The translations under genes were made by a program, and so were the position numbers. The notes under the pieces are model-generated. The model did no database searches. It was not told where the DNA came from and saw nothing but the letters and a program-made list of their open reading frames with translations. DNA of 64,000 nucleotides from the NCBI RefSeq assembly GCF_025397915.1, contig NZ_JALIDZ010000003.1, forward strand, positions 1 to 64,000. The letters run 5' to 3'. Every line of letters begins with the position of its first letter. The first letter of the stretch is position 1. Below, one piece after another: positions 1-64,000 of this stretch. The stretch comes from Microbaculum marinisediminis (GTDB lineage Bacteria; Pseudomonadota; Alphaproteobacteria; Rhizobiales; Tepidamorphaceae).

Positions 1-2
1 CG

Positions 3-656
3 GTTCGCGTCGACGCGACCGTAGCCGATGCGGCCCAGCTTATGTTGGACCACCGTATCAGTGGGTTACCGGTGATCGACGAGCAAGGAAGTCTTGTCGG
101 CATGATCACGGAGCGTGATCTTCTGCGGCGAGTTGAGGTCGAGACCAACCGCGAGCGACCTCATTGGCTCGAGCTCTTGCTCGGCGCGGGAGAGCTGGCG
201 GAGGAATATGTCCGAACGCACACCAAGCGAATTGAAGACGTGATGACCCGGGACGTGGTGACTGTTTCGAGTGACACGCTTCTGAGCGAGGTCGTATCAT
301 TGATGGAGCGGCGCGACATCAAACGAATTCCGGTTGTTCGGGATGGCAAGGTAATCGGCATCGTCAGCCGCGCCAATATTCTGCGCGCCCTGGCCCGTCG
401 CATCGACGATAAGCCCCCGACCGCCGGAGACGACCTCACGGTCCGGCGGAGTGTTTTGGAGGAGCTTGAAAAGCACGGTTGGATACCGGGTGGCGGCCTA
501 GAGATCGTAGCACGGGATGGAGTTGTCGAACTGCGCGGGACGGTCGGTGACGAGCGCGTACGCCAAGCCATTCGTGTCGCCGCCGAGAGCCTACCAGGCG
601 TCAAGCAAGTGGAGGACCGGCTGCACGTCGCAGGGACGCCACCGGGTTGGATCTGA
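3..656 (+). CDS. CBS-CBS-BON domain protein, 5' partial
   Basis: The reading frame is open from the first bases of the window, and the residues before the first ATG (VRVDATVADAAQLMLDH) continue a CBS repeat, so the true start lies upstream. Two CBS repeats are visible: the first around SGLPVIDEQGSLVGMITERD, the second around MTRDVVTVSSD through RIPVVRDGKVIGIVSR. A BON domain ends the protein (GGLEIVARDGVVELRGTVGDE to the ...GVKQVEDRLHV end). CBS pairs usually bind adenosyl nucleotides and BON domains often bind membranes or lipids, so an energy-sensing role is inferred rather than shown. It is followed after 38 bases by a sugar kinase and then by a universal stress protein, which fits a stress or low-oxygen gene set. 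Confidence 0.9.
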   Translation, partial: VRVDATVADAAQLMLDHRISGLPVIDEQGSLVGMITERDLLRRVEVETNRERPHWLELLLGAGELAEEYVRTHTKRIEDVMTRDVVTVSSDTLLSEVVSLMERRDIKRIPVVRDGKVIGIVSRANILRALARRIDDKPPTAGDDLTVRRSVLEELEKHGWIPGGGLEIVARDGVVELRGTVGDERVRQAIRVAAESLPGVKQVEDRLHVAGTPPGWI

Positions 657-694
657 AACGCTACCCGGTCGGCAGCCGAGGAGCGGAGGTTGCG

Positions 695-1660
695 GTGGCG
701 GGGATTCTGACGATCACCATGAGTCCGACGATCGATATTTCGGCGTCGACACGGAATGTAGTCCCCATTCACAAACTGAGCTGCAGTGGGGTACGCCGTG
801 ATCCTGGCGGTGGTGGGATCAACGTGGCAAGGGTCGTACGGCGCTTCGGAATGGAATGCCGCGCCCTCTATCCCACGGGTGGCTATACTGGAGATTTTCT
901 TCGCGCGCTCATGGACAAGGAAGGCGTTGAAAGCCTTCACGTGACGATTGCTGCCGACACTCGCGAGAGCTTCACATTGTTCGAGGAGTCAAGCGAGCAA
1001 GAGTATCGGTTCGTCCTGCCCGGCCCGGAGTTGCGAGAAGAGGAGTGGCAATGTTGTCTCGACCGGTTGGCAGCGCTTCCGCACCGTCCGGCCTACCTTG
1101 TGGCAAGTGGTAGCCTGCCACCTGGCGTGCCGGATGACTTTTATGCGCGGGTTGCTCGGATCGCGGAATTGCTCGGCGCGCGGTTAGTCGTTGACAGCTC
1201 GGGAGCGGCATTGAAGGCGGCGTTGGACGCGGGCATATATCTCGTCAAGCCCAACCTTCGTGAGTTGCGGGAGCTCACTGGAGAATCTCTCGAGCTGCAA
1301 TCGGAATGGGAGGATGCGGCAACGGCGCTGATCAGTGCCGGCAAATCCGAAATCGTCGCGCTAACGTTGGGTGAGGACGGCGCATTTCTCGTCAGCCCGA
1401 TGGGATGTCTGCGCGCGACAGGACTTCAAGTTGATATTCACAGCGCGGTCGGGGCCGGCGACAGCTTTCTCGCCGCAATGGTGTGGCAGTTGTCGCTTGG
1501 CCGAAGCCTCGAATGCGCGTTCCGATACGGCGTGGCTGCCGGGACAGCCGCCCTTGGTACACCGGGCACGGAGTTGTGTCGCATCCAGGACGTCGAGCGG
1601 CTGTACGGCGAAGTTCGCGTTGAGCCTGTGGCGTGTACGGGGCGGCGAAATAGTTTGTAA
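695..1660 (+). CDS. pfkB: PfkB-family sugar kinase (6-phosphofructokinase 2 / 1-phosphofructokinase type)
   Basis: This is a cytoplasmic ribokinase-fold kinase that probably phosphorylates fructose 6-phosphate or a related sugar phosphate. It has the N-terminal pattern ILTITMSPTIDIS, the glycine-rich substrate motif GGGGINVARVVRRFG, the KPNLRELRELTG segment, and the ATP/catalytic signature AVGAGDSFLAAM, whose Asp is the expected catalytic base. I chose the GTG at 695 because GGAGG at 685-689 sits five bases before it and the family pattern begins directly after it. A TTG at 647 would add 16 unrelated residues and overlap the previous gene. At about 321 residues it is close to family length. 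Substrate cannot be told from sequence alone. It probably shares a transcript with the CBS-BON gene. Confidence 0.87.
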   Translation: MAGILTITMSPTIDISASTRNVVPIHKLSCSGVRRDPGGGGINVARVVRRFGMECRALYPTGGYTGDFLRALMDKEGVESLHVTIAADTRESFTLFEESSEQEYRFVLPGPELREEEWQCCLDRLAALPHRPAYLVASGSLPPGVPDDFYARVARIAELLGARLVVDSSGAALKAALDAGIYLVKPNLRELRELTGESLELQSEWEDAATALISAGKSEIVALTLGEDGAFLVSPMGCLRATGLQVDIHSAVGAGDSFLAAMVWQLSLGRSLECAFRYGVAAGTAALGTPGTELCRIQDVERLYGEVRVEPVACTGRRNSL

Positions 1661-1747
1661 ATCTGATTGATACCCATGGCCTTGCGCGACCATGTTCACG
1701 CGACTCGTGCATAAGGCGCGGCGAAAGCGCATGGCGGCGGAATGGAT

Positions 1748-1761
1748 TTAATCCTGATCAA
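1748..1761 (+). promoter_or_regulatory. FNR/FixK-like palindrome
   Basis: TTAAT-CCTG-ATCAA matches the FNR/FixK consensus TTGAT-N4-ATCAA at nine of ten defined positions. It lies in the 306-base gap between the sugar kinase and the universal stress protein, about 205 bases before the latter's start. No other feature was recognised in this gap. Low-oxygen control of the stress protein and glucan synthase is an inference from this site plus gene content. Confidence 0.45.
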
Positions 1762-1966
1762 TGACAATTTCGCCGTAATTGAGGTATTGTTTTAAAAGTA
1801 GCAATCGGCGTTAAAAGCGAAAAGGCCCGAAGACCGACGCTCGCGGCGGCGCATCTAGAGTCGGTGACTCCTCAAAGCTGTTAGCCAAGCTATTTCGTTC
1901 CTGACTGCATCATATGACTCTGGCGCCTGCCCTTGCCGTGCGGATATGCACAATGGGAGGCAAGTT

Positions 1967-3004
1967 ATGCATGAATCTGCCGTGGCAACAGACTGCGGCT
2001 CGCGTGAGCGAGCTACCCCGTCAAACTCGTTGTCGAGCACGGCCTTTCGTCGTGTTGTGGCGTGTGTGGATACGTCAGAGCTGTCGCGCAAGGTGATCCC
2101 TCATGCCGTTGTACTAGCCAATGCGGTACGAGCTCCGCTTACCGTACTTCACGTCCTGGAAATCGAACCGACGGCCGGAATACCACCGGACCCCGTAGAG
2201 TGGGACGTCCGCCGCCACAGAGCCCACGACCACGCCGTGCGACTTGTTAGGTCGCACGGTGGCGACGTTCCAGAGATCGACGTCCGCATCATTGAGGGCC
2301 GCCCGGCCGAGCAGATCTGCCTATGGTCTCGCAGCCATGAGGTGGGCGTGACGGTAATAGGGACCCGCAGCGACTCGGGGACGCCGGCGTGGCAACTCGG
2401 CGACACGGCGCGCAAACTCTTGGACCAGGCTTCCGGGATGCTGCTTCTTGTACCCGCGACAGTCGCGGATGTGCCGATAGTGCATTATCGGCGGCTGTTG
2501 GTGCCGCTCGACGGGTCGTGCCAGGCGGAGAGCACACTTCCACTCGCGATGCGAATCGCAGAGGCCGAAGACGCAGAGTTGCTGCTCGTTCACGTGGTTC
2601 CCGTGCCGGAGCTGACAGAGGTCGGTCCGCTCGAGGCAGCAGATATCAGACTGCGGCAAGACGTAATCAGCCGAAATGAGCAGGTCGCCCGCCAGTATCT
2701 CAACCGCATTCGCGCCCTCGTCGCGGAACGCGGCATCGGGGCAAGAAATGTAATACTTTCCGACAACGATGTCCGCAGCCAACTCACCCGGCTCATTGTC
2801 GAGGAAGCAGTGGACCTTGTCGTCTTGTCGGCGCATGGTCGCAGCGGTCGCGCCGACGTCTCGTGCGGGAGCGTTGCTTCCTATTTGGTAACGCATGCAC
2901 AGGCACCGCTGCTGCTCAAGCTTAACGGCACTCTAGCGTCGGCCCGACGTATGATTCCTGGAAGTGGCCGGAACGGGCGGTTTCTCAGCCGCGCCGCGCT
3001 GTGA
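1967..3004 (+). CDS. tandem universal stress protein (two UspA domains)
   Basis: Two consecutive UspA domains are visible. The first begins FRRVVACVDTSELSRKVIPHA and ends near GMLLLVPA. The second begins YRRLLVPLDGSCQAESTLPLA and ends VTHAQAPLLLK. The second domain carries HGRSGRADVSCGSV, which resembles the G-x2-G-x9-G-(S/T) nucleotide-binding loop; the first domain has a looser version (GTRSDSGTPAWQLGDTA). I chose ATG 1967 over ATG 1946 because GGGAGG at 1955-1960 lies six bases before it. The stop codon overlaps the GTG start of the glucan synthase (GTGA), which suggests translational coupling. Such proteins respond to starvation, low oxygen or membrane stress. Confidence 0.9.
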   Translation: MHESAVATDCGSRERATPSNSLSSTAFRRVVACVDTSELSRKVIPHAVVLANAVRAPLTVLHVLEIEPTAGIPPDPVEWDVRRHRAHDHAVRLVRSHGGDVPEIDVRIIEGRPAEQICLWSRSHEVGVTVIGTRSDSGTPAWQLGDTARKLLDQASGMLLLVPATVADVPIVHYRRLLVPLDGSCQAESTLPLAMRIAEAEDAELLLVHVVPVPELTEVGPLEAADIRLRQDVISRNEQVARQYLNRIRALVAERGIGARNVILSDNDVRSQLTRLIVEEAVDLVVLSAHGRSGRADVSCGSVASYLVTHAQAPLLLKLNGTLASARRMIPGSGRNGRFLSRAAL

Positions 3005-6000
3005 ACGACTGGGAAGAGGAAATCCCAATTGATCCATTGGCGGCCGCAGCGCATGAAATTGGCGCTCGCCATGCGATCTCGAAACTGAAGCCAGATCGCA
3101 TTGCAGCGTTGTCGCGGATCGACCAGATGTCGGGATGGCTGACGCGCGCGCGCGCGGCCGCCGCCCACCCCCCGCCGGAGGCCACCAAGGCAGCCGAGTG
3201 GCTACTCGACAACGACTACCAGATTCAGCGCGCTATCGTGCAGATCGAGCATGATCTGCCGCCCCGGTTCTACGAGCGGCTCGCGCGTCTGGAGGGGGGC
3301 ACGGACGACGGTCTGCCGCGTATCTATGCAACCGCTCACGAATTCCTCCGCGCCTCACATCTTCAGGTTTCGCTCAGTGCCGCAGTCCGATTTGTGCAGG
3401 CCTATCAGGAGAGCGCCTCGCTCACCATCGCGGAGCTGTGGGCGTTCCCGACGATGCTTCGACTGGCCTGCCTCGAATTCATGGCTTGTGGTTGTCAGCG
3501 ACTCTTTCCGGGGCTTGATCCTCCCTTCGCACCAACACCCCATGCAGCGTCATGTCCGGAGTTCGAGGACACTGAGTGCGTCGCGCGCGCGCTTGCAAAT
3601 CTTGGCGTAATCGCCGCCATTCCGTGGAAGGACTTTTTCGATCGGACCAGCCTCGTCGAAGCTGTCCTCGCGAGCGATCCGGCAGGAATCTATTCGCGTA
3701 TGGCGTTCGAGACGCGTGATGCATACCGCAAGGCGGTGGAGGAGATTGCATCAGCGGCAAAGCGATCTGAGACGGAAGTCGCTGATTGTGTGATCGGCGG
3801 GGCGGGCACGGCCGGCGCCGCGCCGCCGCGCGACCATGTCGGATATTGGCTGGTCGGAGACGGTCGCAGAGACCTAGAGCGGCTGGTCGAGTTCCACGCA
3901 TCATGGAAAGCAGCCTGTGTCCGGGAACTTGCGCGCCAAACCGGGCCGCTTTACGCTGCGGCCATCGCCACTGCTTCTCTCGCTGCGCTGCTCGTGCCGG
4001 CGATGTATCTGGCCGCGGCCGGGGCGGGTCCGGGCGCCTGGTTCATCGGCGTTGGTATTGTGCTGCTGCCGGCGTCCGTACTCGGCATCACGGCGGTGCA
4101 TTGGATTGTTACTCTGCTCGTGCCACCCCGAGTCCTGCCCAAGCTCGACTTCCAGGCACGCATTCCGGCCGATTGCAACACGGCGGTAGTCGTTCCGGTG
4201 ATCATCCGCGCCGCCACCGAGGTGCCGCGCCTGATCCAGCGCCTGGAGCGACATCGTTTGGCCAACCCGGACCCGTCTCTGCGCTTCATAATTTTGAGCG
4301 ATCATGCCGACGCGCCTGCCGAGCACATGCCGGGAGACGACGAAATAGAGGGGGCGCTCCTGGATGGCATTCGTCAACTCAACAGCCGCTATGGAGGATC
4401 AACCAGGCAACCGTTTCATCTGCTGCATCGCCCGCGTCGCTACAACCCTTCCGAAGATTGCTGGATGGGATGGGAGCGCAAGCGGGGCAAGCTGGAGGAG
4501 TTCAACCTCCTCCTCCTCGGCGGTGACGGTCGCGGGTTCTCACTGCATGAGGGCGATCGGAACGCACTCAACCGAATCCGTTTCGTCGTTACGGTCGATG
4601 CCGACACTATCCTTTCTCCTGGGTCGGTCAACCGGCTCGTGGGAACAATGGCTCACCCATTGAACACGGCACAGTTCGACGAGCGTTCTGGCCGGGTAAG
4701 TGCCGGGTACACGGTTATCCAGCCGCGCGTGGAGATTTCTCCGGAGAGCGGCAACCGGTCACTGTTCGCCCGCCTCTATGCCGGCAACACGGCGATCGAT
4801 ATCTATTCGCGGGCTGTGTCAGATGTGTACCAGGACCTGTTCGGCTCGGGCATCTTTGTGGGCAAGGGCATCTACGAGGTCGGGCCGTTCCAGCGCAGCT
4901 TCGACGGGCGGATTCCCGAAAACGCCCTGGTCAGCCACGATCTCTTCGAGGGCATTAACGGCCGGGCGGCGCTCGCAAGCGATATCGTCCTCTATGAGGA
5001 TTTTCCGACGAGCTATGTCGAATATGCTCGGCGCTGGCACCGATGGGTCCGCGGCGATTGGCAGCTGTTGCCTTGGCTCGGCATACGTGTGCCGGGCCCC
5101 GGCGGGGAGCGGCTCGGGAACCGGCATTCGATCCTCGACCGCTGGAAGATCGTGGACAATCTGAGGCGCAGCCTCGTACCGCCCGCGCTTGTGACTTTGG
5201 CTGCTGCGGGATGGCTGGCGCTGCCCGGGAGTCCCTGGGTGTGGACGGCGTTCACTGTGGCCGCCCCTGGCGCTTATCTGTTCACTGACCTGGTGACGGG
5301 CCTCGCCCGTGGGCGCCGGCGGGGCGCAGCGCGCAGGATGCTCCACCAACTCCTCGATCACTCAGGACGCTGGCTGCTTGCCATCGTATTCCTGGCTCAG
5401 GATGCTGCTGTTGCCGTCGACGCCATCGCCAGGACGCTCTGGCGCCTCCTGGTCTCCCGACGGCATCTCCTCGAATGGGTATCGACGGCGCACACGGCGG
5501 CAGCCAACGATGGTCGCAATTCACTGACGGCGCGATGGTTCCAGATGTGGCAGGCTCCGACCTTGTCCGTGACCTTGGGGGGCGCTGTCGCCCTGGCGCA
5601 CCCGTCGGCTCTGCTACCTGCGGCCTGCCTCCTCCTCCCTTGGTTCGTTTCGCCCGAGATCGCTGCCTGGTTCAGTAGGCCCCGTCTCCCACGCAAAGAG
5701 GAGCTCGGCGCGAGCGACCTCACATATCTGCGGCGGTTGGCAAGGCGTACTTGGCTCTATTTCGAGACCTTCGTGGGTCCGGGTGACAATTGGTTGCCAC
5801 CCGACAATGTACAGGAAGAGCCGCACGCAGCGATCGCCCATCGCACGTCGCCAACCAATATTGGCATGATGTTCCTTTCCTCGCTTGCCGCTTGGGACCT
5901 TGGTTATGTGAGTTCGACGGATTTTGCTGCGCGCGTCCACAACGCACTTGATTCCCTCGATCGACTCGAGCGCCACCGTGGCCATTTCCTCAACTGGTAC

Positions 6001-9000
6001 GATACGCAACGCCTCGAGCCGCTTGAGCCTCACTATGTCTCGACGGTCGACAGTGGCAATCTCGCGGTCTGCCTCCTGGCGATGAAGGAGGGTTGCCGAG
6101 AGGCATTGTCGGCTCCGGCCATGCGCCATGAGCAATGGGACGGTCTCGCCGACACACTCGACCTGCTAGTGGAGGCCGTTAAGCGGATTCCGGACACGGA
6201 AACTCATGAATTGCTGCAGGTGCGCGTCGCCGCGATCTCGGCCCATATCGACAGTGCTCGACGCGATGTTTCGGCGACATGGCCGATTTTGGCCGAGCTG
6301 CGCCAGCAGGCGTTCACCGACCTCGAGTCCATCGTCGGACGCGCCATCGCGCTGCCGGGACCACCTCCGGAGGGCACCCTGCGCGACATCCAGATTTGGC
6401 TCGAGCGGGCTCGCCATCATCTTGTCCGCATGCAGCAGGATCTCGAGTTGCTCGCACCCTGGTTACCGCTGCTTGAGGCGCCACCTCCCGACTGTAAACG
6501 ACTTGCGCGTGAGATCGGCGAAAAGGTGAACACCTCAGCGCCGATGGGGAAGATCGTCCAGCGCTGTGCCACTGCCCGCGAACTGGTGGCGGCCGTCGCG
6601 GGATCGGGACCCGACACCGCGACTACGCAATGGCTGATCGAACTTGACGCCGCGCTTGAGCAAGGCGCTCGCTCCCAAGCCGAACTGGCGGATGAACTGC
6701 TCAACAGCGCGAGACGGCTGGAGACGCTTGCTTTCGCCATGGACTTCAGGATGCTGTTTGATGACGAAACTCGCCTATTCCACATCGGCTACAACGTCAG
6801 CTCCGATCGTATCGATACCTCTCACTATGATCTACTGGCCAGCGAGGCTCGCCTGGCGAGCTTCTTTGCGATTGCAAAGGGCGACGTCCCGTTCGAGCAC
6901 TGGTTTTTCCTAGGGCGACCAATCACTCGCACGTCGGATGGTCTTACGCTCGTCTCGTGGAACGGGTCGATGTTTGAGTACCTCATGCCGGCCCTTTTGC
7001 TGCGGAGTGAGCCGGACACGCTGATAGCCGAGAGTGAACGGACCGCCGTCGATGCCCAGCGCCGTTTCGCAGAGGAACGCGGGGTCCCTTGGGGAACATC
7101 GGAATCGGCATTTGCCTCGCGGGATTCCAGCCATCACTACCGCTATCGGGGTTTCGGTGTGCCGGAGCTTGGCCTGCGTCGGGGCCTGTCGCTCGATATC
7201 GTAGTGGCACCCTACGCCACCGCCCTGGCGCTTACCGCTCATACCAAAGCGGCCGTCGACAATCTTCGCGAGCTGGATCGCCTGGGACTTACCGGCAGCT
7301 ACGGCCTGTTCGAGGCGGCCGATTTCACGCCGGAGCGTATCCCGGCGGGAACACGCTTCTCCCCCGTGCGGGCGTACATGGCCCACCATCAAGGCATGAT
7401 GCTTTCCGCCCTGGATAATGTGCTCCGCGGTGACATCCTCGTGCACCGGTTCCACCGGGACCCGCGCGTGCGTGCCGTCGAACTGCTGCTCCAGGAGCGC
7501 GTGCCCCGGGAATTGCCGCCCGAGATCCGGGCACTTGAAGAGCGCGACGCGCCGCTTATGCGCCGTTCGGCTATTCCCGCGCCGCATGCCTGGATACCTG
7601 CTCCCGACGCGACCTTTCCGCAGATTCATACCCTCGGCAACGGTCGACTGGCGAGCTGGATATCGGAGGCCGGTGGTGGTGGCCTGAGCTGGCACGGGCA
7701 CGCGCTGACGCGTTTCCTGCCCGACCCGACACGCGACGCTTGCGGCCTGTGGGTCTATGTCCGCGACGAGACCGATGGCGCGATCTGGTCGATCGGCCGC
7801 CAGCCTACGGGGATCACAGCGGATGAATACCATGTTGTCTTCCATCCGCATATGGCGGAGCTGCAACGCCGTGATCATGGTATCGGTCAGAGGATGGAGG
7901 TAGGTGTCGTCCCTGGCGACGACCTGGAGATTCGTCGGATCAGCGTCGTCAATGAGAGTGATCGCCGGCGCTCCCTGCGCATTACAAGCTTCGGCGAAGT
8001 GGTTCTGGCACCGCCGCTCGAAGACGAGCGCCATCCCGCATTCAGCAAGCTCTTCGTGGGCAGCGAATACCTGTCCGAGTTGGACGGACTACTCTTCACG
8101 CGACGCTCACGTAACCCGGGCGAGGCACCGCCTGTGTTGTTGCATCGAGTGGTTGCCGATGACGCCGGCGTCGAGGTCACCGGCTTTGAAACCGACCGGC
8201 GCCGTTTTCTCGGCCGCAAGGGCAGCGCGCACGAGCCGCGCGCCGTGCGGGAGGGGCTTTCCGGAACGACGGGCTGGACGCTCGATTCCGTCATGGCGAT
8301 CGAGGTGCGGATTGTACTGGAGCCGCAGGATCGACGACAGTTCGCTTTCCTAACGATTGTCGCCGGCTCGCGGGAATCGGTACTCGCTATTGCCGAGCGC
8401 TACGCAACGCTCGCCTCGCTCGACTGGGCGCTCGCCGACGCCGCCTCTGACGTTGCCCGCGAAGCGCAAGAACTCCGCATCGAGCCAGCACGCCTGCCTG
8501 AGCTGCAATCGCTCGCCTCGCTCCTGCTCTACCGGCACCCGGCATTGCGTGGCCGGCCGGATGCAGTTGCCGAGAATAGGCTCGGCCAGCCGCGCCTGTG
8601 GGGACTCGGCATATCCGGCGACCTTCCAGTCCTTGCCCTTCGTGTCGCCGATCCAAAGGAGACGGACCTTCTACGTGCTCTCATCGCCGGCCACGAGTTG
8701 TGGCGGAGGCGGGGCATCCACGTCGACCTCGTGATATTGCGCGGCGGCGCTTCCGGCTATGTCGAGCCGTTACGGGAAAGCCTGCTGTCGCTCCTGCAGG
8801 AGGCAGGCAGTCAGGAACTACTGGGGCATAGAGGCGGAATCCACCTCGTCTTGGGCGACCAGATCGGGGATGAGGACCGATGTCTGATCGAGGCGACTGC
8901 TTGCGTCATCCTCGACACGTCGCAGGGCACGATCGAACACCAGCTGACCTCTGCTTCGGTGCCGCACTCGCTGCCACCGCGCTTCGAACCGACCCGGAGG

Positions 9001-11469
9001 GTCCCGCTTGTCGAGGATTCACCCAAGCTGCCGCGTCGTCTCGACCTGGCCTTCGACAACGGATTCGGCGGCTTTACCGCAGACGGCAGGGAGTATGTAA
9101 TCCATCTCGAGCCGGGAGAGACGACGCCGGCGCCGTGGTCCAACGTGCTCGCGAACGAACGGTTCGGTACGATCATCACCGAATCCGGCGGTGGATTCAC
9201 ATGGGCTCTCAATAGCGGCGAGAATCGGCTGACGCCGTGGACCAACGATCCTGTAGCTGATCCACCGGTAGAGGCACTCTATCTCAGGGATGAGGAGACG
9301 GCCGAGATCTGGACACCTACACCTGGTCCAGCCGGGGACGGGGCGGCCTGTGAAATCCGACATGGCGCCGGCTATACCGTCTGGCAGCACGTGAGCCACC
9401 GGCTCGAGCAGAAACTCCTTGTCTTCGTGCCGCCGGACGATCCGGTGAAGATTGCACGCCTCACGCTACACAATCTGGAATCCCGCCCACGGCGGATTAC
9501 CGCCACGTACTATGCCGAATGGTTGCTGGGAGCGCTCACGAGCGCCCGGCCGTTCGTAGTCTGCGAATATGATGCAGCACGTCATGCCCTGCTGGCTCGC
9601 AATCCCTGGAATCCCGACTTCGCCGAGCGCGTTGCGTTTCTGACATCGAACCATCCACCTCACAGCCTCACAACGGACCGGCAGGATTTCCTCGGTCGCG
9701 AAGGAGCCATGGGCGCACCGGAAGGTCTCATGCGCTGGGACCTCGGCGGTCGCGTCGAAGCAGGTGCGGACGCCTGCGCCGCCTTCCAGGTGCATATAGA
9801 CATCGATGCGGGCGCCACGTCGGACATCGTATTCGTGCTCGGCCAGGGGGACAATCGGTCACATACCGATGAACTTGTGCGTCGCTGGCAGGATCTGGGT
9901 CATGTCGACCGCGCCTTCGACGCGTGTAACCATTTCTGGGACGAGCGGCTTGGCGCAGTCCACGTGGAAACGCCTGATTCCGCCTTCAATCTGATGGTGA
10001 ACCGCTGGTTCCTCTATCAAACCCTGGCATCGCGCCTGTTTGCGCGCGCCGGATTCTACCAGGCTGGAGGGGCCATAGGCTTCCGCGACCAGTTGCAAGA
10101 CGTCCTTGCCATACTCCACGCCGACCCGAAGAGGGCGCGGGCCCATATTCTCACAGTCGCTGCGCGGCAGTTCGAAGAAGGCGATGTTCTGCACTGGTGG
10201 CACCCGCCCTACAACCGAGGGGTTCGAACGCGCTGCTCCGACGACCTCTTGTGGTTGCCCTATGTGACGGGGTGTTATGTGGAGGCGACCGGCGATGAGT
10301 CGATCCTGCATGAAACGGTCCCGTTCTTGCGGGCGCCACCCCTCGCACCTGATGAGGAGGATCGTTATGCGCGCTTCGACACGATTTCCGAGCCGCGTCC
10401 GCTCTTCGAGCACTGCGAGCGTGCGCTCGAGCGCGGCCTCACCCCGGGATCGCACGGCCTTCCGCTGATCGGCGCAGGTGACTGGAATGACGGGATGAAC
10501 CGGGTCGGCGCCGCGGGCCGGGGCGAAAGCGTCTGGCTGGCTTGGTTTGCCATTGCCACCATCAGGCAGTTTACCGCCCTGGCTCAGAGGATGAAACGCA
10601 ATGACCTCGCAGAGCACTGGCTGACCCGGATCAGTGAGCTCCAAAAGGCGGTCGCGAAATCCGCGTGGGACGGGAAGTGGTACTTGAGAGCCTTCGACGA
10701 TGACGGACACCCATTGGGTTCGGCCGATTCCGATGAATGCCGAATTGACTCAGTTGCTCAATCCTGGGCGGTGCTGTCGGCCGATCGTGTTTCTGAACGG
10801 GCTCGCACTGCCGTGGATAGCGCCGATCACGAATTGCTGCGCAAGGACGAAAGGCTTATCCGGCTGCTCTGGCCACCCTTCGATGCGACCCCGCACGATC
10901 CGGGATACATCAAGGCCTATCCCCCGGGTATCCGCGAAAACGGTGGTCAATATTCGCACGCCGCCGCCTGGCTAGGACACGCCTTCGCTCGCCTCGGTGA
11001 TGGCGAGCGGGCAATGCAGGTTTTCAATATCCTCAATCCGATCCGTCATGCAATCACCCGCTCCGACGTGGAGCGTTATCGCGTGGAGCCCTACGCTTTG
11101 GCCGCCGATGTGAGCAGTGTTGCTCCCAACATCGGATGCGGGGGCTGGACTTGGTACACCGGAGCAGCAGGCTGGACTTGGCGGCTCGCCGTTGAGGCGA
11201 CACTGGGCCTGCGGCTCCAGGAGGGCCGGCTTATGATCGATCCGTGCCTGCCGAAGGGCTGGGACTTTTTCAAGGTCGAGGTCAAAGGTCCCGCCGGCAA
11301 TCTGGCTGTCCGGTTCGAGGATCCCGATCAGATTGGCAGGGGGCTCGTTGAAATATTTGTTGACGGAGAGGTACATCCGAACGGACCAGTGGCGTTTCCG
11401 ACGGATGGCTCGACTCGTCAGGTCACGGCACGCCTTTGCCGGAAGCCTGCTCAGACTGCGACGTCGTGA
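3001..11469 (+). CDS. ndvB: cyclic beta-1,2-glucan synthase (NdvB/ChvB type)
   Basis: At 2,822 residues this matches the family's very large size. NdvB is an inner-membrane enzyme that primes itself, extends a beta-1,2-glucan from UDP-glucose, trims it with a phosphorylase domain and releases it as a ring. Order: a cytoplasmic N-terminal part; hydrophobic segments around residues 317-375; a GT84 glycosyltransferase with VTVDADT near 530 and a YARRWHRWVRGDW segment near 675; more membrane segments around 735-850; a glycoamylase-like domain (FHIGYNVSSDRIDTSHYDLL, near 1,260); then two sugar-phosphorylase-like sandwich regions and an (alpha/alpha)6 GH94-type domain with GAGDWNDGM near 2,490. The GTG start overlaps the preceding stop, and no strong ribosome-binding site is visible, so translation is probably coupled. 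Osmoadaptation or host interaction are the usual roles. Confidence 0.93.
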   Translation: MNDWEEEIPIDPLAAAAHEIGARHAISKLKPDRIAALSRIDQMSGWLTRARAAAAHPPPEATKAAEWLLDNDYQIQRAIVQIEHDLPPRFYERLARLEGGTDDGLPRIYATAHEFLRASHLQVSLSAAVRFVQAYQESASLTIAELWAFPTMLRLACLEFMACGCQRLFPGLDPPFAPTPHAASCPEFEDTECVARALANLGVIAAIPWKDFFDRTSLVEAVLASDPAGIYSRMAFETRDAYRKAVEEIASAAKRSETEVADCVIGGAGTAGAAPPRDHVGYWLVGDGRRDLERLVEFHASWKAACVRELARQTGPLYAAAIATASLAALLVPAMYLAAAGAGPGAWFIGVGIVLLPASVLGITAVHWIVTLLVPPRVLPKLDFQARIPADCNTAVVVPVIIRAATEVPRLIQRLERHRLANPDPSLRFIILSDHADAPAEHMPGDDEIEGALLDGIRQLNSRYGGSTRQPFHLLHRPRRYNPSEDCWMGWERKRGKLEEFNLLLLGGDGRGFSLHEGDRNALNRIRFVVTVDADTILSPGSVNRLVGTMAHPLNTAQFDERSGRVSAGYTVIQPRVEISPESGNRSLFARLYAGNTAIDIYSRAVSDVYQDLFGSGIFVGKGIYEVGPFQRSFDGRIPENALVSHDLFEGINGRAALASDIVLYEDFPTSYVEYARRWHRWVRGDWQLLPWLGIRVPGPGGERLGNRHSILDRWKIVDNLRRSLVPPALVTLAAAGWLALPGSPWVWTAFTVAAPGAYLFTDLVTGLARGRRRGAARRMLHQLLDHSGRWLLAIVFLAQDAAVAVDAIARTLWRLLVSRRHLLEWVSTAHTAAANDGRNSLTARWFQMWQAPTLSVTLGGAVALAHPSALLPAACLLLPWFVSPEIAAWFSRPRLPRKEELGASDLTYLRRLARRTWLYFETFVGPGDNWLPPDNVQEEPHAAIAHRTSPTNIGMMFLSSLAAWDLGYVSSTDFAARVHNALDSLDRLERHRGHFLNWYDTQRLEPLEPHYVSTVDSGNLAVCLLAMKEGCREALSAPAMRHEQWDGLADTLDLLVEAVKRIPDTETHELLQVRVAAISAHIDSARRDVSATWPILAELRQQAFTDLESIVGRAIALPGPPPEGTLRDIQIWLERARHHLVRMQQDLELLAPWLPLLEAPPPDCKRLAREIGEKVNTSAPMGKIVQRCATARELVAAVAGSGPDTATTQWLIELDAALEQGARSQAELADELLNSARRLETLAFAMDFRMLFDDETRLFHIGYNVSSDRIDTSHYDLLASEARLASFFAIAKGDVPFEHWFFLGRPITRTSDGLTLVSWNGSMFEYLMPALLLRSEPDTLIAESERTAVDAQRRFAEERGVPWGTSESAFASRDSSHHYRYRGFGVPELGLRRGLSLDIVVAPYATALALTAHTKAAVDNLRELDRLGLTGSYGLFEAADFTPERIPAGTRFSPVRAYMAHHQGMMLSALDNVLRGDILVHRFHRDPRVRAVELLLQERVPRELPPEIRALEERDAPLMRRSAIPAPHAWIPAPDATFPQIHTLGNGRLASWISEAGGGGLSWHGHALTRFLPDPTRDACGLWVYVRDETDGAIWSIGRQPTGITADEYHVVFHPHMAELQRRDHGIGQRMEVGVVPGDDLEIRRISVVNESDRRRSLRITSFGEVVLAPPLEDERHPAFSKLFVGSEYLSELDGLLFTRRSRNPGEAPPVLLHRVVADDAGVEVTGFETDRRRFLGRKGSAHEPRAVREGLSGTTGWTLDSVMAIEVRIVLEPQDRRQFAFLTIVAGSRESVLAIAERYATLASLDWALADAASDVAREAQELRIEPARLPELQSLASLLLYRHPALRGRPDAVAENRLGQPRLWGLGISGDLPVLALRVADPKETDLLRALIAGHELWRRRGIHVDLVILRGGASGYVEPLRESLLSLLQEAGSQELLGHRGGIHLVLGDQIGDEDRCLIEATACVILDTSQGTIEHQLTSASVPHSLPPRFEPTRRVPLVEDSPKLPRRLDLAFDNGFGGFTADGREYVIHLEPGETTPAPWSNVLANERFGTIITESGGGFTWALNSGENRLTPWTNDPVADPPVEALYLRDEETAEIWTPTPGPAGDGAACEIRHGAGYTVWQHVSHRLEQKLLVFVPPDDPVKIARLTLHNLESRPRRITATYYAEWLLGALTSARPFVVCEYDAARHALLARNPWNPDFAERVAFLTSNHPPHSLTTDRQDFLGREGAMGAPEGLMRWDLGGRVEAGADACAAFQVHIDIDAGATSDIVFVLGQGDNRSHTDELVRRWQDLGHVDRAFDACNHFWDERLGAVHVETPDSAFNLMVNRWFLYQTLASRLFARAGFYQAGGAIGFRDQLQDVLAILHADPKRARAHILTVAARQFEEGDVLHWWHPPYNRGVRTRCSDDLLWLPYVTGCYVEATGDESILHETVPFLRAPPLAPDEEDRYARFDTISEPRPLFEHCERALERGLTPGSHGLPLIGAGDWNDGMNRVGAAGRGESVWLAWFAIATIRQFTALAQRMKRNDLAEHWLTRISELQKAVAKSAWDGKWYLRAFDDDGHPLGSADSDECRIDSVAQSWAVLSADRVSERARTAVDSADHELLRKDERLIRLLWPPFDATPHDPGYIKAYPPGIRENGGQYSHAAAWLGHAFARLGDGERAMQVFNILNPIRHAITRSDVERYRVEPYALAADVSSVAPNIGCGGWTWYTGAAGWTWRLAVEATLGLRLQEGRLMIDPCLPKGWDFFKVEVKGPAGNLAVRFEDPDQIGRGLVEIFVDGEVHPNGPVAFPTDGSTRQVTARLCRKPAQTATS

Positions 11470-11583
11470 CGGCGGGAACTCTAAACATGAACGCGTCGTT
11501 CGGTGCCGAGCGTAAGAAATCGCGTGGGGGCTGTACGCGTCAGCGCCACGTTAAGCGGATTGAGTGCTTTCATTCATGTCAAC

Positions 11584-11626
11584 GCCGGAGCAAAAATGCG
11601 CCGGTTGGCCGGAGTAAAAATGTGCC
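11584..11626. repeat. IS21 terminal repeats, two 19-base units
   Basis: Units at 11584-11602 and 11608-11626 read GCCGGAG(C/T)AAAAATG(C/T)GCC and differ at only two positions. Repeated transposase-binding units just inside the ends are typical of IS21-family elements. Confidence 0.75.
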
Positions 11627-11632
11627 AGATGA

Positions 11633-11672
11633 CGTCATGCGAAGGGGCCCAATCGGGCCCCTTCGCATGACG
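11633..11672. terminator. perfect 18-base-arm hairpin downstream of istB remnant
   Basis: Arms at 11633-11650 and 11655-11672 are perfectly complementary around a four-base AATC loop. It lies between the istB stop and the IS end, so it probably terminates IS transcription or blocks read-through into the element. No long T-run follows on either strand, so terminator function is inferred. Confidence 0.5.
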
Positions 11673-11692
11673 GCGCGCCGCTGCGTTGTGGA

Positions 11693-11845
11693 TCAGCCTG
11701 CTTCGGGATCCCGTTTTGGCTCGGCAGCCTTGCGGGATTGCGCGAGACGATAACTTTCGCCGTTCATTTCGAGGATGTGGACGTGGTGGGTGAGCCGGTC
11801 GAGGAGCGCGCCAGTGAGCCGCTCGGAGCCGAAGACGCTGGTCCA
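11693..11845 (-). pseudogene. istB: istB (IS21 ATPase) C-terminal fragment
   Basis: Read on the minus strand, the segment encodes about 50 residues ending in Gly-stop. They include FGSERLTGALLDRLTHH and ILEMNGESYRL, the well-conserved C-terminus of the IS21 helper ATPase IstB. The Walker motifs and the rest of the protein are absent. The fragment breaks at the IS3-like terminus. Confidence 0.8.
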
Positions 11846-11846
11846 G

Positions 11847-12170
11847 TGAGCTACTCCCCGATCGTTGGACAGATTTCGGCGTAAATTAAGCTACTCTCTG
11901 CCCCTGCTGGTCGGCTTCGATCTTGGTGGAGTAGACCACGGCGGGCGGCTGTCCGCCATGGGCGGCATGAGGCCGCTGGTGATTGTAGAAGGCGATCCAC
12001 CGACCGACGCCAGCCTTGGCCTGCGTCCCGGTCTCCCGAGCGTGCAGATAGACGCACGCGTACTTCAAGGATCGCCACAGGCGCTCGATGAAGATGTTGT
12101 CGATGCAGCGCCCCTTGCCGTCCATCGAGATCCGGGTGCCGAGCCGTCTCAGCCAGTCGATCCAAGCGAA
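11847..12170 (-). mobile_element. IS3-family element remnant inserted in IS21
   Basis: A terminus starting TGAGCTACTCCCCGATCG, with GTTGGACAG shortly after, begins at 11847 directly against the broken istB. The C-terminal part of an IS3 orfB transposase follows on the minus strand. The other side of the element is lost near 12170, so only one end remains. Confidence 0.7.
11886..12170 (-). pseudogene. IS3-family transposase OrfB, C-terminal fragment
   Basis: The minus-strand translation contains ISMDGKGRCIDNIFIERLW, then RSLKYACVYLH and GRWIAFYNHQRPHAAHGG. These are hallmarks of the rve integrase domain C-terminus of IS3-group transposases, including the last catalytic Glu in IERLW. The DDE residues further upstream and orfA are missing. 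The open frame runs to 12200, but the resemblance fades beyond about 12170. Confidence 0.8.
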
Positions 12171-12211
12171 AACTGCGCAAAATGTGTAAAAACTGTGCAA
12201 TACTAATCCGG

Positions 12212-12257
12212 AACAAAATCAAGGGGTTAAGCTTGCGCTTAACCCCTTGATTTTGTT
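12212..12257. repeat. perfect 21-base inverted repeat beside tRNA scar
   Basis: Arms 12212-12232 and 12237-12257 are fully complementary around a four-base TTGC loop. The right arm continues directly into the tRNA remnant and resembles the flank often found downstream of tRNA genes (CAAAATCAAGGGGTTA). The left arm looks like an inverted copy of that flank. It could act as a bidirectional terminator or be a recombination scar. Confidence 0.6.
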
Positions 12258-12307
12258 GGTTACAGGGTAGGAACTTGAACCTACGACCTTCAGGTTATTA
12301 GCCTGAC
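12257..12307 (-). pseudogene. decayed 3' half of initiator tRNA-Met
   Basis: On the minus strand the segment has an anticodon stem and loop (TCAGG-CTAATAA-CCTGA), a variable region AGGTC, a T arm (GTAGG-TTCAAGTT-CCTAC) and a terminal ACCA. It resembles the 3' half of bacterial tRNA-fMet, but the CAT anticodon has become AAT and the T loop has one extra base. No D arm or 5' acceptor strand is present. It is best read as an old attachment-site remnant, not a working tRNA. Confidence 0.6.
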
Positions 12308-12492
12308 GGTCGCGCCGGAATGATACTGCACTTCCTTCGCATTGTTCTGCTGGACTTCCTGCGCACCGGAAGCATGCATAGGGACAACGGCGGGACCCTA
12401 CGGCGCCGTCGGGAAGCCGCCCGGATCAAGTTCCGGGCTTTGGGTGGTGGAAGCGCTGGTTCGGGATCAGCGCGCTCGACAGGAGCCACCCA

Positions 12493-13188
12493 ATGTCCAC
12501 GAAGACGAAACCCAAACCCCTCTCCGACATGCAACTCGTCATCCTGACTAACGCCGCCGGTCGCAACGACGGCAGCGTCTTGCCCGTGCCCGCCTCTCTG
12601 AAGACAAAAGGCGCCGCGCTGAGCCGGGTGCTCGGGACCCTGCTGAAGTCTGGGCTGATCTCGGAGCGGCGCGCCAAACGGGACGACGAGGTCTGGCGAA
12701 CGGACGACACCACCCGACTGACGCTCGCGATCACGCAAGCAGGCCTCTCGGCAATCGGCCTGGAAGAGCGCGAGACCGACGACACATCTTCCGATACGGC
12801 CGTTCTTGCGAATGGCGAGACCAGCTCGGTGAAGAAGCGGATGCGGTCCAGCAAACCGGCTGTCTCCGACCATCACCGCGGCAAGTCCAAGGAGCCTGGC
12901 AAATCCAGCGAACGTGACCGGTCGCGCCGGGAACAGGATTGTTCCTCGAGCAAATCACAACGGTCGACCAATGCCGCGCAATCGGAACGGCCTGCGAACA
13001 AGACCGCGACGATCACGGCCCTCCTGCAATCGTCGGATGGAGCAACCGTCAGTGACCTGATGGAAGCCACGGGATGGCAGGCCCACTCTGTCCGCGGCTT
13101 CCTGTCCGGTACGCTCAAGAAGAAGCTTGGCTACACTGTCACCAGCGAACGCCAGGACGGTGTACGGCGCTACCGGATCCCGGCCTAG
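12493..13188 (+). CDS. DUF3489 domain protein
   Basis: This 231-residue protein has two winged-helix-like parts joined by a low-complexity, Ser/Lys/Arg-rich linker (residues about 100-165). The N-terminal part (LSDMQLVILTNAAGRNDGSV) and the C-terminal part (KTATITALLQSSDGATVSDL followed by MEATGWQAHSVRGFLSG) match the DUF3489 pattern found in alphaproteobacterial mobile DNA. An AGGAG site precedes the ATG. It is the first gene of a cassette with a DUF2924 protein and a serine recombinase, so DNA binding or control of recombination direction is a reasonable guess. No function is established. Confidence 0.8.
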   Translation: MSTKTKPKPLSDMQLVILTNAAGRNDGSVLPVPASLKTKGAALSRVLGTLLKSGLISERRAKRDDEVWRTDDTTRLTLAITQAGLSAIGLEERETDDTSSDTAVLANGETSSVKKRMRSSKPAVSDHHRGKSKEPGKSSERDRSRREQDCSSSKSQRSTNAAQSERPANKTATITALLQSSDGATVSDLMEATGWQAHSVRGFLSGTLKKKLGYTVTSERQDGVRRYRIPA

Positions 13189-13202
13189 GGCGCGGTGTCC
13201 CG

Positions 13203-13688
13203 ATGGGACCAGACAGACGAAACAACGCAGGCATCGAGATCGGCGACCTCGCCGCTCTCGACCTGCAGTCCCTTCGCGAGCACTGGCGCACCTTGTACGA
13301 GTGTGAACCGCCTGTCCGGATGAGCCGGGAGCTCTTGATCCAGTCCATCGCGTACAGGCTACAGGAACAGAGGTACGGCGGCCTGTCCCGCCAGATGAGA
13401 CTGAAGCTGGCCGAAGCTGGGAAGCTCGGGACAGGCGGCAAGAACCGTGACAAGTCGAAGGCTTCCGTTCGCCGGAAGATCAAACCGGGCACACGCTTCC
13501 TGCGCGAGTGGAAGGGCAGGACCCATGAGGTCACCGCCACAGCCGACGGCCGCTTTGTCTACAGGGGCACATCCTACCGATCGCTGAGCGCGATCGCCCG
13601 GGAGATCACCGGCACACGCTGGTCGGGGCCGGCATTCTTTGGACTCTTCGCGAAAACCAAAGCCGATGGCCAGACGCGGCAAAGATAG
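13203..13688 (+). CDS. DUF2924 domain protein
   Basis: This is a 161-residue basic protein. It contains LAALDLQSLREHWRTLY, then MSRELLIQSIAYRLQEQRYGG, and ends with KIKPGTRFLREWKGRTHEV, RFVYRGTSYRSLSAIAREITG and TRWSGPAFFGL. These are the conserved blocks of DUF2924. ATG 13203 lies 14 bases after the DUF3489 stop. The gene's 3' end overlaps the start of the recombinase by 23 bases, so the three genes are probably one transcript. DUF2924 proteins are repeatedly found next to large serine recombinases; their biochemical role is unknown. Confidence 0.82.
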   Translation: MGPDRRNNAGIEIGDLAALDLQSLREHWRTLYECEPPVRMSRELLIQSIAYRLQEQRYGGLSRQMRLKLAEAGKLGTGGKNRDKSKASVRRKIKPGTRFLREWKGRTHEVTATADGRFVYRGTSYRSLSAIAREITGTRWSGPAFFGLFAKTKADGQTRQR

Positions 13689-15456
13689 CGATCGCCGTTT
13701 CGGCGACGATCCAATGGCGCGGCGCAGGCTTCGCTGCGCCGTCTACACCCGCAAGTCCAGTGATGAAGGTCTGGAGCAGAGCTTCAACTCTCTGCATGCC
13801 CAGCGCGATGCCTGCGAAGCCTATGTCGCAAGCCAGAAGCACGAAGGCTGGATGCTGCTGCCTCAGGCCTATGACGATGGAGCCTACTCGGGCGGCTCAA
13901 TGAACCGACCTGCCCTACAGCGGCTCCTGGACGACATCCGCTCGGGGTTGATCGACATCGTCGTGGTCTACAAGGTCGATCGCCTGACCCGATCGCTCGC
14001 CGACTTCGCCAAGCTGACCGAGCTGTTCGATGCAAATGGCGCGAGCTTCGTGTCGGTCACCCAAGCCTTCAACACTTCGACCTCTATGGGCCGGCTCACC
14101 CTCAATGTGCTGCTGTCCTTCGCCCAGTTCGAGCGGGAGGTCGCCGGCGAGCGCATCCGCGACAAGATCGCGTTGTCGAAGCGGCGTGGCATGTGGATGG
14201 GCGGTCTGCCGCCGCTCGGCTATGACGGCATCGACAAGAAACTGGTCGTCAACGAACCCGAAGCCGACACAGTCCGGCAAATCTTCCACCGCTATCTGAA
14301 GCTTGGCTCCATCGCAGCCCTCAAGCAGCATCTCGATGCATCCGGCGTCGTCTCCAAGCGACGGCGCTTCAGCGACGGCCGGGAGGTCGGCGGTGTCTCG
14401 CTCAGCCGCGGTGCGCTCTACCAGATCCTGCGCAACCGTCTCTATCGTGGTGAGATCGCCTATCGGGGCGAAGTCCATCAGGGCAACCACGAAGCCATCG
14501 TCGACGAAGACCTGTGGTCGCAGGTGCAGGACTTGCTGATCGCCCAAAGCCAGCGCAAGCGCAGTGCGCCACAACATCCCGATGACAACGGCGCCGGCCA
14601 ACGATACCGGGAGCCGGCCCTTCTTGCCGGGCTCGTATTCGATGAACAGGGCAATCGGCTGACGCCGACCTACGCAACAAAGCGCGGGCGCCGGTATCGC
14701 TATTACGTCTCGGCGCCGCTCACGCGCGGTGAACGCAACGCCGATGGCATTCGGGTTCCAGCGCCCGACCTGGAAGCCCTCGTCGCAGAGACGCTCGAGC
14801 GGTACCTGTCTGATGGCTCCTGGGTCTGTGAGCACTTCGGCGCCGGTCTGGATGCCACGCAATTGGAGAGGTTGGTCGCTGCAGCTGGAAACCTCGCGAA
14901 CCGGATCGCTTCACCGGCATCTGAAACCGAAGGGGATGTCGCCAGCCGTTCAGACGAAGGCCTTCGATCTCTGATCGCGCGAGTGATGGTTGGCAAGCAA
15001 CGGCTGGCCCTCGAAGTCGATGAGAAGTGTGTTGTTGAAGCCCTGGAGGAGATCGATCGCGGGCTAGTTCAGGTCGACGTTCGAGAGGAGGCAATCCCAA
15101 TCGAGGTCGAAGCGCATACCCTTCGCTGCGGCAAGCAGACCCGTCTCGTCGTTGGCGATGTCGAGACAGAGCATCGCTCACCGGATCCCAAGCTGGTCAA
15201 ACTAGTTGCCGATGCGCATCGCTGGTTCGACGATCTCCGAACCGGCCGGCGGGCGACCATCGCGGAGATCGCTGCAAACGCAAATCAGCAGGTCTCGCAT
15301 GTGAGCCGGACCATAGGGCTGGCGTTCCTCGCGCCGGATATCGCCAAGATGATCCTGATGGGCAGCCAGCCCATAAGCCTCACGCCGGAGCGACTCAAGG
15401 CCAATCGCCCGCTTCCCCTCGAGTGGAACGAACAGCGCGTCATTCTTCTCCCCTAA
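13666..15456 (+). CDS. large serine recombinase (site-specific integrase)
   Basis: The N-terminal resolvase domain starts RCAVYTRKSSDEGLEQSFNS, with the nucleophilic Ser in YTRKSS, and continues with a helix ending SFAQFEREVAGERIRDKIA. A recombinase domain follows (GGLPPLGYDG to the ALYQILRNRLYRGEI region) and then a zinc-ribbon-like region. About 596 residues is typical for large serine integrases. ATG 13666 was chosen because it lies inside the DUF2924 end and leaves a short basic leader; a TTG at 13639 and an ATG at 13714 are alternatives. It probably mobilised this cassette. No matching attachment-site pair was identified. Confidence 0.88.
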   Translation: MARRGKDSDRRFGDDPMARRRLRCAVYTRKSSDEGLEQSFNSLHAQRDACEAYVASQKHEGWMLLPQAYDDGAYSGGSMNRPALQRLLDDIRSGLIDIVVVYKVDRLTRSLADFAKLTELFDANGASFVSVTQAFNTSTSMGRLTLNVLLSFAQFEREVAGERIRDKIALSKRRGMWMGGLPPLGYDGIDKKLVVNEPEADTVRQIFHRYLKLGSIAALKQHLDASGVVSKRRRFSDGREVGGVSLSRGALYQILRNRLYRGEIAYRGEVHQGNHEAIVDEDLWSQVQDLLIAQSQRKRSAPQHPDDNGAGQRYREPALLAGLVFDEQGNRLTPTYATKRGRRYRYYVSAPLTRGERNADGIRVPAPDLEALVAETLERYLSDGSWVCEHFGAGLDATQLERLVAAAGNLANRIASPASETEGDVASRSDEGLRSLIARVMVGKQRLALEVDEKCVVEALEEIDRGLVQVDVREEAIPIEVEAHTLRCGKQTRLVVGDVETEHRSPDPKLVKLVADAHRWFDDLRTGRRATIAEIAANANQQVSHVSRTIGLAFLAPDIAKMILMGSQPISLTPERLKANRPLPLEWNEQRVILLP

Positions 15457-15763
15457 TCTCCGTCTCGTCGGCAGCGCTGACCGATGCGAATCGCGCCGGC
15501 TAGGATGCATCCTATCGTCCTTTCTTCACTTTTTCGGACGGTTTGTTCGCATTCCGTCCGCACAGCTACCAATCAGGCATGGACTACAATCCGCAGCATG
15601 TCGCGGAAACAGTCCAACGGAGAACGAGGCGGACATTCGAGCTGAAATGGCGTCAAACAGCGCGGAGAGAGAGGCGCGACAGGGGTCTCTTGGTTGGTAA
15701 AGCGCTGAAACGTCGAGACAATTCAGCGTCTTCCAAAAGTGGCCCGCAGTCAGCCCGACTGAG
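15457..15763. other. gap between recombinase and tRNA-Arg
   Basis: I see no convincing gene here. The short open frame starting at 15543 runs through the tRNA and has no recognisable protein signature. This is the likely place for the right-hand attachment site of the recombinase cassette, but no repeat of the tRNA end or of the left boundary was found by eye. Confidence 0.5.
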
Positions 15764-15840
15764 TGGCGTCCCCGGCAGGATTCGAACCTGCGACCCTCAG
15801 ATTAGGAATCTGATGCTCTATCCTGCTGAGCTACGGGGAC
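15764..15840 (-). tRNA. tRNA-Arg(CCT)
   Basis: The minus strand folds as a full cloverleaf of 77 bases. It has an acceptor stem GTCCCCG/CGGGGAC, a D arm with GCTCAGCAGGATAGAGC, an anticodon arm TCAGA-TTCCTAA-TCTGA with anticodon CCT, a T arm GCAGG-TTCGAAT-CCTGC, discriminator G and an encoded CCA. Confidence 0.96.
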
Positions 15841-15949
15841 CCCGGCGGCTGCGGTAACTGTCGGTCAGCCGGACATCGGTTCATACCATGGTCAACCGAC
15901 TCGTGCAGCCTCATATAGTGCGAATGGACACGGAAACGGAGACCGCCCC

Positions 15950-16747
15950 GTGCGGACACTTGCCGTCATCGCGCTGGCGGGGCTGATGTGGCCCTTCGCG
16001 GCGGGGGCGCAGACGTGTCCGCCGCGGCCGCAGGAGACCGTTCGGGCCGCCGAGGCGATCGACGGGGACACGCTCAGGCTCGAGGACGGGCGGATCGTTC
16101 GGCTGGTCTCGGTGCTCGCGCCGAAGGCGGAGCCTGGCGCGCGAGCCGATGCGGCACGCCGGCTTGCCGACACCGCGCGCAGCGCGCTTGCCGAGGCGGT
16201 TGTCGGGCGCGACCTGGGCCTGGCCATCACCGGCCAAAAACAGGATCGCCACGGCCGATTTCTGGCACACGCCTTCGTGGACAGCGATCCGGACCGCTGG
16301 CTGCAGCGCGACATAGTCGCCAAAGGACTTGCGTGGGCCTATGCGCTGGAGGACAATTATCGCTGTGTCGGGTCGCTGCTGGACGCGGAGGCAGGTGCGC
16401 GGGCTGCGCGCGTGGGCCTTTGGGCGACGGACCTTGGCGCAATAGCGGATGGCGGCCGGCCGCGGCAGCTATCGGGGAGAACCGGCCGGTTCGCGATCGT
16501 AGAAGGACGCGTGCTATCGGTTGGCGAACGGCCGAGGAGAACCTATCTCAATTTCGGCACGAATTGGAGCGAGGATTTCACCGTCTACGTGGATCGTGGG
16601 GACTGCGCGCGCTTTGACACCGCAGACATCGCCCTCAAGGGGCTCGCGGGGCGCCGCGTGCGCGTGCGCGGCTGGATCCTCGACGACAGGGGCCCCGCCA
16701 TTCATATGACGAATCCGGAGCAGCTCGAGATTGTCGACGCGCGCTAA
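15950..16747 (+). CDS. secreted thermonuclease-like (SNase-fold) protein
   Basis: The protein has a cleavable signal peptide (MRTLAVIALAGLMWPFAAGA, cleavage near AGA-QT). An SNase-like domain follows, with AIDGDTLRLEDGRIVRLVSV, GRDLGLAIT and QKQDRHGRFLAHAFV, and ends in GLAWAY. The Asp of DGDT and the Arg of DRHGR correspond to the calcium/catalytic neighbourhood of staphylococcal nuclease. A C-terminal OB-like stretch (about 185-265) follows, as in many alphaproteobacterial relatives. The GTG start has a GGAG site 12-15 bases before it. It is probably periplasmic. The start region of the next gene overlaps its end. Confidence 0.82.
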   Translation: MRTLAVIALAGLMWPFAAGAQTCPPRPQETVRAAEAIDGDTLRLEDGRIVRLVSVLAPKAEPGARADAARRLADTARSALAEAVVGRDLGLAITGQKQDRHGRFLAHAFVDSDPDRWLQRDIVAKGLAWAYALEDNYRCVGSLLDAEAGARAARVGLWATDLGAIADGGRPRQLSGRTGRFAIVEGRVLSVGERPRRTYLNFGTNWSEDFTVYVDRGDCARFDTADIALKGLAGRRVRVRGWILDDRGPAIHMTNPEQLEIVDAR

Positions 16748-18248
16748 ATCGCTGACCTGGCCGAGAACGGCGTGGCGCAAGGCCCCGGCGGCGGGGATGC
16801 TGCTGGCCGCGCTGGCGCTCGCCGGCTGCGCCAATGGCGGCCTGAGCCTGGGTGACGGAGGAAGCCTCTCGGCCGCCGCCATCCAGCCGGTCCAGAGCAA
16901 TGCCGGCTTCGACGAGAAGGAAGTGGCACTGGGCAAGCGCGAGCATCCCAAGATCGTCACCGCCTTCGGTGGTACCTATGCCGACCCGCAGCTGCAGCGC
17001 TATCTCAATGCGACCGTGGAGAAGCTGAGCCGGGCCTCCGACCGGCCCGACCTGGGCTACACGGTGACGGTGCTCAATTCGCCGTCGATCAACGCCTTCT
17101 CGCTGCCCGGCGGCTATGTCTACGTCACCCGCGGGCTGCTGGCGCTGGCCAACGATTCCTCGGAGGTCGCCAACGTCCTCGCCCACGAGATGGCGCATGT
17201 GATCGCGCGGCACGCGATCCAGCGCGAGGAACAGGCCAATTCGGTCGCGGTGATGAGCCAGGTCGTCAACGACGTGATCCGCGACCCGGAAGCGGGCCAG
17301 GCGGCGCTGGCGCTGACCAAGGGGCGGCTCGCCCAGTTCTCGCGCCAGCAGGAGCTCGACGCCGACGTGATCGGCATCCGCATGGCGGCGAAGGCGGGCT
17401 ACGACCCGGAAGGGGCGGTGGCCTTCCTGCGGGCGCTCGAACGCCAGACGGACCTGCATTCCAAGGTGTTGAACCAGGTCTACGACGCCGGCCGCGTCGA
17501 CCTGTTCGCGAGCCACCCGGCGACCCCGCAGCGCATCCTGTCGGCCGAGCGCGAGGCCACCCAGGTCGGCCGCAACGCCGACATGGAGCGCGACCAGGCG
17601 AGCTATTTCCAGGTCATCGACGGCATGGCCTATGGCGACGATCCGCGCGAGGGCTTCGTCTCGGGCCGGACCTTCATCCATCCCGCCCTCGGCATCACCT
17701 TTACGCTGCCGGAGGGCTACGGGCTGGAGAACACGCCGCGCGCCGTGGTCGGGTTCTCCGAGAATGGCGACATCATCCGCTTCGACGCGGTCGCCGTGCC
17801 GAGCACGGTGTCGCTGTCGGACTACCTTGCCGCCGACGCGGTGCGCGGGGGCCGGGTGACGGATATCAAGCCGATGACGGTCAACGGGTTGCCGGCGGCA
17901 ACCGCGACCGTCGGCGGGGAGGGGTGGACCTTCAAGGTCGCCGCCATCCGAGGCGACGGCAACCGCGTCTACCGGTTCATCCTGGCCTCGCGCGATCTCG
18001 ACTACGCGCGCGAACAGGAGTTGCTGGCCGCGGCCCGCAGCTTCCGGGTTATCCCGCAGGAGGAGGCGCGGTCGATCCGGCCGCAGCGGCTCGACATCGT
18101 TGCCGTCAGGCCCGGCGACAGCATCGAGAGCGTCGCCTCGCGCATGGCCTTCGACGACCACCAGATCGAACGTTTCCGTGTGCTGAACGGGCTGTCTCCC
18201 GCCGACCGGCTGCGCGCCGGTCAGGAGGTCAAGATCGTCGTCCGCTGA
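16731..18248 (+). CDS. M48 family metalloprotease lipoprotein with C-terminal LysM-like domain
   Basis: A lipobox (LALAGC) predicts an outer-membrane or periplasmic lipoprotein. The zinc protease core is clear: VANVLAHEMAHVIARHA holds the HExxH motif, and FSRQQELDADVIGIRMAA supplies the third zinc ligand Glu. The family includes BepA/LoiP-like quality-control proteases of envelope proteins. The last 50 residues (VRPGDSIESVASRM to LRAGQEVKIV) look like a LysM peptidoglycan-binding fold. The TTG start at 16731, preceded by GGAG, gives a positively charged n-region; ATG 16797 would leave a very short signal. It overlaps the nuclease gene by 17 bases. Confidence 0.87.
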   Translation: MSTRAKSLTWPRTAWRKAPAAGMLLAALALAGCANGGLSLGDGGSLSAAAIQPVQSNAGFDEKEVALGKREHPKIVTAFGGTYADPQLQRYLNATVEKLSRASDRPDLGYTVTVLNSPSINAFSLPGGYVYVTRGLLALANDSSEVANVLAHEMAHVIARHAIQREEQANSVAVMSQVVNDVIRDPEAGQAALALTKGRLAQFSRQQELDADVIGIRMAAKAGYDPEGAVAFLRALERQTDLHSKVLNQVYDAGRVDLFASHPATPQRILSAEREATQVGRNADMERDQASYFQVIDGMAYGDDPREGFVSGRTFIHPALGITFTLPEGYGLENTPRAVVGFSENGDIIRFDAVAVPSTVSLSDYLAADAVRGGRVTDIKPMTVNGLPAATATVGGEGWTFKVAAIRGDGNRVYRFILASRDLDYAREQELLAAARSFRVIPQEEARSIRPQRLDIVAVRPGDSIESVASRMAFDDHQIERFRVLNGLSPADRLRAGQEVKIVVR

Positions 18249-18249
18249 G

Positions 18250-18294
18250 CCGACGGGCGCTGATCCGACGGGCGGTGATCCGACGGGCACTGAC
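18250..18294. repeat. three imperfect 15-base tandem repeats
   Basis: Units start at 18250, 18265 and 18280 and follow CCGACGGGC(G/A)(C/G)TGA(T/C). The array sits just after the protease stop codon, in the convergent gap with rpoH. No function is evident. Confidence 0.6.
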
Positions 18295-18329
18295 CCGGCG
18301 AACCGGGACGCGCAGGCTAATCGGGAAAC

Positions 18330-19232
18330 TCAGGTGAAGGCGCTCGCGTCGGGCTCTGCGGCCAGCAGCGCCGCACGCAGCTTCTCAAGCGCCCGGCTCT
18401 CGATCTGGCGTACCCGCTCCTTGGAGATGCCCAGCGCCTCACCCAGCGCCTCCAGCGTCGCGCCGTCCTCCGACAGCCGCCGCTCCTTGACGATCCTGAG
18501 CTCACGGTCGTTGAGCACCTCCAGCGCGGCATAGAGCCGCTTGGTGCGCTTTTCCTGATCGATCGCCTCGCCGACGGTCTCGTCGGGCAGCGGATCCTCG
18601 CTGACCAGGAAGTCCTGCCGCTCGGCGCTGCCCTCGCTTTCCAGCACGGGGGCGTTCAGGCTCGCGTCGAACCCGGACAGGCGCGCGTCCATGCGCGCGA
18701 CGTCATCCTCGGAAACCCGGAGCGCCTTGGCGATATGGGCGTGCATCTCATGCTCGGCCATCGGCGAAGGGCCGCGTCCGAGCTTGGCGCGCAGGCGCCG
18801 CAGGTTGAAGAACAGCGCCTTCTGGGTGGAGCTGGTGCCGCCGCGAACGATCGACCAGTTGCGCAGGATGTGGTCCTGGATCGAGGCGCGGATCCACCAG
18901 GTGGCGTAGGTGGAAAAGCGCACCTCGCGTTCCGGCTCGAAGCGGGCGGCTGCCTCCAGGAGCCCGACATGGCCTTCCTGGATCAGGTCGGACATCGGCA
19001 AGCCGAAATGCTTGAACCGGGCGGCGATGGCGATCACCAGCCGCATATGCGCATGGGTGAGGCGGTGCAGGGCGTCGACATCGCCGTCCTGCTTCCACTT
19101 CACTGCCAGACCATGCTCCTCGTCCCTTTCGAGATAGGGAGCGTTCATGGCCGCCCTGACGAACCGGCGGCGATGGCTCATGGCGTTCTTCATGGCATCC
19201 ATACCGAGGCGTCTATTCCGCCCTTCCTGCAT
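18330..19232 (-). CDS. rpoH: RNA polymerase sigma-32 factor (heat shock)
   Basis: This is a 300-residue group 3 sigma factor that directs RNA polymerase to heat-shock or related stress promoters. Visible parts are region 2 (HMRLVIAIAARFKHFGLPMS, then DLIQEGHVGLLEAAARF and FSTYATWWIRASIQDHIL), the RpoH box (QKALFFNLRRLRAKLG), and region 4 (TLEALGEALGISKERVRQIE). Start 19232 was kept because GTGAGG lies just before it; an internal ATG at 19202 has no such site. Alphaproteobacteria often carry two RpoH paralogues, and which one this is cannot be told here. A CarD-type RNA polymerase partner is encoded next, which is a notable pairing. Confidence 0.94.
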   Translation of the reverse strand: MQEGRNRRLGMDAMKNAMSHRRRFVRAAMNAPYLERDEEHGLAVKWKQDGDVDALHRLTHAHMRLVIAIAARFKHFGLPMSDLIQEGHVGLLEAAARFEPEREVRFSTYATWWIRASIQDHILRNWSIVRGGTSSTQKALFFNLRRLRAKLGRGPSPMAEHEMHAHIAKALRVSEDDVARMDARLSGFDASLNAPVLESEGSAERQDFLVSEDPLPDETVGEAIDQEKRTKRLYAALEVLNDRELRIVKERRLSEDGATLEALGEALGISKERVRQIESRALEKLRAALLAAEPDASAFT

Positions 19233-19282
19233 CGATCCTCACAGGGAAACGATCGACTTGGCTGCACGGTTCACCAATCAAA

Positions 19283-19315
19283 GCAGAAAAGCCGCCCGGC
19301 TTGAAGCCGGGCGGC
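19283..19315 (-). terminator. rho-independent terminator of carD
   Basis: Read on the minus strand, a perfect GC-rich hairpin (arms of up to 12 bases, GCCGCCCGGCTT with its complement, 19291-19315) is followed by TTTTCTGCTTT. It lies 40 bases after the carD stop and before rpoH, separating the two genes. Confidence 0.85.
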
Positions 19316-19354
19316 CTGCAGATCGGCTATGCGCCAGGTAAAAGGCGCGTGATC

Positions 19355-19924
19355 TCAGGCGGCTTCGTCGCGCTCGTCTTCCTCGGCGGCGGCACCGCGG
19401 CGCGGGCCCTTGGCCAGCATCGCCTCGATCTCGCGGATCGCCTCGGTCTCGGTGATCTTCTTCACCGCCGCGACCTCGCGGGCCATGCGGTCGAGCGCGG
19501 CTTCGTAGAGCTGGCGTTCGGAATACGACTGCTCGGGCTGCGACTCCGCGCGGTGCAGGTCGCGCACCACTTCGCCAATGGCGATGATGTCGCCGGAATT
19601 GATCTTGGCTTCGTATTCCTGGGCGCGGCGGCTCCACATGGTCCGCTTCACGCGGGCGCGGCCCTTGAGCACGGTCAGCGCCTTGCCGACAAGGGCGTCC
19701 TCGGACAGCTTGCGCATGCCGACGGCGGCGGCCTTGGCGGTGGGAACCCGCAGCGTCATCTTGTCCTTTTCGAAATTGATCACGAACAGCTCAAGCTTGG
19801 CGCCCGCCACTTCCTGTTCCTCGATGGCGGTAATCTGCCCAACACCATGCGCCGGATAGACGATGTACTCGCTCGTCCGGAAACCCTGACGCTGAACCGA
19901 TTTCTTGCTGTTACGAGTGGTCAT
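19355..19924 (-). CDS. carD: CarD/CdnL-family RNA polymerase-binding regulator
   Basis: This 189-residue protein has the CarD N-terminal beta domain (YIVYPAHGVGQITAIEEQEV) followed by VINFEKDKMTLRVPT and the helical C-terminal domain (TMWSRRAQEYEAKINSGD through LYEAALDRMAREVA). CdnL proteins bind the RNA polymerase beta subunit and stabilise open complexes, notably at rRNA promoters. The last 25 residues are a charged tail. It is transcribed alone, with a terminator downstream and a candidate promoter about 240 bases upstream. Confidence 0.93.
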   Translation of the reverse strand: MTTRNSKKSVQRQGFRTSEYIVYPAHGVGQITAIEEQEVAGAKLELFVINFEKDKMTLRVPTAKAAAVGMRKLSEDALVGKALTVLKGRARVKRTMWSRRAQEYEAKINSGDIIAIGEVVRDLHRAESQPEQSYSERQLYEAALDRMAREVAAVKKITETEAIREIEAMLAKGPRRGAAAEEDERDEAA

Positions 19925-20164
19925 ACTCTTTCTCGAACTCCTGCCTGTCGCCGCATAGCGACCAAATGTCCCACCTCGTGCCCGGCCTGCTCGCCCGAAA
20001 GGAGCAGGCGCGAAGTGCGGACGCCAAACGCGCCGTCGAAATCCCGCACAAAAAGCCCATCCGGACGCCTGAGAGGGCCTCCGGCAGAACAGCCAACCTA
20101 GCTCTCACAAAATATGCCCGATTTACGGGCAGTATGGGCGAGGGATTTCATCAGCTATTTGAAA

Positions 20165-20193
20165 TATATAACACAATACTGGACAAATTCCAA
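20165..20193 (-). promoter_or_regulatory. candidate sigma-70 promoter of carD
   Basis: On the minus strand TTGGAA (20193-20188) and TATATA (20170-20165) are separated by 17 bases, in the only strongly AT-rich stretch of the 349-base gap between fdxA and carD. It would give a leader of about 230 bases. A small palindrome (GCCCG-ATTTA-CGGGC, 20114-20128) lies within that leader. Confidence 0.45.
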
Positions 20194-20273
20194 GTGCTGC
20201 GCCGCATCATCGCCGAGCACAGCACCGTCTCGCCGATCCAAAAGCGCGCGTTCAACCCGGGTTTCCGGGCGGT

Positions 20274-20612
20274 TCAGTCGCCTTCGCCGGGCTCGGGCGA
20301 AAACTGCGTCTCCAACTTGTTGGCCACGCCGTCCCATTCCTTGGAGTCCGCCGGCGGTTCGCGCTTGATGGTGATATTCGGCCACTTCTCGGCGTACTCG
20401 GCGTTGAGCTCGACCCATTTCTCCAGGCCCGGCTCCGTATCGGCCTTGATCGCCTCGGCGGGGCATTCCGGCTCGCAGACGCCGCAATCGATGCATTCGT
20501 CGGGATGGATGACCAGCATGTTCTCGCCTTCGTAGAAGCAGTCCACCGGACAGACTTCGACGCAATCCATGTATTTGCACCGAATGCAGTTGTCGATGAC
20601 GACATAGGTCAT
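20274..20612 (-). CDS. fdxA: 7Fe ferredoxin FdxA
   Basis: This is a soluble electron carrier of 112 residues. Two cysteine clusters are visible near the N-terminus: [18 protein letters not shown] and [12 protein letters not shown]. The pattern fits one 3Fe-4S and one 4Fe-4S centre, as in the Azotobacter-type FdI family. The C-terminal extension ([19 protein letters not shown]) is usual for the family. The start at 20612 is supported by GGAGC seven bases upstream; a start at 20624 has none. It lies 88 bases downstream of the S4 gene and may be co-transcribed with it. Confidence 0.93.
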
Positions 20613-20700
20613 GTGAAGCTCCACGAAGAATGCGCGGGAAGAATACGCCGGAGGTGGTGCCTATCCGTTTTGTCCAATCGGTTCAAGACGGGCCGAAGGA

Positions 20701-21093
20701 TTAGATTTCTCCGTCATCTGGGGCGCGTAGATCGTCTTTCCAGGCGACTATTTGCCGCCGGTCGCGTTTGGTGGGCCTACCACCGCCACGGGGGCGCGAT
20801 CCCGGGGGCGTTTCTTCCGGCGGGAGTGGCGGGGGCGAGAGATCGCAATAGAGCGTCGCCGCCTCGCTCGCCGGTCCGCGCCGGTCGCCTATCGCCTCGA
20901 TGCGCAGAACCAGAATGCGGCCGCGCAGCGCGATCGTCACCACGTCGCCGGGCTTGACGGGCTGGCTCGCCTTGGAAATCCGGGCGCTATTGAGCCGGAC
21001 GTGGCCGCCCGTGACAAGCGAAGCGGCCAGTGTCCGTGTCTTGGCGACGCGCGCGTGCCAAAGCCATTTGTCGATGCGCTGGCTGTCGCTCAC
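20701..21093 (-). CDS. S4 domain RNA-binding protein (Hsp15-like)
   Basis: The S4 fold is clear at the N-terminus: QRIDKWLWHARVAKTRTLA followed by GGHVRLNSARISKASQPVKPGD. The Hsp15 group binds stalled 50S subunits. The last 40 residues are Pro/Arg/Gly-rich (PRGGGRPTKRDRRQI), probably a disordered RNA-contacting tail. Its GTG start overlaps the helicase stop in a GTGA arrangement, so the two are translated in coupled fashion, and both are likely RNA-directed. Confidence 0.88.
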   Translation of the reverse strand: MSDSQRIDKWLWHARVAKTRTLAASLVTGGHVRLNSARISKASQPVKPGDVVTIALRGRILVLRIEAIGDRRGPASEAATLYCDLSPPPLPPEETPPGSRPRGGGRPTKRDRRQIVAWKDDLRAPDDGEI

Positions 21094-24000
21094 GCGCCCG
21101 AGCGCCCACGCTCGTTGAGCGTGTCGCGCAGGTCCTTGAGGGCGGCGAAGGGCGATAGCGGATCCGGCTCCTTCGGCGGGCGCTTGCCCTGCGGCGGGCC
21201 GTCGGGCCGGGAGCGGCCGCCCTTGCGGCCGTCGCCACGACCGCTTTTGCGACCCTTTGCCTCACCGCGCGAGGGCTTCTTGCCGTCGCCCTGGCGCGCC
21301 TTCGCGCCCTTCTGCTCGGGTTTGCGGCGGCGTGGCGCGTCGGGCCGGCGGCCGGGTCGCCAGACGACGATCTCCGCGGATTCGGCCTCGCCGGTTCCGG
21401 CCTCGGGGACCTCGGTCGCGGTCGCTGTCTCTGTTGGCGTCCCGTCCGGTGTCTCGGTCGGCGTTTCGGCCGTTGTCTCGGCCGGGGTATCGACCGTGGC
21501 TTCGACCGGGGTTTCGGTTTGGGCCTCTGCCGGTCCTTCCGCCGGGGCGGCGGCCGCCTCGGCGGGCTCCGCTTCTGCCGGTTCCGCTTCGGCTGGCGCG
21601 GCTGTGGGCTCCACCACCTCCGGTGTCACCACGTCTGGTGTCACCGTTTCCGACTCAACCGCTTCCGATACGGTCTCGGTGTCGCTCTGCGGATCGCCTT
21701 CGCTCGTAACGGCGGGCGTCTCCGCCGTTTCGACCCTAGCGGCTTCGGCCGCTGTCTCGGTCTCCGTCCCGGGATGCTCCGATGTCGTTGCCGCGTCACC
21801 AGCATCGGCGGTTTGCGGTGCCGGTTCCGTTTTCGCTTCGGTCGTCGCGGGTGCCGGGCGGCGTTCACTGCGATAGCCGAGGGCCTTGAGGATCTCCGCG
21901 AAATCGTCGCCGGCGCAGCCGGCGAGCGACGTCATCTGCTCGCTGACCCGGAACGTACGGCCGTCGACCGCGCCGGGGGGCGGGGCGGCGTCGCCGTCGG
22001 GACGCCAGGACAGGGCGGTGCGGATCAGGTCGGCGATGCGCTCGAGGATGTCGATGCGTACCGCGCGGCTGCCGCAGGCGCGGAAGCCGAAGGCGCGGTA
22101 GAGGCTGCGCGCGGTGCCCGGCGCGACGGCGACCGACATGCGCCCGCTCTGGGCGAGGGCGGCGATGTCGTCGAAGCCCGGCTGATGCAGCCCGCCGTGA
22201 TGCAGCGCCCAGAGCTGGGCGGCGAGAACGCGCGGACCGGGCTTGAGCAATATCGGCAGATAAACGTGATGGGCGCCGAAACGCACGCCGTGCTTCCTGA
22301 GCTGCGCGCGGTCGTCCTGGCTCAGGGCCTTCACCTCGTCGGCGACGCGGGGCCGCTCGAGCACGCCCAGCGCCTCGCCGAGCTGGAAGGCGACGCCGCG
22401 GGCCATGCCGGTGATCGCCTCGTCGCTTTCGAGCGCGCGCAGCGGCCCGAGATGCACCGCGATGCGGCCGTCGATCCACTTGGCCAGACGCGCCTCGGCA
22501 TTCTCGCGCGGCGCGCCGGCCAAGTGTTCGTCGGCCAGCAGCACGACGCGCGGGCTCAGGACGGAATCGCCCTTCTCGACGCGGCCGATCGTGGCGCCGC
22601 GCCAGGAGAAGGTGCCGTCGAGGCTGAGCTGGATAACCTCGTCGGCGTCCTTGGCAAGGCGCTCGGCGCGGGTATTGAGCTCTCCCGTCAGGGTGCGCCG
22701 CGCGGCGGCGGCGATGGCCTTCAAGTGCTGGCCATCGGCCTCCGGATCGGGCGTGAAACGCAATCCCTCGAGGCGGCCGACATGGTGGCCCTCGACGGTT
22801 ACATCTCCGCTGGCGTCGATTTCGGCTTCCATGGCCGGATTCTCCCTCAAGCTTCGGGCAAGCACGCTGGTGCGGCGATCGACGAAACGCTGCGCCAGAC
22901 GTTCGTGCAGGGCGTCGGACAGCCGGTCCTCTACAGCGCGGGCGCGCTCCTGCCAATGGGCGGGATCGCCAAGCCACTCGGGCCGGTTGGCGACGAAGGT
23001 CCAGGTGCGGATATGGGCAATACGGTTGGACAGCGTATCGATATCGCCGTCGTCGCGGTCGCACTGGCCGATCTGGCGCGCGAACCAATCATCATCGATG
23101 TGGCCGTAGCGCATCAGCTGGCTGTAGAGCGTGGCGACCAGCTCGGCATGGTTGGCGGGTGCGATCTTGCGGTAGTCGGGGACCTGACAGACGTCCCACA
23201 ACAGTTCCACGGCGTCGCGGCCCCGGGCGATGTCGGCGATCTCCAGATCGCGTGCGACGGCCTCCAGCGCCAGTACGTCGTCGCTCGCGGGCGCGCGGGT
23301 CAGCGTGTCCTCGCGCGGCAGGGCGGCGAGGCTCGCGTGCAGGCTCTCCATGGTGGCGAAGTCGAGATGCGTGTTGCGCCACTGCAGGATGCGGACCGGC
23401 TCGAAATCGTGGCTTTCCAGGCGCGCGACGAGCTCGTCCTCGAGCGGGTCGACGCGGCCGGTGACGCCGAAGGTGCCGTCGCGCATGTGGCGGCCGGCGC
23501 GGCCGGCGACCTGGCCCATCTCGGCGGGATTGAGGTCGCGGAACTGCCAGCCGTCGAACTTGCGCCGCGCGGCGAAGGCGACGTGATCGACGTCGAGGTT
23601 GAGGCCCATGCCGATGGCGTCGGTGGCGACCAGGAAGTCGACGTCGCCGTTCTGGTAGAGGCCGACCTGGGCGTTGCGGGTCCGCGGGCTGAGCGCGCCG
23701 AGCACCACCGCGGCGCCGCCGCGCTGGCGGCGCACCAACTCGGCGATGGCGTAGACGTCGTCGGCGGAGAAGGCGACGATCGCGGAGCGGCGCGGCAGGC
23801 GGGTGATCTTCTTCTGGCCCGAATAGGCCAGGTGCGACAGGCGCGGGCGGGTGATGACGTTCAGGTTCGGCATCATCCGCGTCAGGATCGGCCGCATGGT
23901 GGCAGCGCCCAGCAGCAGCGTCTCCTCGCGGCCGCGCCGGCGCAGGATGCGGTCGGTGAAGACGTGACCGCGGTCGAGGTCGGCGGCAAGCTGCACCTCG

Positions 24001-24314
24001 TCGATGGCGACGAAGGCGACGTCGAGGTCGCGCGGCATCGCCTCGACCGTGCAGACCCAGTATTTCGGGTTCTCCGGCTTGATCTTCTCCTCGCCGGTGA
24101 CCAGCGCGACGGCCTCCGCGCCGGCGCGCTCGACGACACGGTTGTAGACCTCGCGCGCGAGCAGCCTCAGCGGCAGGCCGATGACGCCGGACTCGTGGCC
24201 CAGCATCCGCTCGATGGCGAGATGGGTCTTGCCCGTGTTGGTCGGGCCCAAAATGGCCGTCACCGCGCGGCTGCGCGCCGCGGGATGGTGGCCGACATCC
24301 GGCGCGATACTCAT
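21090..24314 (-). CDS. SUV3-like superfamily 2 RNA helicase with long low-complexity tail
   Basis: The N-terminal half carries SF2 helicase motifs: Walker A ILGPTNTGKTHLAIERML, the VAIDEVQLAADLDRG box (DEVQ in place of DEAD/H), ATDAIGMGLNLDVDHV and GQVAGRAGRHMRDGTFG. This matches the SUV3 group seen in alphaproteobacteria and mitochondria, which handles RNA degradation in mitochondria. From about residue 815 to 1,000 the chain is almost only Ala, Pro, Glu, Thr and Val. A Lys/Arg/Gly-rich stretch follows, and the last conserved block is DPLSPFAALKDLRDTLNERG. It is the first gene of a helicase-S4-ferredoxin run. A GGGGAGG site precedes the ATG. A GAAC-N7-GAAC site lies about 135 bases upstream. 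Confidence 0.9.
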   Translation of the reverse strand: MSIAPDVGHHPAARSRAVTAILGPTNTGKTHLAIERMLGHESGVIGLPLRLLAREVYNRVVERAGAEAVALVTGEEKIKPENPKYWVCTVEAMPRDLDVAFVAIDEVQLAADLDRGHVFTDRILRRRGREETLLLGAATMRPILTRMMPNLNVITRPRLSHLAYSGQKKITRLPRRSAIVAFSADDVYAIAELVRRQRGGAAVVLGALSPRTRNAQVGLYQNGDVDFLVATDAIGMGLNLDVDHVAFAARRKFDGWQFRDLNPAEMGQVAGRAGRHMRDGTFGVTGRVDPLEDELVARLESHDFEPVRILQWRNTHLDFATMESLHASLAALPREDTLTRAPASDDVLALEAVARDLEIADIARGRDAVELLWDVCQVPDYRKIAPANHAELVATLYSQLMRYGHIDDDWFARQIGQCDRDDGDIDTLSNRIAHIRTWTFVANRPEWLGDPAHWQERARAVEDRLSDALHERLAQRFVDRRTSVLARSLRENPAMEAEIDASGDVTVEGHHVGRLEGLRFTPDPEADGQHLKAIAAAARRTLTGELNTRAERLAKDADEVIQLSLDGTFSWRGATIGRVEKGDSVLSPRVVLLADEHLAGAPRENAEARLAKWIDGRIAVHLGPLRALESDEAITGMARGVAFQLGEALGVLERPRVADEVKALSQDDRAQLRKHGVRFGAHHVYLPILLKPGPRVLAAQLWALHHGGLHQPGFDDIAALAQSGRMSVAVAPGTARSLYRAFGFRACGSRAVRIDILERIADLIRTALSWRPDGDAAPPPGAVDGRTFRVSEQMTSLAGCAGDDFAEILKALGYRSERRPAPATTEAKTEPAPQTADAGDAATTSEHPGTETETAAEAARVETAETPAVTSEGDPQSDTETVSEAVESETVTPDVVTPEVVEPTAAPAEAEPAEAEPAEAAAAPAEGPAEAQTETPVEATVDTPAETTAETPTETPDGTPTETATATEVPEAGTGEAESAEIVVWRPGRRPDAPRRRKPEQKGAKARQGDGKKPSRGEAKGRKSGRGDGRKGGRSRPDGPPQGKRPPKEPDPLSPFAALKDLRDTLNERGRSGA

Positions 24315-24764
24315 GACGCCTCCCCGGCGAGGGACTTCAAGGGCGCGGCTGTCGCATCTTCGCGAGGCGCTGTAAAGGCCGAACCCGGGTCAAGGTAAGC
24401 GCCGGCGTCCCATTTCGGCACAAAATCGCCGCCGCCGTTAACCTGTAGAACGAGCCTAGAACAAATGCTGGCCGAATCGCTGACTCCGACGGAATCGCGT
24501 TTCGTTCCCGGCAAGATATTGGGTGGCTGGTTCATAATCCTACGATATCTGGATTCAGTCGGGTTGCGGCGAGGGTCTGCGGGCGCGTCAATCGTTAACC
24601 CGCGAACGGGAGTCATCCACAATCGCGGGCAAGCCGAGATCGGCGGTCAGGCGCGATTGGGCCTGAAGATGGTGACGGGGGCATGGCGATAGAAGGGCAG
24701 GTGGCATAGCCGCCTACTCTTTATAGCCGGGGGGCCGAACGGAGTCCGCCGGACCTCCGGCAGT
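24315..24764. other. 450-base gap between helicase and methyltransferase
   Basis: No convincing gene is seen. A 75-residue plus-strand frame at 24465-24692 has no recognisable motif. Besides the candidate LexA box at 24448-24462 I see no clear promoter hexamers. The stretch serves as the helicase upstream region. Confidence 0.5.
24448..24462 (-). promoter_or_regulatory. candidate LexA (SOS) box upstream of helicase
   Basis: GAAC-GAGCCTA-GAAC fits the alphaproteobacterial LexA motif GAAC-N7-GAAC exactly. It lies in a true intergenic region about 135 bases before the helicase start. The motif has only eight fixed bases, so one or two chance hits are expected in a window this size; the intergenic position is the main support. 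Confidence 0.35.
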
Positions 24765-25496
24765 TCATCGGCTCTCAAGCAGCCGGTAGCCGCAATCGAG
24801 GGATTCGAGACCAGCGAAATGTCCATGGCGGCGTTCCCATTCGCCGCTTTCCAGATCGTTCGCCAGCTTCGCCAACCCCTCCGAAACGTCGCCCATTGCC
24901 CAGAAACAGGACATCGCGGTGCGGACCCTCTCGTCGAGATAGGCCGCCGGACGTCGCCAGTAGCCGGCCAGAAACCCGTCCGTGCAGTCGTGCGGAACAG
25001 GCACCGACGAAACCGAAATGGGCCCGAGCCAGCGCGCGAAGTCGGCCATCGTGGGCATCTGGCCTTCGTCCAGTGAAACGAGCGCCGGAAAATACTCGGC
25101 GAGCCAGAACCCGCGAAACGAAGGGTCGTAGGTCAGGAAGACGATTTTTCCGCGGGTTACGCGACGCATCTCGGCGACGCCCCGCTCCTTGTCCGACCAG
25201 TGGTGGATCGTCAGAACCGCCATCGCGGCATCGAACGACTTGTCGCCGAAGGGCAGATTTTCCGCGCTTGCCTGAATGACGGTCGCGTCCGAAGCGGGGC
25301 GCTGCCCGATCATCCTGGCCGAGGGTTCGACAGCCGTGATCTGGCGATCCGAAGGCTCGTAGGAGCCTGTCCCGGCCCCGACGTTCAAGACGGTTTCCGC
25401 ATCGCCGAGGGCTGTTTCGACTTGCCGGGCAATTCGTGGGTCAGGTCGACGCAGATCCGCGTAGTTCAGGCCGATCGTGTCGTACAGATTGTTCAT
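24765..25496 (-). CDS. class I SAM-dependent methyltransferase
   Basis: The motif I loop VLNVGAGTGSYEP, the post-I acidic region ITAVEPSARMIGQRP, and the motif FDAAMAVLTIHHWSDKERG identify a small-molecule methyltransferase of the Methyltransf_11 type. The protein has 243 residues from the start MNNLYDTIGLNYADLR; the longer frame from 25526 adds ten unlikely residues. The substrate is unknown. It lies alone between the helicase upstream region and a DUF3108 gene on the same strand, with a 132-base gap. Confidence 0.8.
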   Translation of the reverse strand: MNNLYDTIGLNYADLRRPDPRIARQVETALGDAETVLNVGAGTGSYEPSDRQITAVEPSARMIGQRPASDATVIQASAENLPFGDKSFDAAMAVLTIHHWSDKERGVAEMRRVTRGKIVFLTYDPSFRGFWLAEYFPALVSLDEGQMPTMADFARWLGPISVSSVPVPHDCTDGFLAGYWRRPAAYLDERVRTAMSCFWAMGDVSEGLAKLANDLESGEWERRHGHFAGLESLDCGYRLLESR

Positions 25497-25628
25497 GCGC
25501 GCGCATGCCTTGGAGCAACATTCCACCCCCCGACCAACAGCCGATGGACCGCAAGTCGACGCGCGCCGTTCCGCCGGCGTCAGATCTGTGCCGGGGGCCG
25601 GCCTGCGGGGCTTGCGGAGGTAACCCGA

Positions 25629-26501
25629 TTATTCGCCGAGCGCGGCTGCGCGCGTGTTCAATGCGCCGGTCGTCGTGGTCGCGCCTGCCTGGATGACGGC
25701 GAGGCCGATCGGGGTCGGGATCGAAATGCGGTAGGGCACCAGCAGATCGGATCCGGCGACCGGGGCGAGCTTCAGCTCGATATCGATCTTCTCGGCCATC
25801 TCCACCTCCTTCTTGTCGGTGCGATGGCCGGCAATGGCGCGGTAGTGGGCGCCGCAGACGAGAACCTGTCCGCCCGGGACGTCGCTGCTGGAGATCGATT
25901 CGATCTTGCGGAACTCGAGCGTCACGTCGAAGCGCTCGCGGCCGTTGTAGATCGGCACGGTGCGTTCGCAGGCGCGCTTGTCGATTCCGCTCGGCGTATT
26001 GCCGCCGGCGACGATCAGGGCGCTCATCGGATCGATCGTGTTCTTGGTATGCGCGTCGGTGACCTGCACCCGATTGGGGTGCTTGTACCATTCCTTGGGC
26101 ACCGGCGGGGTCAGCTTCAGGCGGCGGACGCCGTCCTGGTTCATGGTCATGCGGACCTTGGCGGACTTCTTGCCGTCGGTGGCGTCGACGCTGAAGGCGC
26201 GCGGCTGTGTTCCGCCCGACATCAGGCGGCCGGCCGAGGAGGCGCTGGCCGTATAGTCATAGACGGCACCGGCGAGCCCGGTGAGCTTGCCGTATCCGTC
26301 GAGACGGTACTGGGGGCCGTCGAACGTGCCGCTGAGGGTGGCCTTGCCGACGGGGACGCCGGCGAGATAGGCGCTGTAATCGGTCTTGAACTTGTACTCG
26401 GCGGCCGATGTCGTGCCTGCCGACAGGACAAGCCCCGCAAACGCGACCGCGCAGGCGGACCTTCCGCCAAGACCGGCCAACGATGCACCTGCCTTCATCA
26501 C
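25629..26501 (-). CDS. DUF3108 periplasmic protein
   Basis: A signal peptide (MMKAGASLAGLGG, then a hydrophobic core ending SAGTTSAAE) is followed by YKFKTDYSAYLAGVPVGKAT, DGYGKLTGLAGAVYDYTASA and, later, HTKNTIDPMSALIVAGG. The last is the typical DUF3108 block (D-P-x-S-A). The remaining C-terminus has ...LLVPYRISIPTPIGLAVI. The family is predicted to be periplasmic and of unknown function; its fold is related to outer-membrane lipid carriers. No operon partner is obvious. Confidence 0.85.
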   Translation of the reverse strand: MMKAGASLAGLGGRSACAVAFAGLVLSAGTTSAAEYKFKTDYSAYLAGVPVGKATLSGTFDGPQYRLDGYGKLTGLAGAVYDYTASASSAGRLMSGGTQPRAFSVDATDGKKSAKVRMTMNQDGVRRLKLTPPVPKEWYKHPNRVQVTDAHTKNTIDPMSALIVAGGNTPSGIDKRACERTVPIYNGRERFDVTLEFRKIESISSSDVPGGQVLVCGAHYRAIAGHRTDKKEVEMAEKIDIELKLAPVAGSDLLVPYRISIPTPIGLAVIQAGATTTTGALNTRAAALGE

Positions 26502-26636
26502 CTTACCGCCTCATACTGACCGGCCGGCAGAACCGGCCTTGCCGGAAACGCTACGCCCTACGGAGCGCAGAATCTCGTGCCAAGGTTAAGGAACAGTATA
26601 GCGCAATTTCGTCGACAGCGTGGCGAGGCGGTATTT

Positions 26637-27090
26637 TCAGCCGGCTTTTCTCCCGGCCGCCAGGGCGGCGGAGGCGTCCCCCCACAGGCGGGCGATGGTG
26701 TCGGCCCCGAACCGGTTTCGGCAGAATTCGCAGGTCTTCGCGTAGAACAGTCGGGTTTCGTCCAAGGCGTCTTGGCTCAGCGCGGTCCGGCGCGGCGTCG
26801 AAGGCGCGTTTCAGGTTCCGGATGGTCACTTCGTACCGGGTGCGCAATCGCGGCCGCGGAGTATCGAAGCTCTCCCGGAGAAGGGGATTCAGCACAGTTT
26901 CCTCGTCCTGGTCGGCCTCGACCGTCCAGCGCTTATGCAGTTTCATGCGCAGGGACGACTAGATGCGCTCCAGGGGGCGCGCATCAGAAACAGGGCTTTG
27001 ACCGTGAAGCCCCTGGGTTCCAGCAGCGATCGGATGTAAAGGAAATGGTCCGGTCTCAGTCCGCCGACGGAACAGCGGGACGAGACTAAG
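26637..27090 (-). pseudogene. sulfotransferase-family pseudogene
   Basis: Stitched over three frames on the minus strand, the segment reads as the C-terminal half of a sulfotransferase. Its pieces are LRPDHFLYIRSLLEPRGFTV plus KALFLMR, then (after a frameshift near 26968) PLERI-stop-SSLRMKLHKRWTV, where a TAG replaces the usual Trp. Next come RTRYEVTIRNLKRAFDAAP and, after a second frameshift or deletion near 26790, LSQDALDETRLFYAKTCEFC and RNRFGADTIARLWG, ending at a stop. The N-terminal half with the PAPS-binding 5' loop is absent. The rpmB promoter follows directly. Confidence 0.72.
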
Positions 27091-27113
27091 GCGCAGTGAT
27101 TCCGTCTGCCCGC

Positions 27114-27142
27114 TTGACGCTTGGCGGCCCGCTTACTATACG
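27114..27142 (+). promoter_or_regulatory. sigma-70 promoter of rpmB
   Basis: TTGACG (27114-27119) and TATACG (27137-27142) are separated by exactly 17 bases, about 80 bases before the rpmB start. Both hexamers are close to consensus, fitting a highly expressed ribosomal protein gene. Confidence 0.7.
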
Positions 27143-27224
27143 CTTTCGACGAAATCCCTACACGGCAAGGCCAGACTCGGCCACCGGCGTCTCCGGCGGC
27201 CGTAGACAATTGAGGATCAGTAGA

Positions 27225-27518
27225 ATGGCCCGGCGTTGTGAATTGACCGGAAAGTCGGTCATGACCGGAAACAATGTGAGCCACGCCAACAACAAGACCC
27301 GGCGTCGGTTCCTGCCCAATCTCGTCAACGTGACGTTGCTGAGCGACGTGCTCGACCGCGGCTACAAGCTGCGCGTCTCCGCGCATGCGCTGCGCAGCGT
27401 CGAGCATCGCGGCGGTCTCGACGCGTTCCTTCTGAAGGCGCGCGACGAGGATCTGTCCGACAAGGCGCTCACGCTGAAGCGGGACATCGCCAAGGCGACG
27501 GCCGCCAAGGCGGCCTGA
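27225..27518 (+). CDS. rpmB: 50S ribosomal protein L28
   Basis: This is a 97-residue protein with the L28 start [20 protein letters not shown] followed by [13 protein letters not shown] and [15 protein letters not shown]-like sequence (here [15 protein letters not shown]). The long form with a C-terminal extension of basic and Ala residues is normal for alphaproteobacteria. The start at 27225 has TGAGGA eleven to sixteen bases upstream. It is transcribed from its own promoter and is followed after 43 bases by a queuosine-precursor transporter gene. Confidence 0.97.
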
Positions 27519-27561
27519 CCCGACGCCTGTCCGGCAGCTTCGCTCCGACGGCGCGCGAGAG

Positions 27562-28197
27562 ATGTCGCATTCCGACGAAAAGAGCAAAACCGGGCCGGCC
27601 AAGGCACGGTTGCTCATTCCGTCCGGGCTGTTCGTTCCAATCGGGGCGATGGCCCTGGTGGTCGTCGCCTCGAACATTCTCGTCCAGTACCCGTTCACGC
27701 CCTGGGGCCTTGCCGACTATCTCACCTGGGGCGCGTTCACCTATCCCTTCGCCTTCCTGGTCACCGACCTGACCAATCGCCGCTTCGGGCCGAAGGCCGC
27801 GCGCACCGTGGTCTATGTCGGGTTCGCCGCCGCCGTCGTGCTGTCTATCGTGCTGGCGACGCCGCGTATCGCGCTCGCCTCGGGAACCGCGTTCCTGACC
27901 GCGCAGCTGATCGACGTTGCCGTGTTCCACCGCCTGCGCCAGCGTCTCTGGTGGATGGCGCCGCTGGCGTCCTCGCTGATCGGCTCGACCGTCGACACCG
28001 CGCTGTTCTTCACGCTTGCCTTTGCCGGCAGCGGTGTCGGCACGGCCGATTACTGGGGGCTGACGCTGCCGGTCTGGGTCGGCTGGGCGACGTTCGATTT
28101 CCTGGTGAAGGCCGTGCATGCGGTCGCTATGCTCGGCCCCTTCCACCTCCTGCGCTCGCGCATCAAGGCCAGTCGGGAAGAATATCCCGCGCTGTGA
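27562..28197 (+). CDS. VUT-family queuosine precursor transporter (YhhQ-like)
   Basis: This 211-residue membrane protein has about six hydrophobic segments. The conserved VUT blocks are visible: YLTWGAFTYPFAFLVTDLTN followed by RRFGPKAAR, then TAQLIDVAVFHRLRQ and SLIGSTVDTALFFTLAF. YhhQ proteins import the queuosine precursors preQ0/preQ1 or queuine for tRNA modification. It lies directly downstream of rpmB, so the pair may be co-transcribed. The assignment to family is firm; the transported precursor is inferred. Confidence 0.9.
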   Translation: MSHSDEKSKTGPAKARLLIPSGLFVPIGAMALVVVASNILVQYPFTPWGLADYLTWGAFTYPFAFLVTDLTNRRFGPKAARTVVYVGFAAAVVLSIVLATPRIALASGTAFLTAQLIDVAVFHRLRQRLWWMAPLASSLIGSTVDTALFFTLAFAGSGVGTADYWGLTLPVWVGWATFDFLVKAVHAVAMLGPFHLLRSRIKASREEYPAL

Positions 28198-28302
28198 TCG
28201 CGGGTGAAGCCCGCAGGTTGGCCGTCCTCGAAACGGCGAGCCCGTGTTCCTCGGGATGACGTGTGGTTGTCGCGACTACGGCGGCACCGGGGGAATTGCG
28301 CC

Positions 28303-29334
28303 CTACAGAAGCTCGAACTGCAGGATCAGCGTGCGCTGCAGCAGGTTGAAGTTGTCGTCCGAGATGATCGTCAGGACGGTGCGGCCCTGCGCGTCCGTGT
28401 GCACGGCGACGCCTTCCATGTTGTCGACCTCGTGGGCGGAGCCGGCGGTCAGGAGCGTGGCGGCCTCCATCGGTTGGGGACCGTCGAGCGCGGCGGCGGG
28501 AATGCGCCGCAGCCGCATGGCCACGCCCGAGAAGATGCTGAAATAGCGCTCCAGAACGATCAGATCGCCGCCGGGCAGGGCGACGATGTCGGTCAGGTTG
28601 AAATCGGAGGTGCGCTTCAGGCCGAGGTCGCGGATCTCTCCATTCCGGATCATCCAGCCGGGAATGACGTCCGGTTCTTCCGTCACGATGCTCTCGGCGA
28701 AGGTGACGATGGCGCCGCCATTGGGGGCGCCGGGCGGGATGACGGCGATGCCCTCCAACCCCTTGTTTTCGGGCAGGGCGGCGACAGCATCGGGCAGGGC
28801 GAGGCGCTTTGCCGTGACCGGCGCGCCTTTGTCATCGACGCGGACCTGCAGGATGCGGTTGTCGCGTTCGAAACCGATAAGAAAGTCGCCCGACACGCTG
28901 CCTTCGGCAAGGCCGTTGCCGCCGAGGGCCCTGAGCGATTCCGCGTCGGAGCTCTCCTTGTCGCCGAGCGGCTTGCCGTCGGCGCCGATCAGCCGGTAGG
29001 CGGCGACGTCGGACAGGCCGGCCAGGATACCGTCGTCGTAATCGAGGGTGGCGGAGAACAGGTCGCCGTTGTCGCCGACGAGAAGCGCCTTGCGGCCGTC
29101 GCCGGAGATCTCGATTCCCGACAGGCCGCCGAATCGGTCGTCGGAGGAGTCGACCTCGATGCCGCCGAGAAAGCGCAGGCCGTCGAATACGGCTCGCGAC
29201 GGATCGTCCTCATCGAAGGCGGGGACGGGGCTCGCCTCGACCGGCACGGCCGCCTCGGTCGCCACCGCTTCCATCGGCGCGGACCAGCTCGCCAGCAGCA
29301 GCGCGAAGAGCAGGGGGGCGGCAGTCCGGGGCAT
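28303..29334 (-). CDS. secreted esterase-like/phytase-like beta-propeller protein
   Basis: A signal peptide (MPRTAAPLLFALLLASWSAP, cleavage near AVA-TEA) precedes a single phytase-like domain. Conserved pieces are FLGGIEVDSSDDRFGGLSGI, LLVGDNGDLFSATLDYDDG, ENKGLEGIAVIPPG and, near the end, NMEGVAVHTDAQGRTVLTII plus SDDNFNLLQRTLILQFEL. These fit the esterase-like phytase family. True phytase or esterase activity is unproven. The ATG at 29334 was chosen because it gives a standard signal peptide and sits seven bases after the cobT stop; the longer frame from 29376 overlaps cobT. It seems to be the last gene of the cobS-cobT transcript. Confidence 0.8.
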   Translation of the reverse strand: MPRTAAPLLFALLLASWSAPMEAVATEAAVPVEASPVPAFDEDDPSRAVFDGLRFLGGIEVDSSDDRFGGLSGIEISGDGRKALLVGDNGDLFSATLDYDDGILAGLSDVAAYRLIGADGKPLGDKESSDAESLRALGGNGLAEGSVSGDFLIGFERDNRILQVRVDDKGAPVTAKRLALPDAVAALPENKGLEGIAVIPPGAPNGGAIVTFAESIVTEEPDVIPGWMIRNGEIRDLGLKRTSDFNLTDIVALPGGDLIVLERYFSIFSGVAMRLRRIPAAALDGPQPMEAATLLTAGSAHEVDNMEGVAVHTDAQGRTVLTIISDDNFNLLQRTLILQFELL

Positions 29335-29341
29335 GACCCCG

Positions 29342-31255
29342 TCAGGCCACGGCGCGCGTACGCGCGCCGCCACCACGCGGCATGCCGCGCGAAGGGCCGG
29401 GGGTCTCTTCGAACAGTTCGGCGAGCTTCTCGGTCATGGCGCCGCCGAGCTCCTCGGCGTCGACGATGGTGACGGCGCGGCGGTAGTAGCGCGTGACGTC
29501 GTGGCCAATGCCGATGGCGATCAGCTCGACCGGCGAGCGGGTCTCGATGTCCTCGATGACCTGGCGCAGGTGGCGCTCCAGATAGTTGCCGGGATTGACC
29601 GACAGGGTGGAGTCGTCAACCGGGGCGCCGTCGGAGATCATCATCAGGATCCGCCGCTGCTCGGGACGCGCCAGCAGGCGATCATGCGCCCAGGCGAGGG
29701 CCTCGCCGTCGATGTTTTCCTTCAGGAGCCCCTCGCGCATCATCAGGCCCAGATTGCGCCGGGCGCGCCGCCACGGCATGTCGGCGGGCTTGTAGATGAT
29801 GTGGCGCAGATCGTTGAGGCGGCCGGGATTGAGAGGCTTGCCCGACGAAAGCCAGTGCTCGCGGCTCTGGCCGCCCTTCCAGGCGCGGGTGGTGAAGCCG
29901 AGGATCTCGACCTTGACGCCGCAGCGCTCGAGCGTGCGCGCCAGGATGTCGGCGCAGGTGGCGGCGACGGTGATCGGCCGGCCGCGCATCGAACCGGAAT
30001 TGTCGAGCAGCAGCGTCACCACCGTATCGCGGAAATCGGTGTCGCGCTCCATCTTGAAGGTCAGCGGGTGCAGCGGATCGATGACCACGCGGTGAAGCCG
30101 CGCGGCGTCGAGGGTGCCTTCCTCGAGATCGAAGTCCCAGGAGCGATTCTGCTGCGCCATCAGGCGACGCTGCAACCGGTTCGCGAGCCGCGTGACGACG
30201 CCCTGGAGGTGATGCAGCTGCTTGTCGAGGAAGCCGCGCAGGCGCTCCAGCTCCTCCGAATCGCACAGCTCGTCGGCGGTGACGGTCTCGTCAAAGCGGG
30301 AGGTGAAGATGCGATAGGCGTTCTCCCCCGTCATGTTGGAGAACGGGAAATTCGGCCGCCACGGCTCGGTGGAGTCGGTGGCGTCCGCGGCGTCGGCGTC
30401 CTCGTCGATCTCCTCGGCGCTGGTTTCCGTCGCCTCGACCTCGCCTTCGTCCTGCTCGGAGGATTCCTGGCTCTCGTCGGCGGCGGCCTCGGCCGCCTCC
30501 TGCTCGCCTTCCTCTCCGGACTCGCCCTGGGTGTCGGAGGAATCGTCGCCCTCGGCGGATTCGTCGTCGTCCTCCTGCTCGGCGCCCAGCTCGTCGGCCA
30601 TGTCGAAGGCGGCGATCATGTCGCGCACGAGACGGGCATAGCCGTCCTGGTCATCGACCAGCTCGGAGAGGCGGTCGAGTTCGCCGCCGGCCTTCTGCTC
30701 GATCCAGTCGCGCCACAGGTCGACGACGCGCTGGCCGCTCGGCGGCGGGGCCATGCCGGTCAGGCGCTCGCGGGTGATCAGCGCGACGGCTTCCTCCAGC
30801 GGCGCGTCGGCGCGCGACTCGGCGGCCGAGGTGTTCATGCGCTGGTAGCGCGCCTCCAGCATGGCGCCGATGTTGTCGGCGACGCCGGACATGCGCTGCG
30901 AGCCAATCGATTCGCAGCGCGCCTGCTCGACCGCCTCGAACAGCGTCCGCGCGTTGCGGCCCTGCGGCAGCAGCTTGCGATGGACACCCTGGTCGTGACA
31001 GGCGAGCCTGAGCGCCATGGAATCGGCGAGGCCGCGGGTGACGGCGGCGTCGGCGGCCGTCATCTTCCGCGGCGGCTCCGGCAGCCGGACATTGGTGCCC
31101 GACGCACCGGCCCGATCGGAGGCGTAGGTGACCTCGACGTCGTTGCGCCCCGAGATCGCCTTAACCGCGGCCGTGACGGCGCGCTTGAACGGCTCGTTCG
31201 GCGCGATACGGCCGGGCTGGCCGGGCTTCCTGTTGCTGGTCGGGGGGCCGGACAC
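29342..31255 (-). CDS. cobT: cobaltochelatase subunit CobT
   Basis: CobT and CobS form the AAA+ motor that works with CobN to insert cobalt into hydrogenobyrinic acid a,c-diamide in aerobic cobalamin synthesis. The 637-residue protein has the CobT N-terminal region ([18 protein letters not shown]), a long Asp/Glu/Ser-rich middle (about residues 215-310) and a C-terminal VWA domain with the MIDAS motif [23 protein letters not shown] is the start codon, 27 bases after the cobS stop. CobN is not in this window. Confidence 0.95.
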
Positions 31256-31282
31256 GGGGCGTCACAGAGCCTCAGTTAGCGA

Positions 31283-32269
31283 TCAATTCAGGGCGACGTT
31301 GACCGCCGACTCCGGCAGATCCCTGCCGAAGCAGCGCTGGTAGAACTCGGCGACGATGCCGCGCTCGACCTCGTCGCACTTGTTCAGGAACGTCATGCGG
31401 AAGGCCATGCCGATATCGCCGAAGATCTGCGCGTTCTCCGACCAGGTGATCACCGTGCGCGGGCTCATCACCGTCGACAGGTCGCCGTTGATGAAGGCGT
31501 TTCGGGTCAGGTCGGCGACGCGCACCATCTTCGAGACGATGTCGCGACCCTCGTCGTTCTGGTAGTGCTTGGCCTTGGCCAGGACGATCGCCACCTCGTC
31601 GTCGTGCGGCAGGTAGTTCAGGGTGACGACGATCGACCAGCGGTCCATCTGGCCCTGGTTGATCTGCTGGGTGCCGTGATAGAGCCCCGAAGTATCGCCG
31701 AGACCGATGGTGTTGGTCGTGGCGAACATGCGGAAGGCGGGATGCGGGCGGATGACGCGGCGCTGGTCGAGAAGGGTCAGCTTGCCCGAAACCTCGAGAA
31801 CGCGCTGGATGACGAACATCACGTCCGGGCGGCCGGCATCGTACTCGTCGAAGACGAGCGCGGTGTTGGTCTGCAGCGCCCACGGCAGGATTCCGTCCTG
31901 GAACTCGGTGACCTGCATGCCGTCCTTCAGCACGATCGCGTCCTTGCCGACGAGATCGATACGGGAGATGTGGCTGTCGAGGTTGACGCGCACGCACGGC
32001 CAGTTCAGTCGCGAGGCGACCTGCTCGATATGGGTCGACTTGCCGGTGCCGTGATAGCCCTGGATCAGGACGCGGCGGTTGTAGGCGAAGCCGGCAAGGA
32101 TCGCGAGCGTGGTTTCCCGGTTGAACTGGTAGTCCGGATCGACCTCCGGAACGTGCTCGTCCGGCTCGGAATAGGCCGGCACTTCCATGTCGCTGTCGAT
32201 ACCAAACACCTGGCGAACCGACACCTTCATGTCCGGCAAAGCTTGCGGCTCCGTAACTGCGGTATTCAT
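31283..32269 (-). CDS. cobS: cobaltochelatase subunit CobS
   Basis: This AAA+ ATPase of 328 residues has Walker [20 protein letters not shown], Walker [21 protein letters not shown], and sensor-1-like [20 protein letters not shown]. It forms the ring that drives cobalt chelation with CobT. ATG 32269 is supported by GGAGG immediately upstream; the frame from 32296 would add nine residues without a site. Downstream cobT follows after 27 bases. Confidence 0.96.
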
Positions 32270-32346
32270 GCTGCCTCCAGCTTGCGGAACACGCATGGCG
32301 TCCCGACTGTCAAACCCTCGCGTTTATTGAAGCGCGCCGACAATAC

Positions 32347-32985
32347 TCAGCTATCGCGATAGAAGCCAGAGGCCTTGAGGGTATTGTAGGCCTCGATGAT
32401 CGAGCGCAGCCGATCCTCCTTGGATCGATCCCCGCCATTGGCGTCCGGGTGATGGCGCTTCACCAGTTCCTTGTAACGAACCTTGATTTCGGGGCCCGTT
32501 GCCGTCTCGTCAAGACCAAGGACGTCGAGCGAGCGCCGTTCGAGTGCGCCGATACGGCGTTTTCTCACCGACGGCTCGTCGCCACGCGGTGTGCCGCGGC
32601 CGGCCTCGGCGAAGAAATCGTAGGGATCGGAGTACATTCCGGCCCGGAACGCCTCGGCCGCGCTGCGCTTGCCAGCGGCATTTTGTCCTTTTCCGTCGAC
32701 GCCCATAGACCAGGTCGGCCGGTGGCCGGTCGCGCGCGACCGCAGCCACTCCTGAACATCGCTCTCCGACATGCCGGAGAACCAGTTGTAGGACTTGTTG
32801 TAGTCGCGCACGTGGTCGATGCAGAAATTGTAGTACTCGCCCTCCTTGTGCCGGCCCTTGGGCGCGCGATGGCCGCCCGGCTGACGACAGCCCGGCGCCT
32901 CGCATTGCGGCACGCGCTCGGCGGCACGGCGCTCCTCGTCGGGGCGCACCCGGATCCGGTCGAACCATTTTGAATTCAGTTTCAT
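32347..32985 (-). CDS. J-domain (DnaJ-like) protein
   Basis: This 212-residue protein has a C-terminal J domain: LDVLGLDETATGPEIKVRYK followed by ELVKRHHPDANGGDRSKEDR, with the HPD motif that stimulates DnaK. The N-terminal half has a cysteine pair in QCEAPGCRQPGGHRAP and the motif YYNFCIDHVRDYNKSYNWF, perhaps a small metal site. The start MKLNSKWFDRIRVRP at 32985 matches the family; a longer frame to 33021 would add unlikely residues. It lies 77 bases upstream of cobS on the same strand, an arrangement common in Rhizobiales. The client is unknown. Confidence 0.9.
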   Translation of the reverse strand: MKLNSKWFDRIRVRPDEERRAAERVPQCEAPGCRQPGGHRAPKGRHKEGEYYNFCIDHVRDYNKSYNWFSGMSESDVQEWLRSRATGHRPTWSMGVDGKGQNAAGKRSAAEAFRAGMYSDPYDFFAEAGRGTPRGDEPSVRKRRIGALERRSLDVLGLDETATGPEIKVRYKELVKRHHPDANGGDRSKEDRLRSIIEAYNTLKASGFYRDS

Positions 32986-33095
32986 GGGTCGAATTATGGG
33001 TAACCACGTGAATCGGCACAAGCGGTGCGCAGAAACGCGCCATGCGCATAGCTCGACGGCTTGACAGTCGTGCTTGCGCCGGCCACGAAAATCCG

Positions 33096-33380
33096 ATGAG
33101 CACCGGAACGAAGAACACCGGCGATCGTATCGCCGAGAAGTTGACGACCGCTTTCGCGCCGAGCGCGCTGGAAGTGATCGACGAATCCGAACGCCATCAT
33201 GGCCACGCCGGATGGCGGGAAGGTGGCGAGACCCATTTTCGCGTGAAGATCGTCGCGCAAGCCTTCGCGGGGAAAAGCCGCGTCGACCGGCACCGCATGG
33301 TCAACGACGCGCTCGCCGACGAACTGGCCGACCGTGTCCACGCGCTCGCGGTTTCGGCGAAGGCACCCGGCGAAGACTAG
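33096..33380 (+). CDS. bolA: BolA-family protein
   Basis: This 94-residue protein has the BolA fold signature: DRIAEKLTTAFAPSALEVID, SERHHGHAGW and ETHFRVKIVAQAFAGKSRVD, then RHRMVNDALADEL. BolA proteins pair with monothiol glutaredoxins and bind or sense iron-sulfur clusters. The His in RHRMV is the conserved ligand. ATG 33096 was chosen since 33042 would add 18 unrelated residues and overlap the divergent DnaJ-like gene's upstream region. Its end overlaps the convergent SufR-like gene by four bases. Confidence 0.9.
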   Translation: MSTGTKNTGDRIAEKLTTAFAPSALEVIDESERHHGHAGWREGGETHFRVKIVAQAFAGKSRVDRHRMVNDALADELADRVHALAVSAKAPGED

Positions 33381-33991
33381 GCGGGCCTGATTCGGTAGGC
33401 GCACCGTCGCGCGCCGGCCAGCAGATGCTCGGTGCGCTCGACGGTGCAGTCGGGTCCGAGCACGCGGGCGAAGACCTCCATCTCGGCCCGGCAGAAGCCC
33501 TGGCAGGCGCGCGCGGCGACGTAGATCGGGCAGTGGTTCTCGATCAGCAGAAATCCGTCTCCGTCCTCGGCCGGCCGCCATTCGGCCATGTAGCCCTCGC
33601 GGTCACGCAAGCCGGCGAGCGCGGCGACCTTCCGGTCGAGCGTTTCGCAGGCCGACAGGGCCTCGGCGTAGCGCAGTTCGGTTTCCCGTTCGCGATGGCC
33701 GATCAGCCGGTCGAGCGCATCTTCGCCGAGCGAGCCGCGGATCGCCTCGATAAGACTGACCGATAGATCGGCATGGGTATCGGGAAAGCGCTTCCACGCT
33801 TCCCGCGACAAGTGCCAGACCCGTTTCGGCCGGCCGATGCCGCGCGCCTCGTCGCGGTGTTCGACGAGCCCCTCTTCGGCAAGACGGGCCAGCCTCTCGC
33901 GCACCGCCTGGGCCGAGACGCCGAGGCTCCCGGCGAGGTCGCCGGCGGTCAGTCCCCCGCGCATTTTGAGTTGAAACAGCAGCTTGTCCAT
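33377..33991 (-). CDS. SufR-like iron-sulfur winged-helix regulator
   Basis: The N-terminal winged helix (LTAGDLAGSLGVSAQAVRER, then LARLAEEGLVEHRDEARGIGRP) is followed by the SufR-type middle (REGYMAEWRPA) and a cysteine cluster: ENHCPIYVAARACQGFCRAE, then GPDCTVERTEHLL and ARRCAYRI. In SufR such cysteines hold a 4Fe-4S or 2Fe-2S cluster that controls DNA binding. The start MDKLLFQLKMRGG at 33991 gives 204 residues; the frame from 34099 would run through the divergent promoter. It is not next to a suf operon but divergent from an MFS transporter gene, which it probably represses. Confidence 0.82.
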   Translation of the reverse strand: MDKLLFQLKMRGGLTAGDLAGSLGVSAQAVRERLARLAEEGLVEHRDEARGIGRPKRVWHLSREAWKRFPDTHADLSVSLIEAIRGSLGEDALDRLIGHRERETELRYAEALSACETLDRKVAALAGLRDREGYMAEWRPAEDGDGFLLIENHCPIYVAARACQGFCRAEMEVFARVLGPDCTVERTEHLLAGARRCAYRIRPA

Positions 33992-34042
33992 TCCGGGCCG
34001 TTGGATTGCGTTTCGGTCCCCTTCGCGGGCCTCAGTAAATTC

Positions 34043-34103
34043 GACAAGTATCGGCTTGTCAAAAGAATGTCTTCTGTTAAACAATGATGGTCTTGTCAAA
34101 AGA
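34043..34103. promoter_or_regulatory. operator region: palindrome plus direct repeat
   Basis: GACAAG-TATCGG-CTTGTC (34043-34060) is a perfect 6-6-6 palindrome. Its right half belongs to a 12-base direct repeat CTTGTCAAAAGA at 34055-34066 and again at 34092-34103. The repeats lie between the SufR-like gene (start 33991) and the MFS gene (start 34114), so they are the likely binding sites of the regulator. TTGTC-type -35 elements may overlap them. Confidence 0.6.
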
Positions 34104-34113
34104 GGGGGCGACC

Positions 34114-35514
34114 GTGGCGGACGGGGGCGAAACGAGCTTTGCGGCGGTGCTGCGCGGGGGCGGCGCGACGGTGGCCGTTCTCTGCCTCGGCGTCTGGCTG
34201 CATGCCGCCGATTCGCTGCTGGCCGCCACCGTCATGCCGAGCGCGGTCGAGGATATCGGCGGGCTTGCCTGGATCTACTGGACGATCGCCCTCTACGAAC
34301 TCGGTTCGATTGCGGCCGGTTTCCTCGCAGCCCTGATCGCGCTGAAATTTGGCCTGCGCCATGCCATGGCCGGGGCCGCTTTGGTCTATGCCGTCGGCTG
34401 CGCGGCGAGCGCGGCGGCGCCCGACATGTCGACGATGCTGATTGGTCGGCTTCTGCAGGGGCTCGGCGGCGGCTGGATGATGGCGCTCTGCCATGTCGGC
34501 ATGGCGCAGCTCTTCCCCGAGCGGCACTGGCCGAAGTTGCTTGCCTTGATCTCGGCGACTTGGGGCGCGTCCGCCCTGGTCGGTCCGCTCGTCGGCGGCG
34601 CGTTCGCCACGATCGGACTGTGGCGCGGGGCGTTCGTCGCGTTCGGGGTGCAGGCGGTGCTGTTCGCCGGGCTGTCGCTGCTGCTGTTTCCCGCCCGCCG
34701 CAGCGATGTCGTCGACGATGCGGTTTTTCCGTGGCGGCGGCTAATGCTGGTCAGTCTCGGCGTACTCGTCATTCTGGGCGCCGGCGTGCGCCCGCAGCCG
34801 CTGCTGGCGGTCGTGCTCGTCGCCGCCGGCTTCGCCTGCCTGTTTCTGGCGCTCCGGCTCGACGGCCGCAGTCCGCTGCGACTGTTGCCGCCGTCGCCTC
34901 TGGCGCTGGCGAAGCCATGGGGCGCCGGCTACCTGATGGTCCTCGCCCTGTCGATCGCGACGGTCTCGTTCACCGTCTACGGCCCGCTGCTGATGGAAGC
35001 GCTCTACGGCATCACGCCGTTCACCGCCGGGCTCATGATCGCCGTCGAATCGGTGTCGTGGACGATCGCCGCGATCGTCTTCGTGAATGCCGGCCCAAAG
35101 CTCGAAGCCTGGCTGATCCGGCTCGGCAGCCTCGCCATTTCCGGCGGCATCCTCGGCTTCGCGCTGACCATGCCCAACGGCCCGCTGGAGGCATTGCTGC
35201 CCTGGGCGGTGCTGCAGGGGGCGGGATTCGGCATGGCATGGGCGTTCATCATCCGCCGTATCGTCGCCTCGGTCGCCAAGGCCGAACGCGAGCGCGCGTC
35301 TTCGGCGGTGCCGACGCTTCAGATGCTCGGCTATGCGATCGGCTCGGCGCTTTCGGGCATCGTCGCCAATACCGTCGGGCTCGGTCACGGCACGTCGCCG
35401 CAAGCCGTCGAAAGCGCGTCCTTCTGGGTGTTCGCGGTGTTCCTGCCGGTGGCCGCGGTCGGCATCTGGGCGGCCTGGCGGCTTGCCTCCCGCGACGTGC
35501 CGGCTACGGCGTAG
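34114..35514 (+). CDS. MFS transporter
   Basis: This is a polytopic inner-membrane protein of 466 residues, with at least 12 hydrophobic segments. The first part reads AVLCLGVWLHAADSLLAATV then MPSAVEDIGGLAWIYWTIAL, and MLIGRLLQGLGGGWMMALCH contains the RL-QG-GGG pattern of drug:H+ antiporters (DHA2-like). The substrate is not predictable. GTG 34114 is preferred because GAGGGGG lies five bases upstream and the ATGs at 34084 and 34087 would place the operator repeat within the coding region. It is divergent from a SufR-like regulator, so iron-sulfur or redox stress may induce it. Confidence 0.85.
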   Translation: MADGGETSFAAVLRGGGATVAVLCLGVWLHAADSLLAATVMPSAVEDIGGLAWIYWTIALYELGSIAAGFLAALIALKFGLRHAMAGAALVYAVGCAASAAAPDMSTMLIGRLLQGLGGGWMMALCHVGMAQLFPERHWPKLLALISATWGASALVGPLVGGAFATIGLWRGAFVAFGVQAVLFAGLSLLLFPARRSDVVDDAVFPWRRLMLVSLGVLVILGAGVRPQPLLAVVLVAAGFACLFLALRLDGRSPLRLLPPSPLALAKPWGAGYLMVLALSIATVSFTVYGPLLMEALYGITPFTAGLMIAVESVSWTIAAIVFVNAGPKLEAWLIRLGSLAISGGILGFALTMPNGPLEALLPWAVLQGAGFGMAWAFIIRRIVASVAKAERERASSAVPTLQMLGYAIGSALSGIVANTVGLGHGTSPQAVESASFWVFAVFLPVAAVGIWAAWRLASRDVPATA

Positions 35515-35535
35515 TGGCTGCGGCGCAGTGGCGGC

Positions 35536-36861
35536 TCAATCCTGGCCGCCGCCCTCCGCGGGTTTTTGCGGCTGTTCCTTGCGCGATGTCTTCGGCTTGG
35601 TGACCGGCGTGATCCTGAGTTTGGTCAGGCGGTTTCCGGCCTTGCGCAGAACCTGGAAGCGGAAGCCGTGGAACGTAAAGGCCTGGCTCGGCTCGGGGAT
35701 CTGGCGCGCCTCGTGAATGACGAGGCCGGCGATCGTGGTCGCCTCGTCGTCGGGCAGGTTCCAGTCCATCGCCCGGTTCAGGTCACGGATCGGAACAGAG
35801 CCGTCGACGGCGACCGAACCGTCGGGCTGCGGGCGCACGCCTTCGACCACGATGTCGTGCTCGTCGGCGATGTCGCCGACGATCTCCTCGAGGATGTCCT
35901 CGAGCGTGACCAGGCCCATCACCTCGCCGTACTCGTCGACGACGAGCGCGAAATGCGCCTTGCGCTTGAGAAAGGCGTTGAGCTGGTCCTGCAGCGTGGT
36001 GACGTCGGGCACGAACCACGGCGGGTTCAGGATCGCGTCGATATCGATCTTGCTGGCGTCGGCGTTCTCGGCCGCAAGCGCGCGCAGCAGGTCCTTGGCG
36101 TGCAGCACGCCGACGATGTTCTCCGGCGAGCCCTTCCACATCGGCATGCGCGTGTGCGGGCTCGCCAGCACCTCCTGGACGACCTTCTCCGGCGGTTCGT
36201 CGCCGTTCAGCATGCGCATCTCGGTGCGATGGACCATGACGTCGGAGACCTCGAGGTCGCGCAGGTCGAGAATGCCGCCGAGCATGTAGCGGTCCTCGGC
36301 GATCACCGCGCCCTCGCGGTGATGCAGGTCGATGGCGCCGCGCAGCTCCTCGTGCGCCGACAGCAGCGGCTGCGTATCGGCGATGTTGCTGCCGAAGGCG
36401 CGCATGATGCCGCGCACCAGGAATTCGATGGCCATGGTGACCGGACCGAACACCCAGACGATCACGCGCACCCCCGGCGACACGAACAGCGCGACGCGGT
36501 CGGGATGGAGAATGGCGTAGGTCTTCGGCAGCACCTCCGCGAAGACGACGACCAGCGCGGTCATGACGACGGTGGCGTAGACGACGCCGGCGTCGCCGAA
36601 CAGCTGGATGGCGACGCTTGTGGCCATCGCCGAGGCCAGGATGTTGACGAGGTTGTTGCCGAGCAGCAGCGCGCCGATCAGGCGCTCGCGCGTCTCCAGC
36701 AGCCGGTTGACGGTGCTGGCGCGCCGGTCGCCGGTCTTTTCGAGCTGGTGCATGCGCGCGCGGGACGCGGCTGTCAACGCGGTCTCCGACCCGGAGAAGA
36801 AGCCCGAGGAGATGATCAGGCCGACAATGGCGCCGATGATGATGGCAATCGCGAGGGTCAT
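35536..36861 (-). CDS. HlyC/CorC-family (CNNM-type) transporter
   Basis: The protein has a DUF21/CNNM membrane domain (IIIGAIVGLIISSGFFSGSE then TALTAASRARMHQLEKTGD, plus LLLGNNLVNILASAMATSVA), a CBS pair (DVMVHRTEMRMLNGD to LVVDEYGEVMGLVTLEDILE) and a C-terminal CorC/HlyC transporter-associated domain. The family exports magnesium or other divalent cations. Its start overlaps the aroB stop region by four bases, so it is coupled to aroB downstream on the minus strand. Four residue-rich hydrophobic stretches are seen in the first 180 residues. Confidence 0.92.
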   Translation of the reverse strand: MTLAIAIIIGAIVGLIISSGFFSGSETALTAASRARMHQLEKTGDRRASTVNRLLETRERLIGALLLGNNLVNILASAMATSVAIQLFGDAGVVYATVVMTALVVVFAEVLPKTYAILHPDRVALFVSPGVRVIVWVFGPVTMAIEFLVRGIMRAFGSNIADTQPLLSAHEELRGAIDLHHREGAVIAEDRYMLGGILDLRDLEVSDVMVHRTEMRMLNGDEPPEKVVQEVLASPHTRMPMWKGSPENIVGVLHAKDLLRALAAENADASKIDIDAILNPPWFVPDVTTLQDQLNAFLKRKAHFALVVDEYGEVMGLVTLEDILEEIVGDIADEHDIVVEGVRPQPDGSVAVDGSVPIRDLNRAMDWNLPDDEATTIAGLVIHEARQIPEPSQAFTFHGFRFQVLRKAGNRLTKLRITPVTKPKTSRKEQPQKPAEGGGQD

Positions 36862-38003
36862 GATTTGGGTCTGGATTCCAGTCGTTCGAGAAGGAACTCC
36901 CGCACCGCCGTCTCCGGCACGTCCTTCCTGACGAACGCCTTGCCGATGCCCTCGACCAGAACGAATGTCAGGTTGCCGCGTTCGACCTTCTTGTCCTGAC
37001 GGATCAGGTCCATGAGCCGGTCGGCCGAGGGGAGCCCGCCTTCAATATGGGACGGCCTGGTCGGCAGTCCAACGGCCGCCAGGTGACGGGCGACGCGATC
37101 CTCGTCGGCGGGATCGCACAGGCCGAGCTTCGCCGAGAAGCCGAAGGCGAGCACCATGCCGATCGCCACCGCCTCGCCGTGGACGAGCCGGCCGGTGAAG
37201 CCGGCGTCCGCCTCGAAGGCATGGCCGAAGGTGTGGCCGAGATTGAGCAGCGCGCGCTGGCCGGCCTCGCGCTCGTCGGCGGCCACCACGCGGGCCTTGG
37301 CGCGGCAGCTCGTGGCGATCGCCCTGATGCGCGCCGGGCCGCCGGCGAAGACCTCGCGCCAGCTCCCCTCCAGCCAGGCGAAGAAGGCGGGATCGTCGAT
37401 CAGACCGTATTTCGCGACCTCGGCGTAGCCGGCGCGGAACTCGCGCGGGCTCAGCGTATCGAGCAGCGCGGTATCGGCGACGACGAGGGCGGGTTGATGG
37501 AAGGCGCCGATCAGGTTCTTGCCGTGAGCGGTATCGATGCCGGTCTTGCCGCCGACGGAGGAATCGACCTGGGCCAGCAGGGAGGTCGGCACCTGCACAT
37601 AGCGCACGCCGCGCCTGAGGACCGCCGCCGCGAAGCCGGCGAGGTCACCGACGACGCCGCCGCCGAAGGCGATGACAAGATCGCCGCGCTCGACCCGGGC
37701 ATCGAGCAGCGCACCGACGACGCGCTCCAGTTCGGCGAAGCACTTGGACGATTCGCCCGGCGGCACGGTTATGGTCGCGGCGACCTCGACCCGGCCCGAT
37801 AGCGCGGCGCGCAATGCGGGCCCGTGCAGTTTTTCCACGGTCTCGTCGCTGACAACCGCCACCCTAGCGCCGGGCGCCAGCGCGGCGACCAGGCCGCCGA
37901 GGCCGGACAGGGCGTTCGGACCTATGACGATGTCGTAGGCGCGCTCGCCGAGATCGACACGCACGGTCTCGCCGGAAGGCACGGTTCTGGTTTCGGCGGT
38001 CAT
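36858..38003 (-). CDS. aroB: 3-dehydroquinate synthase
   Basis: AroB converts DAHP to 3-dehydroquinate in the shikimate pathway, using NAD and a divalent metal. Visible signatures are the NAD-binding FGGGVVGDLAGFAAAVLRRG, VQVPTSLLAQVDSSVGGKTG, LVVADTALLDTLSPREFRAG and the metal-ligand stretch LLNLGHTFGHAFEADAGFTG. At 381 residues it is of usual length. It follows aroK with a four-base overlap and precedes the CorC-like gene with a four-base overlap, forming an aroK-aroB-corC operon on the minus strand. Confidence 0.97.
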   Translation of the reverse strand: MTAETRTVPSGETVRVDLGERAYDIVIGPNALSGLGGLVAALAPGARVAVVSDETVEKLHGPALRAALSGRVEVAATITVPPGESSKCFAELERVVGALLDARVERGDLVIAFGGGVVGDLAGFAAAVLRRGVRYVQVPTSLLAQVDSSVGGKTGIDTAHGKNLIGAFHQPALVVADTALLDTLSPREFRAGYAEVAKYGLIDDPAFFAWLEGSWREVFAGGPARIRAIATSCRAKARVVAADEREAGQRALLNLGHTFGHAFEADAGFTGRLVHGEAVAIGMVLAFGFSAKLGLCDPADEDRVARHLAAVGLPTRPSHIEGGLPSADRLMDLIRQDKKVERGNLTFVLVEGIGKAFVRKDVPETAVREFLLERLESRPKS

Positions 38004-38695
38004 GACGTCATCCTCGTATCGTCGCCGGTCGTCTCGTCGCTCACGGACTGGTCACCCGCGGACTCGTCGCTTGCGGCCTCATCTGCGGCGGGGGGAAGGC
38101 ATCGGTCGAGCGCGGCCAGGATCTCGTTGACCACGACGTCGTGCGGCACGTCGCGCGAGTGCACCGCCGCGTCGGCGAGCGCGTAGACGGGATAGCGCTC
38201 TCCGACGAGCCTGCGCAGGGTGCTGTCGATATCCTCGACCTTCAGCAGCGGCCGGTTGCCGCGCCGCTTGACCCGCCGCAGCAGAACGTCGAGATCAGCG
38301 TTGAGCCAGACCGAGACGCCGTGCGCGGCGATGTTTTCGCGCGTGGTCTCGTTCATCCAGGCGCCGCCGCCGGTCGCCAGCACCTGCGGACCGTCTTCCA
38401 GCAGCCTGGCGATCACCTTGCGCTCGCCGTCGCGAAAATAGGCTTCTCCGTGCTGCTCGAAGATCTCGGAGATCGAACAGCCGGCCGCCGCTTCGATCTC
38501 GGTATCGGCGTCGACGAAGGGCAGGCCGAGACGCGCGGCCAGCCGTCGGCCGACCGAGGACTTGCCCGCCCCCATCATGCCGATCAGCACCGCGGAGCGG
38601 TCGCCGAGCCGGGCACGGATCTCCGCAGGCTCGGGAACCCGGCCCCGTTGGGCTTTCCGGCGCGCGCTGCGGGGACTGTTACGTGTCGACGGCAT
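38000..38695 (-). CDS. aroK: shikimate kinase
   Basis: AroK phosphorylates shikimate at the 3-hydroxyl. The P-loop VLIGMMGAGKSSVGRRLAAR, the substrate-binding FVDADTEIE and the LATGGGAWMNETTRENI segment are clear. At 231 residues it is longer than the E. coli enzyme, with 20-25 extra residues before the P-loop and an acidic, Asp/Ser/Glu-repeat tail (AADEAASDESAGDQSVSDE) overlapping aroB. N-terminal extensions are common in Rhizobiales; the acidic tail is less usual. First gene of the aroK-aroB-corC operon. Confidence 0.95.
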   Translation of the reverse strand: MPSTRNSPRSARRKAQRGRVPEPAEIRARLGDRSAVLIGMMGAGKSSVGRRLAARLGLPFVDADTEIEAAAGCSISEIFEQHGEAYFRDGERKVIARLLEDGPQVLATGGGAWMNETTRENIAAHGVSVWLNADLDVLLRRVKRRGNRPLLKVEDIDSTLRRLVGERYPVYALADAAVHSRDVPHDVVVNEILAALDRCLPPAADEAASDESAGDQSVSDETTGDDTRMTS

Positions 38696-38731
38696 CGGTC
38701 GCTTTCCGGCGTCCTTTCGAAACCCGTGTCG

Positions 38732-38760
38732 TTGGCATAAACCGCCAAATTATCCTATAT
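38732..38760 (+). promoter_or_regulatory. candidate promoter for the small protein and xerD
   Basis: TTGGCA (38732-38737) and CTATAT (38755-38760) are spaced by 17 bases, in the AT-rich part of the gap between aroK and xerD. They point toward the 47-residue protein gene. The same AT-rich stretch may also hold the opposite-facing aroK promoter. Confidence 0.4.
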
Positions 38761-38870
38761 CGGCGGCTGGCGGGCCTGATGGAGTACTTTCACTAGTCGC
38801 CGACCGGCTTCGATACAAGCGTCGCGCGCCGCCCGAGGTGGCGCCCGCGGGCGGACGGGAGATTTGCAGG

Positions 38871-39014
38871 GTGCCGAGTCTATTTCGTTTCCTGGTGACG
38901 ATCGGCTTCCTTGTCGGGATTGTCTACGCGACGATGTTCGCGCTGGTCACGTTCGTCGATCCCGAGCCGCGCGAGATTTCGGTGCGGGTTCCCGCCGACC
39001 GGTTGCAGCCCTAG
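38871..39014 (+). CDS. 47-residue membrane protein upstream of xerD
   Basis: Starting at GTG, the small protein has one hydrophobic helix ([20 protein letters not shown], then LVTFVD) followed by a soluble tail ([16 protein letters not shown]). GGGAG lies about ten bases upstream. A similar short protein with the same helix and E-P-R-E tail is commonly encoded before xerD in Rhizobiales, as I recall. Its function is unknown; a single-pass inner-membrane location is expected. It ends ten bases before the xerD start, so the two are probably one transcript. Confidence 0.72.
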
Positions 39015-39024
39015 AGGGCCGGCG

Positions 39025-40020
39025 ATGGCCGCGGCCCGTCCTTCGGATCGTTCCCGCACGAGCTCTGGCACCGGCTCTGGCGTCGGCTCCGGCGCCGTCG
39101 TCGAGGCTTTCCTGGAAATGATCGCCGCCGAACGGCTCGCCTCGCAGAACACCCTCGATGCCTATCGCCGGGACCTGGAGGACTTCGCCGGTTTCGCCGG
39201 CGAACGCCGCGCGCGGGTCGATGCGGCCGATGACCGGCTCGTGCGCGCCTATCTCGGCGACCTGGAGGCGCGCGGCTTCGCCGCCACATCGCAGCAGCGG
39301 CGCCTGTCGGCGCTGCGCCAGTTCTATCGCTTCCTGGTCGAGAGTGGGCATCGCGAGGACGATCCGACCCGAACGCTCGACAGCCCGAAGCGCGGCCGGC
39401 CGCTGCCCAAGATTCTGAGCCAGGACCAGGTGACGGCGCTGCTCGAGCGGGCGGCGAGCGAAGCCTGCGACGGGGAGGCCTCGAAATCCAAGCGGCTGCG
39501 CGCGGCGCGCATGCGATGCATGCTGGAGCTGCTCTACGCGACGGGCCTGCGCGTCTCCGAACTGACGGGCCTGCCGGCCTCGGCGGGACGCGGCGACCGG
39601 CCCGTGCTGGCGGTGATCGGCAAGGGCGGGCGCGAGCGGCTGGTGCCGCTGACGGATGCGGCCCGCGAGGCGCTCGCGGACTGGGACGCGGCGAAAAGGG
39701 ATGCCGGATTGACCGGACGCTGGCTGTTTCCCGCCGATTCCGACACGGGCCATCTGACGCGGCAGGCCTTCGGCCGCGATCTCAAGGGGCTGGCGGCGCG
39801 TGCCGGCTTGCCGTCGGCGAAGGTTTCGCCGCACGTCCTGCGCCACGCCTTCGCCAGCCACCTGCTGGAAAACGGCGCCGATCTGCGCGTCGTGCAGCAG
39901 CTTCTCGGTCACGCCGACATCTCGACGACGCAGATTTATACCCACGTGCTGGAAGAACGCCTGAAACGCGTGATGTCGGACCATCACCCACTGGCCGACC
40001 GGGGTGGCCGGGCGCGCTGA
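39025..40020 (+). CDS. xerD: tyrosine recombinase XerD
   Basis: XerD resolves chromosome dimers at dif with XerC. The N-terminal SAM-like core-binding domain ([20 protein letters not shown]) and the catalytic domain are present. The catalytic residues are visible: Arg in [13 protein letters not shown], Lys in [11 protein letters not shown], His-x-x-Arg in [19 protein letters not shown], His in [15 protein letters not shown] and Tyr in that same motif. The ATG at 39025 gives 331 residues. A Gly/Ser-rich leader (residues 10-25) is unusual and could be removed if a later start is used. Confidence 0.94.
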
Positions 40021-40113
40021 CGGGCCGGGTGGGGGTGCGTCAGGCGCACGCTTGACACGGCATACGCGGAAAGCCAGTTTCCGTCGGCCCCGATGGGCAG
40101 GTAAAGAGAACCC

Positions 40114-41067
40114 ATGAAAGTCTATCTGGATTTCGAAAAACCGGTCGCCGACCTGGAAGGCAAGCTTGCCGAGCTGCGTGCCATAGAGGAAGGCGAGGGC
40201 GGCGTCGGCATCGCCGACGAGATCGCCCGCCTGCAGACCAAGGCCGACCAGGCGCTGCGCGAGATTTACGGCAAGCTGACGCCCTGGCAGAAGACCCAGG
40301 TCGCGCGCCATCCCGGGCGGCCGCATACGCTCGACTATATCGGGCGGCTGATCGAGGACTTCACGCCGCTTGCCGGGGATCGCCAGTACGGCGAGGACGA
40401 AGCGCTTATCGGCGGTCTCGGGCGTTTCCGCGGCCAGTCGGTGATGGTGATGGGCCATGAGAAGGGCTCGGACACCGAGAGCAGGCTGAAGCACAATTTC
40501 GGCATGGCCCGTCCCGAAGGTTATCGCAAGGCGGTGCGGCTGATGGAAATGGCCGACCGGTTCGACGTTCCGGTGATCGCCTTCATCGATACCGCCGGTG
40601 CCTATCCCGGCGTCGGCGCCGAAGAGCGCGGCCAGGCAGAGGCGATCGCGCGGGGAATCGACGCCTGCCTCACGCTCGGCACGCCGAACGTCTCGGTGGT
40701 CATCGGCGAGGGCGGGTCCGGCGGCGCGGTCGCGATCGCCGTGACCAACCAGGTGCTGATGCTGGAGCATTCGATCTACACCGTGGCCTCGCCGGAGGCT
40801 TCGGCGTCGATTCTGTGGCGGGATTCTTCACGCGCGGCCGACGCGGCGACGGCGATGAAGGTCACGGCGACGGATCTGAAGCGTTTCAACATTATCGACA
40901 CGATAATTTCCGAACCCGTCGGAGGAGCGCATCGCCAGCCCGAAGAAGCTATCGAATCAGCTGGTCGGGCCATCGAATCGGCTTTGAAGGACTTCGCAGG
41001 GCTCGATTCCGATGAAATTCGGCGTAGACGCCGCGAAAAGTTCATCGCGATGGGCCGGACTCTTTAA
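40114..41067 (+). CDS. accA: acetyl-CoA carboxylase carboxyltransferase subunit alpha
   Basis: AccA and AccD transfer carboxyl from carboxybiotin to acetyl-CoA, the first step of fatty acid synthesis. The 317-residue protein begins MKVYLDFEKPVADLEGKLAE. It has the classic blocks GRPHTLDYIGRLIEDFTPL, GMARPEGYRKAVRLMEMADR, IAFIDTAGAYPGVGAEERGQ and IGEGGSGGAVAIAVTNQVLM. It has a good AAAGAG ribosome-binding site and stands alone, 93 bases after xerD. Confidence 0.97.
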   Translation: MKVYLDFEKPVADLEGKLAELRAIEEGEGGVGIADEIARLQTKADQALREIYGKLTPWQKTQVARHPGRPHTLDYIGRLIEDFTPLAGDRQYGEDEALIGGLGRFRGQSVMVMGHEKGSDTESRLKHNFGMARPEGYRKAVRLMEMADRFDVPVIAFIDTAGAYPGVGAEERGQAEAIARGIDACLTLGTPNVSVVIGEGGSGGAVAIAVTNQVLMLEHSIYTVASPEASASILWRDSSRAADAATAMKVTATDLKRFNIIDTIISEPVGGAHRQPEEAIESAGRAIESALKDFAGLDSDEIRRRRREKFIAMGRTL

Positions 41068-41246
41068 CCACAGTCGAACCGCGATCGGTGCACTGCCATC
41101 GTTTCGCCGCTAAATTACGGTTGCGATAGCCGGGTCCGTCGGCGCAAAATCGTTGACGTCGGTTCAGGCGGTAAACGAAGTCTTAACGCTATCGGCCCAA
41201 ATTGAGCGGTACGGTAGTCTCTGTGTACGGATTTTCGGACCACCAC

Positions 41247-42671
41247 ATGATCACGCTTCGCCATTCCCGCATAGCGCTTGTTTCCCTCTCGCTCCTGGCC
41301 GTCGGCGGCTGCATGGACGAGCAGTTGGGCGGCGCCAAGCATCTGCAGCCGCTCAGCTACGCCACCTTGCAAGAGCTCGAAGACAAGGGCATGCGCAAGG
41401 AAGACCCCCTCGTCGTGCGGATCTACAAGGAAGAAAGCACGCTGGAGGTCTGGAAGCCGGGCAAGGACGGCCGCTTCGCCCTGTTCAAGACCTACGACAT
41501 CTGCAAATGGTCCGGTGAGCTCGGCCCGAAGCGAAAAGAAGGCGACCGGCAGGCGCCGGAGGGCTTCTATACGGTCGCGCCGGGGCAGATGAACCCGAAT
41601 TCCAGCTATTATCTGTCGTTCAACATCGGTTATCCCAATGCCTATGACAAGGCGCTGGGGCGTACCGGCACGCACCTGATGGTGCACGGCGCCTGCTCGT
41701 CGGCGGGCTGCTACGCGATGACCGACGAGACGATCGCCGAGGTCTACGCGCTTGCCCGCGATTCCTTCCGGGGCGGCCAGCGCGAATTCCAGGTGCAGGC
41801 CTATCCTTTCCGCATGACGCCGGCCAACATGGCGCGCCATGCCGGCAATCCCAACATGCCGTTCTGGAAGACGCTCAAGGAAGGCAGCGACCACTTCGAG
41901 GTCACCGGCGTTCCGCCCAAGGTCGGCGTTTGCGGGAGCGACTACGTGTTCAACGCCAAGCCGGCCAATCCGAACCAGAAGCTGATCGCCAACGCCCGCT
42001 GCCCGCAGCTCGACGTGCCCGACACCATCGAGGTCGCCGTCGCCGCGAAGAAGATGCGTGACGAAACCGCCTTCCAGGTGGCGCTTGCCGAACTCAAGAT
42101 GCAGGAGCAGCAGTCGTCGGCGCGCTCCAACGTCATCATGACCGCTTCGCTCGAGGAGCAGGGCGACGCGGCGAACACGTCCGACGCCAAGGCCGACGAA
42201 GTGCTCGGCAAGCAGGTCGCCGAGGCCGAGACGCCTGCCGAAACGAAACCGGCCGAGTCCGACTTCGCCTTGACCGGAAACCCGGCGCTGGCCGATGCCG
42301 ACGCCGGCAACGGTTCCTCCGTCGCCACCGCCTTCTCGGGCGTCTGGGGCAAGCTGGTGGGGATCACCGGCGGGCTGCGCAGCCTCGGCAACGTCAAAGG
42401 CAACGAGGCGGCTGCCGAACCGGATCCGGATGCGGATCCGATCACCACGGGCACCGTGCCGACGCCGGCGAAGGCGGCGGACGACAAGAGCGCGTCGATC
42501 GATAGCGGGCTCGAGGACGGGTTGCCGCGCCTGACGCCGGCAACCGCATTCGTGCCGATCCTCGTCAACGAGAACCCGTTCGCCGTGTTCGACTATTTCG
42601 AGGAGGTCGACGGCGTATCGGTACCGGCCGACCTTGCATCGCACGAGCGGACGAAGGCCCCGCGCCGCTAA
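41247..42671 (+). CDS. lipoprotein L,D-transpeptidase (YkuD family) with long C-terminal extension
   Basis: A lipobox (LLAVGGCMDE) predicts a membrane-anchored lipoprotein. The YkuD catalytic motif is complete: HLMVHGACSSAGCYAMTDET, with the catalytic Cys in SSAGC and His in VHG. Such enzymes make 3-3 crosslinks in peptidoglycan or attach envelope proteins. After about residue 290 the chain is low-complexity and acidic (Ala/Asp/Glu/Lys-rich), giving about 180 extra residues relative to short relatives. ATG 41247 was chosen because the signal peptide begins there; the frame from 41202 adds 15 residues before it. A strong terminator follows. Confidence 0.88.
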   Translation: MITLRHSRIALVSLSLLAVGGCMDEQLGGAKHLQPLSYATLQELEDKGMRKEDPLVVRIYKEESTLEVWKPGKDGRFALFKTYDICKWSGELGPKRKEGDRQAPEGFYTVAPGQMNPNSSYYLSFNIGYPNAYDKALGRTGTHLMVHGACSSAGCYAMTDETIAEVYALARDSFRGGQREFQVQAYPFRMTPANMARHAGNPNMPFWKTLKEGSDHFEVTGVPPKVGVCGSDYVFNAKPANPNQKLIANARCPQLDVPDTIEVAVAAKKMRDETAFQVALAELKMQEQQSSARSNVIMTASLEEQGDAANTSDAKADEVLGKQVAEAETPAETKPAESDFALTGNPALADADAGNGSSVATAFSGVWGKLVGITGGLRSLGNVKGNEAAAEPDPDADPITTGTVPTPAKAADDKSASIDSGLEDGLPRLTPATAFVPILVNENPFAVFDYFEEVDGVSVPADLASHERTKAPRR

Positions 42672-42698
42672 GGACGCGGTTTCCAGGATTCAGCCAGG

Positions 42699-42726
42699 AC
42701 GCCCGGGGTTTGCCCCGGGCGTTTTC
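42699..42726 (+). terminator. rho-independent terminator of the L,D-transpeptidase gene
   Basis: A GC-rich perfect hairpin (CGCCCGGGG with CCCCGGGCG around a TTTG loop) is followed by TTTTCATTT. It lies 28 bases after the stop and just before the convergent permease gene's stop. Confidence 0.85.
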
Positions 42727-42742
42727 ATTTGCCGCCGGCCCT

Positions 42743-44518
42743 TCAGAACGGCCAGACGATCATGATCGTCGGGATCGCCACGGCGATGACGATGATCTCC
42801 AGCGGCAGGCCCATGCGCCAGTAGTCGCCGAAGGCATAGCCGCCCGGCCCGAGGATCAGCGTATTGTTCTTGTGGCCGATCGGCGTGAGGAATGCGCAGG
42901 ACGCGGCGACCGCGACCGCCATCAGGAACGGATCGGGGCTCGTCCCCAGGCTGTTGGCGATGTCGACGGCGACGGGGGCGGCGATGACGGCCGTCGCGGT
43001 GTTGTTGAGCACGTCGGACAGCGTCATCGTTACCACCATCAACAGGGTGAGCACGACCCAGGGCGGCGTACCGGCGGCGATCGTCACCAGGCTTTGGGCG
43101 ATCAGTTGCGTGCCGCCGGCATTCTCCAGCGCGATGCCAAGCGGGATCATCGAGCCGAGCAGGACCACCACCGGCCATTCGATATCCTCGTAGACTTCAC
43201 GCAGCGGAATGATGTCGGTGAGCACGTAGACCACCACCACGGCGGCGAGCGCGACCGGCAGATAGACGACGCCGAAGCTGGCCGCGGCGACGGCCAGGCC
43301 GAAGATGCCGGCGGCAAGCCCGGCGCGGCCATGTTGCGTCACCTGCAGGCCGCGCTTGGCCAGCGGCAGGGCGCCGATGCGCATCGACGCGTCCTCGATG
43401 CGCTCGACGGGGCCTAGAAGCAACAGGATGTCGCCGGCCTCGATGGGTAGCCGCCGGACCCGTTCGCGGAAGCGCTTGCCGCGCCGCGAGATGCCCAGCA
43501 GGGTGACGCCGTATCGGCTCAGCAGGCGCACGTCGTCGGAGGAGCGGCCGACGATGCGGGCGTCCTGCGGCACCACGACCTCGATGACCTCCAGATCGGC
43601 ACCGGCCGCCTGGCGATGTTTTTCCTCGCCGATGAAGCCGAGCTTGAGGGCGCCGACGAAGGCGTCGATGGCGCTAGGTGTGGCGTCGACGACGAGAAGG
43701 TCGCCGGACTGGATCTCCTCGCGCCGGGCTCCGCCGGGCAGGCGGGTGCCGCGCCGGACGAGGCCCACGACCGAGACTTCGTGCTCCTCGGCGACTTCGT
43801 CCAGGTCCGCGACCTTCTGGCCGACGGCGGTCGACTTCTCGCCTACGACCAGCTCGGCGATATAGCCGTGGATGTCGCGCAGTTCGGCGCCGGTGTTGCG
43901 CTCGGTCGCAGATTTCGGGATCAGTCGCCAGCCGATCGTGGCGACGAAGGCGACGCCGACCACGGCGCAGGCCAGCCCGACCGGCGCGAAATCGAACATG
44001 TGATAGCTCTCGCCGAGCGTGCGTTCGCGGAACGAGGCGATGATGATGTTGGGCGGCGTACCGATCAGGGTGACGAGGCCGCCGAGGATCGTGGCGAACG
44101 ACAGCGGCATCAGCGTGATCGCCGGGCTGCGGCCGGCCTTGACGGCGGCCTGGATGTCCACCGGCATTAGCAGCGCCAGCGCGGCGACATTGTTCATGAA
44201 GGCCGACAATGCCGCGCCGATGCCTGCTAGCTTGACGATGTGGCTGCCGACGCTCTTGCCGCCGTCGGCGATGACGCGCATGACGATCTCGATGGCGCCG
44301 GAGTTCACCAGTCCGCGCGAGACGACGAGCACCAACGCGACGATGATGGTCGCCGGGTGGCCGAAGCCGGCGAAGGCGTCCTCCTTGGGCACGACGCCGA
44401 CGACAATGGCGATCAGCAGCGCCGAAAACGCGATGACGTCGTAACGGAAACGTCCCCACAGCATCATCGCGAAAACGCCGGCGAACAGGGCGAACAGGAA
44501 AGTCTGGTCGAAATTCAT
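42743..44518 (-). CDS. SLC13-family permease with TrkA-C (RCK) domains
   Basis: The protein has multiple hydrophobic segments at both ends and two soluble TrkA-C-like domains in the middle (from about residue 200 to 365). It has the SLC13 pattern FGHPATIIVALVLVVSRGLV, SAFMNNVAALALLMPVDIQA and ILGGLVTLIGTPPNIIIASF (the SNT-type NP-x-N motif region), then near the C-terminus LSDVLNNTATAVIAAPVAVD. The substrate could be a dicarboxylate, sulfate or other anion. The start MNFDQTFLFALFAG at 44518 is chosen over 44557. It stands alone. Confidence 0.9.
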   Translation of the reverse strand: MNFDQTFLFALFAGVFAMMLWGRFRYDVIAFSALLIAIVVGVVPKEDAFAGFGHPATIIVALVLVVSRGLVNSGAIEIVMRVIADGGKSVGSHIVKLAGIGAALSAFMNNVAALALLMPVDIQAAVKAGRSPAITLMPLSFATILGGLVTLIGTPPNIIIASFRERTLGESYHMFDFAPVGLACAVVGVAFVATIGWRLIPKSATERNTGAELRDIHGYIAELVVGEKSTAVGQKVADLDEVAEEHEVSVVGLVRRGTRLPGGARREEIQSGDLLVVDATPSAIDAFVGALKLGFIGEEKHRQAAGADLEVIEVVVPQDARIVGRSSDDVRLLSRYGVTLLGISRRGKRFRERVRRLPIEAGDILLLLGPVERIEDASMRIGALPLAKRGLQVTQHGRAGLAAGIFGLAVAAASFGVVYLPVALAAVVVVYVLTDIIPLREVYEDIEWPVVVLLGSMIPLGIALENAGGTQLIAQSLVTIAAGTPPWVVLTLLMVVTMTLSDVLNNTATAVIAAPVAVDIANSLGTSPDPFLMAVAVAASCAFLTPIGHKNNTLILGPGGYAFGDYWRMGLPLEIIVIAVAIPTIMIVWPF

Positions 44519-44591
44519 GAAAGGCCTGAGTAACAGTGCGGGTCTTGAGCGACTCAATGTGTAGCGGCACCGAACCGTTCCCGCGACCCCC

Positions 44592-45473
44592 TTACGGATC
44601 CGGCGGTGGGGCGAAGACCGTCAGTGCGGCGCGATCGACACCGAATTCGGCAGGCGACTCGGTGGTCACCTCGCCGTCGGTATTGATCGGCAGGGGCTGC
44701 GTGCTGGCGATGCGCACGCGCGCTCCGCGCAGCGAGACGACGTCGTCGCGCTCGAGGTGCCTGCCGGCCCTGAGGGCGGGCGCGAGGGCCAGCAGCTCCA
44801 GGACCGTCGCTGCCTTGATCGCGTAGACGTCGAGCAGGCCGTCGTCGATTGCCGCATCCTCGGCGATGCGCATGCCGCCGCCGTAGAAGACGCCGTTGCC
44901 GACGGCGATTTGGTAAGTGTCGACCACGACCGACTCGTCGTCGCATTCGATCTCGGCGCGAAACCGATTCGCCTCGCCGAGCACCTCGATAGTCGTCAGG
45001 AGGTAGCTGAACGCCCGCCATTGCTGCTTGCGGCCGGTATCCTGGCGCCGGGCGATATCGACCGACAGGCCGATCGAGGCGACGTTCAGGAACGGCTTTG
45101 CGTTGACGCGACCGACATCGATATCGCGGCTGTGGCCGGCGATGATGATGTCGGCGGCGGCTTGCGGGTCGGCGGGAATGCCGAGGGTCTGGGCGAGGTC
45201 GTTGGCGGTGCCGACGGGCAGCAGGCCGACGGGCTTGCCGGCGTGGATGAGGGCTTCGGCGGCGGCATTCACCGTGCCGTCGCCGCCGGCGACGACGATG
45301 GCGTCGCACCCCGGCGCTTCCTGTTCGATCAGGGCCGGAATGTCGTTTGCGTCGTCGGGCTGCCGCAGATCGAGATCGAAGCCGGCCGCAGCCAGCGTTC
45401 CCACCGCCGGCCCGAGCGCGACATCGGCGCGGGACGCGCCCGGGTTGGCGACGATCAGCAGGCGGTTAGGCAT
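44592..45473 (-). CDS. diacylglycerol kinase-family lipid kinase (YegS-like)
   Basis: This 293-residue protein has the DAGK catalytic signature AIVVAGGDGTVNAAAEALIH (GGDGT), GLLPVGTANDLAQTLGIP (GTANDLA) and FLNVASIGLSVDIAR. The C-terminal half has the family's GVFYGGGMRIAEDAAIDDGL metal-linked block. YegS-type enzymes phosphorylate diacylglycerol or related lipids at the membrane. It lies between the SLC13 permease and secA on the minus strand without close coupling. Confidence 0.9.
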   Translation of the reverse strand: MPNRLLIVANPGASRADVALGPAVGTLAAAGFDLDLRQPDDANDIPALIEQEAPGCDAIVVAGGDGTVNAAAEALIHAGKPVGLLPVGTANDLAQTLGIPADPQAAADIIIAGHSRDIDVGRVNAKPFLNVASIGLSVDIARRQDTGRKQQWRAFSYLLTTIEVLGEANRFRAEIECDDESVVVDTYQIAVGNGVFYGGGMRIAEDAAIDDGLLDVYAIKAATVLELLALAPALRAGRHLERDDVVSLRGARVRIASTQPLPINTDGEVTTESPAEFGVDRAALTVFAPPPDP

Positions 45474-45541
45474 GGCACGGTCCGTCCGAGTGTTCCGACC
45501 CTACCGGAAACGCCAACGGACCGCCGCAGGTTCCGCGAGAC

Positions 45542-48364
<2,823 letters not shown>

Positions 48365-48552
48365 GAGTGCCGTCTCTCCGGCGCCTCGCCTGGAACGGTT
48401 GGCGCCTCTTGGGAATGTGATCGCCACTGGGGCGGTCGGTCGAAACATGGCCGGTCCAGCGGGGCCGGTCGGGTGGGCCGGACTCGACCCCAGAAATGCG
48501 ACCGTATCATTAAGGGTCGGGCGCATTTGTGGCCGAGTGGACAACGTTCGGT

Positions 48553-48581
48553 GAGATAAGAGTCGGATTTCTCCTTGTCAA
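48553..48581 (-). promoter_or_regulatory. candidate sigma-70 promoter of secA
   Basis: On the minus strand TTGACA (48581-48576) and TATCTC (48558-48553) are separated by 17 bases. This predicts a secA leader of about 180 bases. The remainder of the 368-base gap to the divergent PpiC gene shows no other clear element. Confidence 0.55.
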
Positions 48582-48732
48582 CGCGGCCGGTTTGGGCAAG
48601 CTTGGCGCCGGCATCCAAATGGTCGCGCGCGCCGCTCATCGGGGCGGCCGGCGCGGCGGCGATCTTAGGGATGAAAAGCCGTGGCGATGCGCGCCCGGCA
48701 GACCGACACCAGCAAGACGGAAAACCCGGCTC

Positions 48733-49644
48733 ATGACGATTTCTATCCCCTCGTCGCTCACGCGCATGTGCGTGGCCGCCACGCTCGCCGCCGGACTGGC
48801 GATGACCCTTCCGGTGCCCCTTTCGGCGCAGGATAACCAGGAAAACGACGTCGTCGCTCGCGTCAACGGCAAGGACATCACCAAAGACGACCTGAAAATG
48901 GCCCTCGAAGACATCCGCGAGTCCATGCCGCAGATGTCCAAGGCCCAGCGTCGCGACTATCTGGTGAGCTATCTGACGGATCTGGAGCTCGTATCGGAGG
49001 CTGCCCGCAAAGCGGGGCTAGCCGACGAGGAGGAGGTCAAGCAGCGCCTCGACTACCTGGTCAAACGGGCGTTGATGGAAATGTACCTCAGCCGCGAAGC
49101 CGAGAAGGTCGCCACGCCCGAGGAGGCGCAGAAGCTCTACGATCAGGTGATCGCCGACATTCCGGCGGAGGACCGCGTGCGCGCCCGCCATATCCTGGTC
49201 GAGACCGAGGACGAGGCCAAGGAAATCAAGGCGGAGATCGATGCGGGCAAGGATTTCGCCGAAATCGCCGCGGAAAAGTCGAAGGATCCTGGTTCCGGGG
49301 CCGAGGGTGGGGATCTCGGCTGGTTCACCAAGGAACAGATGGTTCCCGAATTCGCCGAAGCCGCCTTCGCGCTCGGCATCGGCGACGTGTCCGAGCCGGT
49401 GAAGTCGGATTTCGGCTGGCACATCATCAAGGTCGAGGAAAAGCGCGACAAGCCGGGTTTCGACGAGGTCGAGGACCAGCTTTACGAGATGCTGGTGCGG
49501 CAGAAGCAGCGCGACATCATCATGGGCTTGCGTGATGAGGGCACGGTCGAGCGCCTCGACAAGCCGGCCGATGACGAGCAGCCGTCCGCGGACGACGCGG
49601 ACGAAGGCGAACCGGCCGCCGCCGAAGAGAAGACGTCGGAATAG
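48733..49644 (+). CDS. periplasmic parvulin-type peptidyl-prolyl isomerase
   Basis: A signal peptide (MTISIPSSLTRMCVAATLAA then GLAMTLPVPLSAQ) leads to a SurA/PpiC N-terminal helical region (DVVARVNGKDITKDDLKMAL) and one rotamase domain: VRARHILVETEDEAKEIKAE, FAEIAAEKSKDPGSGAEGGD, LGWFTKEQMVPEFAEAAFAL and SEPVKSDFGWHIIKVEE. The tail is acidic. It probably folds outer-membrane proteins. Divergent from secA, which is thematically fitting as export partner. The start at 48733 was chosen for the signal peptide. It ends 24 bases before argJ, so they may share a transcript. Confidence 0.92.
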   Translation: MTISIPSSLTRMCVAATLAAGLAMTLPVPLSAQDNQENDVVARVNGKDITKDDLKMALEDIRESMPQMSKAQRRDYLVSYLTDLELVSEAARKAGLADEEEVKQRLDYLVKRALMEMYLSREAEKVATPEEAQKLYDQVIADIPAEDRVRARHILVETEDEAKEIKAEIDAGKDFAEIAAEKSKDPGSGAEGGDLGWFTKEQMVPEFAEAAFALGIGDVSEPVKSDFGWHIIKVEEKRDKPGFDEVEDQLYEMLVRQKQRDIIMGLRDEGTVERLDKPADDEQPSADDADEGEPAAAEEKTSE

Positions 49645-49668
49645 CGCGAGCTGGGTCGAGGACGTTCC

Positions 49669-50910
49669 ATGGCGCATGAAGTCTCGCCGCTGAAGCCGGC
49701 CGAAATTCCGAGTCTGCCCCCCGTCGACGGCGTCCGCATGGCGGTCGCCGAAGCCGGCATCAAGTACAAGGGGCGCAAGGACGTGCTGTTGATGGTGTTC
49801 GATCCGGGCACCACGGTCGCCGGCGTTCTAACCCGTTCGAAATGCCCGTCCGCCCCGGTCGAATGGTGCCGGGACAAGCTGTCGGGCGGCGAGGCGCGGG
49901 CGCTGGTCGTCAATTCCGGCAATGCCAACGCCTTCACCGGAATGAAGGGGCGGGATGCGGTCGCCACGACGGCGAGGGTCGCTGCCGAGGCGGTTGGCTG
50001 CGAGGTCGCAGAGGTGTTTCTGGCTTCGACCGGCGTGATCGGCGAACCGCTCGATCCGGCGCCGTTCGAGACGGTGCTGGGCGGGCTTGCGAAACAGGCG
50101 AAGCCGGATGGCTTCGCCGACGCGGCCAGCGCCATCATGACCACCGACACGTTTCCCAAACGCGCCACGGCAAAGGTCGACATCGACGGCACGGAGGTGA
50201 CGATCTGCGGCATCGCCAAGGGCGCCGGCATGATCGCGCCCGACATGGCGACCATGCTCGGCTTCATCGTCACCGACGCGCCGATCGCCGCGCCGGCGCT
50301 GCACAAGCTGCTGAAACGCCTGACCCGCGACAGTTTCAACGCCATTACCGTCGACGGCGATACCTCGACCAGCGATACGGTGTTGCTGTTTGCCACCGGC
50401 AAGGCCGCCGAGCGCGGCGCGCCGCTTATCGACGATGCCAAGGACAAGCGGCTGAAAGCCTTCCGCAGGGCGCTCGGCACGGTGATGGGCGAGCTCGCCC
50501 GGATGGTCGCGCGCGACGGCGAGGGGGCGACGAAGTTCGTCACCGTCGAGGTCGGGGGCGCGAAATCGAAGAAATCGGCGAAGCGGATCGCCATGGCGAT
50601 CGCCAATTCGCCACTGGTCAAGACGGCCGTCGCCGGCGAGGACGCCAATTGGGGCCGCGTCGTCATGGCGGTCGGCAAGGCGGGCGAGCCGGCCGAGCGG
50701 GACCGTCTGGCGATATGGTTCGGAGATATCCGTGTGGCCGTCGACGGGGAGCGAGACCCCGAGTACAGCGAAAAGACCGTGTCGGCCTACATGAAGACAC
50801 CGGAGATCGTGATCCGTGTCGATCTGGGTATCGGCGACGGCAAGGCGCGGGTTTGGACCTGCGACCTCACTCACGGATATATCGCGGTCAACGCCGATTA
50901 CCGGAGCTGA
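49669..50910 (+). CDS. argJ: bifunctional glutamate N-acetyltransferase / ornithine acetyltransferase ArgJ
   Basis: ArgJ recycles the acetyl group between acetylornithine and glutamate in arginine synthesis. The 413-residue precursor is cleaved into alpha and beta chains at the motif [20 protein letters not shown], where the Thr of MATML becomes the nucleophile. Other blocks are [11 protein letters not shown] and [16 protein letters not shown]. In most homologues Asn, not Asp, stands before MATML; Asp here is within variation. Starts ATG at 49669. Confidence 0.95.
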
Positions 50911-50920
50911 CGGGTTAACC

Positions 50921-51334
50921 ATGCCGACAGCCGGGCGCCCGCTCGTTCTGGTCGCTGCCGTCGCCTTGGTCGATGTCGACGGGCGGGTACTGATCGCCCG
51001 TCGTCCGATGGGTAAGCCCATGGAAGGACTATGGGAATTCCCTGGCGGCAAGGTCGAGCCCGGCGAAACGCCTGAGGACGCGCTCACGCGTGAACTCGAG
51101 GAAGAGCTCGGAATCACGGTTCACGACTCCTGCCTCGCCCCCCTGACCTTTGCGAGCCACGGTTACGAAAGCTTTCATCTTTTAATGCCACTTTTCGTTT
51201 GCCGGCGCTGGAAGGGCGATGTCCGGCCCCTGGAAGGCCAGGAACTCGCCTGGGTGCGGCCTCTGCGCCTCGGCGACTATCCGATGCCGCCCGCGGACCT
51301 GCCTCTGGTGCCGATGTTGCGCGATCTTTTGTAG
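50921..51334 (+). CDS. mutT: MutT-like nucleoside triphosphate pyrophosphohydrolase
   Basis: This is a 137-residue Nudix hydrolase. The Nudix box is complete: GGKVEPGETPEDALTRELEE followed by ELGI (G-x5-E-x7-R-E-x2-E-E-x-G). The N-terminus VLVAAVALVDVDGRVLIARR then PMGKPMEGLWEFPGGK and the C-terminal ELAWVRPLRLGDYPMPPADL fit MutT, which removes 8-oxo-dGTP. ATG 50921 is ten bases after the argJ stop, so co-transcription with argJ is likely. The frame's 5' extension inside argJ is ignored. Confidence 0.93.
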   Translation: MPTAGRPLVLVAAVALVDVDGRVLIARRPMGKPMEGLWEFPGGKVEPGETPEDALTRELEEELGITVHDSCLAPLTFASHGYESFHLLMPLFVCRRWKGDVRPLEGQELAWVRPLRLGDYPMPPADLPLVPMLRDLL

Positions 51335-51384
51335 GTCGGCGCGGATCAAAGGGGGCGGACCAAAGAGATTGCGAGGACCGGACA

Positions 51385-51564
51385 ATGATTCCGTCGCGAG
51401 TTCGAAATCCCGTGAAACGTTTCTTTGCCGATGAGCGTGGCACGTCGGCAATCGAGTATGGCCTGATTGCCGCCGGAATCTTTGTTGCGATTACGGCCAT
51501 CGTATTCGAGTTCGGCGGAACGCTGACTTCCAACTACCAGGCCGTCAACGACAGCATCAAATAG
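51385..51564 (+). CDS. Flp-family type IVb pilin (orphan)
   Basis: The 59-residue protein has the class III leader NPVKRFFADERGTSAIEYGL followed by the hydrophobic helix IAAGIFVAITAIVFEF. The cleavage site Gly-Thr with Glu at +5 (G-T-S-A-I-E-Y) is the Flp pilin signature recognised by TadV/CpaA peptidase. A single pilin without tad/cpa assembly genes nearby is unusual, although scattered Flp copies occur in alphaproteobacteria. The GAGG site at 51372-51375, ten bases upstream, supports the start at 51385. Confidence 0.9.
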   Translation: MIPSRVRNPVKRFFADERGTSAIEYGLIAAGIFVAITAIVFEFGGTLTSNYQAVNDSIK

Positions 51565-51578
51565 CGCCGCGCAGCGGA

Positions 51579-52505
51579 TCAGCCTCGATCCGGATCTTCC
51601 CGCGTGCCGGCGCGCTCTCCCGCCGAATGCTCTTTGGTGCCCAGCGCATCGGCCAGGCGCATGCGCGCGCTGCCCGGCATCAGCGGTTTTTGCTGGCTCT
51701 CGTCGGGCGCCCAGCCCAACAGATAGATGAACTCGAACGTGGCGCGCAGGCGTCTGTCGGGATCAGCATTGCGCTCGGCGTAGAGTTCCATGGCTCTTAC
51801 CAGGACGTCGCGGCGCATCGGCGTCCGCGCGCGGTCGGTGAGCGCGTTCGACCAGCCCATGTGCTTCAGGTCGCGCAACAGCGCGAAGGGCTCGCCGTAG
51901 CGCACCGTCAGCGTGTCGGCGTCGACGACGGGCAAGGCGAAGCCCGCCCGTTGCAGCAGTGCGCCGGCATCGCGGATCTCCACGAACGGAGCGACCCGCG
52001 GCGAAATCCCGCCAAGGATCTCCGTCTCGGCGGCGATGAAGGCCTCACGCAGCTCCTTCAGCGATTCTCCGCCGATGATCGCGGCCATGAACAGGCCGTC
52101 GGGTCTCAGCGCGCGGCGGATCTGGATCAGCGTCCCGGGCAGGTCGTTGACCCATTGCAGCGTCAGTGACGACAGCACGAGATCGAGGCTTTCGTCGCGA
52201 ATCGGCAGTGCCTCCTCGTCCAGGGCGAGCCTGGGCGCCGATAGTCTGGATAACAGCGGCCGGCAACCCTCGGCGCTGATCAGCGTGCCGATCTTGCCGG
52301 TGGCGAGCGCGGCGCGGCCGAGCTGCCCGTCATGGGCGCCGAGATCGAGGGCGAGGGGAAAGTCCCGCGCGATCGGCAGCAGGCGGGAGGCGAGCCCGTC
52401 GGCGGCCTCGGCCAGCAGAAAATCGGCTTCCGCAAGGGTTTCGGCGGCACGGGCGCGGTTGCGGGCGAGCGCGGCCCGGTCGAACAATGTCAGCCCGTCG
52501 GTCAC
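51579..52505 (-). CDS. SAM-dependent methyltransferase-like protein (BioC/NDUFAF5 type)
   Basis: The SAM-binding loop is LALDLGAHDGQLGRAALATG, followed by LVLSSLTLQWVNDLPGTLIQ and RRALRPDGLFMAAIIGGESL, ending in LGWAPDESQQKPLMPGSARM. The sequence closely resembles the BioC/NDUFAF5 group; the mitochondrial member hydroxylates an arginine in complex I, so hydroxylase rather than methyltransferase function is possible. The 308-residue protein is divergent from comF, an arrangement seen in other alphaproteobacteria. Confidence 0.85.
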   Translation of the reverse strand: MTDGLTLFDRAALARNRARAAETLAEADFLLAEAADGLASRLLPIARDFPLALDLGAHDGQLGRAALATGKIGTLISAEGCRPLLSRLSAPRLALDEEALPIRDESLDLVLSSLTLQWVNDLPGTLIQIRRALRPDGLFMAAIIGGESLKELREAFIAAETEILGGISPRVAPFVEIRDAGALLQRAGFALPVVDADTLTVRYGEPFALLRDLKHMGWSNALTDRARTPMRRDVLVRAMELYAERNADPDRRLRATFEFIYLLGWAPDESQQKPLMPGSARMRLADALGTKEHSAGERAGTREDPDRG

Positions 52506-52626
52506 GGGAAAGCATCCTAGTTTCGATCTTCATGGCAGATATGACGCGTGGTGGGCCAATGGTCAAAGGCGCTTGACGGATCCCCATCGGCGACCGACGC
52601 TTGCCGTCAAGGCAAGTTGGCTGGTC

Positions 52627-53421
52627 ATGAGCGTCGAGGTCGAAGGAGCGATCGCGAAGCGGATCCGCTCCGGCTTCGTGAACACTATCGCCGTGGCCCT
52701 GGAGGGCGCCGGCAGGCGTGTTGTCGACCTGGTCCTGCCGCCGCGCTGCGCTGCCTGCGGCGGCGCCGTGACAGCGCCGGGCCTGTGCGGGCCGTGCTGG
52801 GCCAAGGTCGATTTCGTCGCGCCACCCTTCTGCCAGACGCTCGGCACACCGTTCCCCTACGATTCCGGCGAGCCGCTCGTCAGCCCGGCGGCAATCTCCG
52901 ATCCGCCGGATTACGACCGCGCCCGCACCGTTGCCCGCTACGATGGTCCCGCGCGGGCGCTCGTTCATGCGTTGAAATTCAAAGATCGGCTGGAGATGGC
53001 CGATGTCATGGCGATGCAGATGATCCGCGCCGGCGCCGCGCTGATCGGCGATTGCGATGTGGTCGTGCCGGTGCCGCTGCATCGCCGCCGCCTGTTTTCG
53101 CGCCGCTTCAACCAGTCCGCCCTTCTCGCCGAACCGATCGCGCGGCGAACCGGCCGCGACTACGCGCCGACGGCGATCTCGCGGGTCAAGGGGACGCGCC
53201 GCCAGATCGGCCTTTCGGCGTCCGAGCGGCGGAGAAACGTCTCGGGCGCCTTCAAGGTGATGCCCGAAGACCGACCGCTTGTGGAGGGGCGCCGGGTGCT
53301 GATCGTCGACGACGTCATGACGACGGGGGCGACGGTGGACGCCTGCGCCCGTGTCTGCCGGCGTGCGGGGGCCGTGAGCGTCGACGTGCTCACCTTCGCC
53401 AGGGTTGTTGCCCCGATTTGA
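52627..53421 (+). CDS. ComF family phosphoribosyltransferase-like protein
   Basis: The N-terminus has a zinc-binding pair of motifs (CAACGGAVTAPGLCGPCW), then LVHALKFKDRLEMADVMA, VVVPVPLHRRRLFSRRFNQS and the phosphoribosyltransferase PRPP loop RRVLIVDDVMTTGATVDACA. ComF-like proteins help DNA uptake in some species, but in alphaproteobacteria the role is unclear. The 264-residue form begins ATG 52627. It is followed after 59 bases by grxC. Confidence 0.9.
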   Translation: MSVEVEGAIAKRIRSGFVNTIAVALEGAGRRVVDLVLPPRCAACGGAVTAPGLCGPCWAKVDFVAPPFCQTLGTPFPYDSGEPLVSPAAISDPPDYDRARTVARYDGPARALVHALKFKDRLEMADVMAMQMIRAGAALIGDCDVVVPVPLHRRRLFSRRFNQSALLAEPIARRTGRDYAPTAISRVKGTRRQIGLSASERRRNVSGAFKVMPEDRPLVEGRRVLIVDDVMTTGATVDACARVCRRAGAVSVDVLTFARVVAPI

Positions 53422-53480
53422 GCCGCCATATATTCCGTGCCCGGCATATGTCCGGTGCCGTTCTGATCGGGATTGCTTCA

Positions 53481-53735
53481 ATGGCCAAAGTCATCATCTA
53501 CACCACTCCGTTTTGCCCCTATTGCTTCACCGCGAAGCGGCTCCTGAAGGCGAAGAACGTCGAATTCGAGGAGATTGACGTCAGCCGCACTCCCGCGCTG
53601 CGCACCGAAATGATGCAGAAATCCGGCCGCCATACGGTGCCTCAGGTGTTCATAAACGGGGTGTCGGTGGGTGGATCCGACGACATCCACGCCCTTGACC
53701 GCGAGGGCAAGCTGGACGAGATGCTGGCGGCGTGA
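53481..53735 (+). CDS. grxC: glutaredoxin 3
   Basis: This is an 84-residue thioredoxin-fold redox protein with the CPYC active site in IIYTTPFCPYCFTAKRLLKA, the cis-Pro motif HTVPQVFINGVSVGGSDDIH and the C-terminal helix. It reduces disulfides with glutathione and supplies ribonucleotide reductase. ATG 53481 was taken from the family N-terminus MAKVII. It is in a comF-grxC-nitrilase-DUF1178 gene run on the plus strand. Confidence 0.95.
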   Translation: MAKVIIYTTPFCPYCFTAKRLLKAKNVEFEEIDVSRTPALRTEMMQKSGRHTVPQVFINGVSVGGSDDIHALDREGKLDEMLAA

Positions 53736-53827
53736 CGCCATCAACGATCCGTTAACCATGATCCGACGTGCCGCCGATAGGCAGTTTCGGTTAAGATGGC
53801 CCGGTTAGATTGTTCGAAGGTGACGAA

Positions 53828-54697
53828 ATGACCGCGAAGATGGCCGGTTCCCGGAAATTCACGGCAGCCTGCGTCCAGATGCAGGGGACGCGGTCGGTCG
53901 ACCGCAACATCGAGGCGGCCGTCGCCTTGATCCGGGACGCGGCCAAGCGCGGCGCCGATTACGTGCAGACGCCGGAACAGACGGCGATCATGGAGCTCAA
54001 ACGGGCGAAACTGTTCGAAGCCATCACCGACGAGGAGAACGACAAGGCCCTTGCCGCCTTCCGCAAGTTGGCCGCCGAGCTCGGTATCTGGCTGCATGTC
54101 GGTTCGCTCGCCATCCGCGTCTCCGAGACCCAGGCAGCCAACCGCGCCTTCGTCATCGATCCGCAGGGCGCGATCGCGGCTCGCTACGACAAGATCCACA
54201 TGTTCGACGTCGATCTGCCCAACGGCGAGACCTACCGCGAATCGGCGACTTACCGTCCGGGTACGGCGGCGGTCGTCGCGGATCTGCCTTGGGCCCGGCT
54301 CGGCCTGTCGATCTGCTATGACATCCGCTTTCCCTATCTCTACCGGGCGCTTGCCAAGGCGGGCGCGACGGTGCTGTCGGCGCCTGCCGCCTTCACCAAG
54401 GTGACCGGCGAGGCGCATTGGCACCTGTTGCAGCGGGCGCGGGCCGTGGAAAACGGCGCATTCCTGATTTCCGCCGCGCAGGGCGGCATGCACGAGAACG
54501 GGCGGGCGACCTACGGTCACAGCCTGATCGTGGCGCCGTGGGGCGAAGTGCTCGCGGAAGCGGGAACGGAGCCGGAAGTGATCGTCGCCGAGATCGATCT
54601 GGCGAAGGTCGAGGAAGCGCGCGGGCGGGTGCCCTCGCTGACGCACGACCGGACGTTTCAGCCGCCGGTCGAAACGCAGGAACGGCGCGCATCATGA
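53828..54697 (+). CDS. carbon-nitrogen hydrolase (nitrilase superfamily)
   Basis: The catalytic triad of the nitrilase superfamily is visible: Glu in the VQTPEQTAIMEL segment, Lys in YDKIHMFDVDLPNGETYRES and Cys in LGLSICYDIRFPYLYRALAK. The group resembles Nit1/omega-amidase and deaminated-glutathione amidases, which repair or clear side products. Given that grxC precedes it, glutathione-linked substrates are plausible. The AAGGTGACGA site supports start 53828. Its end overlaps the DUF1178 start by four bases. Confidence 0.9.
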   Translation: MTAKMAGSRKFTAACVQMQGTRSVDRNIEAAVALIRDAAKRGADYVQTPEQTAIMELKRAKLFEAITDEENDKALAAFRKLAAELGIWLHVGSLAIRVSETQAANRAFVIDPQGAIAARYDKIHMFDVDLPNGETYRESATYRPGTAAVVADLPWARLGLSICYDIRFPYLYRALAKAGATVLSAPAAFTKVTGEAHWHLLQRARAVENGAFLISAAQGGMHENGRATYGHSLIVAPWGEVLAEAGTEPEVIVAEIDLAKVEEARGRVPSLTHDRTFQPPVETQERRAS

Positions 54698-55140
54698 TTC
54701 GCTATTCCCTGACCTGCGAGCAGGACCACGCGTTCGAGGGCTGGTTCAAGGATTCGGCCAGCTTCGACAAGCAGGTGAAGGCCAAGGCCGTCGCCTGCCC
54801 GGCCTGCGGCTCGACGACGGTTTCCAAGGCACTGATGGCGCCGGCGGTAACGGGAACCAAGAAAAAGGGCGCCCAGGCCCCGGCCGAGGCCGTGCCGGTG
54901 GCCACGCCCGATCCGCGCCACGCGGAACTGATCGATACCCTGCGGCAACTGAAGAAGCACGTGGTGGAAAATTCCGAGTATGTCGGCGAGCGTTTCGCCG
55001 AGGAAGCGCGCAAGATCCACTACGAGGAAGCCGACAAGCGCTCGATCTATGGCGAGGCGAGCCTTGAGGACGCCAAGTCGCTGATCGATGAGGGGGTCGA
55101 ACTGCATCCGCTGCCGATCCTGCCCGAAGACAAGAACTGA
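54694..55140 (+). CDS. DUF1178 family protein
   Basis: The 148-residue protein starts MIRYSLTCEQDHAFEGWFKD, then has a Cys pair (ACPACGSTTVSKALMAPAV), giving a possible zinc ribbon with the N-terminal C-x-x-x-H, and the conserved C-terminal stretch HYEEADKRSIYGEASLEDAK plus SLIDEGVELHPLP. These are the DUF1178 signatures. Function is unknown. It is translationally coupled (ATGA) to the nitrilase gene and completes the comF-grxC run. Confidence 0.92.
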   Translation: MIRYSLTCEQDHAFEGWFKDSASFDKQVKAKAVACPACGSTTVSKALMAPAVTGTKKKGAQAPAEAVPVATPDPRHAELIDTLRQLKKHVVENSEYVGERFAEEARKIHYEEADKRSIYGEASLEDAKSLIDEGVELHPLPILPEDKN

Positions 55141-55155
55141 GCGGGCAGGTCGCGC

Positions 55156-55911
55156 TCAGGCCTTTTCGGCCACCAGCATGTAGTTGACGTCGAGATCGCG
55201 GGCGCTGCGGCGCCATTCGTCGGTCAGCGGCGAATAGACCGCGCCGGCGCGGTCGAGCACCGACATTCCGTGGTGGCCAAGCGCCTCTTCCAGTTCTTGC
55301 GGCGTGACGAACTTGTCCCACTGGTGGGTGCCGCGCGGGACCCAGCCGAGCACGTATTCCGCCCCGACGATCGCCAGCGCGAATGCTTTCAGCGTGCGGT
55401 TGATGGTGGCGATGAACATCAGTCCGCCCGGCTTCACCATAGTCGCGCAGGCGCCAAGGAACAGGTCGATGTCGGCGACGTGCTCGACGACCTCCATGTT
55501 GAGGACGACGTCAAACGTCTCGCCCGCGTCCGCCAGCGCTTCGGCGGTGGTGGCGCGGTAGTCGATGGCCAGGCCCGATCCTTGCGCATGGACACGGGCG
55601 GTGCCGATGTTCTTCTCCGCCGGGTCGACGCCGACGACATCAGCGCCGAGCCGCGCCATCGGCTCGCAGAGCAGCCCGCCGCCGCAACCGATATCGAGAA
55701 TGCGCAGGCCCTCGAAGCTCTTGTCGCTCCAGGAATCGCGGCCGAAATGCGCGGTGACATGGTCTCGGATATAGTCGAGACGGACCGGATTGAACTTGTG
55801 CAGGACGCCGAACTTGCCGGTCGGATTCCACCATTCGGCAGCAAGCGCCGAGAAATGGGCGACTTCGGCCTCGTCAATGGTGGTTGCGGTTGCTGTCTTG
55901 CGCGTGACCAT
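55156..55911 (-). CDS. ubiG: ubiquinone biosynthesis O-methyltransferase UbiG
   Basis: UbiG performs both O-methylations in ubiquinone synthesis. Visible are the N-terminal [20 protein letters not shown] followed by [12 protein letters not shown], the SAM loop [39 protein letters not shown] and [20 protein letters not shown]. The 251-residue size fits. It is convergent with DUF1178, ending 15 bases after that gene's stop. Confidence 0.96.
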
Positions 55912-56098
55912 GCGCTACGCCTCTCGCGACGGGGGCTTCAAGTCAAGCACAGTTTACCCGAGACGTCGCCGGAGCCGGCGTGCCGTTGCCCTTCGTCCAA
56001 TGCTTCGGCCGGATTTGTGCCCGATATGCGATTGTCAAACCGCTATCCTAGTTTGAACATGCCAACGGCGAGTGGCGGGACCAATCAGGAAGAACGGG

Positions 56099-57019
56099 AT
56101 GACGACGGACGGACCGGAAAGTGACGCGAAAAGCTGGGTCGAGGCGGAGCTGCAGGACAGCTTTGACGAAGAACTGGAGATGGAGATCGACGACGAGCGC
56201 CTGATGGGCGACCTCGACGCGATCAAGGCGCTCAGGCACAAATCCGAGATCGACCGTCGGCTCTACTTCCACGAGCTGTTTCGTCTCCAGGCCGAGCTGG
56301 TCAAGCTGCAGGACTGGATCGCCCACACCGGTTACAAGCTCGTCGTCATCTTCGAGGGGCGCGACGCTGCCGGCAAGGGCGGCGTCATCAAGCGCATCAC
56401 CCAGCGGCTCAACCCGCGCGTCTGCCGGGTGGTGGCGCTGCCGGCTCCTACCGAGCGCGAAAAGACGCAGTGGTACTTCCAGCGCTACGTGCCGCATCTG
56501 CCCGCCGCCGGAGAAATGGTGCTGTTCGACCGCTCTTGGTACAACCGCGCCGGCGTCGAACGTGTGATGGGGTTCGCGACGCCGGATCAGGTCGAGGAGT
56601 TTTTCCACGACGTGCCGGAATTCGAGCGCATGCTGGTGCGGTCCGGCGTCAAGCTCATCAAGTACTGGTTCTCCATTACGGATCAGGAGCAGCAACTACG
56701 CTTCATGATGCGCATCCACGATCCGCTCAAGCAGTGGAAGCTGAGCCCGATGGACCTCCAGTCCCGGATCCGCTGGGAAGACTATACCAAGGTCAAGGAG
56801 GAGATGCTCGACAGGACGAATATCTCCGATGCGCCCTGGTGGATCGTGGAGGGAGATGACAAGAAGCGGGCGCGGCTGAACTGCATACACCACCTGTTGA
56901 CCGAGGTGCCCTACGAAGACATCCCGCAAGAGCAGGTCGATCTGCCCGAGCGCGTGTTCAATCCATCCTACGAACGCAAGGTCCTGCCGGACGAGCTCTA
57001 CGTGCCCGAACGTTACTAG
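56099..57019 (+). CDS. ppk2: polyphosphate kinase 2 (PPK2)
   Basis: The PPK2 core has Walker A VVIFEGRDAAGKGGVIKRIT, then LPAPTEREKTQWYFQRYVPH, lid-associated FDRSWYNRAGVERVMGFAT and, later, LSPMDLQSRIRWEDYTKVKE. PPK2 enzymes transfer phosphate between polyphosphate and nucleotides, making or using GTP/ATP. At 306 residues it is a single-domain form of the class I type (also found in Rhizobiales). Start 56099 has AGGAAG and a good spacing; GTG 56072 would add nine residues. Confidence 0.93.
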   Translation: MTTDGPESDAKSWVEAELQDSFDEELEMEIDDERLMGDLDAIKALRHKSEIDRRLYFHELFRLQAELVKLQDWIAHTGYKLVVIFEGRDAAGKGGVIKRITQRLNPRVCRVVALPAPTEREKTQWYFQRYVPHLPAAGEMVLFDRSWYNRAGVERVMGFATPDQVEEFFHDVPEFERMLVRSGVKLIKYWFSITDQEQQLRFMMRIHDPLKQWKLSPMDLQSRIRWEDYTKVKEEMLDRTNISDAPWWIVEGDDKKRARLNCIHHLLTEVPYEDIPQEQVDLPERVFNPSYERKVLPDELYVPERY

Positions 57020-57150
57020 AGCGGTTCCGCCGCTGTCGAAGCGGCCGGTTGCGCCGACGGAAGCGAACGAGTATCTAGTGCGCGGGCAAGGCCCGCCGCG
57101 CGCTTTCGTGCGTATTCTGTTTCAACGAGACCCCGTTTTCGGACCCCACC

Positions 57151-58404
57151 ATGGCCCGTATCGTGATGAAATTCGGCGGGACTTCCGTCGCCGATATCGG
57201 CCGCATTCGCAACGTGGCGCGCCACGTGAAGCGGGAGGTCGACGCCGGCAACGAGGTCGCCGTCGTGGTTTCGGCGATGGCCGGATTCACCAATCAGCTC
57301 GTCTCCTGGACGCGGGAAGCCGCGGCGATGCACGACGCGCGAGAGTACGATTCGGTGGTCGCCGCCGGCGAGCAGATCACCAGCGGGCTGCTTGCCATCG
57401 TGCTGCAGGACATGGGCGTCTCGGCGCGCTCCTGGCTCGGCTGGCAGATTCCGATCCATACCGATTCCGCGCATGGTGCGGCGCGGATCAGGGACATTCC
57501 ATCGGAGATCCTGGTCGACCGGTTCCGCCAGGGCCAGGTCGCGGTGATCGCCGGCTTCCAGGGCATCGCCCCCGACAACCGTATCGCCACGCTCGGGCGC
57601 GGCGGCTCTGATACCAGCGCGGTGGCTGTCGCCGCCGCGATCAGCGCCGACCGTTGCGACATCTACACCGACGTCGACGGCGTCTATACGACGGACCCGC
57701 GCATCGTGCCGGAGGCCAGGCGGCTCAATCGGGTCGCCTTCGAGGAAATGCTCGAAATGGCCTCTCTCGGCGCGAAGGTGCTGCAGGTCCGTTCCGTGGA
57801 ACTGGCGATGGTGCACGGAGTGCGTGTTTTCGTGCGCTCCAGTTTCGATGACCCGGATGCGTCCCAGGCGGGCGCAGGCGGACTGCCTACGGGTACACTC
57901 ATCTGCGACGAGGACGAGATCGTGGAAAAGCAGATCGTCACCGGAATCGCCTTCTCCAAGGACGAGGCGAAGATCACGCTAAGGCGCGTCGCCGACAAGC
58001 CGGGCGTCGCGGCAAGCGTTTTCGTGCCGCTCGCCGAGGCCAACATCAACGTCGACATGATCGTTCAGAACGTGTCCGCCGACGGTGGCCACACCGATAT
58101 GACCTTCACGGTGCCGCGCGCGGATTTCGACCGGGCCGTTGAGGTGATTCGCACTGCCAGCGACGAGATCGGCTACGAGGAAGTAACCGGATCGGCCGAT
58201 GTCGTGAAAGTCTCCGTCATCGGGATCGGCATGCGCAGTCATGCGGGCGTTGCGGCGCAGTGTTTCCAGGCTTTGGCCGAAAAAGGCATCAACATTCAGG
58301 CCATCACCACATCGGAGATCAAGATATCGATCCTGATCGATGCGGCCTATACCGAGCTTGCGGTGCGGACTTTGCATTCGCTATACGGTCTTAACAATCA
58401 CTAA
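57151..58404 (+). CDS. lysC: aspartate kinase
   Basis: LysC phosphorylates aspartate, the first step to lysine, threonine and methionine. The 417-residue enzyme has KFGGTSVADIGRIRNVARHV, GRGGSDTSAVAVAAAISADR, CDIYTDVDGVYTTDPRIVPE and two C-terminal ACT domains (ITLRRVADKPGVAASVFVPL; VSVIGIGMRSHAGVAAQCFQ) for feedback control by lysine and threonine. Its 95-base spacing to ptsP is larger than a coupled operon, though the same strand and order are conserved in Rhizobiales. Confidence 0.97.
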   Translation: MARIVMKFGGTSVADIGRIRNVARHVKREVDAGNEVAVVVSAMAGFTNQLVSWTREAAAMHDAREYDSVVAAGEQITSGLLAIVLQDMGVSARSWLGWQIPIHTDSAHGAARIRDIPSEILVDRFRQGQVAVIAGFQGIAPDNRIATLGRGGSDTSAVAVAAAISADRCDIYTDVDGVYTTDPRIVPEARRLNRVAFEEMLEMASLGAKVLQVRSVELAMVHGVRVFVRSSFDDPDASQAGAGGLPTGTLICDEDEIVEKQIVTGIAFSKDEAKITLRRVADKPGVAASVFVPLAEANINVDMIVQNVSADGGHTDMTFTVPRADFDRAVEVIRTASDEIGYEEVTGSADVVKVSVIGIGMRSHAGVAAQCFQALAEKGINIQAITTSEIKISILIDAAYTELAVRTLHSLYGLNNH

Positions 58405-58498
58405 CGCGACGGACTGATCCCGCCGGCTGCACTGGTCCCGTCTGGGGCTAGGTGGGTTAGAATCGTCGCACCACGCGGCGCACCAGGGAACGACCGGA

Positions 58499-60757
58499 AT
58501 GCGGGGCTCGATCGGCGGCCCGCGCGTTATGCTTAGACGGCTCCGCGAGTTGATGGCGGAGCCGGTCAACGCGCAGGAACGGCTCGACAAGATCGTTGTG
58601 ACCATCGCCTCCAACATGGTGGCGGAGGTATGCTCGGTCTATGTCCTGCGCGGCGACGCGCGCCTGGAGCTGTTCGCCACCGAAGGGCTGAAGCGCGAGG
58701 CTATCCATAAAACCAGCCTGAATCTCGGAGAAGGTCTGGTTGGCACCATCGCGGCCGAGGCCGAGCCGCTGAACCTGCCCGACGCCCAGCAGCACCCCGC
58801 GTTCGCCTATCTGCCGGAGACGGGCGAGGAGATCTACCACTCCTTCCTCGGTGTTCCGATCCTGCGCGGCGGCCAGACGCTGGGCGTCCTCGTGGTGCAG
58901 AACCGGACGCAGCGCATCTACTCGGAGGAAGAGGTCGAGGCGCTGCAGACCACGGCGATGGTTCTCGCCGAGATGATCGCCGGCGACGAATTGGATAGCC
59001 TGGTCACGCCGGGCGAAAATCTGGCACTGCGCCGTCCGCAGCATCTGACCGGCCGCGCGCTCACAGAAGGTCTCGGCCTCGGCCACGCTGTCCTGCACGA
59101 GCCGCGACTAGTCGTCACCAACCTGATCGCCGAAGACCCGCATGCGGAACTGGCGCGCCTCGAAGAGGCTCTGGGCCACGTGCGCACCTCGGTCGAGGAC
59201 CTGCTGACGCGCTCCGACATCCTGCGCGCCGGCGAGCATCGCGAGGTGCTCGAAGCCTACCGCATGTTCGCCTACGACCGGGGCTGGGCCGAACGCATCC
59301 GCGAGGCCGTGACGACGGGCCTCACGGCGGAGGCGGCGGTCGAGCGCGTCCAGAACGATACACGCGCGCGGATGCTGCGCCAGACCGACCCATACCTGCG
59401 CGACCGACTGCATGATCTCGACGATCTCGCCAACCGGCTCTTGCGCCAGCTTGTCGGCTGGGACCATCTCGCCGAATTCGAGCTGCCGCGCGACGCGATC
59501 ATCGTGGCGCGCAACATGGGGCCTGCCGAACTGCTCGACTACGACCGCGAGCGTCTGCGCGCGCTCGTGCTCGAGGAGGGGGCTCCGACCAGCCATGTGA
59601 CGATCGTCGCCCGCGCGCTCGGCATCGCCACCGTCGGCCAGGTCGACGGCATCCTCGACCTGGTCAATTCCGGCGATCCGATCATCGTCGACGGCCTGTC
59701 GGGCGAGGTGCACGTGCGCCCGCCCGCGGACGTCGAGGCCGCCTATATCGAGAAAGTGCGATTCCGGGCACGCCGGCAGGAGCAGTACCGTCAGCTCAGG
59801 GACAAGCCGGCGGTCACCCGCGACGGCCAGACCATTGACCTCATGGTCAATGCCGGGTTGCTGGTCGACCTGCCGCACGTCAAGGAGGCGGGGGCGGCGG
59901 GAATCGGACTGTTCCGTACAGAGCTGCAGTTCATGGTCGCGGCGACATTCCCGCGGATGCGCGAACAACTCGCCCTTTATCGCGCCGTACTTGACGCCGC
60001 GAATGGCCTGACGGTCACGTTCCGCTCGCTCGATGTTGGCGGCGACAAGGTGCTTCCCTATATGCGCAGTGCGCAGGAGGAGAACCCGGCGCTCGGCTGG
60101 CGGGCGATCCGCATGGCACTCGACCGGCCGGGGCTGCTGCGCACCCAGATTCGGGCCCTGCTGCACGCCGCCGCCGGCCGCGAGCTCAGGCTCATGTTCC
60201 CGATGATCACCGAGGTCGACGAGTTCGACCGGGCCCGGGAACTGGTCGAACGCGACCGGCGCTACCTGGAGCGGCACGGCCATCCGATTCCGAACAAGAT
60301 ACTGCTCGGAGCGATGGTCGAGGTGCCCTCGCTGCTGTGGCAGCTGGAGGAACTCGTGGCCCGCGTCGATTTCCTGTCAGTCGGCTCGAACGATCTGCTG
60401 CAGTTTCTGTTCGCCATCGACCGGGCGAATTCACAGCTCGCCGATCGGTTCGACCCGTTGTCGCCGGCGCCTCTGCGGGCGCTGCGCAAGGTGATCGAGG
60501 TGGCGGATTCCGGCGGCGTACCGGTGACGTTGTGTGGCGAACTGGCCGGCGATCCGTTGAGTGCTATGGCGCTGCTGGGCATCGGCTACCGGTCGATCTC
60601 GATGGCGCCGGCAGCCATCGGGCCGGTCAAGTCGATGCTGATGAGCCTTGATCTCGGCGCGCTGCAGAACTGGCTGATGCCCGAACTCCACATGCCGCAT
60701 GAAGGTCTGCGCAAGGAGTTGATCGCCTTCGCGCGCCAGCACGACGTGCAGATCTGA
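58499..60757 (+). CDS. ptsP: PTS-Ntr enzyme I (phosphoenolpyruvate-protein phosphotransferase)
   Basis: EI-Ntr takes phosphate from phosphoenolpyruvate and passes it to NPr, linking nitrogen and carbon state to regulation. The N-terminal GAF domain (about residues 20-165; LFATEGLKREAIHKTSLNLG) senses small molecules such as glutamine. The phosphohistidine domain has EEGAPTSHVTIVARALGIAT, with the active His, and the PEP-binding TIM barrel has GIGLFRTELQFM, FRSLDVGGDKVLPYMR, LSVGSNDLLQFLFAIDR and VTLCGELAGDPLSAMALLGI. The 752-residue size fits. Followed by prfA after 34 bases. Confidence 0.96.
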   Translation: MRGSIGGPRVMLRRLRELMAEPVNAQERLDKIVVTIASNMVAEVCSVYVLRGDARLELFATEGLKREAIHKTSLNLGEGLVGTIAAEAEPLNLPDAQQHPAFAYLPETGEEIYHSFLGVPILRGGQTLGVLVVQNRTQRIYSEEEVEALQTTAMVLAEMIAGDELDSLVTPGENLALRRPQHLTGRALTEGLGLGHAVLHEPRLVVTNLIAEDPHAELARLEEALGHVRTSVEDLLTRSDILRAGEHREVLEAYRMFAYDRGWAERIREAVTTGLTAEAAVERVQNDTRARMLRQTDPYLRDRLHDLDDLANRLLRQLVGWDHLAEFELPRDAIIVARNMGPAELLDYDRERLRALVLEEGAPTSHVTIVARALGIATVGQVDGILDLVNSGDPIIVDGLSGEVHVRPPADVEAAYIEKVRFRARRQEQYRQLRDKPAVTRDGQTIDLMVNAGLLVDLPHVKEAGAAGIGLFRTELQFMVAATFPRMREQLALYRAVLDAANGLTVTFRSLDVGGDKVLPYMRSAQEENPALGWRAIRMALDRPGLLRTQIRALLHAAAGRELRLMFPMITEVDEFDRARELVERDRRYLERHGHPIPNKILLGAMVEVPSLLWQLEELVARVDFLSVGSNDLLQFLFAIDRANSQLADRFDPLSPAPLRALRKVIEVADSGGVPVTLCGELAGDPLSAMALLGIGYRSISMAPAAIGPVKSMLMSLDLGALQNWLMPELHMPHEGLRKELIAFARQHDVQI

Positions 60758-60791
60758 CCAATGGTGATGGCCCACGAATGATAGCCCCCGA

Positions 60792-61871
60792 ATGATTGCC
60801 AGGGAAAAGCTGCAGTCTCTCGTCGACCGCCTGGAGCGGATCGAACACGAAATGTCGTCGTCGCCCGACGCGGAGGCATTCGTGCGATTGTCGCGCGAAC
60901 ATGCGGAAATTTCCGCCGTCGCGGCGAAAGCGCGCGAGCTTCTGAAGATGCGCGCCGACCTGGAATCCGCCCGCAACATGCTGGACGATCCGGAGATGGC
61001 GGATCTCGCCGAGGCCGAAGTCGCCGACCTGGAGGTGAAGGTCGAGGATCTGGAACGTGAGATGCGCGTCCTGCTCCTGCCGCGCGACATGGCCGACGAG
61101 AAGGGCGCTATCCTTGAGATCCGCGCAGGCACCGGCGGCGAGGAGGCGGCACTGTTCGCGGCGGACCTGTTCCGCATGTACCAGCGCTACGCCGAGCTGG
61201 AAGGCTGGAAGGTCAATGTTCTCTCGGAAAGCGAATCGGACCGCGGCGGCTTTCGCGAGATCATCGCCGAGGTCTCGGGCCGCGGCGTTTTCGCCAAGAT
61301 GAAGTTCGAGTCCGGCGTTCACCGGGTGCAACGGGTGCCGGAAACCGAAGCGTCGGGGCGGATTCACACATCGGCGGCGACCGTCGCCGTGCTGCCGGAA
61401 GCCGAGGACGTCGATATCGACGTCGACGAGGGCGATCTGAGGATCGACGTCTACCGATCTTCGGGCGCTGGCGGCCAGCACGTCAATACGACGGATTCGG
61501 CCGTGCGCATCACGCATCTGCCGAGCGGCATCGTCGTCGCCGTGCAGGACGAGCGCTCGCAGCACAAGAACAAGGCCAAGGCGATGAAGCTGCTGCGCGC
61601 GAAGCTCTACGACGAGGAGCGCGAACGGCTCAGTTCCGAGCGCGCGGCCGATCGCAAGGGGCAGGTCGGTTCGGGCGACCGCTCGGAACGGATCCGCACC
61701 TACAATTTCCCGCAAGGGCGGGTTACCGATCATCGTATCAACCTGACGCTCTACAAGCTCGACAAGGTCGTCGCCGGGGAGGCGTTGGGCGAGATCATCG
61801 ATGCGCTGATCACCGAGGATCAGGCCCGCCGGCTGGCCGCAGAGGACCTGCGGCCGGAAGCACGGGTCTGA
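60792..61871 (+). CDS. prfA: peptide chain release factor 1
   Basis: RF1 reads UAA and UAG stops. The 359-residue protein has the RF1 helical domain, the decoding region ([20 protein letters not shown]) and the peptidyl-tRNA hydrolysis motif [20 protein letters not shown] with [23 protein letters not shown] follows. The ATG of prmC lies in the last base of the prfA stop (TGATG), so translation is coupled. Confidence 0.97.
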
Positions 61872-62806
61872 TGAACCGTTCGGGCGCCCCCGCCCCGACG
61901 CTCTCCGAGACCGTGCTGCGCGCGCGGCGCCGACTTGCGGCGGCCGGCGTCGCGACGCCGGAACTCGACGCCCGCGTTCTTGCCGGCCATGCGCTCGGGC
62001 TGGATCGCGCGGCGATGATTGCCGAGGGCCGTCGCACGCTCGATGACGAGGATCAGGCCCGAATCGAGGCGGTGATTTCCCGTCGGCTTCAGGGTGAGCC
62101 GGTCGGTCGAATACTGGGACATCGCGAGTTCTGGGGGCTTGAGTTCCTGCTCGGCCCGGACACGCTGGAGCCGCGACCGGACAGCGAGACGGTGGTGCAG
62201 ACAGCGCTGGATTTCATCGACGCGGGACCCGGCCGGGAGGCGCCGCTGCGCATCGCGGATCTGGGAACCGGAACCGGATGTCTCCTGGTCGCGTTATTGC
62301 ATGAACTGCCTGCCGCCTATGGGCTCGGAGTCGACATAGCCGCCGGCGCGGCCGGCGTCGCGACGATAAACGCGGCGGAGAATGGTGTCGGCGGACGCGC
62401 CGGGTTCGTGGTTGGCAATTGGTTGGCGGCCCTGACGAGCGACGGATTCGATGTAATCGTGTCCAACCCACCCTATATTCCGACCGGTGACCGCGTCGGG
62501 CTTGCCCGCGAAGTCGCGGACCACGATCCGATCGCCGCTCTCGACGGCGGGGCGGACGGGCTGGATGCCTATCGTGCCATACTCGACGACGCGGCACGGG
62601 TTCTGAAGCCCGCCGGAGGGCTGGTTCTGGAGCTTGGATTCGGCCAGCGCGCAGCGGTGGCCGCTATCGCCGAAACGCGAGGGCTGAATGTCCGTCGGAC
62701 CGTCCGCGACCTTGGCGGCGTCGAGCGCGTGCTCGATGTGGTTCGTTCTGACGTTGCGGAAGCTTCGTGTCAAAAAGCACTTGGAATGCCGGGCCGAACA
62801 GGCTAG
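61871..62806 (+). CDS. prmC: release factor glutamine methyltransferase
   Basis: PrmC methylates the GGQ glutamine of release factors. Signatures are the motif I RIADLGTGTGCLLVALLHEL, the catalytic NPPY in FDVIVSNPPYIPTGDRVGLA and DHDPIAALDGGADGLDAYRA. The N-terminal helical domain (RRRLAAAGVATPELDARVLA) binds the factor. The gene overlaps prfA by one base, and its partner is therefore made alongside. A gap of 377 bases follows. Confidence 0.96.
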   Translation: MNRSGAPAPTLSETVLRARRRLAAAGVATPELDARVLAGHALGLDRAAMIAEGRRTLDDEDQARIEAVISRRLQGEPVGRILGHREFWGLEFLLGPDTLEPRPDSETVVQTALDFIDAGPGREAPLRIADLGTGTGCLLVALLHELPAAYGLGVDIAAGAAGVATINAAENGVGGRAGFVVGNWLAALTSDGFDVIVSNPPYIPTGDRVGLAREVADHDPIAALDGGADGLDAYRAILDDAARVLKPAGGLVLELGFGQRAAVAAIAETRGLNVRRTVRDLGGVERVLDVVRSDVAEASCQKALGMPGRTG

Positions 62807-63183
62807 TTTTGAAGCCGTGGTTCGGGGGCGGCTGTTTATGAAGCCGCTTGCGCCTTCCGGCGGCGCTCTTGGGGCAAGAGCTCCTGCCGATGGGAATGGG
62901 GCATATGAACCGCGCCTCGAAATAGGAGAAGTTCCCGTACTTCACCGCGCTATCCGGTCTATGGGCGCAAGCGATTGCACTCGGATACGGAGAAGTATCC
63001 GTCCGCGTGGGTGATAAGGATCGGGAGATCGCTCTGAAACGGACCGATATGCGCCACACGATGGCAGCGACCTGAAAATTCGGAGCAGGACACGGCGAAC
63101 GTGAGACCCGTTCGTTACCGAGACAGGCGTTTAGCGCCTCGGCTGGGACGATATTTCTTTCAAATGGAGATGACTGAACTCCC
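62807..63183. other. gap between prmC and DUF4167 gene
   Basis: I see no supported gene. Open frames on both strands are short or shadow frames without motifs, and base composition is somewhat less GC-rich than nearby genes. It probably carries the DUF4167 promoter and leader, but no clear -35/-10 pair was found. Confidence 0.5.
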
Positions 63184-63876
<693 letters not shown>

Positions 63877-63903
63877 GTGCCAGACAAGACGGGGAGAATG
63901 GCG

Positions 63904-63927
63904 CAGGCCCCGTCAGGGGCCTGTTTG
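63904..63927 (+). terminator. rho-independent terminator of the DUF4167 gene
   Basis: CAGGCCCC-GTCA-GGGGCCTG forms a perfect eight-base-arm hairpin followed by TTTG. It lies 28 bases after the stop and before the convergent MOSC gene's stop. The T-run is short. Confidence 0.7.
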
Positions 63928-63943
63928 CTGTGAGGCCCCTCTC

Positions 63944-64000
63944 CTAGACGAGCCCGTCGCCGCGGCGAATCGTGCCGCCGCGAATGATCTCGGCGTAAAC
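63944..64000 (-). CDS. MOSC-domain protein C-terminus (partial)
   Basis: The last 57 bases, read on the minus strand, encode VYAEIIRGGTIRRGDGLV and a TAG stop. This matches the typical MOSC C-terminal pattern (V-Y-A-x-V-x-x-G-G-x-I-x-x-G-D). MOSC proteins handle molybdenum-cofactor sulfur or related chemistry. The upstream part lies outside the window. Confidence 0.65.
   Translation of the reverse strand, partial: VYAEIIRGGTIRRGDGLV

Follow-up and report, generated by a model that had tools for sequence, protein, structure and literature searches.

Gene layout of the locus

The window, meaning the whole 64,000-nt stretch of Microbaculum marinisediminis DNA analyzed here, contains three consecutive forward-strand genes encoding a DUF3489 protein of 231 aa (12493..13188; Pfam PF11994, 3.6e-25), a DUF2924 protein of 161 aa (13203..13688; PF11149, 3.9e-45) and a large serine recombinase (LSR) of 596 aa (13666..15456; Resolvase, 2.7e-36, and Recombinase, 3.1e-13). 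The DUF3489 and DUF2924 ORFs are separated by a 14-base spacer (13189-13202), and the end of DUF2924 overlaps the start of the LSR by 23 bases (13666-13688), the LSR running from its ATG at 13666 to its stop at 15456; the gene order, strand, spacing and overlap given in the initial annotation agree with these ORF coordinates.

A tRNA-Arg(CCT) gene, the predicted attachment target, was located by ARAGORN on the minus strand (15764..15840), convergent with the LSR and with its 3' end 307 bp from the LSR stop. Synteny with four relatives resumes at this tRNA, from position 15764 in G001 and G002 and from 15761 in G006 and G007. The interval between LSR stop and tRNA (15457..15763, forward strand) is laid out as in relatives, is presumed to be the right end (P arm) of an element, and ends in GACTGAG immediately before TGG. 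As in tRNA-integrated genomic islands, an intact tRNA gene adjoins the integrase at one end.

Four forward-strand genes lie left of the trio (42..11469). Three were assigned by Pfam to a CBS-BON protein, a PfkB kinase and a Usp protein, and the fourth is a very large ORF (3001-11469) that we take to be cyclic beta-glucan synthase-like. These 11.5 kb look accessory, and the genes are probable island cargo. No match to the Usp protein was found in 6 of 7 relatives, with weak matches in G005 alone, and GC content is ~0.62 left of the tRNA versus ~0.69 at 16-19 kb, returning to 0.61-0.63 at 19-21 kb. The initial annotation described the trio as having no cargo; the interval it covered stops just before the tRNA gene on the right and the accessory-looking genes on the left.

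A tRNA-Met gene of which the 3' portion remains lies between these genes and the trio (12256..12312, minus strand), recognized by sequence matches and by a sub-threshold Rfam tRNA match (21.1 versus 29 bits). It is 89% identical over 53 bp to tRNA-Met-like stretches of G001 and G007 and 80% identical to the intact tRNA-Met of G000:C9, and is not an intact tRNA; it is the scar of another tRNA integration or of a rearrangement. A long, terminator-like inverted repeat (12212..12257; minus-strand self-match of 91%, 46 bp including the loop) abuts this remnant.

The left end of the window element is unseen because the contig begins at position 1. Within the 15.7 kb available, a search for a second tRNA-Arg 3' end left of the module returned only an 11-bp match at chance level, and the P' motif of the mapped relatives (see below) was not found. 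The left flanks of four relatives had no DNA in common with each other or with the window (E 1e-4). When the G002 left flank was searched against six genomes, its own contig was the sole match and no boundary was recognized, and the G001 left flank gave many short, repeated-family-like matches in all six genomes, with no boundary among the matches listed.

Domains and structure predictions of the three proteins

The window LSR carries the catalytic blocks YTRKS, KVDRLTR and QFERE, and the corresponding patterns YTR[KV]S, K[VI]DRLTR and QFERE are complete in it and in 18 aligned relatives, so that a recombinase lacking conserved catalytic positions, an outcome for which the initial annotation had allowed, was not encountered. 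The Resolvase catalytic domain is followed by a DNA-binding Recombinase domain (PF07508, 3.1e-13). The zinc beta-ribbon (PF13408) scored 16.2 bits, below its cut-off of 25.3, and the corresponding region contains no cysteine in 17 of the 19 aligned proteins and one in the other two; the fold may remain without zinc.

The DUF3489 protein consists of a winged-helix-like N-terminal domain and the C-terminal DUF3489 winged-helix domain, which appear as two confident blocks in the AF2 model. Its Foldseek matches were mainly MarR/wHTH proteins and weak (best E 0.035), and a PDB sequence search returned weak MecI/MarR matches only. The DUF2924 protein (AF2 pLDDT 85.8) has a helical N-terminal half followed by a RAMA-like C-terminal domain, with a Pfam RAMA match below threshold (1.1e-4). 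The three best Foldseek matches were all to MPND, in two cases to a structure that includes DNA, and were likewise weak (best E 0.05); a PDB sequence search with this protein gave no match. The winged-helix and RAMA-like folds, weakly matched as they are, fit the earlier suggestion that the two small proteins are DNA-binding helpers.

Recurrence of the trio

For a survey of gene order, the best 80 of 584 named loci, a choice biased towards close relatives, were fetched with an alignment of 19 trio LSRs, and those LSRs preceded by 700 bp of DNA or more, 78 in number, were scored. DUF2924 was found within 900 bp upstream of the LSR in 77 of 78 and DUF3489 upstream of it in 55 of 78, which places the gene order of the trio far above chance expectation. 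Among 150 relatives, DUF2924 was present in 40, DUF3489 in 42 and both in 39. Some genomes enter the tallies with two or more modules; because some contigs occur in both sets (L106/L154, L113/L163 and L136/L166), named and relative tallies were kept apart. The proposal that the genes recur as a unit is borne out by these counts; independent occurrence in most genomes, which had been named as speaking against it, is not what they show, the genes being linked. The clade is mostly alphaproteobacterial by record titles. Among 5000 plasmid records kept, two matched 80% or more of the LSR in a single place; in one of them, Sphingobium pTomTYG65a, the neighboring genes are annotated as hypothetical.

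The LSR tree was built by FastTree only, and the tool warned of long branches; in it, a branch with a support of 100 sets the 15 LSRs that lack DUF2924 apart from all others. In a clade of 20 rows, DUF3489 is split and the module has no adjacent tRNA.

DUF3489 is the looser of the two partners, being placed 14-22 kb off in 9 genomes, and this, with the near-constant presence of DUF2924 beside the LSR, would favor DUF2924 rather than DUF3489 as the directionality factor, or regulatory roles outside recombination for both. We regard this assignment as possible but rather unlikely. Excisionases are usually ~70-90 aa long, and DUF3489 ORFs are frequently just 70-90 aa, a size that argues for DUF3489 instead.

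tRNA genes next to the module

A tRNA gene with its 3' end facing the LSR was found within 600 bp for 47 of 73 LSRs from named genomes, where about 1 of 73 would be expected, and for 19 of 34 modules from relatives that have the trio. The local tRNA background was 0.015 per 700 bp. A same-strand tRNA alone was found within 600 bp downstream for 0/73 named-genome LSRs and 0/34 relative modules, and a tRNA within 2.2 kb upstream of the module in 0/59 and 0/34, respectively. At the 71 loci with a tRNA within 600 bp, the distance from LSR to tRNA had a median of 242 bp (range 163-476). All 77 listed junctions, two of which (L106 and L154) are one contig, start with TGG, the CCA end, and GACTGNN directly precedes TGG at 21 of the 77. 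On the downstream side of the LSR, GACTGNNTGG was enriched in each of three sets (16/53, 3/25 and 8/60, versus 0.48, 0.14 and 0.56 expected). The P' motif TGG...GGCAGT was not enriched there; upstream of 77 modules it gave 3 matches versus 0.35 expected, with none in the window, and is therefore no general boundary finder.

No intact tRNA lay within 600 bp of 26/73 named and 15/34 relative modules, some of which are pseudogenes, tandem copies or carriers of tRNA 3' fragments. IMG/VR contigs obey the tRNA rule weakly: with 600 bp downstream, a facing tRNA was found by ARAGORN in 3 of 51 and a same-strand tRNA in one more, and with 300 bp downstream, 5 intact and 10 partial tRNAs were found (15/62).

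LSRs without DUF2924 were initially chosen as a negative control (20 fetched, 5 without a match, 15 scored). They were dropped when a tRNA 3' end was found to overlap the LSR stop in 8 of 15, and tRNA use is accordingly not unique to the DUF2924 clade. The upstream side of the module and the flank tRNA background served as controls instead.

Islands with mapped ends

Element ends were mapped in another genus by comparing an empty site (G119) with two occupied sites (G085 and G046), which gave insertions of 30,318 and 35,529 bp, respectively, at tRNA-Gln(TTG). The flanks of G119 and G085 are 92% identical over 3.6 kb on the left and 3.4 kb on the right; those of G119 and G046 are 84% identical on the right and match on the left over only 253 bp at 77%. 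TGGCTG is common to attL and attR of both islands, 6-8 bp being common to mapped island ends at the tRNA CCA end, and tandem junctions in other loci stop 6 nt inside the tRNA (TGGTTG in L120, TGGTGG in L180). The attachment core sought by the initial annotation was thus located, in relatives, at the tRNA 3' CCA end. A second LSR is present in the G046 island and an internal stop interrupts the recombinase of G085, so neither island proves current activity.

The trio forms the tRNA-proximal end of both islands, a position that argues against the initial annotation's reading of the three genes alone as a minimal, cargo-free mobile element, a reading we consider quite improbable. The genes are indeed tightly spaced, and in L154 (contig of G037) DUF2924 and the LSR stand alone in ~2.7 kb between a decayed tRNA-Gln 3' remnant, recognized by eye, and an intact tRNA. 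The mapped islands, by contrast, are 30-35 kb long with cargo, the smallest delimited unit (5.2 kb, from a tandem junction) carries HigB-like and HTH genes and an IS transposase, and no left end was recognized near the window DUF3489. A 2.3-kb tandem unit of L180 was also considered as a bare element and rejected: on the left it starts within DUF2924 and so appears to have arisen by deletion. The cargo-free element was rejected as a general rule because mapped relatives carry cargo. In L199, a candidate left end lies one kb upstream of the module.

Island ORFs were taken from a simple longest-ORF script. The cargo scans covered selected proteins of the islands or L120, in 30 entries for Pfam and 10 for PADLOC, and matched one protein of G046 to the MkoC model of PADLOC (7.4e-68).

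Targeting of tRNA genes is classically the work of tyrosine integrases (PMC4383910), and the tRNA-Met remnant may point to further integration events near the window, both of which would suit a tyrosine integrase having inserted the island with the serine trio as a passenger. A search for Phage_integrase (PF00589) gave no match in the G046 island, the G085 island or window positions 1-15,763, and at 71 loci the module keeps one orientation and a spacing of 163-476 bp to the tRNA, which is unexpected for a passenger. We consider this reading largely refuted and its remaining probability very small.

Proposed mechanism

The trio very probably serves to integrate a genomic island that targets tRNA genes, and sits at the island end nearest the tRNA. 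The LSR would recombine attP of a circular element with an attB lying at the CCA-bearing 3' terminus of a tRNA gene, in the window that of tRNA-Arg(CCT), and the tRNA would be left whole because the element ends flush against the CCA; related modules would insert in the same way at many other tRNAs. DUF2924, as the near-obligate partner, would aid the LSR in binding or choosing its site, and DUF3489, often directly upstream, may be a repressor or directionality factor. The tRNA adjacency and orientation, the conserved partner gene, the empty and occupied sites of another genus and the catalytic residues can be read from the sequences, and we infer recombination activity for the module.

More tentatively, and with rather less than even confidence, the clade may be specialized as serine integrases on tRNA genes as a class. 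The integrases would then recognize what is common to all tRNA genes, namely the encoded CCA as crossover zone and the T-arm GGTTCGAATCC within the attB half-site, together with a variable part, and could thus be re-targeted over 12 isotypes and 23 anticodons at the least. In such two-component serine integrases DUF2924, with its RAMA fold, might be the second subunit, always required and either adding specificity or sensing methylation, and DUF3489 the switch.

The island module gives DUF2924 and DUF3489 a concrete context as putative accessory or directionality proteins of serine recombination, and the clade would be a natural source of serine enzymes with which DNA could be landed at defined tRNA 3' ends while the gene is spared.

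Comparison with known systems

In Wolbachia phage WO, as in the window, DUF2924 (gp30) overlaps the start of a homologous LSR (gp31), which is 33-34% identical to the window LSR over 96% of the query, and the annotated phage boundary lies right behind the recombinase. Unlike in the window, the gene ahead of gp30 is annotated as ankyrin-like rather than DUF3489, and the targets given in the portion of PMC9203015 available are a magnesium chelatase gene and intergenic sites, with no tRNA named. DUF2924 also lies directly upstream of the LSR in Acidithiobacillus phage AcaML1, whose recombinase is 51% identical over residues 19-380. The occurrence of the pair in AcaML1, and near P2-like structural genes in phage WO, would fit a reading in which the element that the trio integrates is a prophage, now decayed, and not an island of non-viral origin. 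We think this unlikely, as no phage structural family was found among 6 scanned proteins left of the trio or among selected scanned proteins of the mapped islands and L120, and the window DUF2924 was matched by only 9 of 50,697 phage records (E 1e-5).

Paracoccus phage phiPam-6 (vB_PamS_Pami6) resembles the island module in having a serine recombinase at a tRNA gene, tRNA-Met, with CTACCA inside a 17-bp repeat that is consistent with a CCA end; unlike the window clade it is a single phage, and its authors stress that among the serine ones it alone has a predicted site. The likeness is by description only, DUF2924 not being mentioned in the excerpted text (PMC3925955, PMC6536676). The Dehalococcoides ssrA islands (DsiA/DsiB) share with the window clade serine recombinases, tandem islands and a repeated 3' end of a tRNA-like gene, that of tmRNA. 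They differ in that the authors liken these recombinases to the Ccr enzymes of SCCmec; dsiB and the att site overlap, the insertion was mapped in the T-loop, and the excerpts make no mention of DUF2924 or DUF3489 (PMC3146451).

The tyrosine-integrase islands found by Islander show the same arrangement, with the integrase adjoining an intact, restored tRNA, made by an unrelated enzyme (PMC4383910). As excerpted, that paper states that tyrosine recombinases are the only ones known to target tDNAs, a ground on which its island finder was limited to tyrosine integrases (PMC4383910); two exceptions to the statement, as regards serine recombinases, were found in the literature. Insertion at tRNA ends had accordingly counted as a hallmark of tyrosine integrases (PMC4383910), and with a widespread clade of serine integrases at tRNA ends, such islands have possibly been misassigned or missed.

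The three-gene module in the window

The positions of the DUF3489 gene (12493-13188), the DUF2924 gene (13203-13688) and the large serine recombinase (LSR) gene (13666-15456), all on the + strand, were confirmed by re-reading the window, as were the 14-base gap and 23-base overlap described in the initial annotation. The products were assigned by Pfam to DUF3489, DUF2924 and an LSR with Resolvase-Recombinase architecture. Blocks carrying the conserved catalytic positions, whose loss would have told against the annotation, are intact in the window recombinase and 18 aligned relatives, and the alignment lacks the zinc-ribbon cysteines (0 Cys in 17/19 proteins, 1 Cys in two). The window's own genome (G000) holds one module of this type, with weak LSR matches at two other places (38% and 26% over parts). 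A decayed second trio copy at G000:C13:125725-126177 (locus L069) has a DUF3489-side piece fused to a recombinase piece, with no tRNA within the 20 kb fetched.

Recurrence of the trio

The trio was found to recur as a unit in many genomes, with DUF2924 present in 40/150 relatives, DUF3489 in 42/150 and both in 39/150. For a second test, loci were gathered by LSR alignment alone and the best 80 of at least 584 confirmed loci were used, a set biased towards trio LSRs, the query alignment being 19 trio LSRs. These 80 loci contain 85 recombinases, 78 of them with at least 700 bp of upstream DNA; DUF2924 lies within 900 bp upstream of the LSR in 77/78 and DUF3489 in 55/78. On IMG/VR contigs, DUF2924 accompanies the LSR in 79/82 and DUF3489 in 31/82, the latter possibly an undercount from a tblastn search with the window protein. 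The DUF3489-DUF2924 gap is -4 to +5 bases in 47/89 pairs listed (starts called by script), a spacing as in translationally coupled operons.

A separate LSR clade retains the DUF2924-LSR pair (20 rows, 100 support, FastTree). In nine genomes that hold it (G120, G105, G122, G021, G069, G006, G075, G073 and G110), the DUF3489 gene sits on the same strand at a distance of 14-22 kb upstream from this pair, and tRNA adjacency was not found in this split-DUF3489 clade.

tRNA 3' ends as probable targets

As to the sequence interrupted in the window, which the initial annotation proposed to identify, a convergent tRNA-Arg(CCT) gene (15764-15840, - strand) lies to the right of the trio, its 3' end towards the recombinase, and is the predicted attachment target. 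Synteny with the same-genus genomes G001 and G002 restarts at 15764, the tRNA 3' end, and synteny with G006 and G007 at 15761. No DNA common to the regions left of tRNA-Arg was found among the window and these four genomes at E 1e-4; from sequence comparison, such unlike left flanks at a common tRNA resemble the pattern of a hotspot for insertions.

Among the 80 named loci, a tRNA 3' end faces the LSR within 600 bp in 47/73 recombinases with at least 600 bp downstream, a same-strand tRNA alone in 0 of 73, and no tRNA lies within 2.2 kb upstream in 59 testable recombinases. Trio-bearing relatives behave alike (19/34 facing within 600 bp, same-strand only 0, upstream 0/34), against a background of 0.015 facing tRNAs per 700 bp (10 in 470.4 kb of the same flanks, 56 loci). 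Where 600 bp or less, the LSR-to-tRNA distance is 163-476 bp (median 242, 71 loci). The targets comprise 23 anticodons and 12 isotypes (tRNAs within 1.3 kb, 77 loci plus 3 IMG/VR contigs, one anticodon from IMG/VR only). TGG, the complement of the encoded CCA, opens 77/77 junctions listed, and is directly preceded by GACTGNN in 21/77, the window among them. On a FastTree tree containing 156 recombinases, 70 of which carried a target label, at least 24 isotype changes were counted versus 40-46 in 20 shuffles, below every shuffle, under a tool warning of long branches; related enzymes thus share targets, yet re-targeting is frequent.

Island ends in relatives

Mapping of ends between occupied and empty sites, also proposed initially, was carried out in relatives. 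Genome G119, the empty-site reference, has tRNA-Gln(TTG) and does not appear among the listed genomes with matches to DUF2924, DUF3489 or the LSR. Compared with G085, its flanks are 92% identical over 3.6 kb to the left and 3.4 kb to the right; compared with G046, identity is 77% on the left, over 253 bp, and 84% on the right. The DNA enclosed by these flanks amounts to insertions of 30,318 and 35,529 bp (the G085/G046 islands), in which the trio occupies the end next to the tRNA, and the matches to G119 have 9 bp in common spanning the tRNA end. Common to attL and attR are TGGCTG in G046 and GGTGGCTG in G085, that is, CCA plus neighbours. No tyrosine integrase matched in either island. The reading frame of the G085 recombinase is broken by an internal stop, and a second LSR is present in the G046 island.

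Tandem junctions stop 6 nt into the tRNA (TGGTTG in locus L120, TGGTGG in L180). In 4/79 named and 10/62 IMG/VR recombinases, the P arm, the presumed right end between LSR stop and tRNA (15457-15763 in the window), is followed by a more extended piece of the tRNA 3' end (17-46 nt; 82 nt in L176). L180:6152-10947 holds a tandem 2.3-kb duplication whose joint fuses att TGGTGG to the DUF2924 N-terminal part, possibly through recombination at a pseudo-site inside that gene. Tandem modules also occur at a tRNA-Gln(TTG) hotspot in L106/L154 (G037), G113, G079, G154 and G152; L154 has decayed tRNA 3' remnants there, and G113 and G079 have a 25.5-kb stretch in common at 97% identity.

Cargo

The initial annotation described a compact cassette free of cargo. 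The mapped G046/G085 islands carry catabolic and ABC-transport families and a protein matching the PADLOC MkoC model, among others, and the 5.2-kb L120 unit carries a HigB-like toxin, an HTH protein, an IS transposase and the trio. In the window, a transposase remnant within 11655-12257, which we take to be IS3-like from its motifs (no Pfam match for the two ORFs scanned), lies left of the trio in a row with a terminator-like long inverted repeat and a tRNA-Met 3' remnant; an Rfam BjrC68 match under its cut-off falls at 12213-12283. The 11.4 kb of genes left of the trio include CBS-BON, PfkB, Usp and a 2822-aa ORF, presumably cyclic-glucan-synthase-like, the scanned part of which gave only a sub-threshold Pfam glycosyltransferase match. 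The Usp protein had no match in 6/7 relatives and weak ones only in G005 (best 35.9 bits). GC is about 0.62 left of the tRNA versus about 0.69 at 16-19 kb, returning to 0.61-0.63 at 19-21 kb. No left att site was seen in the window left of the trio, and position 1 of the window is also the first base of the contig. Gene content and composition suggest that these genes may be island cargo.

Putative accessory proteins

The DUF2924 model has a helical half and a compact domain. In structure searches this domain came closest to MPND entries, two of the three in complex with DNA, though weakly (best E 0.05); the Pfam RAMA model matches DUF2924 under its cut-off. DUF3489 is predicted to be a winged helix, with two such blocks in the window protein. 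From these models, both are plausible DNA-binding accessory proteins, and we infer that one may act as a directionality factor.

Comparison with other serine recombinases

Counting against the tRNA-target reading, besides the split-DUF3489 clade, the stop in the G085 recombinase and the second G046 LSR, no tRNA lies within 600 bp for 26/73 named and 15/34 relative modules, few of which have tRNA fragments, and most IMG/VR contigs with the module have no adjoining tRNA, perhaps being extrachromosomal or trimmed sequences that carry attP only. Eight of 15 scored LSRs without DUF2924 are tRNA-linked, so the tRNA habit is wider than the DUF2924 clade. A second LSR group without DUF2924 includes L351, L352, L354, L356, L359, L364, L365 and L367.

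Passages of the Islander database paper state that, among recombinases, tDNA targeting is known only for the tyrosine type (PMC4383910), attB sites of serine recombinases are put inside genes by the figure legend of a review (PMC5704250), and the main text of a large LSR survey has no word starting 'tRNA' (PMC10083194). Exceptions in passages of other papers are phage phiPam-6, with a serine recombinase at tRNA-Met (PMC3925955, PMC6536676), and the Dehalococcoides ssrA islands (PMC3146451). No description of the DUF2924-LSR clade was found in full-text searches (DUF2924; DUF3489; serine integrase/recombinase + tRNA), judged by titles and passages, in a library with few subscription journals and no bioRxiv preprints. 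In 8/15 scored LSRs without DUF2924, the LSR frame enters the convergent tRNA 3' end by 21-65 nt, and the C-terminal tail is therefore antisense tRNA; a passage on DsiB at ssrA reports an overlap of the same kind (PMC3146451).
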